A DNA stretch of 64,000 bases from positions 19,200,997 to 19,264,996 of the forward strand of contig CP099843.1 of NCBI GenBank assembly GCA_030062745.1, given 5' to 3'. Numbering within the stretch: position 1 is the stretch's first letter; each line of letters begins with the position of its first letter. Source of the stretch: Capitulum mitella (lineage: Eukaryota > Arthropoda > Thecostraca > Pollicipedomorpha > Pollicipedidae). Below are positions 1 through 64,000 of this stretch, one piece after another. The notes under the pieces were generated by a model. It had not been told where the DNA came from and did not search any database. It was given only the letters and a program-made list of their open reading frames with translations. The position numbers and the translations under genes are program-made.

Positions 1-3000
1 GACTCGTGCCCAAGGGTCTGGGAAGTATGCCAAAGGGTAAACAATAACCTTGTTTGGCATGTCAGAGTTGAATACGCATGATCGACAGTTCTTGCACGTC
101 GCTTCGATGTCTCGATCAATGTCTGGTCACCCGACATAAGATCTGGCTAGCGTTTTCATCTCACCGATTCCCTGATGGGCCTCGCGGAGCTCGTTTGGCG
201 TATCTGGCGCCATTTCGGCGATATCATTACTTGCTGGTCCGAAAGGAGGAAATCTTTTCCACAGACAGCCCGGCTTTCTTCGCCCTGAATGGCGCCAGGC
301 TCATATCGGCATCGTCTTCGGGCCATCCCAGCAGCTTGAGTTGATATACCCTTGAGAGCACGGGTCTCGCCGTGTGGCTGTGGCCACCACTGGCGGGTCC
401 ACTTGGGCGTCCCCGACACACGACTTCCGGAAAATCCTCGCTTCTCGTTCGTCTGGTTCTGGGCTTTTCGCGGGTAGCTTTGAGAGCATTTCCAGGCTCG
501 GTACTTCGTCCGTACTTGATCTCGTAGTTGTAAGCTGACGGCAGGATTGCCCATCTCTTTATCCTGGATGCAGCTGTCGTGGGCACATCTTTTCTTGGTG
601 AGAACAGGACAGTCAGGACTTGGGCATCTGTTTCCAGAGTGAACTGCCTTCCATACAGGAAAAGATGGAACCTCTTCATGGCGAACACAATCGCCAGGGC
701 CTGCTTTCCCATTTGGGCCCAGCCCCGTTCTCGGTCTGTTAGAGCCCTCGATGAGAAGAAGACAGCGTGCTCCTTGCTATCATCTTTTACTTGGCTCAGG
801 ACACATCCAAGCCCAAATGCGCTGGCGTCTGCCGCGACTTTTACCTTCTTGTTCGGGTCATAACGGACCTGGACTTGTTCGCTCATCAAACATGCCTTCG
901 TCTTTTCTACACCCTGCTGGCATTCTTCGGTCCATTCCCACTTCTGGTCCGTACTCAAGCGTTGTCAACGAGTTCTGATTGTCAGCCAAGTTGGGGATGA
1001 CTTTGCCGTAGTAGCCCCAGCCCTAACCAGGTTCTCAGCTCATCTACACTGGTAGGGGTTGGTACTTCCCTGATCGCCCGAATTTTGTCTGCAGACGTAT
1101 GTATCCCTTCTGCATCTACCACATACCCCAAGTAGGTCACAGACGGGCGCATGAACTCTGATTTCCACATGTTGACTTTCACGTCGTACTTTGCAAACCT
1201 CATCAGTACTTCCTCCACCAACTGCCAGTGGTGGCTGGGCGAGGTCCCCGCACACAGGACGTCGTCGAGGTATGCCACTACTCCTGGAAGTCCAGCTGGG
1301 ATCTGGTACATTGTTGCCCGGAACTGTGCTGGGACCGTGGACACGCCATATTGGAGGCGCGTTGGCCGATAAAGACCCTGGTGAGTGTTGATGGTCAAGA
1401 ATTATCGAGAGGCTTCTTCCCGCTGGAGGTAGGCCTCCCTAAGGTCCAGGTTAGCAAACTAACGCCCACCATTCAACTGTGACAACAGCTCCTCTGCTGT
1501 AGGGAACTTGTATGTCTCAGGTTCCAGATGCTGGTTTATGGAGACCGTATAATCACCACAGAGGTCGCACACGGCCATTGGCCTTTTGAATTGTTACGGC
1601 CGGACATGCCCAGCGACTGTGACCAACTTTCTGTAATTCCCCAGAGTTGACCATCTTGTCCAGCTCCTCTTGGACTGTTTTTTCTTGTGTATGGAACTCT
1701 TCTGGTTTTCTTCAGCACAGGCGTTGTTCCCTCTAGTACCCGAAGATGGGTCTTGAATCCCTTGATCGGCTTTGTCAGAGCTTCCTCACTCTCGCCAAAC
1801 ACTTCTGGGTACTTCGTCTTCATCCCTTCTTCTGATGAGGTGTGGTTGACTTCTAACGGATTCTGCCTGTTCTTCTTATCCTGGCCTGGCCAGTCCAATT
1901 TCACATGACTCAGCCAGTTTCGACCCAGCAACGATCCTTGTAAACCTGCCACCACCGACACTGGCAGGTGATGCCTCTGTTACTGGTAGTCCACATCTGC
2001 CGCGAATTTTCCCAGGCCCTCCAGCTTCTCCCCAGAATATGTCTTCAATTGTGCATCACCATGCTGCAGATCAATTCCTCTGAACTTCTCTTGGTACACA
2101 GTTTCTGGGATAATTGCACAGGTAGCACCAGTATCAACTTCCGTTGTAACCATCTTACCTTCCACCATGACATTTACTGTCCATGTGGGACACTGTAACT
2201 CTGCCACCTTCAGCAACCAACCATGCTCTTCCACTAGGGGAGTGGCTCCAACGGCTACATCATCTGCTGAAACTATGGATGCTTCTTCTGCCTGCACATC
2301 ATAGGCCGCAGCTCGGCTGCACTTGCACATTCGAGAAGTGTGTCATTTCCCCTGACACTGAAAGCAAGGTGCTTGCTTGAATCTGCATGCATTAGGTTTG
2401 TACCCACCGTTTCCACATCTGAAGCAACTGACGACCTTCTCTTCATTTCCATGGGATTTCTGGCAGTATGTCTTACCTGGCAGGGTGGCCTTACCCCTTG
2501 TTGCTTGAGGTTTCCCTTGAACTTTATGCACTGCTCCACTTACAGATTGGTTGAATGTGGATGCCTGCAGTGATACCTGCTCCAGACCCAAAGTTAAATC
2601 CATGGCCTTGGCCAATGTCAGTTCCTTCCGTGACAAGATATGCTTCTGGATATACTCCAGCTTAATCGCACTCACAAATTTGTCCCTTAGGGCTTCTTCC
2701 AAAAATACCCCGGAGTCACATGTGCGTGCTATCTTGCAGAGTCACAGCATGCCGGTTCACAGTTTCCCTCTTCCAGCTGGTCCCTCCTCCAAAAGGCGTA
2801 CCTTTTCCCTACAATCAGAAGAGCTGAATCATAATGATCCTGCAAAACTTCACCAGCTGGTCATACGTCCGGTATGCAGGTATGCCTGGAAAAGTCAGAT
2901 TCCGCAGAACCTCATAAGTCTGGGCATCTAAGCATGAAATAAGAATCAGGTTCCTACTCTCTGTGACTTGATTGACGGACATCCAACAGCCTTGACGCTC

Positions 3001-3290
3001 CAGAGAAGATCGAAGAATATCCTTTGTACCCAGGAATTTTGGCGATTTCCCTACGTTCCTGACTGGCGCACCTACCCCTGGAGCACCACCATTGTCGCCG
3101 TTCGACATTTTCAACGAACGACGAAGCGTTCCCTTCTGCGCATGGATGTGTTTTTTTGGAAAACGATTGTGGGTGCCCAAAACGCATAAAGGGACATCCA
3201 GACATTACTTATGTGGGAAGGGGGTCTTGACAGGCGTTTATGACTTATGTTCAGAGAAAGGAATTGAGAAAGGTTTTGCGAGAGGCAAGT
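1..3290 (-). mobile_element. Ty3/Gypsy LTR retrotransposon fossil, internal region, cut by the window edge
   Basis: Read on the minus strand, the parts follow the Ty3/Gypsy order gag-protease-RT-RNase H-integrase. Gag runs from about 3180 to 2340 and ends in a zinc knuckle (CFRCGNGGYKPNAC). Protease follows at about 2330-1980 with the aspartic core DTGA. Reverse transcriptase lies at about 1960-980 with YLDDVL, RNase H at about 960-560, and the start of integrase with its HHCC-type N-terminus runs off the left edge. The element is broken, with several breaks, and old. I could not assign an LTR on the right; a TTAA-flanked transposon begins at 3343. The right boundary is approximate. The family call rests on domain order and motifs and is secure; clade placement is not attempted. 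Confidence 0.9.
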
Positions 3291-3342
3291 TACAAAAGGA
3301 TATGTGAGGGAAATCATGGATGGCTTGATAGCGGCGACATTC

Positions 3343-4612
3343 TTAATCCGCGCCCGACTGGCAGTCGGCGCCGATTACAATCGATTGGGGGGGTTGGCCG
3401 CACCCTCTTGCAAACGACTGGTTGCACAATAAAAATAAGCAAAGCGTTGGAAAGCTCTAGACAAGTAGAATTCGAAATTGGTCTCATTTTTAGTTTTAGA
3501 TCATATATGAGCCATTTACGCCTTATATATGTTTTCTCTCAGTCGACTGTTTGAAACCGAAAAGCGACCTGGAACTTATGGGCTGCGACTGATAAAGTCT
3601 AAGTAACGACATCAATAAACAGGTAAAATCCGCAGATGCCGATAAACGCCTAATTTCTCTGATTTCTTTCATATGTACGCCGAAACGTTGAGTTAAAGAC
3701 ACGGCGATTTTCGCGCCGCTTGCCGGCGTGCGCCGTAGCCGAACGCGGATACGAAATTAACACGAACTAAGTTTAGACTTTCTTGATTTTCGCTACATAG
3801 ACCTTTCCATGTCATATTTGTTTATCCCAGTGTTTCTTGTGATGGTTTTTCATGCTTAAATTCTGGAAAAATTCATTAGTTATCAATCTACGTAATTCAC
3901 GTAGCCTTATTTGCGAGATTCTTTTTATTTCCAAAATATGACATTTTTTTAAACGTTTTGAACATTTTGGTATTTTGTTATTATAAACAACATTAAACAT
4001 TTTGGTATTATCATTTTGGTATGACTTATAATTGTTCGAACCAGTTCTGCTTTTCTGAACCAGTTCTGAGGAATTCACCGCTGATTTTGTTGGCGATGCT
4101 TTTTATCTCATAACAATTATTCGTGATCTGACCCGAGGTCAATGCCTGGAAGTCATTGATACTTTGTCCATTGACGGCAGATGGATGTCTTCGTCACCCA
4201 ACACTAAAAATGTTGTGAACAAATTTCACCAAGCTCCGAAAAAAGGGCGTCATGTCTGAAAGATTGGGTTGGCCTTAGGTCTGACCCGGAAAATTCCAAA
4301 AATCTGATACGGCAGATTTGTTACATCCATGAAGTTCCAAAATTGCTGAAAGTTTTATCGTGATATGATGTTTCACATGTTTTTCGAAAAAGTTACAGGG
4401 TGCTAAACTTTTTTTGGAAATAGGTCCACTTGACCTGACCTAGGTAAGACGCGTGGCTTGACCGGATGTCAGAACTTTGACACAAAACATGAAAATAATA
4501 AATGAAAGGGTACACAAAGTTTGTGGCGCTGAGTTCGTTCGTTCTCTTACAGTCTTGGAAAACCTCGGGGGGGGGCGGTCAAATCCCCCTTCCCTGTCGG
4601 GAGACGGGTTAA
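3343..4612 (-). mobile_element. Family A TTAA-flanked non-autonomous transposon (piggyBac-like), reverse copy
   Basis: TTAA occurs at 3343-3346 and 4609-4612. The ends are TTAATCCGCGCCCGACTG on the left and the inverse of TTAACCCGTCTCCCGAC on the right. The body aligns in reverse to the copies at 10151 and 19073, sharing the segments about a ratio of GGTCA-rich DNA, the TTTTTGGAAATAGGTCC-type stretch and the conserved block near the NACGCC/TATATGTTTTCTC segment. No long open frame is shared by the copies, so it carries no visible transposase. The TTAA target and CCC-starting ends fit piggyBac-type mobilisation, which is an inference from the family rule rather than a protein match. Confidence 0.75.
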
Positions 4613-4856
4613 AGGAAATGTCTGGTTTTTCCGGTGTCCCATAAGCACGCTCCGGAAATATTGAAGATTGGTTATGGAATATTATGTTAATGAAAGGTGT
4701 ATTTTGGTCATCTTAGACCAATATTCCACGCATTTTAGTAACTGTATTTATCGACAGTGCTATCGGGACGCGAAATACAGTAACATAATACTAGAGAAAG
4801 GAACAATCCGCGGGCGGAAAATACGTAGGCAAACCTTGGACGTATCCGATGCTTAC
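4613..4856. other. Unassigned spacer between two transposons
   Basis: Short AT-rich spacer between the family A copy and the hAT element. No gene, repeat or motif was recognised. Confidence 0.5.
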
Positions 4857-7800
4857 CAGAGATGACGATTCGGATTGATTTGGGATTTGAATATTCGTAG
4901 GGGTACATTCGAATATTCGGATGGAATATTCGAATCTTTTGAAAGTAGTCTCATTTCGTTCCAAAAGGTGCGATCGGAGCAATATGTCGGAATCAGATTG
5001 ATTCACAATTGCATGAACAAGTTACAGCACTTTAAAACAGCGACCGGCGCCGGACACGCCGGGCGGACGGCGGTTGGACGCTGCCGGGGAACGTGCGAAG
5101 GGCCTGACGTCAGCGGCAGAGGGCGCTCAGATAGACAGTCAGAGGAGCAGACTGTCAAGCCGGTAGGATAGTGGTGCTTCGGAGCGGTCATACCGAAATG
5201 AAGAAATGAAATGAAATCAGTAGTATATGAGCAGGTGGCACGGGTTCATCCCAACCATACATTTGACAGAAATCACTCTACCTACTCCCCGCCACCGCAG
5301 TCATAGACAGTATGTGCACAAGAACTAGGTTCCGCTTGGCATTCGGTATTCCCTGTAGTCAGTGTAATAAGTTATTTGCAGCACTGACGTCAGAATGCAA
5401 TTTTTGTGAGAGGTATATGCACACGATTCATTGTTCTCTTTAAAGGCAACAAGTAAACGTATTCAAGATCGTGCTAAATATGACACGTTTAAAAATAACC
5501 AAATCTTCGTTAAAAATCTTCAAAAATCCGTTGCTAACTTTTGCAATGTGGGAACCAGCTGTGGTGCTGCAGGTCCAGCTTCGACTTCGGACCGCTCAAG
5601 TGCTGTGACTCGATTCAGGCGTAACAAACAACATAAAGAAAGCGATAATGTATCACCACATCACTTGGCTGGACTCACACGGTATTGTACACTTTGTCGG
5701 ACTGAAAGAAGATCGCACTGAATCGATCTTCTCTCGGGGCCGGCCGGCCGGCTGTTGAGCGCCAAGCCTGCCCACGAAAACACTCGCTCTGCGGGCGTGC
5801 TGTGAGCTGGCACCACCAAGTTCTTTGCCAGCGGTGCCAGCCTTTGAAAGCTGCACTGATTTGTCTTCCATCATTGCATGGGGAGATGCGTCTGTTCGAA
5901 GCTTTCCTTGTTGAAACCAACATATTTCCGTTTGAAGAGACGCACTGCCATCGTCCTCTGAATTAGAGGATGATTCCATCATAACACGTCTCGTTTTCAC
6001 GGTCTTTCCCGCAGATTCCGTGCTTGCAGCTACCGTAACCGTTGCCGTGGAAGATGTGTTTTCAGTTTCGTTCTTTAGACTTTCGAACAACCGTTCTTCT
6101 TCTTCTCTTGTTAGTGCAGAGGACCTGGAGTATCTTGGGCACACGTTTGCGCTGGCCAGAGTATCTCTATTCTGATGCAGGCCAGTGCGTCGCCTGAAGT
6201 CGTCCAACATGGCACTCTTGATAACCACCAAATAGGTAGGATCATCTTTTTTTTACTTCCATGTGTTTTTCAAGCCGTTTGACCAATGGCAGGACAATTG
6301 GTGCCGTTTGATACTTCTCTCCTCTCAGCAGGGCGGTGGACTCCTTGAGTGATTCTAGAAAAATGGCCAGTTTGTCGTCTCGTTCTGCTTCTTTTTCGCC
6401 AGTCATCAGTGACTGCTCTCCGACCTCACGCAAGCAGTCGTTAACGCTTTGCACGTTCATTAAGCTTGTGCTTTTCGAGGTAACGCGCCCTAGATCGTCC
6501 GGGTCACTTGCCTTGTCCACAGAGATTTGCTCAATTCGTCGGCTCTTATTACGGATTTAACCATTGCAGGGGTTCCACTGTTCCACTGCGTCGGTGCTTC
6601 TTGCTTCAGTGAATGAGTTTTCAGGCTACGGTTTTCTGCTGCTCTTCCAACCCATGCTTCATTTTATAGTTTTTTTTTGGCAAGTTTCTAACCATTTTTT
6701 CATCGTATCAGTCATGGTGCCTATGGCAGGGCTCGCTTTTATAAGTCGATGGCTGACCGTTGACTGAATCAGATGATCCATGCATCCGTTCTCTCCTGGA
6801 CTCAGCTGCGCTGCTCTCATTTGGTTCTCATTGTCCGTCACGCGAACAAACACTTTGTTCTTCACTTTAAATTCGTCTTCCACTTGTATTGTCTTAACCC
6901 TGAACTTTCCTGCCACATGTGATTCCTTCATTTCTTTCGCGCCGAGACTTCAGGATTTGAGCTCCTAGTCCTCGTCAACGTAGTGAACATTAATGTCCAC
7001 AAAGCTAGCTGCGCTAGTGCTGGATCATCCATTAGTTGTTTGCTGCCATCGCCTCAGCATTTTTAGTTCAGCCTTCAGATACTCAGTCTCTGTTTTATGC
7101 AACTCGTCAATGTAGCTGGCTACCGTTATACGATGAGGAAATTTGTACTGGGGACAAAAAAGTGAACAAAAATCACGGAAGCCACCGTCTTCAACAATGT
7201 CTACGGTCCGGTTGTTTCGACAGATCCACTAAGCGATTGAACCAGTAACATCTGTCCATTTCCCAGAATTTCTTCCCCATTTCTTTGGATGATTTTTTCT
7301 GGATGCCGAGGACTGCGACGAAAAGTTTGGAGGCTTGGTTTGTTTCTGCTTTTCTTTACGCCTTTGTTTTAGCGCTGGATGTTTCATTACATAATAAGCC
7401 AGGTTTGTTGTTTGTTTGCAACTGATTACTTTTTTGGATATTTTGCATGTCATTTTCGTTTTGTCCACGACGTTTGATTCAGGAACAACGAAACTGGGAT
7501 GCTCCCAAACCCAGCTTTTGTCGGTGTTTTTGAAGGGGCCGACATACGTTGTTTCTTTTTCCATTTTGTAAAGACCTAAGCGTCAAACTAACCTTCCTGA
7601 ATCTCAGAAACAAAAACAGGAACAGATTTTATGTTGTCATGATTTCCATGGAGCCATCATGAAGACACATGTTTTAATGCATGTGAAGGCAAGTCAGATG
7701 TCTATGAACAGCACCAGCTTTCTACGTTGCAGAGACTGGAGAAAAGAACGTGTGAATGCGGCGCACTCCCGAAATCTCAGATGGAAATGGTCATTTGGAA

Positions 7801-8794
7801 ACAGTATTAAGATCGCACATTAAACTCACGTCACAGACTTGAACCCGTTATTTCGTAACTGCATAATCGGGCTAGGGGATCAGAATTCCGATCCCGTGCA
7901 ACAAGTTCTGCTTAGCTCGAAACCTGGAAAGCGCCCTGGCAACACATTTTGATTAAATTCGTAAAAAATGGCCACCGGAAATGGATGCGCACACACAGTC
8001 ACCGTTCGGACTACCAACTAAGCTAATCAAGCTCAGACTGAGCACATAATGCACAGAACGGAGTGCTACTGATGATGGAACACTATCTGTCGTTGACGTT
8101 TCGACGACACTATTTCTCTGTCGTGGTATTTTTGGTGCTTTATGTGTGTAATGCATATTGCAATACATTTTTTTTCGTAAAGGGAATCAGCGTGAGTGCT
8201 GAAGTCCATTGTTCGTATAATCTTTTTTAGTGCTTGAAATTCCGACGATTTTCTCTATATTAGTCTCAACGGACTGGTCATTTCCTATAGTGCACGATGT
8301 AAATGGACTGCTGTTAATCTTCCTGTACGGTCTAGCTCCATCCACTGACCGATCCCGACTCGGTGCTTCTGCCAGTCGTGGCCAGAACTAGACACACAAT
8401 TAGCGTCAGAATACTTGCGGGGTGACGCGTCGCCGCACGAAATGTGAGACGCAGAGTGGAGGCATGGCGGGGAGGGGCGAAGCATGTCTCATTGTCACTG
8501 CCGCGCTCTGTTCTCAGCTATAAAGTAACCACATACACGCTAATTATGCTCCGGTTAGCATTCTGCTTGATTATGTATAATCTGGCTCATATTTCTCTTC
8601 AGATTCTGCGCCGAAATGCAAAAGAATATCACAATGCACACTTCATTTTCGAACATTCGGCAAATATTCGAATGAAAAAGTGGCCACCGGATGTTCGCTG
8701 AATATTGGAATCTTGAAATCAAGATTTGAATATTCAACGAATCCCAATATTCGGCCGAATATTCAAATCATCCGAATCCGAATCCTCAGCTCTA
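4857..8794 (-). mobile_element. hAT DNA transposon, old, transposase-bearing
   Basis: The left end reads CAGAGATGACGATTCGGATT. The right end, inverted, reads TAGAGCTGAGGATTCGGATT, giving imperfect terminal inverted repeats. Both ends continue into subterminal GAATATTCG-rich DNA. Inside lies a minus-strand BED/hAT transposase remnant (5653-7564). The 8 bases next to each end (ATGCTTAC and AATTTCTT) do not match, so the target duplication has decayed or the ends belong to two insertions. The same ends and subterminal sequence occur in inverted order in the 916-bp copy at 53983-54898, which supports the boundaries. Length 3938 bp is ordinary for a hAT. Confidence 0.8.
5653..7564 (-). pseudogene. 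hAT transposase remnant with N-terminal BED-type zinc finger (ZBED-like)
   Basis: The start at 7564 opens with WVWEHPSFVV and continues to MTCKISKK and TTNLAYYVMKHPAL, a BED-finger layout in which the second Cys and one His of the usual C-C-H-H set are replaced. Further on are VRVTDNENQMRAA (the hAT catalytic-core Asp context), FLESLKESTALLRGEKY and VLPLVKRLEKHM, all typical of hAT transposases. Near the C-terminal side are an E-rich linker and a Ser/Asp-rich stretch. The pieces at 7229-7564, 6659-6931 and 6242-6520 share one frame but are interrupted by stops. The piece at 5653-6231 is offset by one base. No C-terminal dimerisation motif is visible. It is a dead transposase; hAT assignment is confident, subfamily is not. 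Confidence 0.8.
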
Positions 8795-10150
8795 AATTTC
8801 TTCTCCAACACTCTGCCTTGCTCTGCCACACGCAGTCATAAACGGCAGCGACGACTGCTTTGACAAAGAGCACTAACGTATTTCGACCTATTCACGTAAT
8901 GCACATCGCGGGAAATTTCGTGGAACTGCAGCGGTTACTTGACTGAATTCATGCTGGCCGCCTTCGAGATTTCGATGTTCGTCGACTGCCGTCAACTTCT
9001 ACATGGCTGAGGCTAACGATACGTTAACACGTTTGATAGGTGATTTTAGTGTTGAAAAGAAACTGGGTAAATAGATTAAGGTTGAACTGCAGCCAGCGTA
9101 CTTACCCCAGTAAAACATGAGCTAACAAGAGCGAGTTGGCAAGAATGAATGGTACCTACGCTTCGATTCCTAAAAATGTCCTCTTTAATCGTACGTGTAC
9201 AATTAAAGATCACAATTTGAGTAGATACACTCATTTATATGGAGGACCTTGATCCAGGACTCGGCTTGACACAATTTTGCTTTGAGGATGGAGAGGAAAA
9301 GCAGCTGATGGGTGAAAATGGAGTAAATAAGTTCCGATTATTGCTGACAATGCCGATTTTAGGTGGTTAGCGTCATGCGCCTGTGAATATAACTATATTT
9401 CAATATTTAAACATGCTTTAAGTTGGGGGCGCCTGCTTCGTATTGTGGGTGCCCATCTCCATTTTGTGGTGCTGGGGCACCCACAAAGAGATAGGAAACC
9501 ACACCCCTGTTTCTGCGTAAGAATACGCCTTACAAACGTCTACACGCGTTACTCTCAAGTGTTGGAGTCTGTCCACCCACTGATTCCAGATATTCTATCC
9601 GATCCTCGTCGCCAGTTTCCTATCTCCTTGGAGCCGAATGGTCATGCCTCCAAAAGGCGCCATTCCCGGACTCGACTTTTTATTATTCTCACGTCACCAT
9701 TGTCCCAAACATTCGTATAAGGAGGTGTGGTACTTCATGCTAATGCAGTATCTGACGTCACCACATATTTTGTGTCGATGCCTTCAGAATAGCATAGCTC
9801 TGGTCCACCAACTCAGAACTAATGCCCATGACTATGGTTGACGAACAAACTCTGTTGTCATGTTGCATGGGTTTACATCTAGAGCTCTGGGTGAGATGGC
9901 AGTGACGTTAGGTATTTAGACTGTTGTAATGGAATGCAGTAAAATTGTTATGAATTGAAATCCAAGGGTGGAGACACCAGCATTACATTCCTTGCCAAAT
10001 CCTGTTCCACCACGAGACTATGCCATTCTTTGCTGCAATTTTCCAGTCTCATTCATGTTTGTATGCGTAATGTGAAATCCGAAATGGTAATTTTAATGTC
10101 AGCAACCATTCCAAGTGTAAAAGGTTGCTGCAATATAATACAATGCATGC
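8795..10150. other. Unassigned intergenic stretch
   Basis: About 1.36 kb between the hAT element and a family A copy. The open frames here are short, lack recognisable motifs and have no convincing splice sites. Nothing further is seen. Confidence 0.5.
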
Positions 10151-11352
10151 TTAACCCGCCCCCGACTGGGGGGGGGGCAGTTGACCGTCCCTTGAGATTT
10201 TTCCGAGATTGCGAGATATCGAACAAACACAGCGCCAGGAAACTTTGTGTACCTTTTGCGTGGTCATTTTTATATCTTTTGTCCAGTTTTTAACCTCAGG
10301 TCAATAAGGTGTCAGACCTAGGTCAGTTCAAGTGGGCCTATGTCCAAAAAAGTTTAGCGCCCTGTAACTTTTTTGCAATAAACTTCCAAGGGTTGGAGAT
10401 TTTGATAAATGCAACAAATCTGCCATCTCGAATTTTTCGGAATTGTTCGGGCCATTGACCTAAGGTTAAGCCCGTTTTCAACATAAGTTGTCGTCTTTTT
10501 TTTTAAACTGAGGAATTTTGTATGACAATTTGAGTGTGGGGAGATCCAGACATGCAGTTTCCCTCAGTAAAGAAAGTCATAATGACCTCCGACCACTGAT
10601 CTGAGGTCAGGTCACGAATAACTGTTACGAGCCAAAATTCACTGCCATCAAATCGGCGATGAATGACTCAGATCAGGCAGAAAATATCAGAACTGGGTCG
10701 TACGATTCCGAATAATACCAAAAAGTTCAAAAAGCTCCAAAGAATTGCAAATTTTGCAAATAAACAGGTTTTGCGAATAAACTCTACCAGCTGTGTAGAT
10801 TGACAACTACTAATTTTTTCAATATTCAAGCACCAGAAACCATCACAAGTACTACTAGGATCAGAAAACAACACATGGAAAGGCATATTTCGCGAGAATA
10901 AGAGAGCGCTAAAATTAGTCCCCGTTAATTTCATACCGCGCTCGCCTATGGAGCCCGCCCAGCAGCGGTGCGAAAATCGCAGTGCCTTTTTCTCAACATT
11001 TCCGCGTCGATATTAAACAAATCGGAGAAATAAGACGTGCATCGGCATCTGCGAACTTTTACCTGTCCTCTGGTACCTTTATCTAGACCTCATCAGTCAC
11101 AGTCTTTGAGATCCAGGCCGTTTCTCGATCTCATGCAGGCGGCGATGAGAAAACATATATGGGGCGTAAATGGTTTACATATCCGAAACTAAACAATGAG
11201 ACCAGTTTCGAGTTCTACTCGTCATGAGCTTTCCAACGGTGTCCTTATTCTTACCGTTCGACCAACCGTTCGTGAGTTACAGGGGGACGGTCAACGTCCC
11301 CCCCCCCGAGTTGGGCGTGCATGGCCCCGACCCACAGTCGGATGCGGGTTAA
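10151..11352 (+). mobile_element. Family A TTAA-flanked non-autonomous transposon, reference copy
   Basis: TTAA at 10151-10154 and 11349-11352 bounds a 1202-bp unit. The left end is TTAACCCGCCCCCGACTG and the right end, inverted, is TTAACCCGCATCCGACTG. A homopolymeric G tract and a GGTTGACCG/GACCGTCCC box lie just inside each end, followed by bodies alignable to the copies at 3343, 19073 and 61803. The interior is rich in AGGTCA-type hexamers and contains AAAAAAGTTTAGCGCCCTGT-like DNA. No transposase frame is seen. piggyBac-type mobilisation is inferred from TTAA and CCC ends. Confidence 0.8.
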
Positions 11353-11719
11353 TGTAACAGATGGGAAGATGTACCATGCTTGTGTGATACAGTGGGCTAA
11401 ATATATGTGTGAATGCATAATGCCCTGGAAGATGCAAAATGTATGTTGGTGGTACGCATTGTCTTTTTCTTAAATTACCTTAAAGTACGTTGTTTTGAGA
11501 TTTCAAAGCACGATTTGGCTCATGTGTTACATTAAGGTACATTGAGGGAACTATGTTAGATATTCAGGACATTATTTTGAAAACTGAGGGCGCTGCTGCC
11601 CCCTAAGAAGTTACAAGTCTCCGATAATGCCCATACGGAACTTGACATTTCCTTGAATCATATGTATACCATAGATGACCATCACCCATCAAACAACTAA
11701 ACCTCAAGACATTGTCCAA
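11353..11719. other. Unassigned spacer
   Basis: Short intergenic stretch between a family A copy and a hAT-type MITE. No gene or repeat was recognised. Its last bases include ATTGTCCA, the left target duplication of the MITE. Confidence 0.5.
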
Positions 11720-11879
11720 CAGGCGCAGCCAAAAAGAGGCCCGGGCCCCCCCCCCCCCCTAGGCCTGGGGTCTTGCGAAAGCCATTGCACATCATCTTGC
11801 CGGCAGGCGATTTCCGTATGATTTCAGTTCACACTGGGCTCCGGGTCCTCTCCTTAAGAAAATCCTGGCTGCCCCCTGC
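11720..11879. mobile_element. Short hAT-type MITE with 8-bp target duplication
   Basis: The left end is CAGGCGCAGCCAAAAAG and the right end, inverted, is CAGGGGGCAGCCAGGATT. ATTGTCCA stands at 11711-11718 and ATTGTCCT at 11880-11887: seven of eight bases match, as expected for a hAT target duplication. A G/C homopolymer run lies inside the left end. The internal segment with TGATTTCAGTTCACACTG recurs in the copy at 15770-15938. There is no coding capacity. Confidence 0.6.
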
Positions 11880-11887
11880 ATTGTCCT

Positions 11888-14800
11888 ACCCAACCTAATC
11901 ATACCTTTCATCAGGCTCTTAGGGGGAGGCCTTACGTACGAAGCAAATACACGAAAAATCCTCCGCGAAACGTGAAACACTAAATACAAAATGAGACTCG
12001 AATGCAGGTAATGATCATGCCCATTGGTTTTAGATTTTTTGATTGACTGATGTTGAGTTTAGAGGCGTACCTCGACCTACTGGTGATTATGCGCCGCCTG
12101 TAAAGTTTGTGTGAGCTAGGTTACTTTAGAGTGTATGTGGCGATTTCAAGCATAGCACAAGTGTTTCATCTAACGTTACATGGGGAAAGAGTGGTGAATA
12201 CAAGTGCCTTTTTACGCTGAGTTTGTATGTGTGCCCACGAAATTTAGAACCCGTTTATGACATCGGCATAATGTGAGGCCTCCGTGAAGCGGAGGCAAGA
12301 AGCGCAGAGGGAAGACGAAGGGAGTCGTCGCCTGCACTACCGTACTGCACTGTACCGTACCGTGCTGTATTGTACTACCATGAGTTACGTTACTTTTAGC
12401 CCTCCTGAAAGGACAAGAAATTTACGCCATGGTTTACGTTGGATTTTGCCAAGGTGCCGGCACGTGGCCTACTAATCACGAAGAGCACCGAGGGGTCTTT
12501 ATCATGCAGGCTAGGAGGAGATTGACCACACCGCCTCTCACGCTAGCTAAGCGTTCACCCTATCACGCCGGTAGTTGCGGAAGAAGGACAGGAGGCAGAA
12601 CTTCTTGGGTAGTGGTTATGTCGTGTAGTGTAGCGCTGGATTTTGACGGGTGCTGCCTGTTGGTGGCTTGAGCTGCAAGGTTGCGCGGTCCCCACGACTG
12701 CCTCTTTACGTGCGGGCGGGGCCCAGGGCAGCACGGATATTGGCTTTGCGCATCGATCAAGTATAGTTTGATGACAAAATCCGCCGTGACATGAAAACAA
12801 TAAGGCTATAGTGGAATGAAATGTTGCAGTCGGTTGTGAAAAAGTCTATCCATTATTTTCCACACGATAGGTTAAGAATCACATGAGCGTATTGACAAGA
12901 AGAGGCAGATAACGACTGAGATCAAGATAGATAAGGATGACTAACGACAGAGACATCTATTGGTCGAAATGAGAACTGGTCGGCTTTCTACACATGCACG
13001 TCGTACAACTGTGTACGACCTTGTACACAGCTGTAGGCGCCCAAGCTAAACAAGGTAGGCTAGGCGCCCCGCACAGGCCAGGCTGGTTGTGTGCGTGTTT
13101 ATTTCCATTTTCTGCGTTCATTTTTACACTTCATCAGACTAACCCTTACGTGGAACAGTGTGCAGTTTTTTTACTATGAGATGTTAGGTATTGGTGGTCC
13201 CGATAGCCGACAACCTGAACTAAAAAAGTTCGAATGACGGCAATTTTAAAAGCCACTATGTTAAGCATACAGGTACAGTTAAAAACCTTGTGCCTGGGAT
13301 AACTGCTTTGACCATTGGCAGCCAGATAAAGCAGAATTTATGGGTAAAATAAGATGCGAGCAGCTGTTTCCAACCAGTATCAGCAAACGAAGTAGTAGAA
13401 AAAATGCCGTAAAAAGCGTGAAATCGAAGGCGTTGTCAGCAGAACACAAGTAAAAAGCTCCCGCATCTTATTTCGCATCTTGGCACCGCTCATGTCTGCG
13501 AGCATGTATCTGAAGATAAAATGCATTGATATATGCGCCTTTATACCCGTAAATATGTTAAAAAATTACCAAATTCATTTTTAACAGATGGGGCCCCACC
13601 TGGACGAATGGCCACCCCCCACACACACTTTTCGTTGCGTTCCTACACCGTCGCTTTTATCTTGACTGCCTGACTCATCGCAACTCCTGAAAAGCCTCAC
13701 TGTGGTAGGACTTACGACGAAATCCAGTGCTATTATGACATTGATTACACCGGGTCTACCCTGGACGAGATACATTGCGTAAGGTCTGAATCATCTGCAG
13801 GTATTGCCAAGCCGGCTTTGTGTGTCTGATCTTTCTTGGTGCACCACGTTAGTCATGTTTATGCATGCCAGTCGAAAGGCAATGCAATTCTAACTCGTTT
13901 TCCAACTATCTAGCATCGCACTGCGTTCTTCAGACGACCTTGGAGATCATGGACATTGAATCCCGTTCCACTACGTATTTCAGTGGTACTTCTGATGTTC
14001 TGTAGCAAGCACAGTACGAACATTAGTTGACGGCAACAGTTGGCCGGCAAACTGAGGGACGACCCTGCGCGCATGAACGTATACATTTGCTTACGTATCG
14101 TCTCTGCAGTACGTTATGTTTTCACTTGTACGTATGGTCACTCGGGCGCACCATGACTCACTCACATCCTTCAGCATGTATGCCAGCTAACAGCGTTCCG
14201 TTTACCGGGTTCTGTATTCCACCGTGGTCTGCGGTTTCAGCTTGTTTACCGTCCGACGTCCTTCGCCTCCCAATCTCGATCATCTTCGCTCCCAGGAATG
14301 TGAGCGACAGAATGGAATGATTCCATCTCTGAGTCAGTCATTGCAAAACGTCGTGCCAGCCGCCGCCGGCGTCGTTTCCAAACGTTTGCGCCACTCGCCG
14401 GGTGTACCGGTTTGCCGTGGCGCCGCTGACGCAGGGCCGGCGAGCGCGGCTCCTGGTGGCCCAAGTTGGAGTCCCCCTCCCCGCTGGCCGGCGGGGGTCC
14501 CGCGCGCATATGGGTCAGATCTTGGCGGCGGATATGCGTCTACGGTGGACCACTGGGCGGGCCTTGTCGTTCGGCCAGCGAGGAGGGCACGGTCCAGTTG
14601 TGTGGCTGAGACGCTTCTGTCATGTCGCCAGCTTAGCTGGCCGGAGACGTGATTCGCGGGGAACATAACAGAAGTTCGCCAGGTACCCATGGGATCTAGA
14701 ATAGCGTCGGCCGAGGAGGCATCAACGCGCTTTAAGCCAGAGCATACCCACCCTGGCACTGATGGGACTTAGCAGGACCCTGTCTGCGTCTTTTTTAATA

Positions 14801-15769
14801 CCGTTGGCGGTTAATACGGCTTGCTTGAAACGTACATAATCAGCGACCGTTACCCAGCAGTTTTGACATATTGCAACACATGCATACATATGGTTTATAA
14901 ATTGTGGTTTCTTGCTAAGGTACCAACTTACTGACGCCTCGCGTGTAGACACGCACTCACAAGCATACGTCGGGTCAGGTCAATGGTGGTCTTGTCTCAA
15001 ATCAACAATGGCCTGGCATCATTGACGAACAGTACAAAGCCATCAAACCGTCCTCGATTTTAATGGTGCTTGAGTTGTCTAAGGCAACTTATCGGACACG
15101 GTGACAGATTTCAGGGGATGACGTTATAACAGCTGGGTGCGCCTGAGCAGAAACGCCTCCGGGTTTAAGTCTGGGAGCCGGGTTTACGCAGCGCCTCGTC
15201 CGGTCCTGTGCCTCTGTCTCGTACCGCCCTGTCCTTGGTCAGATGGCTCGCAACCGACTCGAGCTGTGCATACCGGATGACTTCAGGACAATGTCTGGTG
15301 AGGGGTTATTTATAACTCACGTGCCAATTGAGGAGAGGAGGACGCCAGAACCTACCGTCACGCAACCTTACACGAGCAGAGCGATGTTACCGAGAAGCGT
15401 TACGCAATGTTCGAAGACAAACACGTGGATCTGTCGTCATGCATGCTAAGAAAATGTCTAAAGCAAGGCGCGAACTATAGAGGCGGCGCTACATGCGGCG
15501 CCAATTTGCAAATTCCACTACAGCAACGGATTCCGGACGTCTGTCACCAATCAGCATTCTGTTTTACTGCAGTACGAAATATGCATACTTGCAGTATTTG
15601 CAATATGCGACTGAAGTCTGCTGACCTGAGAGGATCCAGCCCTTTTGAAAATCGGTGGCTGACAACACGAACAAAAGCCCTATTCATCGACAGTGTTGTA
15701 ACCTTTTGGTTGTCAATATGATGTCAGTTATCATCTCGTTTTTCCTCACTTATTAGATCCCATGACATT
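11888..15769. other. Long stretch without a supported gene
   Basis: About 3.9 kb. The only compositional feature is a CpG-rich patch at about 14330-14600, open in several frames on both strands, as GC-rich DNA often is. A minus-strand frame ending at 14246 has an Arg-rich stretch followed by an acidic tail but no domain. A minus-strand frame at 12555-12800 is similarly anonymous. I see no splice-supported exon. Confidence 0.4.
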
Positions 15770-15938
15770 CACGCGCACCCAAGGGGAGGGGCCGCCCCCC
15801 CCAGGGGAGGGGCCGCCCCCCCCTTACGCCCGCTTTTTTGTGGAAACCATTGCACATCGCCTTCCCGGTAAGCGGTTTTCTTATGATTTCAGTTCACACT
15901 GAGCTCCCTCCCTGAAGACAATCCTGGCTGCGTCCCTG
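15770..15938. mobile_element. Second copy of the short hAT-type MITE, with an internal G-rich duplication
   Basis: The sequence from about 15830 to 15938 aligns to 11775-11879, including ATGATTTCAGTTCACACTG and the end CCTGGCTGCGTCCCTG, whose inverse is CAGGGACGCAGCCAGG. At 15782-15823 a 21-bp unit of AGGGGAGGGGCCGC plus C-run is present twice in tandem with no differences. The left end is approximate and no target duplication was found. Confidence 0.5.
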
Positions 15939-16146
15939 CCGTGATCCCCCAAACAACCCCCATTTTTTCTCCTCGGATTTGGCCCACTTCATTCTGCATG
16001 CCAGCAAAACCCTCGGCCTCCAGCCTTCATGTACTGACAGGCTGTGTGGTGGCCGGAGAGCCTGGAACCCAGCACAACGTCCCCGAGCTCCAAGCTGACG
16101 TTTTGCTTGTATGTACGTAGATTAGGGTGAGGTGAAAGGGACGGTG

Positions 16147-16880
16147 TAGCCCACGCGGAAGGCTGGTCAGTGACCAGTATGTATGTACCAGTCGTTGACT
16201 ATGTCTACGGCACAGTCATCGACCTCCGATCCGGGGTGGTGCCTGTGTACCTGTTCCTGTTGGAAATCGGCCCTGTCTGCCGCAGCAGAGGGCTGGCCAC
16301 TGCCAGTCTGTTCATGAGGATGTGGGTGAGCAAGCATCACTGCAATGGGAAGAACTTGCTGAGCCTCGGACATATCACAGAGTTCATCATAGGGATCTAC
16401 TTCCCGGTATGGTTTGACGCCAAAGCGAAGCACAGCTTCGCGAACTGGCCAGACCACGGCCTAAAGCAGCTGGATCTAGTGGGTCTGCCGAAGATGATGG
16501 TGCAGGACCTGGTCGGCCCGCACATCAGAAGTTCCGCCTGGTTCTCGCATAGCGAGGCCGCTCCACAAACTCCCTTGAGTTGGAGTTACATGCACTAACA
16601 GAGGTTCACGATAGAGCAGATCCATTGGCTGCGAGGGGACATGTATGCGGGAACGTGCATGAGCCGCTGTTGACTCGCTCGTTCACCAAAGAAGAGATCA
16701 ACGGGCTCGTGGATGAGCTCGTGAAGGTCCGCTGCATCCCGCGGCCAATCGACGGAGAGGTGTGTAAAGCAAGTGACGAGAGCCTGTGAGAACGTGTTCG
16801 GGGTGGCGGCCAGGGACGGCCTCATCAGGTCCGAGGTGGCAGCCGATGCCCACCAGCCGCAGCAAGAAGGACCTCGCCAG
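16147..16880 (+). pseudogene. Broken open frame of an unidentified protein family
   Basis: A plus-strand coding-like stretch reads AEGWSVTSMYVPVVDYVYG, then IDLRSGVVPVYLFLLEIGPV, SLFMRMWVSKHH, ITEFIIGIYFPVWFDAKAKH and SSAWFSHSEAA. It is followed in other frames by EPLLTRSFTKEEINGLVDEL and RACENVFGVAARDGLIRSE. Codon use and hydrophobic periodicity look protein-like throughout, and the pieces appear to continue one another although they are not in one frame. I recall similar anonymous repetitive proteins in invertebrate genomes but cannot name the family or confirm it. It may be a transposon-borne protein or a host pseudogene. No catalytic motif was recognised. Confidence 0.5.
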
Positions 16881-18675
16881 CATGGTTGTCGTCTAAGTGG
16901 AACACTGCTTCGACTTTTGTTCCGCTCAGATGATCATCACGTGCGTTTTGTTACTTTGCTTATTCACCTCATGGCCCTCGGTGCATGCTGTCTGCAACTG
17001 TTGTTGAAAAAAAATGTTGCCTTGCCAGTTCTTGAAGCTATGGCATCACGGGCTTTACACATGCGGTCACCGTTTCACGTCATAATAGATTTCCGCAGTT
17101 ACATAAATGTGGCATGCAAATAGCACCTGATAGGGCGTTTAGTATAATTTGAGACTCGAACCACAGGGTGACAGGGTCATTTAACTTTTCACGGGCATTC
17201 GAAATCACTGACCTTGTATGGGCGCTGATCCTGTGTGATCGTTTTCGAATTGGAGTTAGCTATTTATACATCGCTCCTTTTGGCTGTCAAATATGAGCAT
17301 CGCGTTCAGTTTTACCCCGACGCACATCAAGCGTAATTTAGGCAGTATTTCTCGACCGTCCAAGCGGAGGTCAACTCTTTGACCTGGTCTGGCTCATATT
17401 ATAACCATCCATATCTGGCTTATGTGTCGTTAGATTTTTGAGATATTGGAAAGCACTCTGACATTTGACCTCACGTGGAAGGTCAACCAATGACCCTAGA
17501 TACAAACTCTTGCAGTAAATTGAGAGTCCTAATGAGCAACGCGCTGTTCTTTTTCTTTCGTTTATCTTATTTTCTTTGGAAACCCTAGATGTATTTCTCC
17601 ATACCGAAATGCGAAGTAACTGTGGTTGTTAAAATGGAAACGCGATAATCATTTTCAGCGACATGGAAAACCAATATCACGAAGACATTCTACACATGTA
17701 AAGATATAAACAAAATAAAGGCAAATCCGGATCTTGCAAGCATACTTTCACCCCACCCTAATATACATGAATGTACTGATTGAATAAATAAGGAGCTGGG
17801 GCCATGGTGGACCAATGCATGGGCATTGAAAAAGCGGGATCAGAAGCCAGAAAGTCTTTGCTGCTGTGCACGCCCACAAACACAAACCGTGTTGTTGATA
17901 ACGTTCTCAGCACTTTTTTCTGGTAAATAGCTAGAGGCACCGAAACTGTAATCAAAAACTGCTTTGTGAAAGATTCACTGCTGAGGCAAAACACAGATCT
18001 TCTGGTAACGTTCATTAGCCCGAGCCCGCTTAACAAATTACACATCAGCTGATACAGGACACAGTTTAGTAGGACAAAACGGAAATTTGCTGGGGAATGC
18101 TTTAAGCGCCGTAGGTTTGGCGTTTTCTGACATGATGCGTATGAAAAGTTTTTATCTAAGACTGTTAACTACGACATGGTCGGTTCAGATCAAAACATCT
18201 GTTGATAGTGAAGCATTCCCTTTAAGTTGCGGTTTTTGGCCTTCGACCAAACAGCATCGTCATGGTGCACATCATTCTGCAGATATATGGATAAATCAGA
18301 AAATGCTTTAAGCGCACAAAGAAAGAAATCGCCACTCGAAGCGTCCATAAACGGTGATTACTGTTCCTGACACTCAAGGTTTCGCTATATTCTCTTCATA
18401 CAGACCTCACTATCGGTCAGGGCCGGCAAAAACTATGTCGGGATGGGGGCGGGGGTACACCATTCGCGGATTCATCCACCCCATTGGGCGTAACCTAGAG
18501 TACCCTCAAAGTCCGATTTCCCCTCGGGTTTGGGTCACTTCGTTTTTGGTTCAGACCAGGCATCACAAGAAATATACATGACGAAATAACGAAGATGATG
18601 ATCAACGAATCATTGTTATCCCCACGATCCTCCGGTAAAGTATTTTGATATGTACTGATGTCTTATTAATTCCAG
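16881..18675. other. Unassigned intergenic stretch
   Basis: About 1.8 kb of AT-rich DNA. A minus-strand frame at 17758-18045 has no domain and no splice support. Nothing else is recognised. Confidence 0.45.
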
Positions 18676-18850
18676 AGTGAGGGGCCCAACACTGAGGGAG
18701 CTCCTTGAAAATTATGGGGGCCTCCATGGCTAGAACACTAGAGGTAAGTGGAACTTATTTTTTAGTGTCATCAAGAAATGAGCCTGACAGTGCTAAAGCA
18801 TATAGGAATCCCATGTACATAACTTCTGGTCCGCGCTGCGTGAGATTTCG
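18676..18850. repeat. Interspersed repeat, copy 1 (matches 40110-40325)
   Basis: Shared segments with 40110-40325 include ACTGAGGGA, CCATGGCTAGAACACTAG, TTTTTTAGTGTCAT, GGAATCCCATG and CTTCTGGTCCGCGC. The sequence is non-coding. The second copy sits inside the composite element at 37424-40475, so this is probably the terminal part of the same family. Confidence 0.55.
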
Positions 18851-19072
18851 ACATGTCCTTTTTTATCCATCGTCGCATCCCGCACCTCAAAGACTGAAAA
18901 TTACAGAGGTGAACTGCATTCTCAGCGCTATTCAAGTTACTTGTGTTTTACGGCGCCATGACCAGATTTTATCATATTGTCTAAGGACTTGCCCAGTACC
19001 GTATACCCTGTACGTGGGCCTGACCTACAGCTAAACATGCTTTAATAGTACATAATAACTGTCATCGATTGG

Positions 19073-20327
19073 TTAACCCGCCCCCGACTGGGGGGGAGGA
19101 CGGTTGACCGCCCCTTCCCCTGAAATTTTTCTAGGGCTGCGAGAGAACGAACAAACGCAGCGCCACGAAACTTCCTGTGCGTTTTGCTTGATAACTTTTA
19201 CACCCTGCGTCAAAGTTTCGACCTGAGGTCAGGTCAGGTGTCTGATCTGATTTGTCAGGTGTCCGTTTGACCTATGTCAGGTCAAACGGAATCTATGTCC
19301 AAAAAAGTTTAGCGCCGCTGTAACTTTTTCGCAAAACAAAATATCACAACAATACTTTTGGGGATTAGAGATCTTGACAGATGCAACAAATCTGCTATCT
19401 CAGACTTTTGGAAATTTCTGAGTCATTGACCTAAGGTCAAGTTCATTTTTATGACATGTCGTCTTTTTTTCGGCAATTGGCGAAATATATCATAACATTT
19501 TTAGTGTGGAGTGACGCAAACATTTGGTTACCGTCAATGGGCAAAATATCAGTGACTTCCAGCCATTCACCTGGGGTCGGGGCACGAATATTTGTTCAGA
19601 GTCAAAATGTACCACCGTCAAAATCACAGATGAATTACTCGGAATGGGTAGAAAATAGCAGAACTGGTTTGCACAGGCGCATGTAATACCAGGAACTTCC
19701 AAGAGTAAAAAAAATGCGTATTTTGAAAATAATCAGGTTTTCGTGAATAAAGCTCCGCCAACTGTGTAGATTGGTAACTAATGAATTTTTCCAGAATTTA
19801 AGCATGAGAAACCATCACAAGAACCAAAAAGATCAGTAAAATGTAGATGGATAGGCTTATTTCGCAAAGATAAAGGGACGATAAAATTAGTTCCCGTTAA
19901 TTTCTTACTGCGTACAGCTGCGGCGCCCGCCGACAACCGGCTTGAAAATTGCCGTGTCTTTAATTCAACGTTTCGGTGTTTATAATGAACAAATCTGAGA
20001 AATTAGACGTGTATCGGCATCTGCGTACCTTTACTTGTACGTTGGTGCCTTTACCTATGCGTTATTAGCCACAGCCCTTGAGATTCAGACCGTTTCTCGG
20101 TCTCATGCAGTCGGCTACGAGAAAACATATGTAGGGCGAGAATGGCTTACATATTACCCAAAACTGAAAATGAGACCAGTTTCGAGCTCTACTTGTCACG
20201 AGTTTTCCAATGATGTGTTTATTTTTTTATCGTGCGGCCAACCGTTCGTGAGTTAGAGGGGGCGGTCAACCGCCCCACCTCCCGGTCGGGCGTGATCGCC
20301 GCCGACCCACGGCCGGGCGCGGGTTAA
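19073..20327 (+). mobile_element. Family A TTAA-flanked non-autonomous transposon, forward copy
   Basis: TTAA at 19073-19076 and 20324-20327; the ends are TTAACCCGCCCCCGACTG and, inverted, TTAACCCGCGCCCGGCCG. The copy is 1255 bp and aligns end to end with the copy at 10151. Near 19210-19290 it has a local expansion of GGTCAGGTCA-type hexamers. No transposase frame is seen. Confidence 0.8.
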
Positions 20328-21189
20328 TGTGAATAACCATGTCATTGTAGAAAATGTGCATAAATAACGACCAGGGCGAAATTCCTTCATACTTAGTTTA
20401 CCAGATTTCGGCGATTCATCGGCTTGCTCAGGTTTTTCACGGTGTAAGAAACGAAAAAATGTAATTAACATCGTGAAAATAATGCCCTCTTTTTCATACA
20501 TATGTCCAGCCCGGGACGTTACCACGCCCAAACCCGGTTTGTGGTGCGAAGTGTCGGCGGAGTTGCTGACTCCTGCGCCGTGGTCATGACCAGTGGAGTT
20601 GCAGGACAAGGTGGCGGTGCGGTTTCCCGTCATTATGGTGATATTCATGTCGTGGTTGTATCGTTCCGCGACAAGTGGAAGGGAAATGCGCAGGCGTATT
20701 CGTACCCTGTTCAGGCTTCGAGGACTTGTATGATTGCGACTGCAGTCAAACACAGCTGCCCTCCTCCCATCTAAAAAGTCCCCTTGCGCGCACCCACATC
20801 TACACATATCTATAGGCGTGTTCAAAATATCTTCTTGTGTATTTGTGTTATTGGTTGGGTGTTTCCTTCATATTTAAATTTCATATTTAATATTTACTCT
20901 TCATATTTAATATTTATTCACTTCATATTTAATTCCTTCATAATTAAAAACTTCCGAACTTGGGATGATAAGACCCCTAGGGTTAATGGATTAGGTTACG
21001 TCACTGGACTCCCTTTCTCACACGCCAGACACCATCTTATGACAGGAGGACCTTTCCTGGCTGGCGGCTCTTGCAAAGGAGCATCCTCTATGGTCCTCGC
21101 AAATGCCTTTTGGTAGATGTATGCCGGGGGCCCACTTACCTCTCCCGGTCAGAGGGCACCCCGCCATGGAATGTAATCTCTGCGGGCGC
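20328..21189. other. Unassigned stretch with a local AT-rich tandem repeat
   Basis: Between about 20860 and 20945 TTCATATTTAATATTTA-type units repeat three to four times. A minus-strand frame ending in family A sequence is not a gene. Nothing else was recognised. Confidence 0.5.
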
Positions 21190-21501
21190 TGCACTGGATA
21201 TGTCCCGCAGTTTCTGAAAACGTGACAAATTTCCCCCTAATCTTTAAGGTATCGAATAGGTACTTCCCACTGACGACACAGTTCCTCGCAGGGGTGTTGA
21301 TTTGTATTCTTTTGAGAGGGCCTTTAGCCCCCCATGTTTATTTGGGCCCACCCCATGTTGGTTTGCCCCCCCCCAATATTTTCCGCTGGTTTGAAATGGA
21401 AAAGAGTAATAATAACGAAAGTAACGGCCGCAATAAATAAGAGAGAGGCAGAAGGTAAAAAAATAAAGTCTAAAGCGATGTATCTGTCTATCTTTCTATC
21501 C

Positions 21502-21507
<6 letters not shown>

Positions 21508-21540
<33 letters not shown>

Positions 21541-21630
21541 TATATATATATATACACATATCATTTCATGAAATGAAAAATTACATTTATCCTGACATAT
21601 AGTATATATATATATATAATATATATATAT
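21508..21630. repeat. (TA)n dinucleotide tracts
   Basis: TA/AT runs interrupted by ACAC at 21508-21560 and 21603-21630, on both sides of the left hairpin arm. The open frames through them (Tyr/Ile repeats) are artefacts. Confidence 0.85.
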
Positions 21631-21670
21631 ACACTAGTATATGTCAGGATAAATGTAATTTTTCATTTCA
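21561..21670. repeat. Perfect 32-bp inverted repeat (cruciform candidate)
   Basis: The arm at 21569-21600 (TGAAATGAAAAATTAC through CCTGACATAT) is exactly the reverse complement of 21639-21670. The spacer is a 38-bp AT-rich run. The left arm overlaps a separate 16-bp perfect palindrome, TCATTTCATGAAATGA, at 21561-21576. Absence of mismatch against an otherwise decayed background suggests a recent origin. Confidence 0.85.
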
Positions 21671-22079
21671 TAAAAATTAACAGGAGAAATATAAATTGCC
21701 GTTTGCCAAAATAAAGTGGGCTAAATCCACTGAGAAACCCACTTTTGGTTGGAGGTTAGGTAGTTGGTTCCTCCGGCTCAGCCTTCCCCCAATCATTTAC
21801 TGGAATTGACATTGCTGGTTTCCTGAACCTTAAAATCTAACAAAAGGGATTTCAACCGCAGTTTGTTATGCAACACTTGAAACAGTGAGTTTTACCCCCC
21901 CCCCCCCCGCCCGGCCTATTTTTGGTGGGTTGCAGTCAGCTTGCCTCCCTCCACCCAATTTCTGAATCGTGACTACATCCATGCACCCCGCAACCCGCCA
22001 GAGGGGCCTATGCCTGAGGACTGGAGGTCCTTTGTGGAGGGAGGGACTTGCCTTTTCCGGCCAAGGAGCCCCTTTAGGC

Positions 22080-22158
22080 AAATGCCAGGGGTCCTTTGTG
22101 TGTCACAAAGATTTAAGGGGTCCTGGGGCCCCTAGGATCTCCCTGGCTACGCTACTGG
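22080..22158. mobile_element. Terminal fragment of a CAG...GCGTAGCCAGG element
   Basis: The segment with GGTCCTGGGGCCCCTAGG and the end CCTGGCTACGCTACTGG matches the right end of the composite element at 40400-40475. The inverse of the end is CAGTAGCGTAGCCAGG, typical of short hAT-type elements. Confidence 0.45.
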
Positions 22159-22399
22159 TTTAAGTATTTGTGCACAGAGAGGCATACGGGCACTTACAGT
22201 CATAACAAACCATCTTGTTTTGTTATTGGTAGTGGTACTGTTTTGGTCCAGAGCCTACCTTTTGATATCTGCCTTACGTGATCCGTGTTTGTCCATCTCT
22301 GTCTAGACACAGTTTTCTTTTCTTGTAACATTTCTGAAATCCCGAAACCGGAGGGTGCCTCAAATCCAGCACCAACGAACACGTTCCTTTTTAGCTATA

Positions 22400-22752
22400 A
22401 ACAAAATGAGCTGGTCTGGAACGAAAAAAAAACACGCAAAACACGACATGCAAACGTCTGATACGCTGTCATTGGAATAATCCTCCAAAAAACGCAACCA
22501 ATTATTATCACAAACGCGAACAGAATTTATCAAGGGACTTAATGGCCAATTTGTATAAGCAATCAAAGTTTGAAACCGCCTAGCGTCATAACCAGTGCTT
22601 ATTTCAAGACTCGGCTGCCAAAAACTTGTACGTGGCACGCGGCCATTTTCTTTTGGGAGGGGGAGGGCAAAATATGTTCGCCCCATGTTCTTTGGATGGG
22701 GACAGTGCCTCGCAGCCCTCTCCTATCCCCCTCCCGCTTCCACCGCCACTGC
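22400..22752 (-). repeat. Interspersed repeat family D, reverse copy
   Basis: Its inverse begins CAGTGGCGGTGGAAGCGGG and continues through CCCATCCAAAGAACATGGGG and a TTTTGGCAGCCGAGTCTTG stretch to a segment with TGACGCTAGGCGGTTTCAAA. The copy at 36095-36460 is similar in the same order. No coding function is evident, though both copies happen to be open over about 80-100 codons. Confidence 0.6.
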
Positions 22753-24270
22753 TAACTGGAGTGAGTCATGGGCAGGTTCAGCCACCATTTTCTCAATCGG
22801 CATTTTCTCTGCCGGGGCTGCACTATGGCCCAATGGGGTTGTGCTTTGAAATCCTGGGTTGCGCTTACAATCCCTTTATGTATGGTTACATCACTATTCG
22901 TCAGCTGTCCTAGTTTCACGGCGAATTCCTTTGTTATTTATCCGTGTTTTGGAAAAATGACGGGGTCGCGGTCATGGTTGGACAGTGAGACGTGCGTAAC
23001 AGGCATGGCAGCGACAACACTATCTTTATTCGAAACTGCACGATTTTTCAATGCAAGATTTTCATTTCGAACGTTCGTCACACTTCGTCCTTTCGGGACA
23101 ATGCAGATTTGGTGGCACTGGTCCCGTAACTATAAGAGGTAACATGGACAGTGGCACAGCATGAGACTCACCTGTTACCAAACATGAGGCTTAGCAGAAG
23201 AAATCCAAAAAATGTATCTAAGACCGCCACTTACCGAGATAACTAGTTCATACATTTCTTGTCCCATTTCATACATCTAATCGTATTTTTAGCGCAGTAG
23301 TTCTTCACTTGTTTCGCCAGTTCAACTGAGAAAATTGCCAGTATCGGTCGTATTGTAATGCTTATGCCATTTCACTTCCCTGCATTGGAACAGGAAATCA
23401 AATTAACGAAATGGTGCTGTTGCATGGCCGAGTCTTCATTATTTTGTTTTACCAATCAAAATGTTGGTTTTACATCTATTTGGCGCAGGTCAGGGTGTGT
23501 CTGACTTGTATTGCTGAATTTGATATGACTACCATGATTCATGTCTTCCATTCACATGATAACTGGCATACAAGCCGGTTGTTTAAGTTTCAGCTGGGCC
23601 CATTTTATGTCATGAATGTGTCGATGCAAATGACAAACGGAATAACAAGAAAGAAAACTTTTAAAAACGGAGAGTCGGTATCATGGCCGAGAATGGGAAT
23701 ACAGGGAAAGTAGATCACAACGGATGCCCAGCAAACATTGCTTCCGGTTGGATGCTTCGCTGTGTAGGATGTTGGTTGCGCTCTGATGTAGGATCTTCTG
23801 AAAGGAAGATAATAATAGGGATCGTTTCTGCGGTTCCGGCGCCGTGTGTGATACATGGCTTCGTGATTCAATGTTGAGTTCAGTCAGTCTTGGCATTAAT
23901 CGTATCAGCCTATGACCTTCAAATAAATTTGATAACGTCGCAATTAGCAAATTAACCTCAACCTGGTCCAGCATTCGCTGACCAAGCGCGTCACATCTTG
24001 ACATTTAGCTTGGTGAGAGGAACAGTATGGAAGGTCGAGTCTTGGAAAACATTGCATTTCAGGATTTTGCACTTTCCAAGAGACTGGAGTTCAGGAAGTC
24101 ATGAAAACCTTAGTGATGGCTAGCTCGTTATGGTGTTTTTTTTTCGTGTAACATCATTGGGCCAAGTGGAGTTAATTATGGAGACATACATCACGCTGTC
24201 TTAGTTCACTTGCCCGTAAATCTCACTGATGAAGTGGAGAACGATCGCCAGTTGCAGTTTCATTTTTGTG
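22753..24270. other. Unassigned intergenic stretch
   Basis: About 1.5 kb between two repeats. Frames on both strands are short, and none shows a domain, signal peptide or splice-supported boundary. Confidence 0.45.
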
Positions 24271-24395
24271 GATAAGCGTAGGAAGCTGGGGGGAGGGGCG
24301 CGGCCCTCGCTTTCTTGGAAATTTGACATAAGCCCTGCGGAAAAAGCATGTTGCCTTCCCCTTCCACACATTTTTTGGAGGTTCCTACGCTCCTG
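24271..24395. mobile_element. Short G-rich MITE, GCGTAGGAAGC type, copy 1
   Basis: The left end is AAGCGTAGGAAGCTGGGG and the inverse of the right end is CAGGAGCGTAGGAACC. The 125-bp interior (CTTTCTTGGAAATTTGACAT, then a C-rich segment) matches 53151-53275. Confidence 0.5.
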
Positions 24396-27246
24396 CGTCT
24401 ATGCCTATATGAATACGTTTGATAGTACCGCAGAACGTTTTAGGGGTGCTTGGAAAAATGGCTCATCCTTCTAATGAAAATGGGACCTGGCGATGAGCAA
24501 AAATGCACCAAGCACACAGACACGCCATTGGACTGGCCTTGTTCCCTCCACGGAACTCCTCAGCCCCTGCCACCTCCCCCGATTGCCGTGTTTAAGCGTA
24601 TTCGGTTGCATGTCTGTGGTCAGCAGTGGCCTGTCGACGCTGCAACCAGCAACCAGACGCATCGTACCCTGCGCCATTGTGGCTTAACAGCTGTCCGATT
24701 ACAAAGGACAGATAATCTCTCACCAGTGACCTGGGAAACTTCCCCTGGCAGGGAAGTGTCTTACTGGCATGTTTACCTTCTGGGCAGAAGGTCGCGCACA
24801 GAAGACGGAAGCCAGAAAACTGGCGTCCGGGTCGAATTTCACGTTTTTTCGCAAATGTTGGAGATTTTCTGCCTTTGGCAGACGCGAAACATTGTAGGAT
24901 GGCGTATGTTCACACCAATGCTCACATGAAATTTCGTTTCCATCCAACTTCATCAATGCTTAAGCACTGACACTCGAGTTTGCACTGGATCTCAGCACAT
25001 ACAATATTGTACTATTTGGCCATCTTTACCATGAATTTGATGCATGGGGTTTATTCACTATGTGCGCGGGGTGTGCACGCGTATGTGAAAACAAAGGGTG
25101 TAACGACCTGAACTACCGAGAGGCCAGCCGCGTGCGTGAGGCGGGAGTCGAAAGCCAGCCATGAACCGTGCCGGGCCAACGCACGGGAATACAAGAAGCC
25201 ACAGATGGCCACGGACATCTCAACGAATGTTGAAGAAATTGCGTTCCGTGTAACAGCATAAATGCGTGTAAAGCTCATGTAATATCTATGAAGGTTCCCA
25301 CACACGGTCGTTGGAGTGAGTGAAAGACCGCGCATTATATGGTTTTAGAGACAACTGACCGGTATAAATTTTTTAACACGGTAACCTGAAATTCTCCGGA
25401 CTATAGCTTCCTTTGTGTGGACTTCAAACAGTGTGAAAATCCGAAGAAAAGTCTCGCCACTGCGTGAAGATAATCGATCATAGCGTGCAAGCAATTGCCA
25501 CTCAGTACACATGTTAAATTAGGTCCTGCCAAAGCCCCTTGATCCCGAATTCCGGGCCTGTTGGGTTGAACTGTAACTTTGTTCGGTATGGCATCGGGAA
25601 AATTTGCAATCTACATTGTGATAAGGTGCATGTGTAGGATTCAGTGATCTGTTCGTGCCTGCGCAGCAACCAGAGGCAGTTCGGGAAGGAAAAGAAAAAA
25701 GCGTTTCGCTCTTCGAGACAGGAAAGCTTCAGGAATTAAGTGGCCCATTGTGCAGACAACAGAAAAAACACGGTGCTCGTGACAGGACAAGACAGGCGAT
25801 TTTCTCTGCGCAGGCGGTAAACAGTGATCTGCAGTTCCCGGCTGGTCATTGAGCCGTGTTTTATTCGGAGCACACCGTGTCGCGTAATCAGATTCGCTGG
25901 CTTTTACGAGTGCCGACCAAAGCACGTATGTGCGGCGTGCGGCCATGATTTGCAGTAACGGCTTCCGCTGGCGGCGGGAGGAGCGGCTCTGCGCCGAGCG
26001 TAATTGTTTTCCGGCTGCTATCGCCGTGGTTCCAGTTCCGGTGTGCCGCGGGCAGTCTGCGTGACCGGACCTCGTCGTCCTCTCAGTCTGACTGCTGGAA
26101 CTGTTGGAATACTCGGATGATGCAGCTGATGGGTCGGTACGGCAATGGCCGGACCCTACCAGCCCCGAGGCAATGATCTATACCCTCTGCTCGGCTGGGG
26201 CTGGGCTGGACTTGGATCGTGTTTCGTCTGTCGCGCTGCGCTGCGTTCACGCTGTTCTGTTACCCAGACGTTTAGTATTTGTCGCGGATGTGTTTTGGTA
26301 GTTTGAAGCTATGTGATGTTTGATGTTTGAAGTTTTGTCATTGCATTCCTACAACGCAGGTTTGCCTTGTGTTAAAGTTGTTAAAGTTGTGTTGTGTTTG
26401 CCTGCCTTGTGTTGCCTTGTGTTGTCCGAAAGGAACGGGATCTTGTTTTCTCCTTATTCCTGATATTTACCAGTAAAAAAACAACATTGCGGAGGGAAAA
26501 TCTGACCCGGAAGAACTGAATCATATCCTGGTTCGAAACAGATTGTGCGATCAGCAACCTAAACACAACAATATAGAAAAAAAACATGTCTGACATCCGA
26601 TACTATTACATCTGGGGCAGGTTACCAGCTTCGAGATGCGCACGGGTCCCTCATGTGTGACCTATGTTCTATTGTACTCCTCGTTCTACTTAGCAGTCGG
26701 CAACGTGCTTCACTGAGGATGGGTCACAGAAGGCGTTCCCCGTACCCTTCGGCGACTGGATGCTCACGCCCCTACACGTGGCCCTAATGCGTCAAAATGA
26801 TTGCCGCCTTCCTCCTGTCTGTGCCGCAGTGACTGCATTTTGTATTGGTGTACTTCAAAACCAATTTCCTTAGGTCCGCCGTGTAAAGCAGACAACCTCC
26901 TGTTTGGATTCCGATCAGGCTGTGAGCTGCCTTGGCTGCCTCCGTCGGTTATCGATTTATGGCTATCTATAGCTATTAATATTTCACCATTGACGAGAGA
27001 TCGACGATGTTAGCCACCATGGCTGGTCGCAAAAATATGTCACCATCATCACCTCAGCAAGGAAAAGTAAGATCCAACGGCAAGGAATATCATTCACAGG
27101 AGTGCACATGAAATCCCTGAGTACCCGATATCAGTCTGTTCTAGAGCGCCGTATTCTCCTTTTTACGTATCGTGCACAAACGGTACATAACAGATCTAAC
27201 ACCGCTGCCGTGGACACGGCACATTGCCGTTCCTTTGGCAAAATTG
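24396..27246. other. Unassigned stretch with a possible CpG-rich promoter near 26.0 kb
   Basis: Mostly anonymous DNA. At about 25950-26110 the composition turns CpG-rich, and CTCTCAGTCTGAC at about 26080 resembles an arthropod initiator (TCAGT). No downstream coding exon could be tied to it. Confidence 0.35.
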
Positions 27247-27299
27247 CTATGATCGGGATCGTATCGATGAAAAACTCAGCTCCACCTTAACAGCCTCCC

Positions 27300-27970
27300 G
27301 AAACGTTGGCAGCTGCGGACGCTGATGCAAAACACAGGCCATTAAAGCTGAGCGAGCCGCTTGCGTCACGTCGCTCACCCACGCTCGGCGCCGGCCGGTG
27401 GCGACACGCACCGGCCGCCCCCGCGCCGGCAGCCGCGCCGCCGTGTCAGGACCAAGGGTGCTGCACCGGAACGCGCTGGCGGCGCCACGCGCTGAGGCCA
27501 GCGGTCTAAAATACATCTGAGTCGGGAAACGGCTGCGGGGAACTCATTCCATGCATTCTTCTTCTGCTTGTGGCCGGCGCTCAGTACGGAACTGAGGTCT
27601 CAGAGTAGCTCCGCCAGCACCGGGGTATTAAGTCGCCTGAGAGTCGTCTGGGGTCTGCAGGTACGGCAGGGCTCGACTGCCGCCGCCGAGTGGCCGGTGG
27701 TGCCGGAGGGGGCGCCGGACCGAGGCGCCGGATACGCCGCCGGACGGGCGCCGGACACGCCGCCGGACGGGGCGCCGCCGCGGCGCCAGGGCGGGGGCCG
27801 CACCGTGTTGAAACGGCCGTCGCCGCCGCCAGCCATATGCACTGTGCACTGTGCAGGCGTGCATGCGCCCGGTGCGCCGTTTCTGGCGGTGTTGCAAAAC
27901 ACTGGGAGATGGGGTCGGCCGGTGGCCGCGCGTCCGTCTGTTCCGGGCCGACAGGACGGCCGGATTAGAA
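27300..27970. promoter_or_regulatory. CpG-rich island
   Basis: Dense CpG over about 650 bp in a region that is otherwise AT-richer. Candidate minus-strand exon 27379-27516 lies in it. Between about 27705 and 27800 units with GGGCGCCGGACACGCCGCC repeat imperfectly three to four times, a short minisatellite. Frames open on both strands reflect GC content rather than coding. Confidence 0.4.
27379..27516 (-). CDS. Candidate first exon with a mitochondrial-presequence-like N-terminus
   Basis: The ATG at 27516 opens 46 codons (MYFRPLASARGAASAF and onward), rich in Arg, Ala and Pro with only one acidic residue. This is like a mitochondrial targeting presequence. The exon would end at GCGTGG before GTGAGC, an acceptable donor, exactly between codons. 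The location in a CpG island fits a first exon. No second exon was found, and GC-rich DNA yields such frames by chance. Weak call. Confidence 0.22.
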
Positions 27971-28119
27971 CGGCAGTCCCCTCTGAACGGGCAGGACCAC
28001 GGCCAGAGAAACAATCTGCTCCAGATGGACAGGAGGGTAGTCAGAGGGCCAATACTCTCTGCCTAGACAGGGCGGCAATCAGAGGGGCAATTTACTCTAC
28101 CAGACAGGATGACGATTAG

Positions 28120-28852
28120 TCAGACGGACAGTCTGTCCTGACCAAGTAAGACCAGTCAGACAAGGTTCGCAAGACCCACGCCCCACAAAGCGACCATTGT
28201 GTCCAAACACGAAACAGGAGTGACGAGCCGGAGCAAGATAAGCCCTTCTCAGCGAAGTGCGTAACTGCCATGGTGAAACCGTCCTGCGTTAAGTCCGATC
28301 AACTGTTTAGTTGGAATCCCAATGAAGCGCGCAGCACGAGCCTACCGAAGGTTTTAAGTCAAGAGCGGAACACGCAGCCCTCGTTGCAGAAAGTGTATCC
28401 AAGCGTAGCGGATCCGGTACCAGCGACACGCCGGCGTGACCCTGGAGCAGCCGTGAGGTCGGAACAGTCAGCTGTTCATCGTAAGTACCCTGCGTGAGCT
28501 GAGCGTACAAGATGTTTTAAATGACCAGCGAGGCGCACCGCCAGCAGAGTGGGTTCTCCGCCCTGACGTTGCGTGCGAAGACTTATTGCCAGGAGGGGCA
28601 GGGCGGACTCAGGCTGCAGGCTGCAGGCTGCTACTGGCCGCCGGCTGCTTCGTTATCGGTAGCATAGAAAGATCACCACTTTCTGGGATTCTCAAATGTT
28701 CGACAATGCTCGGTCAAGGTCCACTTTTTCGATTTAACAGCACAACCAGGAACAAACGCACAGGCCAGGCCCAAATATGCGCATTTAACTGTTTTAATAC
28801 AACAGCCAGGGGAGGTATCTATGGCATCCGAAACGGTGAGTTTGGACCCAGT
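28120..28852. other. Unassigned stretch with a plus-strand donor-like site
   Basis: A plus-strand frame from an ATG at 28270 reaches a strong donor-like TCATCGTAAGTAC at about 28482 but shows no domain. A direct GCAGGCT(GCAG) repeat lies at about 28612-28628. Nothing firmer. Confidence 0.3.
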
Positions 28853-29075
28853 TCAGGAATATGTCCACAGCTTGCTCTGGGCGCCAGGGGTGTGAAGTCC
28901 TATCCAGAACCCTGTCCTCAGTGTGCTTTGGGTTACCTGATATTGTTCTATGGCAATGAGCCTCTGGTGTGTGGGAGGCTTCCGGCCGTTAATGACTTCT
29001 ATGGTTGAACGTCTGATGATGTTCCTGAACTCTTGGAGATGTGTGGAATCTTGGTTCACGGCTTTGGACAGGAAT
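28853..29075 (-). other. Unrecognised minus-strand coding-like stretch
   Basis: The frame reads LQEFRNIIRRSTIEVING then RKPPTHQRLIAIEQYQ, with a possible donor (CAG before GTAACC). It continues open as VTQSTLRTGFWIGLHTPGAQ. Amphipathic patterning looks protein-like, but no family was recognised and no start or acceptor is clear. It could be a transposon remnant or an exon. Confidence 0.25.
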
Positions 29076-29139
29076 TGGTTACCGGAAAACACAGAAGTTT
29101 CCGGAACCCAGAAACTCCTGCACAATTATAGGGGCATGG

Positions 29140-29340
29140 GGGGAGGGGGCGTTTTGGGCATTTTGGGCATTTTTTCTTTCTTTCTTTTTTTTCATTTTCT
29201 TTCCTCTTCTTTCTTTCAACGAACATTTTGGGCCATTTCTTCCAGTCAGCGCCAATAGGATCAATGTTAATTTGAAAAAGTTGGGGGGGGGGGGCTACCC
29301 GCCTACCGCCCCCCTCCCGTCCCCGCCTCCCACGTCCTTG
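29140..29340. repeat. Low-complexity G/T-rich tract with poly-G and poly-C runs
   Basis: TTTTGGGCA triplication, a pyrimidine run (CTTTCTTTCTTTT) and a G-run followed by a C-rich segment resemble the interior of the G-rich short elements seen elsewhere in the window. No ends were defined. Confidence 0.4.
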
Positions 29341-29499
29341 CTGTTAAGTCTACACTTGGTAATACGCTGGGTTATTCGGCACTGTGGCAGGCTTCAGATA
29401 TCCTAGAGCATCGTAGAAATTCGTCTACAGCTTTGAAGACAGCAGTACCTACACCAGTTAATGGATCCACACCCTTGAACACCATGCCACCACCCATTG

Positions 29500-29770
29500 G
29501 TGTATTCTCTGTGGGGGCTGCGGGGGATTTTTCAGAAGTGTTGATTTGCCCCCCCCCCCATTTTTAAGGTATCAAATAGGTATGATAATACTCCCCTGTT
29601 GGCCACACAATTTTTTGAACTTTGAAATTTAACAAAAGGAATTTTGACTGTAGTTCGTCATGCAACGCCCGGAAAATGATTTTTATCCACGCTCCACCTT
29701 TCCAGGTGGATTTCAGTTAGCTTCCCCCCCCCCACCCACCCAAGTTTTTGAGCCACGTCGTCACCCATAC
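29500..29770. repeat. Interspersed G-rich repeat family F, uninterrupted copy
   Basis: It carries TTTTTAAGGTATCAAATAGG, AACAAAAGGAATTTTGACTG and TTCAGTTAGCTTCC in one continuous 270-bp block. This gives the intact order for the copy split at 21.2-22.0 kb. Confidence 0.5.
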
Positions 29771-31075
29771 CACCACCGCAAACTATGAAAGAAGCCCCAT
29801 TGTTTTCAGAGACGATCGTTTTGAATGTAGGCCATTCTCAGGGTTCACTCTTATGGTTAGATGTTACGTGGTACAGAGCGAGGTGCGGAGAGAGATGCGG
29901 GGCGTTTTTTCAGACATCGCGAATACCTTTATGTTACAATGAGCCGGCTTCGTGTACCGACACACGCCATCTGATATAATGCGAACTTATTCGCAGGGGA
30001 CAACGCTGATGTAGGCCGCGCATGGTGCCGTGAACCACATCCATACTCGTGTTTTTCATAATCGCTCCCCGAGTATGGACCCACAGTGTCGAACAACGCA
30101 AGCAACGTACGAAAACAATGGACTCCCCACTTCACTGGCACCTATTGCGTTACCAGGTGTGCACAGTCACGGGTTGTATTTGGAATTCCCTTTTTGTCCT
30201 CTCTCGTAAAACAGTATCACCGTATTTGAACTAACAAACTGGAACACCTGCGTTGTGTGCGTGAGGTGCCGATGCGAGGGGGGGGGCCATTTGTAGCAAA
30301 TTTGATTGTCTCTTCAAATACGCACATGCGCCAGGGCTAGGAATGACGCACGGATGTTAATCAACGATCTGGATTTGGGGAGAATCACGTGTCTCTAATG
30401 CGCATGATCTTAACCCGTGACTATTGTGCTGAACAGTATAAAGATCTTTCTTCAATCGGTGTGCTAGTTTGGTCCGGTTTTCATCCTGCCGTACACCAAG
30501 CGGGCGATGAGTTGAAATCCACGCTATGATGGTGTCACAATGCCTTTGAACCTTACAAGGAGATTCAGGGGCCCAGTGGGCCACGATGCCCCGCAATGTC
30601 CAACTTTGTTGGAGGACTTTAGCGGAAGGCCATCTTTTTATCCGGAATACTTATCGACATTGGAGTTAAAGGTTTTGACTGAAAGGAAACTTGAAAGACT
30701 ATCTCTTTCACGATTTCTAGAAGTACAACAATCATGTGCTGCCAGAATTACACAGGTGATATCACTATATCCAGGCATGCGAAGCACTCTAAAGTAGAGG
30801 GTCAAAATCGTTTAACCGATTTCAACTTCCTCTGACGGAGATTCTTGAGCAATAATGTTGCACACTTCTAGAAACAAGAAAAAAATTAAATCAGTATGAG
30901 CCAATGCAGCCATTGGAGGCCCGGCTGGAGATTTCAGAAAAGCATTGGGTTGGGTGGTCTGACTAGGGTTTCAGACAATTTTCCCGTCACTGCCATGGGG
31001 CTAATGTTAAAATCCTCTGAAAAGTGGATGGATCTAGACCTCTCTCCCATGGCGCCTCCAGCCCTGCTTACAGAC
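29771..31075. other. Unassigned stretch downstream of the candidate gene at 31-32 kb
   Basis: No splice-supported exon was recognised. On the minus strand the segment at 30950-31075 reads ATTTTAACATTAGCCCCAT, similar to DNA in the short MITEs, so part of it is probably repeat. Further exons of the gene starting at 32280 would have to lie here or beyond. Confidence 0.35.
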
Positions 31076-31209
31076 CTGTAACGCAGTTTCGAGACCATCA
31101 CATTCCTCCGGTCTGCCATTCCCGTGGTCCGAAAAATCGATTTTAGGCAGTCTCTGTTCTTGCCACATCATGGACATTCCAATCCAGTTCTTCACTGTCA
31201 TGCCAAGAT
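31076..31209 (-). CDS. Tentative exon 3 of the same gene
   Basis: A minus-strand open stretch begins after TTGCATTGCGAG. Taken with the single base left by exon 2, it reads DLGMTVKNWIGMSMMWQEQRL, PKIDFSDHGNGRPEECDG, to an ACAG before GTCTGT. Phase agrees with exon 2. The W-x-E-x-R-L pattern recalls the loop D strand of Cys-loop receptors. Against it: the acceptor has a poor pyrimidine tract, the donor is off consensus, and about 30 residues usual between the first helix and this strand would be missing. It could be unrelated. Confidence 0.15.
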
Positions 31210-31428
31210 CTCGCAATGCAAGTTACACGAGCGTAACTTAATATATGTATCTTCTCATTTCTGCGGGTCAACTGACCTGTCAGGTGTCAAGAAACCCCAG
31301 GTGAGACCCAGGGAGACATCATAATGCACGGGGTTTTGCATTCGGAACCGGTCAAAAACACGCATGAAGAACGAATGCATCGCACCGGGTGGTCATGTAC
31401 TTTCGAAGCTGCGTAATTCGTGGCTTAC

Positions 31429-32280
31429 CTGGTCGTGAGAGGAGAAGTTCGTCGACAAACTGGTCAATGGAGTCGTAGGTGAGCGCACACGACGCCAGGA
31501 CCAGCAAAAGGTACGAGGAAGGCACCTGCAAACAAACAGAACCTGATGCAACGCACAAGAGGTGCCAATTAGCTCACAAAGCGTCATATTGCTGGTGTGT
31601 GTAAAAAAAACGAAAACACTAAAAGGCTGCTGACGACGAACAGCACCGTACATTACCTGACACGACTGCGAACAGAATTTGACATACAGCCTGTTTTGAC
31701 GTCAGAATCTTCCGCAAGCTGACGCTTCAGCTTCCGTGCAACCGATATCTGTTCACTTCAGTGTACATGGAACATTACATGCTGCAAATGTAAGTGGGAA
31801 TTCGAAAAAGTCAATTACCACGTCACAAATGCCTCGCCCGCGAGGAATGCATTATAACCTGAACAAAAACGTTACAAAAACGTCAACTGCACTGTGTCAG
31901 CAATAAGAGCGTAGGTATTCTTTTCAGTTGCCGTAAAGACATTTTATTTCTCAACCTGAAGGTGCTCAACCTCAACCTCGAATCCCTCCCCTTGACTAGA
32001 ACTGAAATCCTACTACCAAACCCACGTTCTTGCTCGATACAGCTTGTCCATTTGACGTACTGCACGGTCGGTGTGTCCTCCCCAGCCGAACGTGCCGTCC
32101 CTACACGTGCACGGACGACGTGCCAACAACAGCGTGACATCGCATGTTCACACGTGGATGGACGGTGTGTCTTCCCCAGCCGAGCGTCCCGCTCTTACAC
32201 ATGGACAGGGGTGTGTCTTCCCCCCGTGAGCGGTCGGACGAGCTCGGCTCCGGCGCCAGCGTGACGCTGCTCACCTGCAT
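31429..32280 (-). CDS. 5' part of a secreted or membrane protein gene (exons 1 and 2, intron between)
   Basis: Exon 1 coding is only ATGCAG (32275-32280) followed by GTGAGC. Exon 2 (31429-31525, 97 nt) is preceded by GTTTGTTTGCAG and followed by GTAAGC, all strong consensus sites. Joined in phase 0 they give MQ then VPSSYLLLVLASCALTY, a classic signal peptide, followed by DSIDQFVDELLLSRP, an amphipathic helix. Exon 2 ends in phase 1. A start split off by an intron just before the hydrophobic core is common in arthropod secreted-protein genes. The ATG sits in a CpG-rich region without a TATA box. The helix resembles the N-terminal helix of extracellular ligand-binding proteins (a Cys-loop receptor or a group-7-allergen-like protein), but this is a guess. 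Exon 3 is uncertain. Confidence 0.5.
32066..32232. repeat. Imperfect tandem repeat within intron 1
   Basis: Units beginning GGTGTGTCTTCCCCAGCCGA recur at about 32070, 32162 and 32210 with shared CGTCCCGCTCTTACACATGG-like continuations. Intronic and non-coding. Confidence 0.5.
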
Positions 32281-32640
32281 GCTGGCCGGCCGGCGACGGC
32301 GCTGTCGCGGGCCGCTGCGCGGCGCGGGTCTCGACTGTCCAGCGCTGGCGGCCGGCCGGTGAGCGCCGCCCGGTGCCCAGAGCGACTGCACGTGCCGGCG
32401 CGGCCGGGCGCCGGCGCGTCGACACTTTCTCCGGCCACCCCCGTCCTGACCTCGAGTGACCGGAGGGTGGACTCGCCCATCTGGGTCACGGCTCCGACCA
32501 CGCACCGCGCCACCGACGCGACCGGCCGATCGGCCGTGTCCCGGCCGATCGTCGCCGGGACACGGCGCCTGCAGCGCGATCGTCGGGTCCAGGTGTCCGG
32601 TCTCTGCAGCGTCTGCGGCCGAGTGGCGAGTGTTGGCTAA
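32233..32640 (-). promoter_or_regulatory. CpG-rich putative promoter of the 32.3-kb gene
   Basis: Strong CpG enrichment with repeated GGCCGGCC motifs upstream of and around the ATG at 32280. No TATA box in the expected place, so a dispersed CpG-type start is likely. Long open frames on both strands here have Arg/Pro/Ala-only composition and are rejected as coding. Confidence 0.4.
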
Positions 32641-33547
32641 TACCAGACGTTGGCCAATGCCGGATGCTCTGCTGCCGAGACGGCCATTTAACACGGGACT
32701 GTGACGGCCTTCTTCAGAGAACTGTTACGTGATTGTGGCAGGCGTATGTGCTTGTGTTATTGATGGATGCGAGGGCCCGGTGAGGTTTGGCAAAGACGGT
32801 TGCACGGAATTATTCGAAATTAACTATATGCTTATTATTCAGATGTGCACGAGGCTGAAATAGGGGAAGAAAGATATCATTGACTGATGCAACAGTTGTG
32901 TAAAAAGCATCGACCATTTCCACTTGTTTTCCCCGACCTGGTTTTGACCCGGTTATGACGTTTGGTTATGTTTGGTTATGACGCCCGGGTGCGGAGGCGA
33001 CCGTCCTACGGCCGAATCTTAATTAAACTGTGTTTACTTTTTCCTTTTATTACCGACTTTAACACTGTCGAACCCATGAATCTTTTCATGTGTGAACTTT
33101 GACGTTACTAATTGCGACACCTTGAATCTGACCTTTTCCCGACAGTGCTATTACGGCATTTCCTTCATTCGTTTTCCTTTTTTGTTGGTGTGTAATGTGT
33201 ACTTGGTCTTCTAAATTTCAGAGTAGACTGGCATGGAAAAAAGCAAATGTACCACTGCTGGAAACCGGCTCGAACTAATCCTGTATCAGCCTCACACTGC
33301 CAGCGTTTGCACAAGATGCATTTGTGTTGTCTGACATATGGTGGAAATGTGTAAAAAAGACTTAATGAAGCGCCGGCACATGTTGTATTGTCTGAACCAC
33401 TTTGCCAATACACGCCAATGATGGAGCACACTGCTGATCTTATGAGAATTCAGGAAGCATCACGAACTGGGACTTATAGTACGTCTTGAAGGCACTCAAA
33501 AAAGAACTGCGAACGAGACGTTCATCATTATTCTCCCATTGCCGATT
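32641..33547. other. Unassigned intergenic stretch
   Basis: No gene or repeat recognised. GTTTGGTTATG is repeated side by side at about 32960. Confidence 0.45.
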
Positions 33548-33662
33548 TTAATATTCCTGTACGCGGGGGGCTTAAGAAACCCCTCTGATCTTTCGTCTGC
33601 CACTCCCAGAGTTTTTAAAGTAGCTTCACGAAACGCGGCCATTTTTACTATCTGTTTTTTAC
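33548..33662 (+). mobile_element. Family B end fragment
   Basis: Starts TTAATATTCC, has a G-run, and aligns with the forward left end at 40495, notably GTTTTTAAAGTAGCTTCACG against GCTTTTTAGCGCAGCTTCACG. The remainder is missing. Confidence 0.5.
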
Positions 33663-34786
33663 CGTGTTATTTCATGTTCTCATAATTTTATTTCACCAGG
33701 GAACGGAACCAGTTCACGTTTTTGAGGCTTCTGGCTTCTGGAAGCTGTTAGATGCGTCCGCGGCCGTTCCAGCAGTTTCCTTGGTCAGCGAATCAGACCG
33801 AGGTAATAAACCTCAGCCGCGACCCTGGACCTGCCCGGTTCCAGGGCTGACTGACAAATGACGAAACGCAAGACTTGACTAAAGACACGGACACTTGAGC
33901 CCAAGACACTGAGCGTCCTAGCTCCAACAAACCGGTCCCGGGGTTCAGGAGGTGCGATATTACCACCTTTCGCTCTCTCTCTGCCTCTTTTCACGGGCCT
34001 CTTTTGACGGTGCATTCTCTTCTGCTCCACTGGCCCGATTCTAAAGGGTGTCTTCTTCACTGGTCCAGTTTCAACGGGCATCTCTACCTCACTGGCACGA
34101 TTTCAATAGGCATTCATTCTCACCCCTGGGCTGATTTCACCCTGCACTTCCTTTTTTCCCTCACCAGCTCGTTCGTTGTAACGCGGCCTGGAAGGCGGTC
34201 TCTCGCTGCCTGTGTGATGTTACTGTCTGTACTGCTGCTCATGTGTTTGGCTGTATGGGTGGCTGAACATACGCCTTTCTTAGTCTTTGGCGTGGGGAGT
34301 AACTTTCCTAAGCGAATAGAAAAAACTCGCACTGAACAAGCTTTCTTTACTGCAGGGTATTTGGGGGTCGACAAGGATTCATAAAGGAAAGAACGTACGT
34401 ATATTCTTCAGAATGGTGGTAGTTGAACACTTTTCTTCAGCTGGGACTTTCCAGGACAAATTGGCTAGTCAGCAAGACAGTTTGACAACTTCATCTCTGA
34501 TTTTGATACAATCTGGTCCTAAGAGTTGCCTTGCGCGCCAATCACGGCCGTAGGAATGTCAGGCTCATCAGACGCACGGCCTGCGAGTTACCGCTTCCGG
34601 CATTTCAGGTCACTGAATGGTAGGCGATAAAGCTAATGGCACTTAAATCGGGTTAAATCATTTCAGTTACGATGAAAAATACATCGTTGTGTTAAGAGAT
34701 CACCCACTAATCCGTTTTGGGTGGCATTTTTGTCATAATATCAATTTTAGGGAGAGCTATCGCAATCGCGTTGCCACTCACACAAG
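33663..34786. other. Unassigned intergenic stretch
   Basis: Plus-strand frame 34004-34384 contains one hydrophobic stretch (MLLSVLLLMCLAVWVA) that could be a membrane segment. No start context, splice site or family supports a gene. Confidence 0.35.
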
Positions 34787-34825
34787 CACTGGCGGATCCA
34801 GGACGTCATTGGGGTCAGGCCCTCT
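34787..34825 (+). mobile_element. Element terminus of CACTGGCGGATCCAGG type, abutting family B
   Basis: The motif CACTGGCGGATCCAGG is typical of short hAT-type ends seen elsewhere in this window. It is cut after 39 bp by the TTAA of a family B insertion. Confidence 0.4.
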
Positions 34826-36094
34826 TTAACCCTTTTCCTGGAGGGCTAGACGGTATGGTCGATTCCCGGCAGGGGGAGGGCGGATTCGACCCCCCCCCCT
34901 TGGATCTCGAGAACTACACGTCCGATTTCATCGCAACAAACGGCAATCGATTTCCCATCGCGAAAATTTTGAAAGGGTTGGATACAGGGGGGCAAAAATA
35001 TCAAAATCTCGGGCATTCTTCGACTTCTTGTAAGTCCGTTGTTTACCGACTGATCTTGATGACATTGGCATAAATCGAGAGATTTATGCCAATTTAGAAC
35101 TTTTGCCTTTTTAGAACTTTTGCTTTTATTTGAACTTTTAGAAATTTAGAACTTTTGCCTTTTGCCTTTTGCCTTTTATTTAGAACTTTTGCCATTGGTA
35201 CACACATTTGAAATTTTGAGAAAATTCTTAGGCGTTCACAGGGTATCGAAAATAGGAGGATTAGTTTCTCAACAAATGAATGAACAGAAAAGGCAAAAAC
35301 ACTTTTTTGGCTTGTGCTGGTCATGTTATGCTATAGAAGTATTACCATGTTTGTATAATGTTAGGATAGGCAATGCCAGGGACATGAGAAAGGGGGAACT
35401 GAAATTGTCGCATGTTCTGCAGACCAACTTTTGACCTTTGACCTTAAATGACGTCCATTGACCCTGGAGTCACTTGGAATGGTCTCGTGTGCATTTAATA
35501 TTATCTGTAAACGTTTTCAATCGTTTGAATTCACTCTATTTCAAAAATTCCATTTAACGGCTATTGTGATATAGGTTGGCGCACTGACATTTTAGGTCAT
35601 AGCTCCGTGATCCGACCTGATATCAAGCTGAAACTTGATACGCAAGTAGAGGGCATTCTTTTACAGCACATATATTCCGGTTTTGGCATTTGATAAAATA
35701 GCTCCGAAATTGTTACTATAAAACCAAATTTTGACTTATGACCCTGACCTGACCTTGTTAAGTGACCTCAAATGAACAAAATTGTTTTTGCACGTTGCTT
35801 AACTACTTTGCTATACTTTCATTTCAGTTTTTAAGTTCTACCTTAAAAGCGCTATTTTTGGCAATCATTTTCCTTTTACTCTGAACAGTGCCAAAAATGG
35901 TCTCAGGTGCCTCCCAAAAACGTTGCTTGGCTCCGCCTCTGAGCAAAGCAGAATTTCAAGATTTCGTCGCAGAACGTAGAAAGAATATCTAGGAAAAGTG
36001 ACGAGGTTTCGTGAAGCTGTGTCAAAAAGCCTGGAATTGGCAAACAAAAAACCCGAGGGGAGAGGATTCAGCCCCCTGCCGGGAATAGGGTTAA
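34826..36094 (-). mobile_element. Family B TTAA-flanked non-autonomous transposon, reverse copy
   Basis: TTAA at 34826-34829 and 36091-36094 bounds 1269 bp. It is inverted relative to 40495, with shared GAGGGCTAGACGGTATGG, CTCGAGAACTAC and CAGCTTCACG-type blocks. On its minus strand it carries a direct repeat of AGGTCA with one-base spacing (35432-35444, written there as TGACCTTTGACCT). No transposase. At 36095 it abuts a family D repeat, so it inserted at or beside that repeat's end. Confidence 0.8.
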
Positions 36095-36460
36095 GTGGCG
36101 GCGGAAGTGGGGATGGGAGCAAAGTGCCCCATTCATAGACATGGGGAAAACAAATTATCCTCCTCCTCCAAAAAAAAAAATAAAAATAAAAAATGACCGC
36201 GCCACGAGCAAGTTTTTGGCAGTCAGACTTGAAATAACAACTAGTTATGACGTTAAGCGGTTTCAAACCTTTATTAATTGTACCGCTGCGCCACATAGTT
36301 CGTTGGTCAGTTCCGTACAAGTCCGTGAAAATATCTGGTCGTGTTTCTTTCAGGTTGATTCAAATGGAAGCGTACAAAAAGTGTGCATGTAGCGTTTTGC
36401 TGTTTTCGCCGATCGCGATCCAAAGCAGCTCCTTTTGTTCATAGCTGAGAATTATTTTTT
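36095..36460 (+). repeat. Interspersed repeat family D, forward copy
   Basis: Begins GTGGCGGCGGAAGTGGGG directly after the TTAA of family B and follows the inverse of 22752-22400 in order, including TGACGTTAAGCGGTTTCAAA. Confidence 0.6.
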
Positions 36461-37423
36461 TCGATGGTGTTGGGTTTGAGTCACGCTCCGATTTTGGGCT
36501 TCAAAAACGTTATAAGAAACTGTTGCTAGAAATCTCACTAACATGGTGTCCCATTTGCGGCATTAGCGCCTACGGAGCGGGCGCCCACCAGTGCTCGCTG
36601 CAACAGGCAGATCACGGCAATTTTCCCTTTACGTCAAAGTTGTGGGAAACGTACTCGCATTATGAAAGATGCAAGGGTATCATCGAAATCAGGAATCTTT
36701 TTTTACATAAAATTGTTGCTATTGCTACATAAAAGTTGCTATTTTTGTTATGATGGCGACGAAAACGGATTGGCACCTTTTGTTTTGCTGAATCCTTAGA
36801 GGCTTAATGACACTGTACACGTTGATTTTATCGTCCGTAAATTGTGTCCAGCCACAGAAAAAGCTTCTGCAGTTGATTATACTTCCGTCTCGAGAATCTG
36901 TAATGGTCAAACATACATATTCTGTGTGTGGCGAACGGAACTGTATGGCTTCTGGCGCACTCAGGCTTTAATGTACCCGCAACTTTTTAATCTAATTCCA
37001 TCGAAAGGGAGGGGGTGTTTAACGCCCACGCGGTCTATCTCAAGAACCAACCAATTCGGCTGATTTAACTGGTAATCGATAGCACTCAATGGAGTGGTTT
37101 CGTGACATGCGTTTTTCATGTTTGGGATCAGTGATGACGTCACTAGTCAGGTCAAACACCCCAAAAAATATATTTTTCTTTGAGTTGCCTACTTAAAACG
37201 AAAAGCAGAAAGCAGAACGACACTAAAGTTTCCATAGTACCATGTCTCAGGCAGCTTGCATTTTCTGAGTGCCACCTGAACGAAGGTCATCAAAGGTCAG
37301 GTTCACAAGCGAGGTGAGATTTGACGTCCGTACTAACAACATGCATCTAATGCATGTTTCCCGTCGCATTTGACAGGCAGATTCCAAAATGCGTTTTCAG
37401 ACAGCTTTGTGGATGAATAAACC
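36461..37423. other. Mostly unassigned; possible family B-like end at 36987
   Basis: At 36987 TTAATCTAATTCC followed by a G-rich run and ATCTCAAGAAC resembles the reverse left end of family B (TTAACCC, G-run, ATCTCGAGAAC), suggesting a diverged copy of about 150 bp or more. The rest shows nothing recognisable. Confidence 0.35.
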
Positions 37424-40400
37424 CAGGGGTGGATCCAGGATTTCTCCAGGAGGGCTGGGGGGAAGCGAATGGTCGGCGCGGGCCCCCTCCCAGCCCCCTC
37501 CTCCCCACTTTTCGCTTTTCATATATGAAAAAACGTCCATTTACTGGGGTCCAGACTGAAATCTTTGATGAAATTTGTTGCTTTTTTCCATATAAAGTAA
37601 ACAGAAAGATTCAAGAACATCACCCGTTTAGGAAAATTTCTCGTTTTGTTCCTCTACAAAGTGGCCAAAATATGACAACATCGGCGGGATTTTAGACGGC
37701 TGCGTCTCTTCCTCTACTCCAGATACCGTGTCTGTATGGTGAAGAAGCCCCTCTGCCTTTTCGTAGCTTCTGGAGACTTTTTTGCTACGTTTTTGGTGGT
37801 CTCGGGCCGTCTGCCGTGTCAGGGACCTATAATGGTATCAGATTCCTTTAAGTTTCACGTGTCCCTCGGGACGTCTAAAGCGCTCCTTTGGCAGTTTCAG
37901 GGACACCTCGGGCAGTGTCATGGACCCATCTGGCAGCGTCAGGGACAATAAAGCCATTTCGGGTTCCCTAAAGCCATTTCGTCCTTGGAGAATTTTCGCC
38001 GTCCAAGAAACCCCTCAGGCAGTAACAAGGGCCTTCTATAAGTCTTTCTCTGCCGTGACAGAGGCGTTCCTGGTAATGCTCTACGTCCTTTGGCCGTTTC
38101 ATGAACTGTCTGGACGTCTCAAGGCTTAGTAGGTTTGGGGCCCATCCGGTCGTCTCAGTGGACCCGGTTTTGTCTTAGGTACCTTTTTGTCGTCCCTGGG
38201 AAACATTCTGCCGTCTCAGGAGCCCTCTGGAAGTTACCAAAGACTTTTTGGCGATTTCATGGCCCCTGTGCAGTGTCATGGGCCCTCTGAATGTCTCTGG
38301 TAGTCTCCATGACTGTATCAGGGGTCTTCCTCTGTTACATGGGGTATATCTAGCAGTCTTAAAGACCCTCTAGCCGCATCAGAGGCCTTTGTTGGCGCCT
38401 CAGGGGCCTCGCTGGCACTCTCAGGGAGACCTTTTCTGTGCCAGAGGCTCGCCTAACACACTCGGGGACAGGGGCGCAGCCAGCCAAGAATTTCGGTGGG
38501 GAGAGGTCCTCGCCCAGCGGTGTGCTTCCTTGCTTCATGTTGGCGCAAGAGACTCGCTGAGGGGAATAGCCGGCCCGGAATTTCGGAGACGGGTGGTGCG
38601 TGACCAATGGTGAGTCTGTGTAGTATGAGCGGGCCCCCTGAATAAAAACAGCCAGTGAAAATTTTACCACAGTGGGCGATTGCCGTTGTTAAACTTTATG
38701 AGCTGCAACCAGCTGGCTCTTATCTGACTGTCGGTGATCGCGCCAAAAACACTATTTTGCTGGTGAAATATAAAAAAAAGAAAAAATATTTTACTGGTGG
38801 CCTCTATAAATGTCAAGGGGTCCCTCTGCAGGCCGCCAGGGGGTTCCTCTGCATGCCAAGGGGCCTCCACAAGTCGTAAGCGAATCCCCCAACAGGCCGA
38901 CAGGGGGTCTACGGGTGTCGGCAAAGGCCCCTGCATGTCAGCAGGGGCCTTTTCATGCCAACAGGGGGCCCTTTCCGACCTGTAGGGACCCTTACAAGCC
39001 GGCAGGGCCCTATAGAGCAGAAGGGATCCTTCCATAGGTCAGCAGGGGTCTCAACAGCCGGTGACAAGGACCCATGCATGTATCCAGAAGGGGCCCCTTC
39101 ATGCCGACAGAGGGCCAGCTACAGGCAAGCAGGGGCCCTTTCCGACCGGCAGGGGGCCCTTGCAGGCCGACAGAGCCCCATAGAACGGCAGGGGCCCCTC
39201 CACAGGCCAGCAGGGGCTCCGAAGGCTTGCAGGGACCCACATTCCGGTAGGGAGCCCTGCAGACCGGCAGGTGATCTCTTCAGGTCGGTAGGGACCTAAA
39301 AGGGCGGCAGGGGGCCCCCTACAGCCGGCAGGGGGCTCATGCAGGCCGGCAGGGGACCCCCTGTAGGCCAGCAGGAGCCCTGCAGACTGGCAGAGGACCT
39401 TACGCGCCGGCAGGGGCCCCTACAGGCCGGCAGGTTCCCCCCTACAGGCTGGTAGGGGGCCCGTACAGGCTGGCAGGAGGCATTCTAGACCGGCAGGGAT
39501 CCCCTACAGGCCATAAGGGTTCCCTCTATGTGCTTGAATCTCCTTAAGTTTACTGTGTCGGAGCCCCTTTTTGCGGTCCCGTGGAACCTTGCAGAGTTTC
39601 CAGGCCCTTCTTTCCATCTTAGGAGCCATCTTGCCATCTCAGTGTATCATTATCCCTACCGGAGGCCCTCTGACTGGATCAAGAACCTTCAGCTTTTCAC
39701 ACAGGTTCGTGAGACCCATTCGGTGCCCGTATGTCATTCCAGGGGCTGTCAAGTCGTCCTATGGACCCAGTGATCATCTTTGCCGTCTCAGGGGCCTATG
39801 TCCCTTCTGGCGACCTCAGGGGCACTCTGCCATGTTAGGGTCCTGCTGCGGTCCCAGGGGAGTTCTTCTATCCGTCTATCCCGGTTGGGAGCTCTTCTGT
39901 CCGTCTCAGGGACCATCTAGCCCTCCCGGAGTCCCCCTTACTGCATCAACAACCCGTCAGGTTTGCTGATGCAGTAAAGGGGCCTGGGTTTTTCGAACAA
40001 ACCCCATGAAGCTCACATGGGGCCCTTTTTGAGTCTGAGACGGTCGCTCTCAGGCCTCCGGGTCCCTTTCGCCATTGGCATAACCAGGACTTTTTTCAGT
40101 GGAGGGAAGATGGTTCTAGAGAATGAGGGGGCATCATCACTGAGGGACCCCTTTGAACACTACGAGGCCCCATGGCTAGAACACTAGGGGGTATTTGGTA
40201 CCTATTTTTCAGTGTCATTAAGACTGCGTACGTTTGACAACACTAAAACATACGGGAATTCCATGCGTATCTGACATACTTCTTATATATATGTATATAT
40301 ACTTCTGATCCGCGCAGTGCGAGGTCTTTGCCTGGGGCCTGGGAGCCTTTTGCGGAGAAGCGTGTTTGCCTTTCCCAACCAGGGGGCCCTTTAGACAAAT

Positions 40401-40475
40401 TCCAGGGGGTCCCTTTTTATGCCAAAACATTTCTGGGCGTCCTAGTACCCCAAGGCCCCCCTGGCTACGCTATTG
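37424..40475. mobile_element. Composite G-rich element containing minisatellite arrays
   Basis: The left end is CAGGGGTGGATCCAGGATT and the inverse of the right end is CAATAGCGTAGCCAGG; ten of sixteen positions agree and both match the short hAT-type ends in the window. The flanking 8-mers do not match, so this may be two elements side by side. The interior is degenerate tandem repeats: about 37730-38460 and 39540-39960 with CCGTCTCAGGGGCC-like units, and 38815-39535 with AGGCCGGCAGGGGCCCC units. A 200-bp segment at 40110-40325 recurs at 18.7 kb. Confidence 0.45.
38815..39535. repeat. GC-rich minisatellite array 1 (about 26-31-bp units)
   Basis: More than twenty degenerate units built on CCTACAGGCCGGCAGGGGGC. 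Unit length varies, mainly by the length of the G and C runs. Frames across it are not genes. Confidence 0.75.
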
Positions 40476-40494
40476 ATCTCTTACTACTCTGGTC

Positions 40495-41709
40495 TTAACC
40501 CTATTCCCGGCAGGGGGGGCGGAATCCGCCCCTCCTCGTGTTTTTTGCTTGCCAATTCCAGGCTTTTTAGCGCAGCTTCACGAAACTCGGTCACTTTTCC
40601 TAGCTATTCTTTCTACGTGCCGTGACAAAATTTCAAAATTCTACTTTGCTTGGGGCGGAGTCAGGCAACGTTTTTGGGAGGCACCTCATGCCATTTTTGG
40701 CCATGTTAAGGGTAAAAGGAAAATGTCTGTCAAAAACAGAGTTTTTAAGATAGAATTTAAAACTTTAAATGGATGTATAGCTTAATAGTTGGGCCATGTG
40801 CAGATAAAATTTTGTTCACCTGAGGTCATTTTACAAGGTCAGGTCAAGGTCAAAATTCAAAATTTGTTTTTTTCGCAATAATTTCGGCGTCGTTTTTTTA
40901 AATGCCAAACCCGGAATATATATGACGTAGAAGGCTGCCTTCTACTTGTGTACCAAGTTTCAGCTTGATATCCGGTCGGGTCACGGAGCTATGATCTGAA
41001 ATGTCAGGGCGCGTACTCTATATCGCAATAGCCATAAAATGAAATTTTTGAAATAGAGTGAATTCAAACGATTGAAAACGTTTAAAGGTAATATTAAATG
41101 CATAGGAGATCGTTCCAAGTGACCCCAAAGTCGCTGGAGATCATTTAAGGTCAAAGGTCACAAGTTGATCTGAGAAACGTGTGACCATGACAGTTCCCCC
41201 TTTTTCATGTCCCTGGCACCGCCTATGCTAACATTACACAAACATTGCAATGCGATTTGTACTTCTTTATTATAATATGACTAGCAGAAGCCAAAAAAGG
41301 GTGTTTGCCTCTTTTGTTCATCCAGTTGTTAGAAAACTAATCCTCCTATTTTTGAAACCCTGTGAACGCCCATGAATTTTTTCAAAATTTCAGATTTGTG
41401 AAGCCATGGTAAAAGCCCTATCCATAATCTCTCGATTATGCCAGTTTCATCGAAATCGGTCGATAAACAACGGAGTTATAAGAAGTCCAAAAGTACCCCC
41501 CATTTTGACATTTTTGCCCCCCTGTATCCACAAATTTGAAAATTTTGGAAATTTCTTTTTATAAAAATGTAGTTCACGTGACGGCAAATCGATTGCCGTT
41601 TGTTGCGATGAAATCGGACAAGTAGTTCTCGAGATCTCAGGGGGGGGCCGAATCCGCCCCCCCTGCCGGGAATCGGCCATACCGTCTAGCCCTCCGGGAA
41701 TAGGGTTAA
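40495..41709 (+). mobile_element. Family B TTAA-flanked non-autonomous transposon, reference copy
   Basis: TTAA at 40495-40498 and 41706-41709 bounds 1215 bp. The ends are TTAACCCTATTCCCGGCAGG and, inverted, TTAACCCTATTCCCGGAGGG, a near-perfect terminal repeat with G-runs inside. AGGTCAAAGGTCA lies at 41148-41160. The interior is AT-rich with no long frame. TTAA plus CCC ends suggest mobilisation by a piggyBac-type transposase supplied elsewhere. Confidence 0.85.
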
Positions 41710-41858
41710 TAAGCGAGCGGTCGGTACCGGGACGCACAAATCACTAACGCCACTGATCTGTGCGCCCCGGCACCCACAAAGCTGAAATGGTCACGCGCAG
41801 TGCAACGAGAGCACCCACAGCCTGAAATGTCATGAAATATTTCCTAAAACATGCTCCG

Positions 41859-43083
41859 CAGAGGTGCACCAAGGATTTTTTTGAGAGGGAGGGGGGTAGG
41901 CGAAGGCCCCCTGATGGCCTGGACGTTACCGAAGATACATCAAGCCGTCCTGTTCTGCCCACCACTACCCCGTACGAAATTCATGCAGAAGTTAGAAGTC
42001 CTCACGGGCAGAAAGCTCACCAAATTAACCAAAGGAAATTATTTGAACAGCCTTGTAAACATTGTATTTTAAGAACATCAAATATTATACGAATTTGGGT
42101 GCCCACAATTAGTTTTAGAAAACCACACCTGTACTCTCCGCAGCCATCAGAGGTCCCCTCTGCAGGCCGCCAGGAGGCTCCTCTTCAGGCCGTCGGCCCC
42201 CCTCCCCCTCCACAGGCTGTAACAGAGCCCCAAAGGTCGCCAAAGGTCGCCAAAGGTCGCCAAAGGCCCTGCATGCCAGCAGGGGGCCCCTTTATCCGAC
42301 AGAGGGCCATCTACAGGCCGTCAGGAAGTCCTCCAACAGGCCGGCAGGAGCCTCTACAGGCCGGCAGAGAGCCCCTACAGGCTGGTAGGGGACCCCGAAA
42401 CCTGACAGGAAGTTCTTACAGGCCGGCAGGGCCCCACAGAACAGCAGGGGCTACCCATCAGTGAACAGGCGTTTTCCAAGGCTGACAGGGACCCCACAGG
42501 CCGGCAGGGGGCCCTGCAGACCGGCAGAAGGTCCTTACAGACCGGTAGGGACTCCTACCTGCCTGTAGACGGCCCCCTACAGGCCATCAAGGGACATCTG
42601 CATGCCGACAGAGGGCCCCTGTCGACCGGAAGGGGCCACCACAGGCTGGCATGGGCCCCGCAGGACAGCAGTGATTCCCTCCACGAGCCAGATTGGGCTT
42701 TCGGAAGCTGACAGGGGCCCTACAGACCCCCAGGTGGCCCCTACAGGCCGGCAAGGGCCCCCCTACAGGCCTGTAGGAGGCCCCTACGGCTGGCAGGGGA
42801 CCCCACAGGCTGGCAGGAAGCCCGCACAGGTTGGCAGAGCCCCCTACAGGCCGGTAGGGGCCCCTCTATATGCTTGGATCTATATATTTCATCTCTTGTC
42901 TTCTCTTTCCACCGTTCCTACAGCATTTTGGCGATAGTTTTGGTTTTTATAAAGATAATTATCTGACCTCGGTGGGAGGTGGGCCCCCTTCAAACATTTT
43001 GAGGGGTCCTGGGATCCCAAGGACCCCATCGCCTGGCTGTGTCCCTGCCCATCGCTGCCCCCCCCCCCCTTGGATCCGCCCTG
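41859..43083. mobile_element. Second composite G-rich element containing minisatellite array 2
   Basis: The left end is CAGAGGTGCACCAAGGATTT. The right side has two nested candidate ends, CCTGGCTGTGTCCCTG (to 43047) and CTTGGATCCGCCCTG (to 43083), so two termini may abut. The middle (42145-42870) is the same kind of minisatellite as at 38.8 kb. No target duplication could be matched. Confidence 0.45.
42145..42870. repeat. GC-rich minisatellite array 2
   Basis: Degenerate units on CCCTACAGGCCGGCAGGG and CACAGGCTGGCAGG, plus a local triplication of CCAAAGGTCG at about 42231-42262. Same unit type and similar array length as 38815-39535. Confidence 0.75.
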
Positions 43084-44638
43084 TATGAGAATGAAATGCC
43101 GTTTCGACAGTGGCCCCAGCATAGCATCGTGAGCTCCACTTCAACAATGAGTGGACATCAGCATGGGGTGGGGGCTGAAATCGACATTAAGGGGGCGCGT
43201 GCCCCCTCAAAAGATTACAAAATGGCGCACCTGCACGCACACACTAGGCTGAAGCTACTGGTATGCAAACCACGTGTGTCGAGTGGCGCGTACCACGCAC
43301 TCCTGCCCACCAATTTTCAGCATCCCAACGGTTGTAGTTTTGCGGCAGTGAAGGGGGGATGTTAATCGATTAGGCACCGCGCACTTCATGTGCAAGTTGC
43401 ACCTCCGTTTCGGCCTGAATCCATCGATATTTGTCGTCCAGCCACCCACTCGCCTTTCCAAACCATCGTTGTACGAAACTGCGCCGTTGGCATCCCAGCA
43501 ATTGGCCCAAACACAACACAAGGGTGTAAAAGAGGCGAACGCGTGCTGCACGTGACCTGTTGTACCATGCCCATCACATAGGATACCGCTGGATAGCCCT
43601 GGTGCTGGTCTATTTACCTACCAAATTCAGCCGCCTGGGTCACTGTTCCCGGCACTCGGATATCCCGAGTCCACTTCGAAACACGTGTCTGTGGACCGCC
43701 ACGTGCATCGTATGTGGGTGCCAACCACAAAAACGAGTGCCCACAAGTGGGGCCCATGCTGCCATCCAGTCTGAAGTCAACAGCACCCGTCGTTTGACCT
43801 GTACCCGTGATTAATCGAATTTTGTAGGGGTCCGACTCGTGCCACGTGGCACGTGCCACACACCACGAATCGTTTCGAAACCTACACCATAATCTGTCCG
43901 CCGAGTCGGCGCACCCGGTGGTGCCACTTGTGTGGCGATCTTCTGGCACGTTCTAGGTGCTAGACTATCCGAAAGCTGAACACATGCACACTTACAGAGA
44001 CCTCGATCCGAACTTTTCCGTACGACAATCATGCATGAAATCTCACTCACTAAAAAGGTTGTAAAGCACGCTTTTAGGTCTTTCGATGTTATACAACGCG
44101 TTGCAGTTTCCAGAACTTTGTATGTTAGGACGCAGAACGCGGAAATTTCCTCTTAATTTAGTTTTAATAGGACGGCTGCGGGCAAGCTTAATTCAAATTT
44201 CCAATAAGAAAGAAACACATTTTGGATTGAGAATACTGAACTGCAGTTACAGACACTCATGTAGAAAGCTTTGGCAAAAACATGTTCCTTTAACTTACCA
44301 TCGTATAAATGACTTATTTTGTAAGTATTAAAAAAAATAAAAGAAGGGAAATAAGAAATGCATCCTTGTCATTGTCTGGATATCGTTTAAATATCAGGAT
44401 GAATGAGCTTTGATTTTTGTGCTATAGAAGCTAATATTTCGCTTAGTCTAAGGTCAAGCTAAGTTATGTCACATCAGGTAATGAGATCAACTATATAAAT
44501 GCTACCCAATTCTTGTAAATGACACGTTTAGATTTCATCTAATTTTTGGATGTCACGGTGTATTTTAAAGCACTATTGTCATGAATTTTGCCAGTTTTAC
44601 GGACTGTCAAAGACACCTATATCAACACTTTCAAAGTG
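43084..44638. other. Unassigned stretch
   Basis: Frames on both strands at 43.2-44.0 kb overlap each other and show no family, signal peptide or convincing splice structure. Nothing supported. Confidence 0.4.
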
Positions 44639-44944
44639 TCAGAGCCAGTAATTTCCCAGCCATTGATTTGACTGGTGGAAGTGCTTCGCCCGCCGTGTTT
44701 TGCGCCCAAGATTACCCCTGAGATCAACTTCCGTCATCTGAGACGTGAGGGTGTAGGGCACTGGCCGATCTGTCCCAACTGGAAGGCGCAACAGTTTCAG
44801 AAATCGCCACTCCGCGTACTGAACCGTGACCTTTCTGCTCTTTGGTGACCTGCCAAGTACTTCAGCTACCTTATGGACTATGTCCCGTTTTTCTGAGTGG
44901 GTGAAAAGCAGACTTCTGCTTGATTCCACATCGGTGGGGATCAA
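44639..44944 (-). other. Unrecognised minus-strand open frame beside a palindrome cluster
   Basis: Reads EKRDIVHKVAEVLGRSPKSR, VTVQYAEWRFLKLLRLPVG, TSQMTEVDLRGNLGRKTRR and ends with a stop at 44639. Basic, with alternating hydrophobics as in a DNA-binding domain, but no family was identified. Its start lies next to the GGAATCGATTCC cluster, which suggests it is part of a DNA transposon. It could also be chance. Confidence 0.3.
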
Positions 44945-44967
44945 TTCCGGATCTCAGCCACAGCTTT

Positions 44968-45240
44968 CTGAATCGATTCTGATTTTGACCTAACGCGGTT
45001 TTCCAACACTTAATCAATGCTGATACCGACTCAAAATGAGATAATTCGATTCTGGAATCGATTCCATTGAGATGCATTGGAATGGATTAGGCCGCTGGAA
45101 TCGATTCCAATACCGACTTCGTAAGCAACCGTGTGATTCAACGCCGACTATGACTGCGACATTTCTTAATGGAATCGATTCCGATCTTGACTCTAACCGG
45201 AAAAGAATCGACGCGGGAGTCGATTCTGACTCCGATGAAA
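44968..45240. repeat. Cluster of GGAATCGATTCC palindromes
   Basis: The 12-bp perfect palindrome occurs at 45054-45065, 45097-45108 and 45171-45182, with half or diverged forms (AATCGATTC, GAGTCGATTCTGACTCC) at about 44970, 45045 and 45216. Such subterminal arrays are known from hAT-type elements. No terminal repeat was defined. Confidence 0.6.
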
Positions 45241-45863
45241 TCGAGCTCAAGTGTGGCTATGAGGCAAGATACTTTTCGCTGGATATAAAAATAGGGGTTG
45301 TTCTAATTCGACGGCAATTCCAATTCTGTTACATTAGTCATGACTTAATACAGCGATAATCGTGAGAGATTTACTCTACTTTTGAGTATTCGTAGTTATT
45401 TGCAAACGTCAAATACCTTTTCTCTATTGTGGCTGAAATTGCAGTCTTGAATGAGATACGTTACATTGGCCGATTTCGCGTGTTTCACCTTATGTTACAT
45501 GGTTGGCAGTGGTTCGGGCGTTGAAGCTAACACTTAGCGGAAGTCGCTATGACTTTTACCTATTCAAAACAAATTTGCGTTTCTAGTTACCGCGTTTTCT
45601 GAGATCGGAGGAGAGGATTTTGTCACCGCCCCCGCACAAACACACACACTGTGGGTGATGCACAGAGGCTCTCCATTTCGTGTTTTTCAAAAAACAACAC
45701 ACAAACATGTATGCTTGAAGTGTATTAGGTGAACTTCGGGACTGTGCAGTGACAAATGGTTCAAAAACGATAATTAAACACATGTAACTGGAGCACATTT
45801 TGTACGTATGCCTGTTCCCAGGAGTAGGAATGTTTGGGCCAGGGATGCACCATTCCCTCTTTC
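45241..45863. other. Unassigned spacer
   Basis: AT-rich spacer between the palindrome cluster and the 3' end of the minus-strand gene at 46-48 kb. Nothing recognised. Confidence 0.45.
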
Positions 45864-45869
45864 TTTATT
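45864..45869 (-). promoter_or_regulatory. Candidate polyadenylation signal AATAAA of the 46-48-kb gene
   Basis: AATAAA on the minus strand, about 280 nt after the stop codon at 46148, followed by a G-rich segment. First canonical hexamer that I see downstream of the stop. Confidence 0.4.
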
Positions 45870-46147
45870 TGACTTTAACATTAACCCTATGACCAAGGAT
45901 GGCAAAATCAACCACAAGATCCGCACGTTTCCTTACCCCAAACTTCTGCAACATTCCTCGCTCTGCCGACCTAACGCTATAGCTATGTCTGAATATCGTG
46001 CACAGACAATGAAATGGATTATGTGGAATGGTTTTCACTTGCTTATAACGAAGTGATTAGAACTACAGTCCGCTTCTCCATGTGAGCGCTGGCATATGCT
46101 TCGGGTGATCTGCCGTCCGCTAATGTATAGCGTCAGATTTATCTGCC

Positions 46148-47219
46148 TTAGGACTTCCCCCCTGACTTCCCACCTCCCTTCCCCCCTGACTTCCCACCTG
46201 ACTTCCCACCTCCTTTCCCTCCTGACTTCCCACCTGACTTCCCACCTCCCTTTTTGCCGCCCCCCGATTGGGCGCCTTTGCCCCGTCTGCCGCTGCGCAT
46301 CTGTCGCATGCAGCGCATGATGTTCCGTTTGGCGGCGCGCTGCCGGGCGCGGCGAGCAGCTGCCTTCCTTGTGGCGGCTTGCTCGGGTGTCAGTTCCGTC
46401 TCCTCACTGCCGGCTTCAGCCCCGTCTTCACCACTGGCCGACTCCGTGCCGCTATCTTCTCCGCTGCCGGCAGAGTTCGATGTCTCCTCGCCCGAACCTG
46501 TTCTTTCCGCAGACCCCTTGCCTTTTTTTGGCTGAGGCTGTGGAAGGTAGTAGATAGCCCTGACAAGGGTGGCGGCGTACAGTTACGAGTACACATATAT
46601 TATCGTGTCCTAGACACAGCCAGCCCCTATTCCCATCAAACCTCAGGGCTATTGGCCATCTTATCACACGGTGTAGTGGCAATATTGCCATTGCTTCATT
46701 TATGGTGCCGCCTTAATTTGCTGTCCAACTCTAGGCATGAAAAGAACTCTCTTACTGGAAGGCTACTTTTGGGTAAGGTACTTTTGATCTCCCTCCCACC
46801 TATTTTTCTCGAAAATTTTGAGAACGATCGGAACTGGGCGCTGCTGCTTTGTGACATTTATGATAATTCATGAGCTCGTCTATTGACACAAAGAAATCGA
46901 AAATCTGCCAAAACAATTTGAAGTTTCAACATTTAAGTCCAATGCTTATGACAAAGACAACGGTTGTCGCAGGCAGATGAGAAGCTTGCGAGAGGACAGG
47001 CGTTCTACGTACGATTACCGCTTGAACTTTATCAGCCGACATCATTTGGGAATAACAGGATGATGAATATACCAAGGCCGAAGCCAAGGTCGGTGAGGGT
47101 CAATGTCATTATAGGTCAAGGTGGACCAGCTGGTGACCTAGTCCAGATTTGCTTTGCAACATGTTGAATTGTGTGACATGTGTGTTCAAAGAACCTACTG
47201 AAAATACGTTTGTTCACAT

Positions 47220-47274
<55 letters not shown>

Positions 47275-48471
47275 CACGTTTTACAACAGTCGCATCATGT
47301 GATTCGGTTCATTACAAGGAAATATCTTTAGTGCAAACAATTTACACAGAAATCATCTTCGATCAAAAACATCATGTAAGGTCACTGACCTCGCTTGACC
47401 TCGTTTGCCTTTGCGGAGGTCAGTAATGCAGAAAGTGCCCTAACATGTCGATGTTTTCTATCTTCACCGATAATACGTTAAATGGTGCTTTTAGCGCCCT
47501 TATTTACATTCGCCACAGGGAGCCTATACCATGGTCACTGTAGCTTTTTCCACATAAACATTTTCTCACTTTTGCGTTCACTGAATGCGTCGCAAAGGGA
47601 TCGTCATGTGGAATACGACCGACTTCCAACGAAACCGTTGGGTAACACGGATAGGAATGACCGCAGTGGTCAGACCATTTTTTGGTCTTGAGCGGAACCT
47701 ACCGTTAAAGGGAGGGGAGGAGTGAAGCCGTCCCGTCGTAATCCATTCTATCATTTTTTTTTTAGATTTAGCCCGAATATTTGTTTTTTATGACAAATCT
47801 CTATGGACAGCGTCCTTTAAAGGAAATACTGCAAACCGACGTTCAAGTTGAAACAACATCTCGGAATCGTCATTAACATTAACCTATACCTATCTGTAAA
47901 ACGCCGGCAAGATTTGTTAGCGATGGAAAGACGCTGCAACGTGTTACTGCTTGCCGAGGCCCCAACAGCGCGTCGGTGGGGCACGATCTACCTTCTAGCC
48001 CGACCTCCGCGTCCCCAGTATCCCCAAACAGTGCTGGCTCTCGGCCCTTTTTCTGCACGTACGCATCCATACGTCCCATACATGCATAAACGTCCCATCC
48101 GTACGCTCTTACGTCGGATCAGTGCATCAAATCACAGTCACCCGACCCACCTGAGGCAGCAGACATGGGCAGAGCAGATCCAGGAATGTGAACAGAACGG
48201 GGAGAACCACTAAGCCACACGGAGCGGCAGCAAATCGGGGGTGACTGAGTCACACAGACTGACAGCAGAGGCAGGAGTGATTGAGCCACACGGAGTGGCA
48301 GCGGAAGCAGAGGTGACTGAGCCACACGGAGTATCACGCGATGGGGACGTGACCAAGCCTAGGACGGCAGCGGATTCGGAGCGTTCCTGGACAGACGTGG
48401 CGAGCACGTACCGCTGCGGAGATCACCGCCAACGCAACCGCCAGACAGACCAGCACCAGGGTGAGCTTCAT
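46148..48471 (-). CDS. Secreted acidic-basic block protein with Gly-Gly-Lys-Ser tail (two exons)
   Basis: Exon 1 (48412-48471) is exactly 20 codons, starting MKLTLVLVCLAVALAV and ending in Ala-Ala, then GTACGT. Exon 2 (46148-46537) follows TACCTTCCACAG and runs 129 codons in phase 0 to TAA. The joined product is 149 residues. Residues 1-20 form a signal peptide with a likely cut near Ala-Ala/Pro-Gln. Residues 21-68 are rich in Ser, Gly and Glu (GSGEETSNSAGSGED). Residues 69-110 are Ala/Arg-rich and probably helical (AAARRARQRAAKR), with a single Cys in MRCMRQM. Residues 111-149 are GGGKSGGKSGGKG-type repeats. A TATA box and initiator lie at correct spacing upstream. The composition recalls adhesive, shell or cement matrix proteins, but no family is recognised. 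The 1.87-kb intron could hide further exons. Confidence 0.75.
47222..47271. repeat. (TA)n microsatellite in the intron
   Basis: About 25 uninterrupted TA units inside the intron of the secreted block-protein gene. Confidence 0.95.
48214..48345. repeat. 36-bp minisatellite just inside the intron
   Basis: GCCACACGGAGTGGCAGC-type units start at 48214, 48249, 48285 and 48321, a 35-36-bp period. Read on the minus strand they would give 12-residue repeats (TPCGSVTSASAA), but that frame is not joined to exon 1 by any splice site I see. Confidence 0.7.
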
Positions 48472-48492
48472 GACTGCAGCGCGGGCTGGGAG

Positions 48493-48526
48493 TGGGCCGC
48501 CGGCGGGCCCCGGTCGCCACTTTATA
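48493..48526 (-). promoter_or_regulatory. Core promoter of the secreted block-protein gene (TATA and initiator)
   Basis: TATAAA reads on the minus strand at 48526-48521. CCACTCC, matching the initiator consensus YYANWYY, places the start A at 48493, about 33 bp downstream. The 5' leader would be 22 nt before the ATG at 48471, short as in many arthropod secretory or cuticle genes. Confidence 0.6.
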
Positions 48527-48636
48527 GCCGGACCGAGCTAGTGCCGGTCATTACGGTGAGCTGTGCCGCCCGGCGGCCGATCATACGCGGTCAGCGGGCC
48601 AGCCGGCGGCTGACTCACGTCCGCTGCGGCCGCCTT

Positions 48637-48836
48637 CCTGGCCCGGCACCAGCCAGACGTGGCCGCCGAGCCCGCCTCCCTGGCCCGGCACCAGCCAGAC
48701 GTGGCCGCCGAGCCCGCCTCCCTGACCCTGCACCAGCCAGACGTGGCCGCCGAGCCCGCCTCCCTGGCCCGGCACCAGCCAGACGTGGCCGCCGAGCCCG
48801 CCTCCCTGGCCCGACCCCAGCCAGACGTGGCCGTCG
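48637..48836. repeat. 42-bp minisatellite upstream of the promoter
   Basis: Four near-identical 42-bp units (CCTGGCCCGGCACCAGCCAG onward) start at 48637, 48679, 48721 and 48763, with a partial fifth. They begin about 110 bp upstream of the TATA box. The 42-bp period is a multiple of three, which creates long spurious frames on both strands. Confidence 0.9.
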
Positions 48837-48859
48837 GACCAACGGCGCTGATACGGGAA

Positions 48860-49372
48860 ATCCAGTGGAACTATGTAGAGAGGGGTCAAGCGTAAACCTC
48901 TGCTACGCAAACCTCCAGTCATCGGTTATCAGCAAACGAATCGTTCAAGCGACCCACTGCTCGTCCTCCAGTGAGAGGTTGTAGCGAAGCTTATCAGCTT
49001 TCTTCACGGGTCAATATGCGTATGTGAAGGAGCAGTGATGGATATGGAAGAACAAATACATACTTCCTGTACGTACGTACGCTGGGCAGATATTCTGCGG
49101 ATGCTCACTTACTGGGAGAGTGAAGCGTAGGTTAGGCAGTCCGTAGCCTCGGTTGCCTCACAACGACACTACAGCTTGCGACATGGCTAGATTAGACGAC
49201 CAACATAGTTTTACATCTCGAGATCCAGCGGTTGTCACTAGCCAGTCAAGAAGGGAGTCCCCCTTGCTGGAAGAGCAGCCCGGCCGCAGCGCTTTTTGCC
49301 GGCTTAGCTTCATTGCCAGTTGGCACCAAGTCATGTAGTTTTTACCAGAAGATAGCTAACCTTGGTTCAGAG
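48860..49372. other. Unassigned stretch upstream of the promoter region
   Basis: No recognisable gene or repeat except a GTACGTACGTACG run at about 49069. Confidence 0.45.
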
Positions 49373-49596
49373 CATGGACGTAGCAAGGATTTCGCCAAGG
49401 AGGCGGCCAGGAAAAGCCTAAACTTTCTCAGAACTGAATACTCCTGAGGTTCGAGCCATCTTAATTTCGAGCTCCGGTACGTGGTACTTATATTAATCTT
49501 TGGTGCATAAAGAAACGTTAAATTATCAACCATCAAGGGAAACCACGGCCCTTCGTCTTCCTCCCCGTCCCCCCCCTCCCCCTGGCCATGCCGATG
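49373..49596. mobile_element. Possible short hAT-type MITE
   Basis: The left end CATGGACGTAGCAAGGATTT resembles CAGGGGCGTAGCCAGGATTT and the inverse of the right end is CATCGGCATGGCCAGG. The interior ends in the usual C-rich run. The flanking 8-mers do not match. Confidence 0.35.
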
Positions 49597-51049
49597 ATTC
49601 CGGGTTTCACATTTTCACTCATCATGTGCTGCTTACTCATGTTTTGTCCACGTGACTATTTCGGGGTGATGTTTTCGCCTTTTTTGTTTCCTCGAATGCA
49701 TATTCATTCCTCAGTTATGACAGCGAACAATATCATGGACTCTCGCTACGCTTAAAAGGATTGCTCCACCCCAACACGTTTTTTAACTCAGATAGCTAAG
49801 CTGCCCTTCGGCTACAGCTGGTTGGCTGTACCCTTACTTACTTACTGTTACAACTAGGGACTGTACTTTTAGAAGGAAATCCATAACATGGGTTAATATC
49901 TCAGAACTCTATCCATACCGATGCTCGAGGTTGCTTTCCACGCTTTCCCGCGTGTCCTAATCGACCATTACGACCGTTTCTCCACTGTTTCTCCATCAAA
50001 ATCTCCATTTATGGTGTCTAACAGAGCAAATGTGTAAATAAAAAGTAAATGCTTTCCATGGTACCACATTCATAGTTCATGTATGTGGTGTATTCCCCGT
50101 ATTCTGTATTTCTGTATCCGGCGCAATTTTCTGCGTCTCCGAGTATTCTGAACGCTTAACGTATCCTACGTTTCAGCGCAGCAGAGCATGCGGCTAGCGT
50201 TGATATCTTTTTTACATCGTACCTAAATAAATGAAATGAATATTTTGAAAGACGGCGTAATTTCCGGAATTTCACGAAAGGCATGTGCGGTTTTTCAGCG
50301 TTACTGTCGTCCAGGATCAAGAAATGTCCGAGGCCGGTCTTTGCGTGCATACCATGAAATTACCAGCAGTTATGTAAAACACGAATGGGGGCCCTATTCC
50401 CTCGTGGTAAGAAGAGACAAAGTGAGCGTGCCGCAAGCTATCAGAACCTGCAAATGGGCTCTGATGTCATTCGATACCTTTGTTAGCGTGCTGGCACTGC
50501 CTCGAAATGTGAGGACCTGGCGATTTCCACCGGTTTCCGGTACCAAAATGGCGACATCCTAGACTTGCTCAGTTAATTAATCAATGCATGGATGTCTCTG
50601 TGAATGCACAGTTGGTGTCGACTAGCTTTTAAACAGGTTGCGCCAGCAGGCGTAGGAGGGGCAAACTAACCCCTGGTTCAGGAAAGCTAGCATTATGGCT
50701 ACGGCAGTACATGACAAGAAATGACTACATGATATTATTTCACTTCGTTGGCCTTGATTGTAACTTTCGTGGTCCAAATGCGTGGCGGCGTCGGTTGACA
50801 GTAAGCGAAAAAATGGATATCTAAAATTTGCCCTGTTTCTCGACGCAGTGTACGAGATATCGTTGAATCCTACACAGGTAAGCATGCACGAGAGCAAGTA
50901 AGCAACTATTCAGAAGTCTAAGTCGTCACAGACTCTACGACTGCGTGCAGCCGCCCTCTTCACTCGCACCCTCACTCCGTCTGGATAAGTCACTAAATCA
51001 TTTTCATCTGCTCTTTTTCACGATTATTAAATCACTTTTACCTGTTCGT
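49597..51049. other. Unassigned intergenic stretch
   Basis: AT-rich, with only short frames on either strand and no splice-supported exon. Nothing recognised. Confidence 0.45.
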
Positions 51050-51271
51050 TTTTTTTATAAAAATTACGGAAAGCTAAACTTGTTTGGAGATATGTTTACC
51101 TGACGTAACCTAGGTGAGAGGCCCAATTGGAAAGAGGTCAAAACTTTGGCACAAGACGCAGAAAAGATCAGACAAAAGGTAGACAAAATTTTGTGGTGCT
51201 GCGCTTGTTGGTTCTCTTGAATTGTTTGAAACTTGGGGACCGTCAATAAACCCGGACTCGAAGCCGGGTAA
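51050..51271 (-). mobile_element. Family A fragment, reverse, one end only
   Basis: Aligns to the reverse of the first 230 bp of the family A copies. It shares the block with GGTGCTGCGCTTGTTGG and ends GGGTAA, a worn TTAA terminus. The other end is missing. Confidence 0.55.
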
Positions 51272-51926
51272 GCATGTTGAAAAGTAACCTCACGCACGCG
51301 GGGAACGAAACCTTTGTGTGTATGGAAGACATGTTCAAATGGCGCACACTGGAACAAAACCCAGGACTGTAACCATCTGTATTCTGTAGTAGTCAACCTT
51401 ACTGGCCAACGAGACGCTTGTCTTTACATACTTGTCGCAAACAACTGGAGAAGCATGCGCTTACCACGAATTCACGAAGCTGTTCGACACTGAAATATTC
51501 AATATTACATCCAGCATTTTTCTCGACGCGATTTTGAAGTGGATTTCACATAATCAGTCATCACAACATTGGAAATGTATTTACGATGCGTGCGCGCCCA
51601 CTACTCGTCGCAGAAAAGAATGACACGCCGGATAGTCAGTCAGCTCACTTGAATGTGCTTTTGCGAAATCCATGGTCATTTTCCTTACGTATTTGTGCCA
51701 TAAGGCGCCGTGCGTCAGTGGGGCTCTTTCCCCTATTCTTCTTCCCTGTGACCCGAGGAGTCACTAGGCAACCTGAAGAAATCAAATTAGTTATCTGTCG
51801 AATTAGGAAAGAAGTCGGCAGTACGTTCGTCTTTTCGTCCCTCCATCTTGGTTAGAAAAAAATGACAAACGGGGTGGCAACGGCTCTAACTGTCATGTTG
51901 GAGAAATACCTTGCGTCTGGCAAGGT
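51272..51926. other. Unassigned spacer between family A and B copies
   Basis: No gene or repeat was recognised. Confidence 0.45.
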
Positions 51927-53076
51927 TTAACCTCATTCCCGTCCCCGCAGCGCTAGAGAACATTCCACTATGAGGGGGGGAGAGCTCGGCCTCCTTGAGA
52001 TCTCGAGAATTATCCATCCGACTCCATGGCAACGGTAACTGATTTACAATGACATAAACTATATTTTGATAAAAAAAACTGAAAATCTCGAAAGGGGTGG
52101 ACAGAGGGGAACCGCAAAACAGTCAATACAGGGGTAGTTTTTGACTTGTTATAACTCCGCTGTTCATAAACCAATTTTGTTGCAATTGGTATGCCTCCAG
52201 AGGAGATCGATAAGGGTTTTTTCATTAGCTGGTACCTTTGAAACATGGGAAAATTCATAGCCTTTCACAGCATTTTGAAAATGGAAAGAGTACGTTTTCC
52301 AAAAGCGAACTAAGATAAAAGTTTAAAACATTCCATTTAATTTTCACTAGTCATGCTGTACCTAAAAAGTACAGATCGCATTACATTGCTCGTAGAACGT
52401 TGGCGTAGGCGGCGACAGAGACATGAAAAATGGGGAACCGTCATGGTCACATGTCCATCAGGTCAACTTGCGACTTTTGACCTTAAATGGCTTCAGATTG
52501 CTTCAAAGTCGCATGGAATGGCCTTGAGCTCATTTCATAGTGTCTGAAAACGTTTCCAAACATTTGAATTCAGTGCATTTCTAAAATTCCTGTTTACGAC
52601 CGTTGTGATAAAACGTGCGCGCACGGACATTTTAGGCCATAGCTCTGTGACCCGACCTGGCGTCAACGTGAAACCTGACGCACAAACAGAAATCACTGTT
52701 CTTGGCCTTGTGTACTCCAAATTTCGCGTTTTAGAGTAAGCATTAAAAATATTTACATAAAACCAGTGAACGCAAGTATTTGCCTATTCACTCGTGTGAT
52801 ATTTCAAGTTTTATCTTAAAAACTCCCTGTTTGGCAATTATTTTTCGTTTACCTTCAACAGCGCTAAAAATAGCCCGAGGCGCTTTCCAAAAATGTGGCC
52901 TGGCTTCGCCTCTGAGCAAAATAGAATTGCGAAAACTTGTCCCTAAAAGAAGAACAGCTAAATAGGAAATGTGACCAAATTTCCTGAAGTTGTTTCTAAA
53001 ACCTTTGACATGACAAGCAAAAAACCTCAAAGGGGCTTCTGACGCCCCCCGTCCCCACATATGGGGATGGGGTTAA
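51927..53076 (-). mobile_element. Family B TTAA-flanked non-autonomous transposon, reverse diverged copy
   Basis: TTAA at 51927-51930 and 53073-53076 bounds 1150 bp. It shares GAGATCTCGAGAATTA, GACCTTAAATGGC and the GTTTACCTTCAACAGCGCTAA-like block with other copies, in reverse order to 40495. The tandem AGGTCA pair is worn to TTTTGACCTTAAA. No coding capacity. Confidence 0.75.
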
Positions 53077-53150
53077 AAGCGCGAAAATGGGTATTACTAT
53101 GTGGCAAAAAATGCTTAACGACATGTTCGTCGTCTCCTTGTTCTATGACA

Positions 53151-53275
53151 CAAGCGAAGGAACGTGGGGGGGGAGGCGGAGGGACATCGCCCGCTTTCTG
53201 AAAATTTAACATTAGCCTTATGGAGGAAAACGTCACTGGTCCCTCTCCCCCTCTTTTTGGATGCTCCTATGTCTC
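53151..53275. mobile_element. Short G-rich MITE, GCGTAGGAAGC type, copy 2
   Basis: AAGCGAAGGAACGTGGGG at the left, the CTTTCTGAAAATTTAACATTAG interior and the end GATGCTCCTATG match 24271-24395 in order. Confidence 0.45.
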
Positions 53276-53982
53276 TACTCTATCATGCCGGATTTGAAAA
53301 CAGCCGGGGTATTGTTCCCCAAGATTCCACCAAGGAGTGGATCAGGACAAACCTAGCCCCCTCAAAGATGAAGATCCTCGGACTTCGGCCAGTATTTTCG
53401 AAGTCCGCAAAGGTTTATTCATTTTCATTTTTAGTGCGCAAAGAAACCTTAGCCTTTCAACCCTAAGGGAGTCCGCTTGTCCACCCCATGGCCATGCCCT
53501 GAGTTGAATCAGCTCCCTTGCACTAGCTACCCCCTCCCCTCTACGTTGAAAGATGGCCAAACGCGAATACTGGCGAGGGGCATCATTAATATCACTGGCT
53601 GTCATTACTGCCCTGTTAAAAATGTCAATCACGCACCCGAAAATTAAATCGTGAAAAAATCGTTGCGGAAACGATGTGGCGCGGAAGGAACGTCTAGTAC
53701 ATGGATGAAAATGCAGTTGTTGCACGATCGAACTATCTTTTGATTAACACTGCATGGTTCAGTGTTAGGTAATTGTGAAGTTATTAATTTTCAAAGACGC
53801 TCAGGTTTAAAGGCCAAATACGTTGAGGTTGGGCCGGGCCGCTCATTCCTTTTTGTCACTTGCTGTTGAGGACTCAACGTACCGTGTCATCCGTAAGAAG
53901 GCATTTAAAACATCTCTGGAACAGACGCGTTGAAATATAACGTTTCGATCTGCGATCGTGCAAATAAATCAAGGATCGGAAC
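53276..53982. other. Unassigned spacer
   Basis: No recognisable gene. The frames on either strand lack motifs. ATCGGAAC, the left target duplication of the next element, closes the stretch. Confidence 0.45.
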
Positions 53983-54898
53983 TAGACATGAGGATTCGGA
54001 TTCCCGTGATTCCAATGTTCGATCTAATATTCGGTTTTGGCAAATCTTTGGACTGCGATTCCAAGATTCGAATATTCGGTGTATATTCGGTCCGCCGTTT
54101 TTTCATCCGAATATTTGCCGGATATTCGGGTGTAAACCAAGCATTCAAATACTCTTCTTCATTTTGATGCAAAAATATGAGAGAATATCTGTGCCAAATT
54201 ATTCATAACCAAGCGAAATGCTAATCGAGGCACTGTCCAAAATCGTTTTCGCTTCTGTACGTCATGATGGATGACAGCAATGCTGCAAATGACACCACTA
54301 AGATATCCTCTGTCCCCTCCCCACCGTGGCACGGATCTGCCCCTCATATTTCATTGAGAGATGAACAGTCTCGAGAGTAATCTGATATTTCTTCCGTCAG
54401 TCTGGCAATAACGGGCAGAGACGCTGGGCGGTATCATTCGGTGAATGAAACTGGACGCTGCCGTAAAATACTTATGAGCCTGTTTATACTACCGCTTTAT
54501 TTTGGTCTATTGAGACCAATACAGGGAAATAGCCGGTCTCTCAGTATGTTAATTGATATTGTGCATGCAAGAATCTTTGCACATATGCTGCATTTCTGTG
54601 ATAATGGACATATACTGCTCCAAAATCTCCAAAATCGAAGCGAGACACTGCGGCACTACATATATACATACATATATACATACATACATCTGGCCATTAA
54701 AATTCGAAATTTTTGTGTGCTTATTTTTAGACAAGTTGTTCATGCCGTTGCAAATCGGTATGATTTTTGCGTTTCGTTCGAATCGTGCTTTTTGGAATAA
54801 AAAAGCACAAATTTCAAAAGATTTTATATTTGATACGAATATTCGAATGTACCCATCCGAGTATTCCAATCCAAAACCTGCCGCAGTTCTCAGCTCTA
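53983..54898 (+). mobile_element. Non-autonomous hAT element with 8-bp target duplication
   Basis: The ends are TAGACATGAGGATTCGGATT and, inverted, TAGAGCTGAGAACTG. ATCGGAAC (53975-53982) and ATTGGAAC (54899-54906) flank it, seven of eight matching. Subterminal GAATATTCGG-rich DNA and the segment about GCATGAACAACTTG (inverted) match the termini of the 3.9-kb hAT at 4857-8794, in inverted order. It contains an ATAC/ATAT microsatellite at about 54660 and no transposase. It is a deletion derivative or MITE of that family. Confidence 0.8.
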
Positions 54899-54906
54899 AT
54901 TGGAAC

Positions 54907-55856
54907 TCACCATGGGTAGTGCTTAGGTGCAACCGAATATTGTTGTGTTCTATAACTGTCAGATCCGATCTTCCGATGGAGCGTGGTCCTGATCGGTATC
55001 AGTTTAAATGTACTGGCATGCAGCTTAGCAGCTACCATGCTACTATCCAAAGAGCCCAGCTATGCTCTCGTGGCCCGGCGCGGCTGATCCGCACCACCGC
55101 TGCCCTGGAAGACCGACGTCATCCGATTCCTCCATGGAAGTGTGCCATTTGGCCGGCACCCGCTCCATGCGTGCTCCCCTGCAATCGCAGCACGGCGCTT
55201 CCGGTGACTGGGTGTGGGCCGCGATCATTTCGCATGACCGTGGCTGTCGGTCATGTTAATCAAATCTGTGAATTTTTCATGCGGACTGAGGTGGTCGGTT
55301 AGGCATTCGCAGCATGTGCGCTCATGCACCAAGGCCGCCGGCAATTTCACCGTGAAATACACTTTGTTAAATTGGCCTATGTTGCTATTGTATCACCTAG
55401 GAGGGCGCCATCAGTTACTGGTCCGAACGCGCTCAAGGCCGCAGAAAGGTCTTTTAGTCTGGCGCAGATTATTGAGCTCTTGTGACCACCATGGATCACT
55501 TCAGACATAAACTGTAATCAACTAAAGAGAAAGATAACTTCCACTGGCACATTTTTGGCTGTGCGAACACGGGATTTATGAGGATACGGATTGAGCTTCA
55601 ATCACCACAGCAGCGACAGATTCTCATATTTTATTGCGTCTGGCGTAACGAATCACCCTATCGACTGATGGTGTTTTGATGAAGAGAAACTTCTTCATGA
55701 GAAACGTACGGTTGAAATGGCCAAAACGATCGTGTCAGGAAAAGACCCACCTTATCTCCCTTTGCCGAATGGTGATATCAGATTCATTGTCCAGTTTCTG
55801 GGCATATTATAAACTAATTCCACCAGCTTTCAGTTTTTTTTTTCTTTGCGTAATAC
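54907..55856. other. Unassigned stretch, CpG-rich at 55.05-55.25 kb
   Basis: A minus-strand frame with PCCDCRGARMERV and a plus-strand frame overlap across the CpG-rich patch. Neither has a recognised domain or full splice support. Confidence 0.35.
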
Positions 55857-56048
55857 CTGGGTGGCTCGGAGGCTGTTGTGCCTGGCCCGGTCGTGCACAG
55901 GCGGCTCCACCAGGCGGCCAGCACTGATGACCGTTCACGGCGGCAGTCAGGAGTCCCCACCCTCCTGGACTAAGACCAGGCCCGCGCGGCCTCAACTTCA
56001 CAGCCGTACAGTCAGCGACGACTTCGGCGTCGACATCTGCCGCGACAT
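55857..56048 (-). CDS. Candidate internal exon, phase 1-1, 64 codons
   Basis: Preceded by GTTTTCTGCCGTCGCAG and followed by GTATTA after CACCCAG. It is 192 nt, so it is symmetric and open throughout: AADVDAEVVADCTAVKL, then GWGLLTAAVNGHQCWPPGG, then CARPGQAQQPP. Three Cys and many Pro/Gly suggest an extracellular linker or small module, but no domain is recognised. Neighbouring exons were not found. Confidence 0.28.
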
Positions 56049-56627
56049 CTGCGACGGCAGAAAACATCAGCCATTCAACAAGCCGACACCACACAATACT
56101 GAAACGAAATCCCTTGTCAAGCGCAGGCATTGGTTGGGGATGGCGTTTCGCTCTTGGTAACCGTTTGATCTGAACGTCGGGTGAAAATCCGGGGTACCGT
56201 TTCTCGTTCCGGTCATGAATTTTGAGAAACGTCGCAAGCCGTTCATTTGTAAGTCAGGGCGCCAAAGATAAATTAAGCAATAGTTTCCAGCCCGCAGAGG
56301 TTATCGCTGAACCTTGCTGTCCGGTCGGAATCTTGGGTATTTTTTGTCCTAATTACGACTTTTGGGAGTCCTCGTGCCAAATTAATGTGAAACCCAGGAT
56401 ACAAAAGATGCTAGGGTTTTCGCTCGACAGTCATCGTTTGACATTGACCTCAGATCATTGTCTGGGGAACCGTTTTTCCCCTATGCCGAGAATACTGGCT
56501 GGACTTTCCGCGATGTCATCTCGGATACCATTTGACCTGACGTGAAGGTCCAGCCATGGTCTCTGTTGGCTGAAACCCATTGTGTAATTGTTGGTAAGCA
56601 TCCCAACTTTCTTACCAACAGGTCGCG
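56049..56627. other. Unassigned stretch
   Basis: No recognisable gene or repeat between the two exon candidates. Confidence 0.4.
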
Positions 56628-56861
56628 ATGGCTTGCAAGGGTTGTAACAAGACTGCCGCGTGGCCGGTGTGCATGTTTTCAGCGAATTTCGCTGATTACG
56701 CGATCTTCTGTTCCGTCGGCCAGTACTCGGCGCGAGCGGCTGCGCGCGAGAGCCGCTGCGCGTGCCGGCGCTGCGGCAGTCGGTGCCTGCCGTGCCGCTC
56801 AGTTGCACAGAAACACCCTTCGGCCCGCCGACCACCTTCGGAAACTATGTACAGTTGCTGA
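56628..56861 (+). CDS. Candidate small cysteine-rich protein (77 codons)
   Basis: ATG at 56628 follows ACCAACAGGTCGCG, which would also serve as a 3' splice site in a 5' leader. The product begins MACKGCNKTAAWPVCM and contains ESRCACRRCGSRCLPCRS, a C-x-C-x2-C-x3-C-x2-C string reminiscent of metallothionein or small zinc-binding proteins. About eleven Cys in 77 residues is well above chance. Length and spacing do not match a known metallothionein closely, and there is no identified promoter. It overlaps a minus-strand frame that is less cysteine-biased. Confidence 0.3.
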   Translation: MACKGCNKTAAWPVCMFSANFADYAIFCSVGQYSARAAARESRCACRRCGSRCLPCRSVAQKHPSARRPPSETMYSC

Positions 56862-58500
56862 AGCGGTCAATTGTAGTCGTGCATGTACAGGAACGGCGGA
56901 ACCTCTGTGAAGATGGGCGGGCAGACGCGATTTTTACTTCGTTTCTTTCCATGCAGCGCCATGGGGTGAGATTAAATGTTGCCCAAAGTAGGGGCAGCTG
57001 TTCCCTGCCCCCCCTCCCCCCCCCGGTTCCAACACCCCTGTGCATGTAGGCAGTGGGTAACGCGGGACGAGACGTAAAGCAGGCATGAGAAGGAAGGAGG
57101 ATGCTTAAAAGATGACTTTGTAACGGCCGTGTCCGGGAGCTATTGAGTCAATTGCCCTCTCTTCCCTGGACTATCCCTTTCGCCTCACGTCGCCTCGGTA
57201 AAGTCAATGTGTGTCATTCAGTGCGCAAAATATTTGTAGCATTTTATCTCAGCGTAGGGCGACATGGTTGCACGCTGAGTTGTTTTAAAACAAATTACCT
57301 AAATTGTAAGCCGCGAGGCGAATGCAGATTGGCTGTGACGCACGTTGGCTAATCCTCCACTGGTCCTTAATTAGGATAGGGTAGGGTAATATGAGAATTT
57401 GAGGTAAAATGAGGATGATGCACATAGACCATCTTTTATACAAAAATACCATCCTAGTAGTTTTGTGTGTTGTGCGAAAAATCTACGCCATTCATAGACT
57501 TATGGTATCTACATGCTCGTTTGTATCTCTTGGCTGTGTTGTTTATCTAATTTGAGCTGAACAGTGTCAAGCATTTATGGTCACAAAAGATTTCGTCACA
57601 TAACTTTTTGTATATATTTTTCTGTACCTCACAAAACCGATTTAGGAACACCAGATGACACGTGATGAAACGGATCTTCTCCTGCAAGTGAATATACTCA
57701 TCCTGGAGCCTATTTACCACGTTGGTGAGCGATACATTGCAATGGGGTGCAACGAGGATACATTTTATCCAACTGCAGACTATTGGGGTAAAATGGGTAA
57801 AATCCTCTCATGTCCCCGAGCATGAGATTCCTTATGAATCACATGGTGTACACGATCTCGCATCCCCTTGTTGTGAACGAGAAGTTACCAGTGATGCTAC
57901 CCACAGCTCTTTTCCCAGTTGTGTTTTCAGTCGAAATTTTGATTGTGATGAACACTGCGTTCCTGCAATGTTTCCTTCTGTGCATCTTGGATGCCAATAA
58001 AACAAAACATCTAGAAATTTCGCACCTAGACTTAAAAAAAACACATCTTTTGCCCATTTTCTACAACATAAACAAGATGAGCTGTGGGTAGCATTCACGG
58101 ATTTCAGCAAAGAAACCAATATTGCCCTTCAATGGGGTAAAATAAGTGCTCAGACTGTTTTCCTCCATGTAGGCCTGACATGATCTGAACACCAAAATAT
58201 ACCACCAAAAACATGCTTGATTCAGCTGATGGGATGTGCATTTGCACCGCGGGCATCACCGACTCACTCTGAAGTCAGGTGGGAATGATTACACACTTGG
58301 AATTAAAATTATCCTCTTATTAATCCACCTTTCCTCGCTTCTATTTCACCCGTATGCCCTTCTCTAGTAAAGACACTCGTTTCCCCTTGATCTCTCTTCC
58401 CCAGTTCCAGTAGCGTGCTTGGTAATAGGTCCCCCACTGCAAGCGTCTGCGGCTGGTAGTTTTCTTCCGCAGACCAAACATATTCCTCGTAAATTTTAAT
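56862..58500. other. Unassigned intergenic stretch
   Basis: Short frames only. An unusually AT-rich segment lies at 57360-57700. Nothing supported. Confidence 0.45.
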
Positions 58501-58539
58501 TCAGCCCAGACGGCCTTTGCACCTTGTCAGTGACCCATC

Positions 58540-60400
58540 GTAATGTCCGTGGTTCCCAGGATCCCCTGGGCCACGGGTGAGTCTGTGGCCCTCGGGTTAC
58601 TCGCCGTCGACTCCGTTTCTGAGCGGCCGGTGGCCTCGGCCAGCTCAGTCCTTATCCCGGGACGTTCGGCTACCGATCACTGCGGCCCGAACCTTTTTCG
58701 ACATGCCGGCCTACGTCCCGGTCTTAGAGTCGTCCATGGCTTCTTCGCCCAGGTCCGCGCGACGCTGTGGCGCCTCTTGTCACTCGCAGAGAAAGTTTTG
58801 TTTCAGACTGTGTGCGCCGCAGTAATCACGGTAGCTGGCTCCTACCCGGAATCGTGAGCGGAAATTTCTGTAGTCACTCACCGCCGATTGTTATCGAGAC
58901 ACTCCGTGTGAGGACGAGCGACGAGCCCACATGTCCCAGCCTCACTGTTCAAGTGCGCGTATCAGCGTACCGGACGCCGTCTTTACCGACAGTCGAACGA
59001 TGCCTGGTCCGAGTTGAGAGTGCCTGGTATAACGCGCCGCGCCCGGTGGAGGCGGCGGCCACCCCCTTCCACCCGAGGGGGTGCGCATACGGCGGGTCCG
59101 ACGGGGTTGTTTATACGTCCCTGTCAGTGCCCACGTCCGCTCTGAGACGGAGGCGCATCAGCCGATTTCCTTTCGTCGGCGCGTCGCGGCGACCTGACTG
59201 GTGCCGCATCCCTTCTAATGGTGTCAGGGCAGCCGCGTGCCGTCAGCGATCCGAGGCGGCGTGGCCCAGAGCAGACCGTGTCTGAAATCGGCCAGACGTT
59301 TACCGACAGCAGGCAGCAACCCTGACAGTCGCACTCCAGCGCCCGTTCGACCGCTGATTTAAGTTAAGACCGGACTACACGTGTCCTCAGCGCACGAGTC
59401 CTGAACCCGTCGAACTAAGCAGACAGCCGACCCCACATTGCCGGTGGCGACCGGGACGGTGGCAGGTCTCACCCATGCGTTATGCATACGCTGCCGTTCG
59501 GCGAACGGCGCATGGTACGGCGCCCTTGGCGCCCTTGGCCAGCCACGTTAAGCACGTATACAAATTGGGATACAAAGACGTCATTCGTCACACCGCGACG
59601 CCCAAGCAACGTCAAGCGGGGAAGTGTCTGGTGAACTTTCCGCACTCGCTCGACGTCGGCTGCCATAAGGACCCGCCGTGATTTTAGTAAGTTGTTTTTC
59701 GCGTCCTGCCGTCGCCGTTGACGTGATCCCGGTACGTTGGCCGGCGGGCGTCGGTGCCCGTCCGGCGTGGCGGGCCCGAAACGGGACCGCTAAGGCGCGT
59801 CGTTCTTCTCGCGGTTGTCCTTTACGAAAAAAGCCACGGCTCGGCGGGCGGCAAGCCGTGCCCTGGCTCTTGGCCAGGCGAATTCGTAGCCCGATCGACA
59901 GTGGTGAACTTCAGCCACGTCATGCCCCCGTCACGCCCGTCTCTGTCGGTATGAAAATGTCAACGACAAGCCGGTTTATTTTCCGGCAGAGTCCCAGTCG
60001 GAATTCGGCTCCTTTGGCTGCCGAAGCAGGTGGAGGTCCCGCTCCAGCGGCTCCATCATAAACTGATCGGCGCGGAGGACGCGCCGGGCATGGTACGGCC
60101 GCTCGCACTGCGGACAGCTACACAGAGCCGGCCGGTCATCCTCGTCCATCCCGTCGGATCCGAGGAATCCGACGAGGACTCCGATGAGTCCTGACGGACG
60201 GGTACAGGGTGCCGTCGGACGGGCCTCTCGGGAAGTTCGGTCCCCGTGGCGGTCGGCTGCCGCCGTTTCATCCGCCACAGATCGATCGCAGGAACGGAAA
60301 GCAAGGTGAGTCCAGTGCGCCGCCCCTCGCAGTCCGCAGCCTGGTTCTGCACTTAGACATGGCCATGGACACAGACATGTATCTGGGCGATCCACAATGC
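58540..60400. promoter_or_regulatory. Long CpG-rich region with ambiguous open frames
   Basis: Nearly 1.9 kb with many CpG dinucleotides, open on both strands. On the minus strand at about 60350-59976 two overlapping frames look coding-like: one carries VRQDSSESSSDSSDPTG and the other DGMDEDDRPALCSCPQCER, RRVLRADQFMMEPLERDL and a stop at 59976. A shift between them would be needed for one product, so this may be a pseudogene or an exon pair I cannot resolve. A plus-strand donor-like GCAAGGTGAGT lies at about 60301. No family recognised. Confidence 0.35.
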
Positions 60401-60461
60401 ACTTGTGGCTATTACAGCCAATCACCGAGGTAATACAACGGCGGGATCAGTGGGCAGCGAT

Positions 60462-61462
60462 GTCAAGCAAAACTCACGGATAAATTAATACATGAGTAGA
60501 AGACACTGTCAGGTCCCGTCACTGATGGCGGACACACATCAAATGACGCTGCAGTGCGCGCTCGTAAGGCAGCACGGACAGTCCATGAAAGCCAGGTGGT
60601 AGGGCGTTGTGTTGGACAGCAGCAGCTCGCGAAAAAAAACCGCGCTTTCCCTTCTCGTTGTTGCACCAAGCGACATGCAGATCACCGTCCTGCATGGTGT
60701 TCCACTGATGAGTCTCATACACTCTACGGAACTGACAGCCAGAGTCCTCGGGTTTGCCCTGCAGGCAGATCTTGTGCAACAGCATGAGGGTGTGCAAACT
60801 CAACAAGCCGTGCGCAGACAAAAGGCGGAGCTTCTGAAGCAGGTCCGGCCCGTGATCGATTTTTTTGCGACCGAAAATAAATTCAGCTGCGTGATTCATT
60901 ATGCACCTTTTTTGGTCAAGACAGGCTACTTTTGATTCAATTGCCGTACGCAGAGATGCAATATCGGACTTGTGTCAGAACCAAGGCGTTCACCAGCGTC
61001 ACGATGACCGGGCAGATGGTGCTTTAGCTTGAGAGTGGGATCAAAAAGCAATCCTAGGTTTTAGCTTCCATACAGGGGACGGTGATCACAAAATCTGACT
61101 GTGAAGTTGGGGATGTCACGCATATTTTGGGCACAATCTAGCAACATCAGCTTTGTTTTGTCGGCATTGACTTCACACCCGTTGGATCTGAATCAAATAT
61201 GAAGTGATGCCAGGACGTGCTCCAATCGAGCGATGGTGTTTTTGAATTGATATTTGGGACAACTATCCAAAAGCTGGGTATAATCCGCGTACCGGATCAC
61301 CACTGCGTCCTCCGCGAACAAGCTGAGATCGTTCGCGAACACACCAGAGCAGGAGGCCCAGCGCGGATCCCTGGAAGGTGAAACGCGTATCTCCTGGAAG
61401 ACTGTCCCTAGTCCCGTCTTCTCTGGGCTTCTGCCTGCTCCCCTCTTGCTGGTTTCCGCCAT
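60462..61462 (-). mobile_element. LINE fragment: reverse transcriptase C-terminal half and 3' end
   Basis: From about 61390 the minus strand gives QGSALGLLL in one frame, then VFANDLSLFAEDAVVIRYAD in another: the LINE RT motifs QGS-LGPLL and the catalytic YADD, here YADY. It continues with RLEHVLASLHI and, after further frame changes, reaches 60899-60519 with LLQKLRLLSAHGLLSLHTL, NALPPGFHGLS and a stop at 60519, the usual non-LTR RT thumb and tail. At least two frameshifts and one altered catalytic Asp make it dead. The 5' part is missing, as is usual for LINEs. Jockey- or CR1-like clade is likely but unproven. Confidence 0.85.
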
Positions 61463-61802
61463 CTTCTTGGTTCTTTTGCTTCTCCGTTGCTCTTCAGTCG
61501 TCCGTTTTCTCCCTTTCGGAATCTGTCCCGCCTCATGCCGCGGCCTCCGGCTAATAGGTGCCTCATTTTTTCTTCTCCAGTGTCCGTCTTATTCTAGTTC
61601 CTTTTTTCAGTTCTTCAGTGTCCTCATAGATTCCCAGCAGGTAATGATCCTGTCCGGCGGTTTTCGACGCACCACGCCGCGAGTTTCCGCCGAGATGTGA
61701 GGATTGAGGCTCTTTGCAGGGCCACCTCTACAGGCCCGCATGGTGTTGGTGATGGTGACAGGCATGCCTCCTCTACAGGCCGACGAATGGCTCCTTAGGA
61801 GA
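61463..61802. other. Unassigned, with minisatellite-like remnants
   Basis: The segment at 61720-61790 has CTCTACAGGCC twice, resembling units of the minisatellites at 38.8 and 42.1 kb. Otherwise anonymous pyrimidine-rich DNA. Confidence 0.4.
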
Positions 61803-62780
61803 TTAACCCGCCCCCGACTGGGGGAGGGCGATTGACCGCGTCCCCTGAGGTTTTCCGAGATTACGAGAGAACGAACGAACGCAGCGCCACGAAAGTTTGC
61901 GTATCTTTTGCTTGGTTATTTTTCCAACTTGACGCAAGTTTTTGCCCTCAGGTCAAGTGAGGTGTCTGATCTAGGTCAGGTCAAGTGGACCTAACTCCAA
62001 ACAAGTTCAGCGCCCCGTAACTTTTTCGCAAAACATATCACAACAAAACTTTCAGGGGTTAGATTTCAATAAATGCAATAAATCTGCCATCTCGGATTTT
62101 TCGGAAATGTCCGGGCCACTGATCTAAGGTCAAGCCCGTGTTCAGCGCGTTTTTTTCGAAAACTAATAGCAAGAAGTTTGAAAAGTTTCAAAGAATTGCA
62201 GATTTTGAAAATACAGAGGCTTTCGCGAACAAAGCTCCATCAGTTGTGTAGACTGATAACTACACATTTTTCAACATTTTAGCACGGAAAACCATCGCAA
62301 AAACCACTAGGATCAAGAAATAACACTTGGAAAGACATGTTTCGCGGAAATAAAACAACGCTAAAATTGGTTCCAGTTAATTTCATACCACGTTCGTCTG
62401 CGGCGCCCGCCGTGCAGCGTTGCGGAGATTGTCGTGCCTTTAACTCTACATTTCCGAGTATATATTACATAAATCAGAGAAATTAGACGTGTATCGGCAT
62501 CTGCGGACTTTTACCTATCCGCTGGTGCCTATGTCTACACTTTATTAATCACAGCGCTTGAGATCCAGGCAGTTTCTCGGTCTCATGCAGGCGGCTATGA
62601 GAAAACACATATAGGACGTAAATAGCTTACATATTATCCAAAACTAAAGTGAGATCAGTTTCGAGGTCTACTCGTCACGAACTTTCCTTATCGTGCGACC
62701 AACCATTTCGGAGTTAGCGAGGGGCAGCCAACCCCCCAGTCGGGCGTGCAAGTCTCCGGCCGACAGTCGGGCGCAATTAA
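61803..62780 (+). mobile_element. Family A TTAA-flanked non-autonomous transposon, internally deleted copy
   Basis: TTAA at 61803-61806 and 62777-62780 bounds 978 bp, about 200-280 bp shorter than the other complete copies. The missing part lies after the segment ending near 62160. Left end TTAACCCGCCCCCGACTG; right end worn. Contains AGGTCAGGTCAAGTGGACC at about 61973. Confidence 0.75.
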
Positions 62781-62971
62781 CAGACAAGGGTGTCGTTTTG
62801 TGCAAGTAATTACAAGGGGAGTGGGTGGGGAAAAACAATGAGGGTTTGACAGCCTACCCTTCGCTCAAATGTAACTTTCTTAGGCGATTTAGCCCTCTTT
62901 ATTTTGTCGGATGGCATTTTTTACCTTTATTTGTTGGTTATCATTTACCAAATAATAAACTGTTTCTCCTT

Positions 62972-64000
62972 TTAACCCAATTCCGGTTTGGGGGGCGGGG
63001 CTTCGGAAACCAATCTCGTTTTTTGACTGCCATTTTCAGGGTTTCTGAAGCAGCTTCACGAAACTTGGTGCATTTTCCTGTCTATTCTTCTTACTTATTG
63101 TACCAAAACTGCACGGTTTCATACTACTCACGGGCGAAGCCAGGCCGCGTTTTGGGATGCACTGCAGCGGCCGTTTTTAGCTCCGTTGAAGGCAAAAGAA
63201 ATGTTACTGCCAAAAGTAGCTAGTTTAAGGTACAACTTGATACGAGTGTACGGGTAAGTAACCAGGCAAGCAAACAAAATCATTTTGTTAATTTTAGGCC
63301 GGTTAAAATGATGAGGTAAAGGTCGAAAGAAAAAAACTGTCCTTACGTTAATAATTTTGGCTCTAATTTTCCAAATGCAAAACCCAGAAGACTTATGACT
63401 CAAGACTGCACTTTACTTATGTACAAAGTTTCAGGTTGACACCAGGTTGGATCAAAGAGCTGTGACCTGAAATGTAACAGCGCGTACCTTACATCGTGAC
63501 CACCATAAATTGGAATTCTAGTAAATGACGAAACATTTTCGAAGAATTTGAAATGCACCTAAGGTCATTCTGTGACTGAGGCAACTGAAGGTCATTTAAG
63601 GTCAAAGAATTCGACCTGATGAACACGTTACCATGGCACTTCCCCTTTTTTCATGTCCCACACGCCGCCTCTGCTAGCATTATGCAAAGTAATATGACTT
63701 GTATTTTTCAGTGTAACATCACTAGTACAGACTTTTTTTAATGGTTCTCCCCTTTTCGAAACCCTGTGAACCTCTATGAAGTTCCTCGGAATTCCAAACA
63801 TAGGGATCATTGGTAAAACTCCCATTCATAAACCCGATTTACGCAAATTGCATCAAATCGGTCCATAACCAGCAGAATTATAACAAATCCAAAAATGTCC
63901 TCCATTTCAAATTTTCTCGCCCCGGTATCCACCCCTTTCAAGATTCTGAAAACCTTTTAATGAACATGTAGTTGACGTCATGGTGAATCGATTACAGTCT
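62972..64000 (+). mobile_element. Family B TTAA-flanked non-autonomous transposon, cut by the window end
   Basis: Begins TTAACCCAATTCCGG with a G-run and follows the forward order of 40495 (AGCAGCTTCACGAAACTTGG, GGTCATTTAAGGTCAAAG, and CCCTGTGAACCTC-type blocks). The right end is outside the window. The second AGGTCA of the tandem pair is worn here. Confidence 0.75.

What the first reader, a model, noticed from the sequence alone, without database searches (positions are those of the whole stretch)
46148..48471. Undescribed secreted block-copolymer-like protein: acidic Ser/Gly/Glu block, Arg/Ala helix, Gly-Gly-Lys-Ser tail
Two exons join in phase at consensus GT-AG sites to give a 149-residue secreted protein. 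It has a signal peptide, an acidic half, a basic helix with the only Cys, and a repetitive cationic tail. Charge-segregated low-complexity secreted proteins are typical of adhesives, cements and biomineral matrices; this one matches none that I can name. Agreement of promoter, signal peptide, phase and stop makes chance unlikely.
Basis: partly seen in the sequence, partly recalled or inferred. Interest (0 to 1): 0.78.

Follow-up and report, generated by a model that had tools for sequence, protein, structure and literature searches.

The report
Candidate orphan secreted charge-block protein
A short animal gene model reads as a secreted, mostly unstructured protein with a negatively charged half and a positively charged half, possibly part of a glue or matrix, but only its signal-peptide exon is well supported and no relative could be found.

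Summary
The described sequence is there. On the minus strand, exon 1 (48471-48412) and exon 2 (46537-46148) join in phase 0 into a 149-residue protein. Exon 1 is well supported: by my rule it is the window's only signal peptide; one as hydrophobic with a TATA box arises about 0.005 times per shuffled window. Exon 2 is weaker. About one comparable acceptor-plus-ORF per window is expected by chance, its unique part stays open in 32% of shuffles, and its 3-base periodicity is not significant. Position and phase beside exon 1, synonymous changes in the tail repeats, and a downstream AATAAA favour it. The mature chain is an acidic Ser/Gly/Glu block, one predicted Arg/Ala helix, and a Gly/Lys/Ser tail. 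The best family hit, New_glue, is below cut-off and mostly survives shuffling within blocks, so it reflects layout, not ancestry. Best reading: an orphan secreted polyampholyte, perhaps phosphorylated, of a glue or matrix (0.4). Rivals: a mis-paired exon 2, or an antimicrobial precursor. Interest is modest.

The parts
48521..48526 (-). TATA box (TATAAA); a YYANWYY-like initiator (CCCACTCC) has its A near 48493
   Evidence: sequence; initiator motif recalled, not scored
48412..48471 (-). exon 1 coding part: signal peptide MKLTLVLVCLAVALAVISAA, ends in phase 0 before GTACGT
46538..48411 (-). proposed intron, 1874 nt, GT-AG; contains an (AT)n run at 47222-47270 and 36-bp repeats at 48209-48332
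46382..46537 (-). exon 2, first part: short Lys-rich lead, then acidic Ser/Gly/Glu block (protein residues 21-72 of 149)
   Evidence: 5 S-x-E motifs in residues 29-72, 3 of them SGE
46295..46387 (-). exon 2, middle: Arg/Ala-rich predicted helix (residues 71-101) with the only mature Cys (residue 96)
   Evidence: single-sequence AlphaFold2, 10-residue block pLDDT 86-92
46148..46294 (-). exon 2, end: Gly/Lys/Ser tail (residues 102-149), its last part made of 12-bp (36-bp) repeats, and TAA stop
45864..45869 (-). AATAAA, possible polyadenylation signal 278 nt after the stop (24 such hexamers on this strand of the window)
48630..48833 (.). 4.9 copies of a 42-bp GC-rich minisatellite starting about 105 bp upstream of the TATA box; any role is unknown

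Best explanation
A two-exon gene for a small secreted polyampholyte. Exon 1 encodes a cleaved signal peptide. The mature 129 residues (if cut after residue 20) are a short basic lead, an acidic Ser/Gly/Glu block (residues 29-72, net -12), then a basic part (residues 73-149, net +24) made of one Arg/Ala-rich helix (about 71-101) and a flexible Gly/Lys/Ser tail. Most likely the S-G-E serines are modified in the Golgi (Fam20C-type S-x-E phosphorylation). The acidic and basic blocks then pair between chains or with mineral, polysaccharide or other proteins, so the protein condenses or anchors in an extracellular glue or matrix. Shown: the sequence, the in-phase join, the charge segregation, and the signal peptide by rule. 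Predicted: the helix. Inferred: splicing, modification, condensation and tissue.
For: Exon 1 is the only stringent signal-peptide ORF in the window and has a TATA box; chance for one as hydrophobic with a TATA box is about 0.005 per shuffled window. Exon 2 is the only stretch on either strand with an acceptor this good followed by 129 or more open codons, and it is in phase 1.9 kb downstream. In the tail repeats, the 5 single-base differences I counted from the unit list and the last codon all fall at third positions and are synonymous; the one other change (TC to GG, Ser to Gly, in two units) is not. Charge segregation was reached in 0 of 20,000 shuffles. SGE is enriched in the acidic block (3 against 0.43, P 0.004; S-x-E 5 against 2.2, P 0.026; block chosen after seeing the sequence). 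The New_glue profile (Drosophila new-glue is listed as a secreted glue in a table of PMC3986406, passage) sees the same block order: 25.7 bits for the real chain, at most 14.3 in 5 full shuffles, 14.3-27.0 in 6 within-block shuffles, not reported in 2 block swaps. One confident helix, the rest of low confidence.
Against: No homologue in the collections and libraries tried. No expression data. Exon 2's openness (32% of shuffles), periodicity (P 0.10) and residue entropy (P 0.09) are not significant. Four of the five repeat changes are third positions in the antisense frame as well (the fifth lies outside it), so the repeat argument does not choose the strand; two of the five are the same change and may be one event. 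Casein-kinase-2-type motifs are not enriched (P 0.62). There is no Tyr, and the mature Cys is single, so DOPA cross-links and disulphides within the chain are not available.
Confidence: 0.4

Rival explanations
1. Exon 1 is real but exon 2 is a non-coding GC-rich repeat island, or an exon of something else; the true gene has other downstream exons.
For: About 1 acceptor-plus-ORF of this quality is expected per shuffled window. The unique part of exon 2 is open in 32% of shuffles, and 4 of 6 frames hold long open frames in the region. A + strand acceptor-like site (score 3.19) precedes the antisense DFPP-repeat frame.
Against: Strand, phase and distance coincide with exon 1 (about 0.015 by chance, estimate). 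The next longest in-phase candidate in 30 kb, with acceptor scores down to 2.6, has 92 codons. On the + strand, among phase-0 donors scoring at least as well between 42001 and 46130, only one ATG exon was found, inside a tandem repeat at 42602-42853. An AATAAA follows exon 2.
Confidence: 0.33
2. A precursor of a cationic antimicrobial peptide: signal peptide, acidic pro-piece that keeps the peptide harmless, then an Arg-rich helix plus Gly/Lys tail released by proprotein cleavage.
For: Acidic half (net -12) followed by basic half (net +24), a helix, and basic cleavage-like sites RRAR at 82-85, KR at 90-91, RR at 104-105. Gly-rich antimicrobial precursors with a signal peptide and a pro-peptide exist (passage of PMC11772090).
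Against: The helix is not amphipathic overall (moment P 0.26); only its last two 18-residue windows reach 0.50. No furin site R-x-[KR]-R. With this many Arg residues dibasic pairs are expected anyway.
Confidence: 0.17
3. A small secreted proteoglycan core: the Ser-Gly pairs flanked by acidic residues carry glycosaminoglycan chains that the basic half binds.
For: Four Ser-Gly pairs, at residues 35, 45, 49 and 55, in the acidic block, near Glu/Asp (consensus recalled).
Against: Three of the same serines also fit S-x-E phosphorylation; no motif library for glycosaminoglycan sites was run.
Confidence: 0.06
4. A peptide-hormone precursor releasing NIMRCMRQMRS-amide from KR-NIMRCMRQMRSG-RR.
For: KR at 90-91 and GRR at 103-105 flank it.
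Against: A single copy, inside an Arg-rich predicted helix, with a low-complexity tail that such precursors rarely have (recalled); Pfam gave no hormone family at E 1.
Confidence: 0.03

Closest known systems
New_glue (Pfam PF21827; that its members are Drosophila salivary glue proteins is recalled, Ng-1 as secreted glue is)
   Same: Signal peptide, then a low-complexity Ser-rich block, then a basic block; the profile aligns over residues 1-102 at 25.7 bits
   Different: Below the curated cut-off (31). 5 of 6 within-block shuffles keep at least 20 bits, so the match is layout, not sequence. It ends at residue 102, so the GGKS tail lies outside it.
Sa-3C and the Pc/Sa cement proteins of sabellariid tubeworms
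   Same: Sa-3C is described as a diblock copolymer-like cement protein; Ser phosphorylation is proposed to be by FAM20C (passages of PMC12621633)
   Different: Sa-3C is SY-rich then GY-rich; this protein has no Tyr. No sequence comparison was run.
Barnacle GSrCP (Gly/Ser-rich) cement proteins
   Same: Gly/Ser/Ala/Thr low complexity flanked by highly charged regions rich in Lys and Arg (passages of PMC5099703)
   Different: Those named are 19 and 43 kDa, and their low-complexity blocks are small and uncharged; here the Ser block is itself acidic. No sequence comparison was run.
Glycine-rich proteins of ticks (cement and other roles)
   Same: Secreted and at least 20% Gly, the definition in the abstract seen (35 of 149 here); one is reported to condense into adhesive forms (passages of PMC11772090)
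   Different: The condensation described rests on cation-pi pairing of regularly spaced residues; this chain has no aromatic residue. No sequence comparison was run.

Membership tests
New_glue (PF21827) | whole-protein score at or above the curated cut-off of 31 bits | tested here: not met
   25.7 bits, E 9.8e-6
New_glue (PF21827) | residue-level similarity beyond composition and block order | tested here: not met
   6 within-block shuffles score 14.3-27.0 bits, one above the real chain
New_glue (PF21827) | signal peptide followed by Ser-rich then basic block (layout inferred from the controls and recall) | tested here: met
   5 full shuffles score at most 14.3 bits and 2 block swaps are not reported
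Conotoxin precursor (PF02950) | curated cut-off (25.1 bits) and a Cys framework in the mature part | tested here: not met
   18.5 bits, best stretch residues 1-34; one Cys in the mature part; a block-swapped control still scores 17.5
Sabellariid-type cement proteins | Tyr (DOPA), poly-Ser or His-rich sequence | tested here: not met
   no Tyr or His, and 18 Ser of 149 with no two adjacent; traits from passages of PMC12621633
Fam20C-type secreted phosphoproteins | S-x-E sites in a secreted chain | tested here: met
   5 S-x-E in residues 29-72; motif stated in PMC12621633
Fam20C-type secreted phosphoproteins | phosphate on those serines | not testable with these tools
   needs mass spectrometry
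Amphipathic-helix antimicrobial peptides | amphipathic cationic helix | tested here: inconclusive
   helix predicted at 71-101; moment 0.29 against 0.22 in shuffles, P 0.26; the last two 18-residue windows reach 0.50

The most novel reading that the evidence does not exclude
A single small secreted chain that holds both partners of a complex coacervate: a phosphorylatable acidic block and a cationic helix-plus-tail. It would be a one-component, salt- or calcium-set glue or mineral scaffold that needs no DOPA and no aromatic residues, from a family not yet named.
Probability: 0.12. Interest if true: 0.6.

Novelty: new variant of a known kind. Interest (0 to 1): 0.27.

Why it matters
If expressed as predicted, it is a compact natural polyampholyte whose two oppositely charged blocks lie in one 129-residue chain without Tyr, Phe or Trp. 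That would make it a simple test case for how charge blocks alone drive condensation or matrix binding. If exon 2 is wrongly paired, it is a caution that low-complexity GC-rich repeats give long open frames and persuasive-looking proteins.

Tried and rejected
Own-genome search: no whole genome is held for the window. Homologues: none in PDB sequences at a meaningful level (3 rows up to E 1, best E 0.027, on a Gly-rich stretch of a 'Tet4 Variant'). None confirmed in viral contigs (152 pattern matches, 0 relatives) or GTDB genomes (590 pattern matches, 0 relatives); no match in phages or plasmids or NCBIfam. Those collections hold no animal genomes by their descriptions, so the misses say little. 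A text search for six peptide strings from the protein found 0 papers. Foldseek against PDB gave 0 matches, as expected for a low-confidence single-helix model (mean pLDDT 63.9).

Naming the animal: I tried coding neighbours. Pfam on 136 open frames starting beyond 3300 gave 0 families at E 0.01; a scan of viral contigs with the reverse-transcriptase piece gave one 13-residue match only. I leave the organism as an unnamed animal, which itself rests on my recall of the retroelement type and the spliced gene model. Barnacle or tick, which I considered from G+C content and gene poverty, is a guess from memory and carries no weight.

Rejected: conotoxin-like (below cut-off); cytomegalovirus UL20A, DUF4553 and PFF1_TM (all below cut-off); paralogues in the window (tblastn without filters found, besides the gene itself, only weak matches, best E 0.039 at 43083-42997).

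The first version of my count of acceptor-plus-ORF chains returned 0 in the real window because the cut-off of 3.60 lies just above the unrounded score of the real acceptor; with a lower cut-off replaces it.

Full report
What is there. On the minus strand, ATG at 48471 opens a 20-codon exon, MKLTLVLVCLAVALAVISAA, that ends before GTACGT at 48411. Exon 2 begins at 46537 after CTATCTACTACCTTCCACAG and runs 129 codons to TAA ending at 46148. Joined in phase 0 they give 149 residues. A TATA box lies at 48526-48521, 55 nt upstream of the ATG, and AATAAA lies 278 nt past the stop.

Exon 1. With a fixed rule (basic n-region, 11 uncharged residues of mean hydropathy 2 or more, small residues near a cut), this is the only hit in 64 kb on both strands, and it has a TATA box. 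First-order shuffles in 1-kb blocks give 1.7 such ORFs per window on average, and 4 of 60 shuffles had one with a TATA box. At this exon's hydropathy (3.31) shuffles in 500-bp blocks give 0.02 per window, and 0.005 with a TATA box (200 shuffles). The rule is mine, not SignalP, and I had seen the exon when I wrote it.

Exon 2. It stands out in its surroundings: the acceptor is in the top 1.6% of AGs on the strand, and no other in-phase candidate within 30 kb downstream with an acceptor score down to 2.6 exceeds 92 codons (generic splice weights from memory). It is the only acceptor-plus-ORF of 129 codons in the whole window, but shuffles give 1.03 on average (100 shuffles). From that density I estimate about 0.015 for one within 1.9 kb on the right strand and in phase. 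Against it: the unique 285 bp are open in 32% of 2000 shuffles, period-3 power has P 0.10, and residue entropy has P 0.09. Four of six frames hold an open frame of at least 120 codons overlapping the stretch. The tail is a 12/36-bp tandem array. Among its eight units, listed, and its last codon, I count five single-base differences from the common unit, all at third positions and synonymous. Two of the five are the same change and may be one event. The other change, TC to GG, turns Ser into Gly and occurs in two units. I did not count the less regular units before these. Five of five at one codon position is about 0.012 allowing for three frames and if independent, but four of the five are third positions in the antisense frame too (the fifth lies outside it), so this does not choose the strand. 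I put the joined gene model at about 0.65, the sum of the readings that need it.

The protein. Mature residues 21-149 have net charge +15; residues 29-72 are -12 and 73-149 are +24; 0 of 20,000 shuffles reached the charge segregation. The composition is 35 G, 19 A, 18 S, 17 K, 12 R, 11 E of 149, with no Tyr, Phe, Trp or His and one mature Cys. AlphaFold2 without an alignment predicts one helix at mature residues 51-81 (71-101 of the precursor) with block pLDDT 86-92 and the rest low (mean 63.9, pTM 0.30). The helix is not amphipathic overall (P 0.26), though its last two 18-residue windows reach 0.50. The acidic block holds 5 S-x-E motifs (2.2 expected, P 0.026), 3 of them SGE (0.43 expected, P 0.004); casein-kinase-2-type motifs are at chance (P 0.62). 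The block limits were chosen after seeing the sequence.

Families. Pfam gives five rows up to E 1, all below cut-off: New_glue at 25.7 bits (cut-off 31, E 9.8e-6), conotoxin at 18.5 (25.1, best stretch residues 1-34), UL20A at 17.3 (27), DUF4553 and PFF1_TM. For New_glue, five chains with a fully shuffled mature part score 14.3 bits or less (one of them not reported), and the reversed mature part is not reported. Six chains shuffled within blocks score 23.9, 27.0, 24.3, 22.3, 14.3 and 20.1; two block-swapped chains are not reported. So the profile recognises signal peptide, Ser-rich block, basic block in that order, and the match carries no evidence of descent. NCBIfam gave nothing. PDB sequences gave only weak matches, Foldseek none. 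Viral contigs, GTDB genomes, phages and plasmids gave no relative; none of these collections is meant to hold animal genomes.

Mechanism. I commit to a secreted polyampholyte whose acidic serines are probably phosphorylated and whose charged blocks pair with each other or with matrix, at 0.4. Analogues, seen in passages only: diblock Sa-3C and the FAM20C proposal for tubeworm cement (PMC12621633), barnacle Gly/Ser-rich proteins with charged flanks (PMC5099703), tick glycine-rich proteins that condense (PMC11772090), and Ng-1 as a secreted glue (table in PMC3986406). The first three differ in residues that matter for their chemistry. The main rivals are a wrongly paired exon 2 (0.33) and an antimicrobial precursor (0.17).

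Novelty. No relative was found, but the searches could not reach animal sequence collections. Eight text searches were seen as listings with starts of abstracts, apart from the passages named above; in what I saw, none describes this protein. Diblock secreted proteins are a known kind; a Tyr-free acid/base diblock would be a variant of it. The layout is suggestive and the evidence for translation thin, hence interest 0.27.

Noticed in passing
227-2342 (-): Pieces of a retroelement in several frames: RNase H-like and reverse transcriptase domains above cut-off, a retroviral-type protease below cut-off. Frames are interrupted; described only.
   Followed up: partly
16131-16595 (+): 155-codon open frame covering the strongest 3-base periodicity of the window (5.54 at 16246, highest of 671 stretches). 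No Pfam match at E 0.01, best PDB row E 0.45, no PHROGs match. Possibly a real exon or transposon gene of unknown kind.
   Followed up: partly
5656-6252 (-): 199-codon open frame with raised 3-base periodicity (2.47 at 5796) and a Ser/Glu-rich, exon-like sequence; one Pfam row below cut-off, none in PHROGs.
   Followed up: partly
3343-4612, 10148-11355, 19070-20330, 61803-62774: Dispersed repeat family of about 1.0-1.3 kb, 69-80% identical, both orientations; nature not examined.
   Followed up: no
34826-36095, 40494-41709, 51973-53026, 62969-63993: Second dispersed repeat family, 65-82% identical between matching pieces.
   Followed up: no
38.9-39.5 and 42.2-42.9 kb: Related 20-21 bp GC-rich minisatellites in two nearby arrays, with long open frames.
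   Followed up: no
48209-48332 and 48630-48833: 36-bp repeats inside the proposed intron near its 5' end and a 42-bp minisatellite upstream of the TATA box; they flank exon 1 and might be regulatory, untested.
   Followed up: no
46152-46535 (+): Antisense open frame with DFPP repeats, preceded by an acceptor-like site (score 3.19); no Pfam match. Kept as part of the rival that exon 2 is not what it seems.
   Followed up: partly
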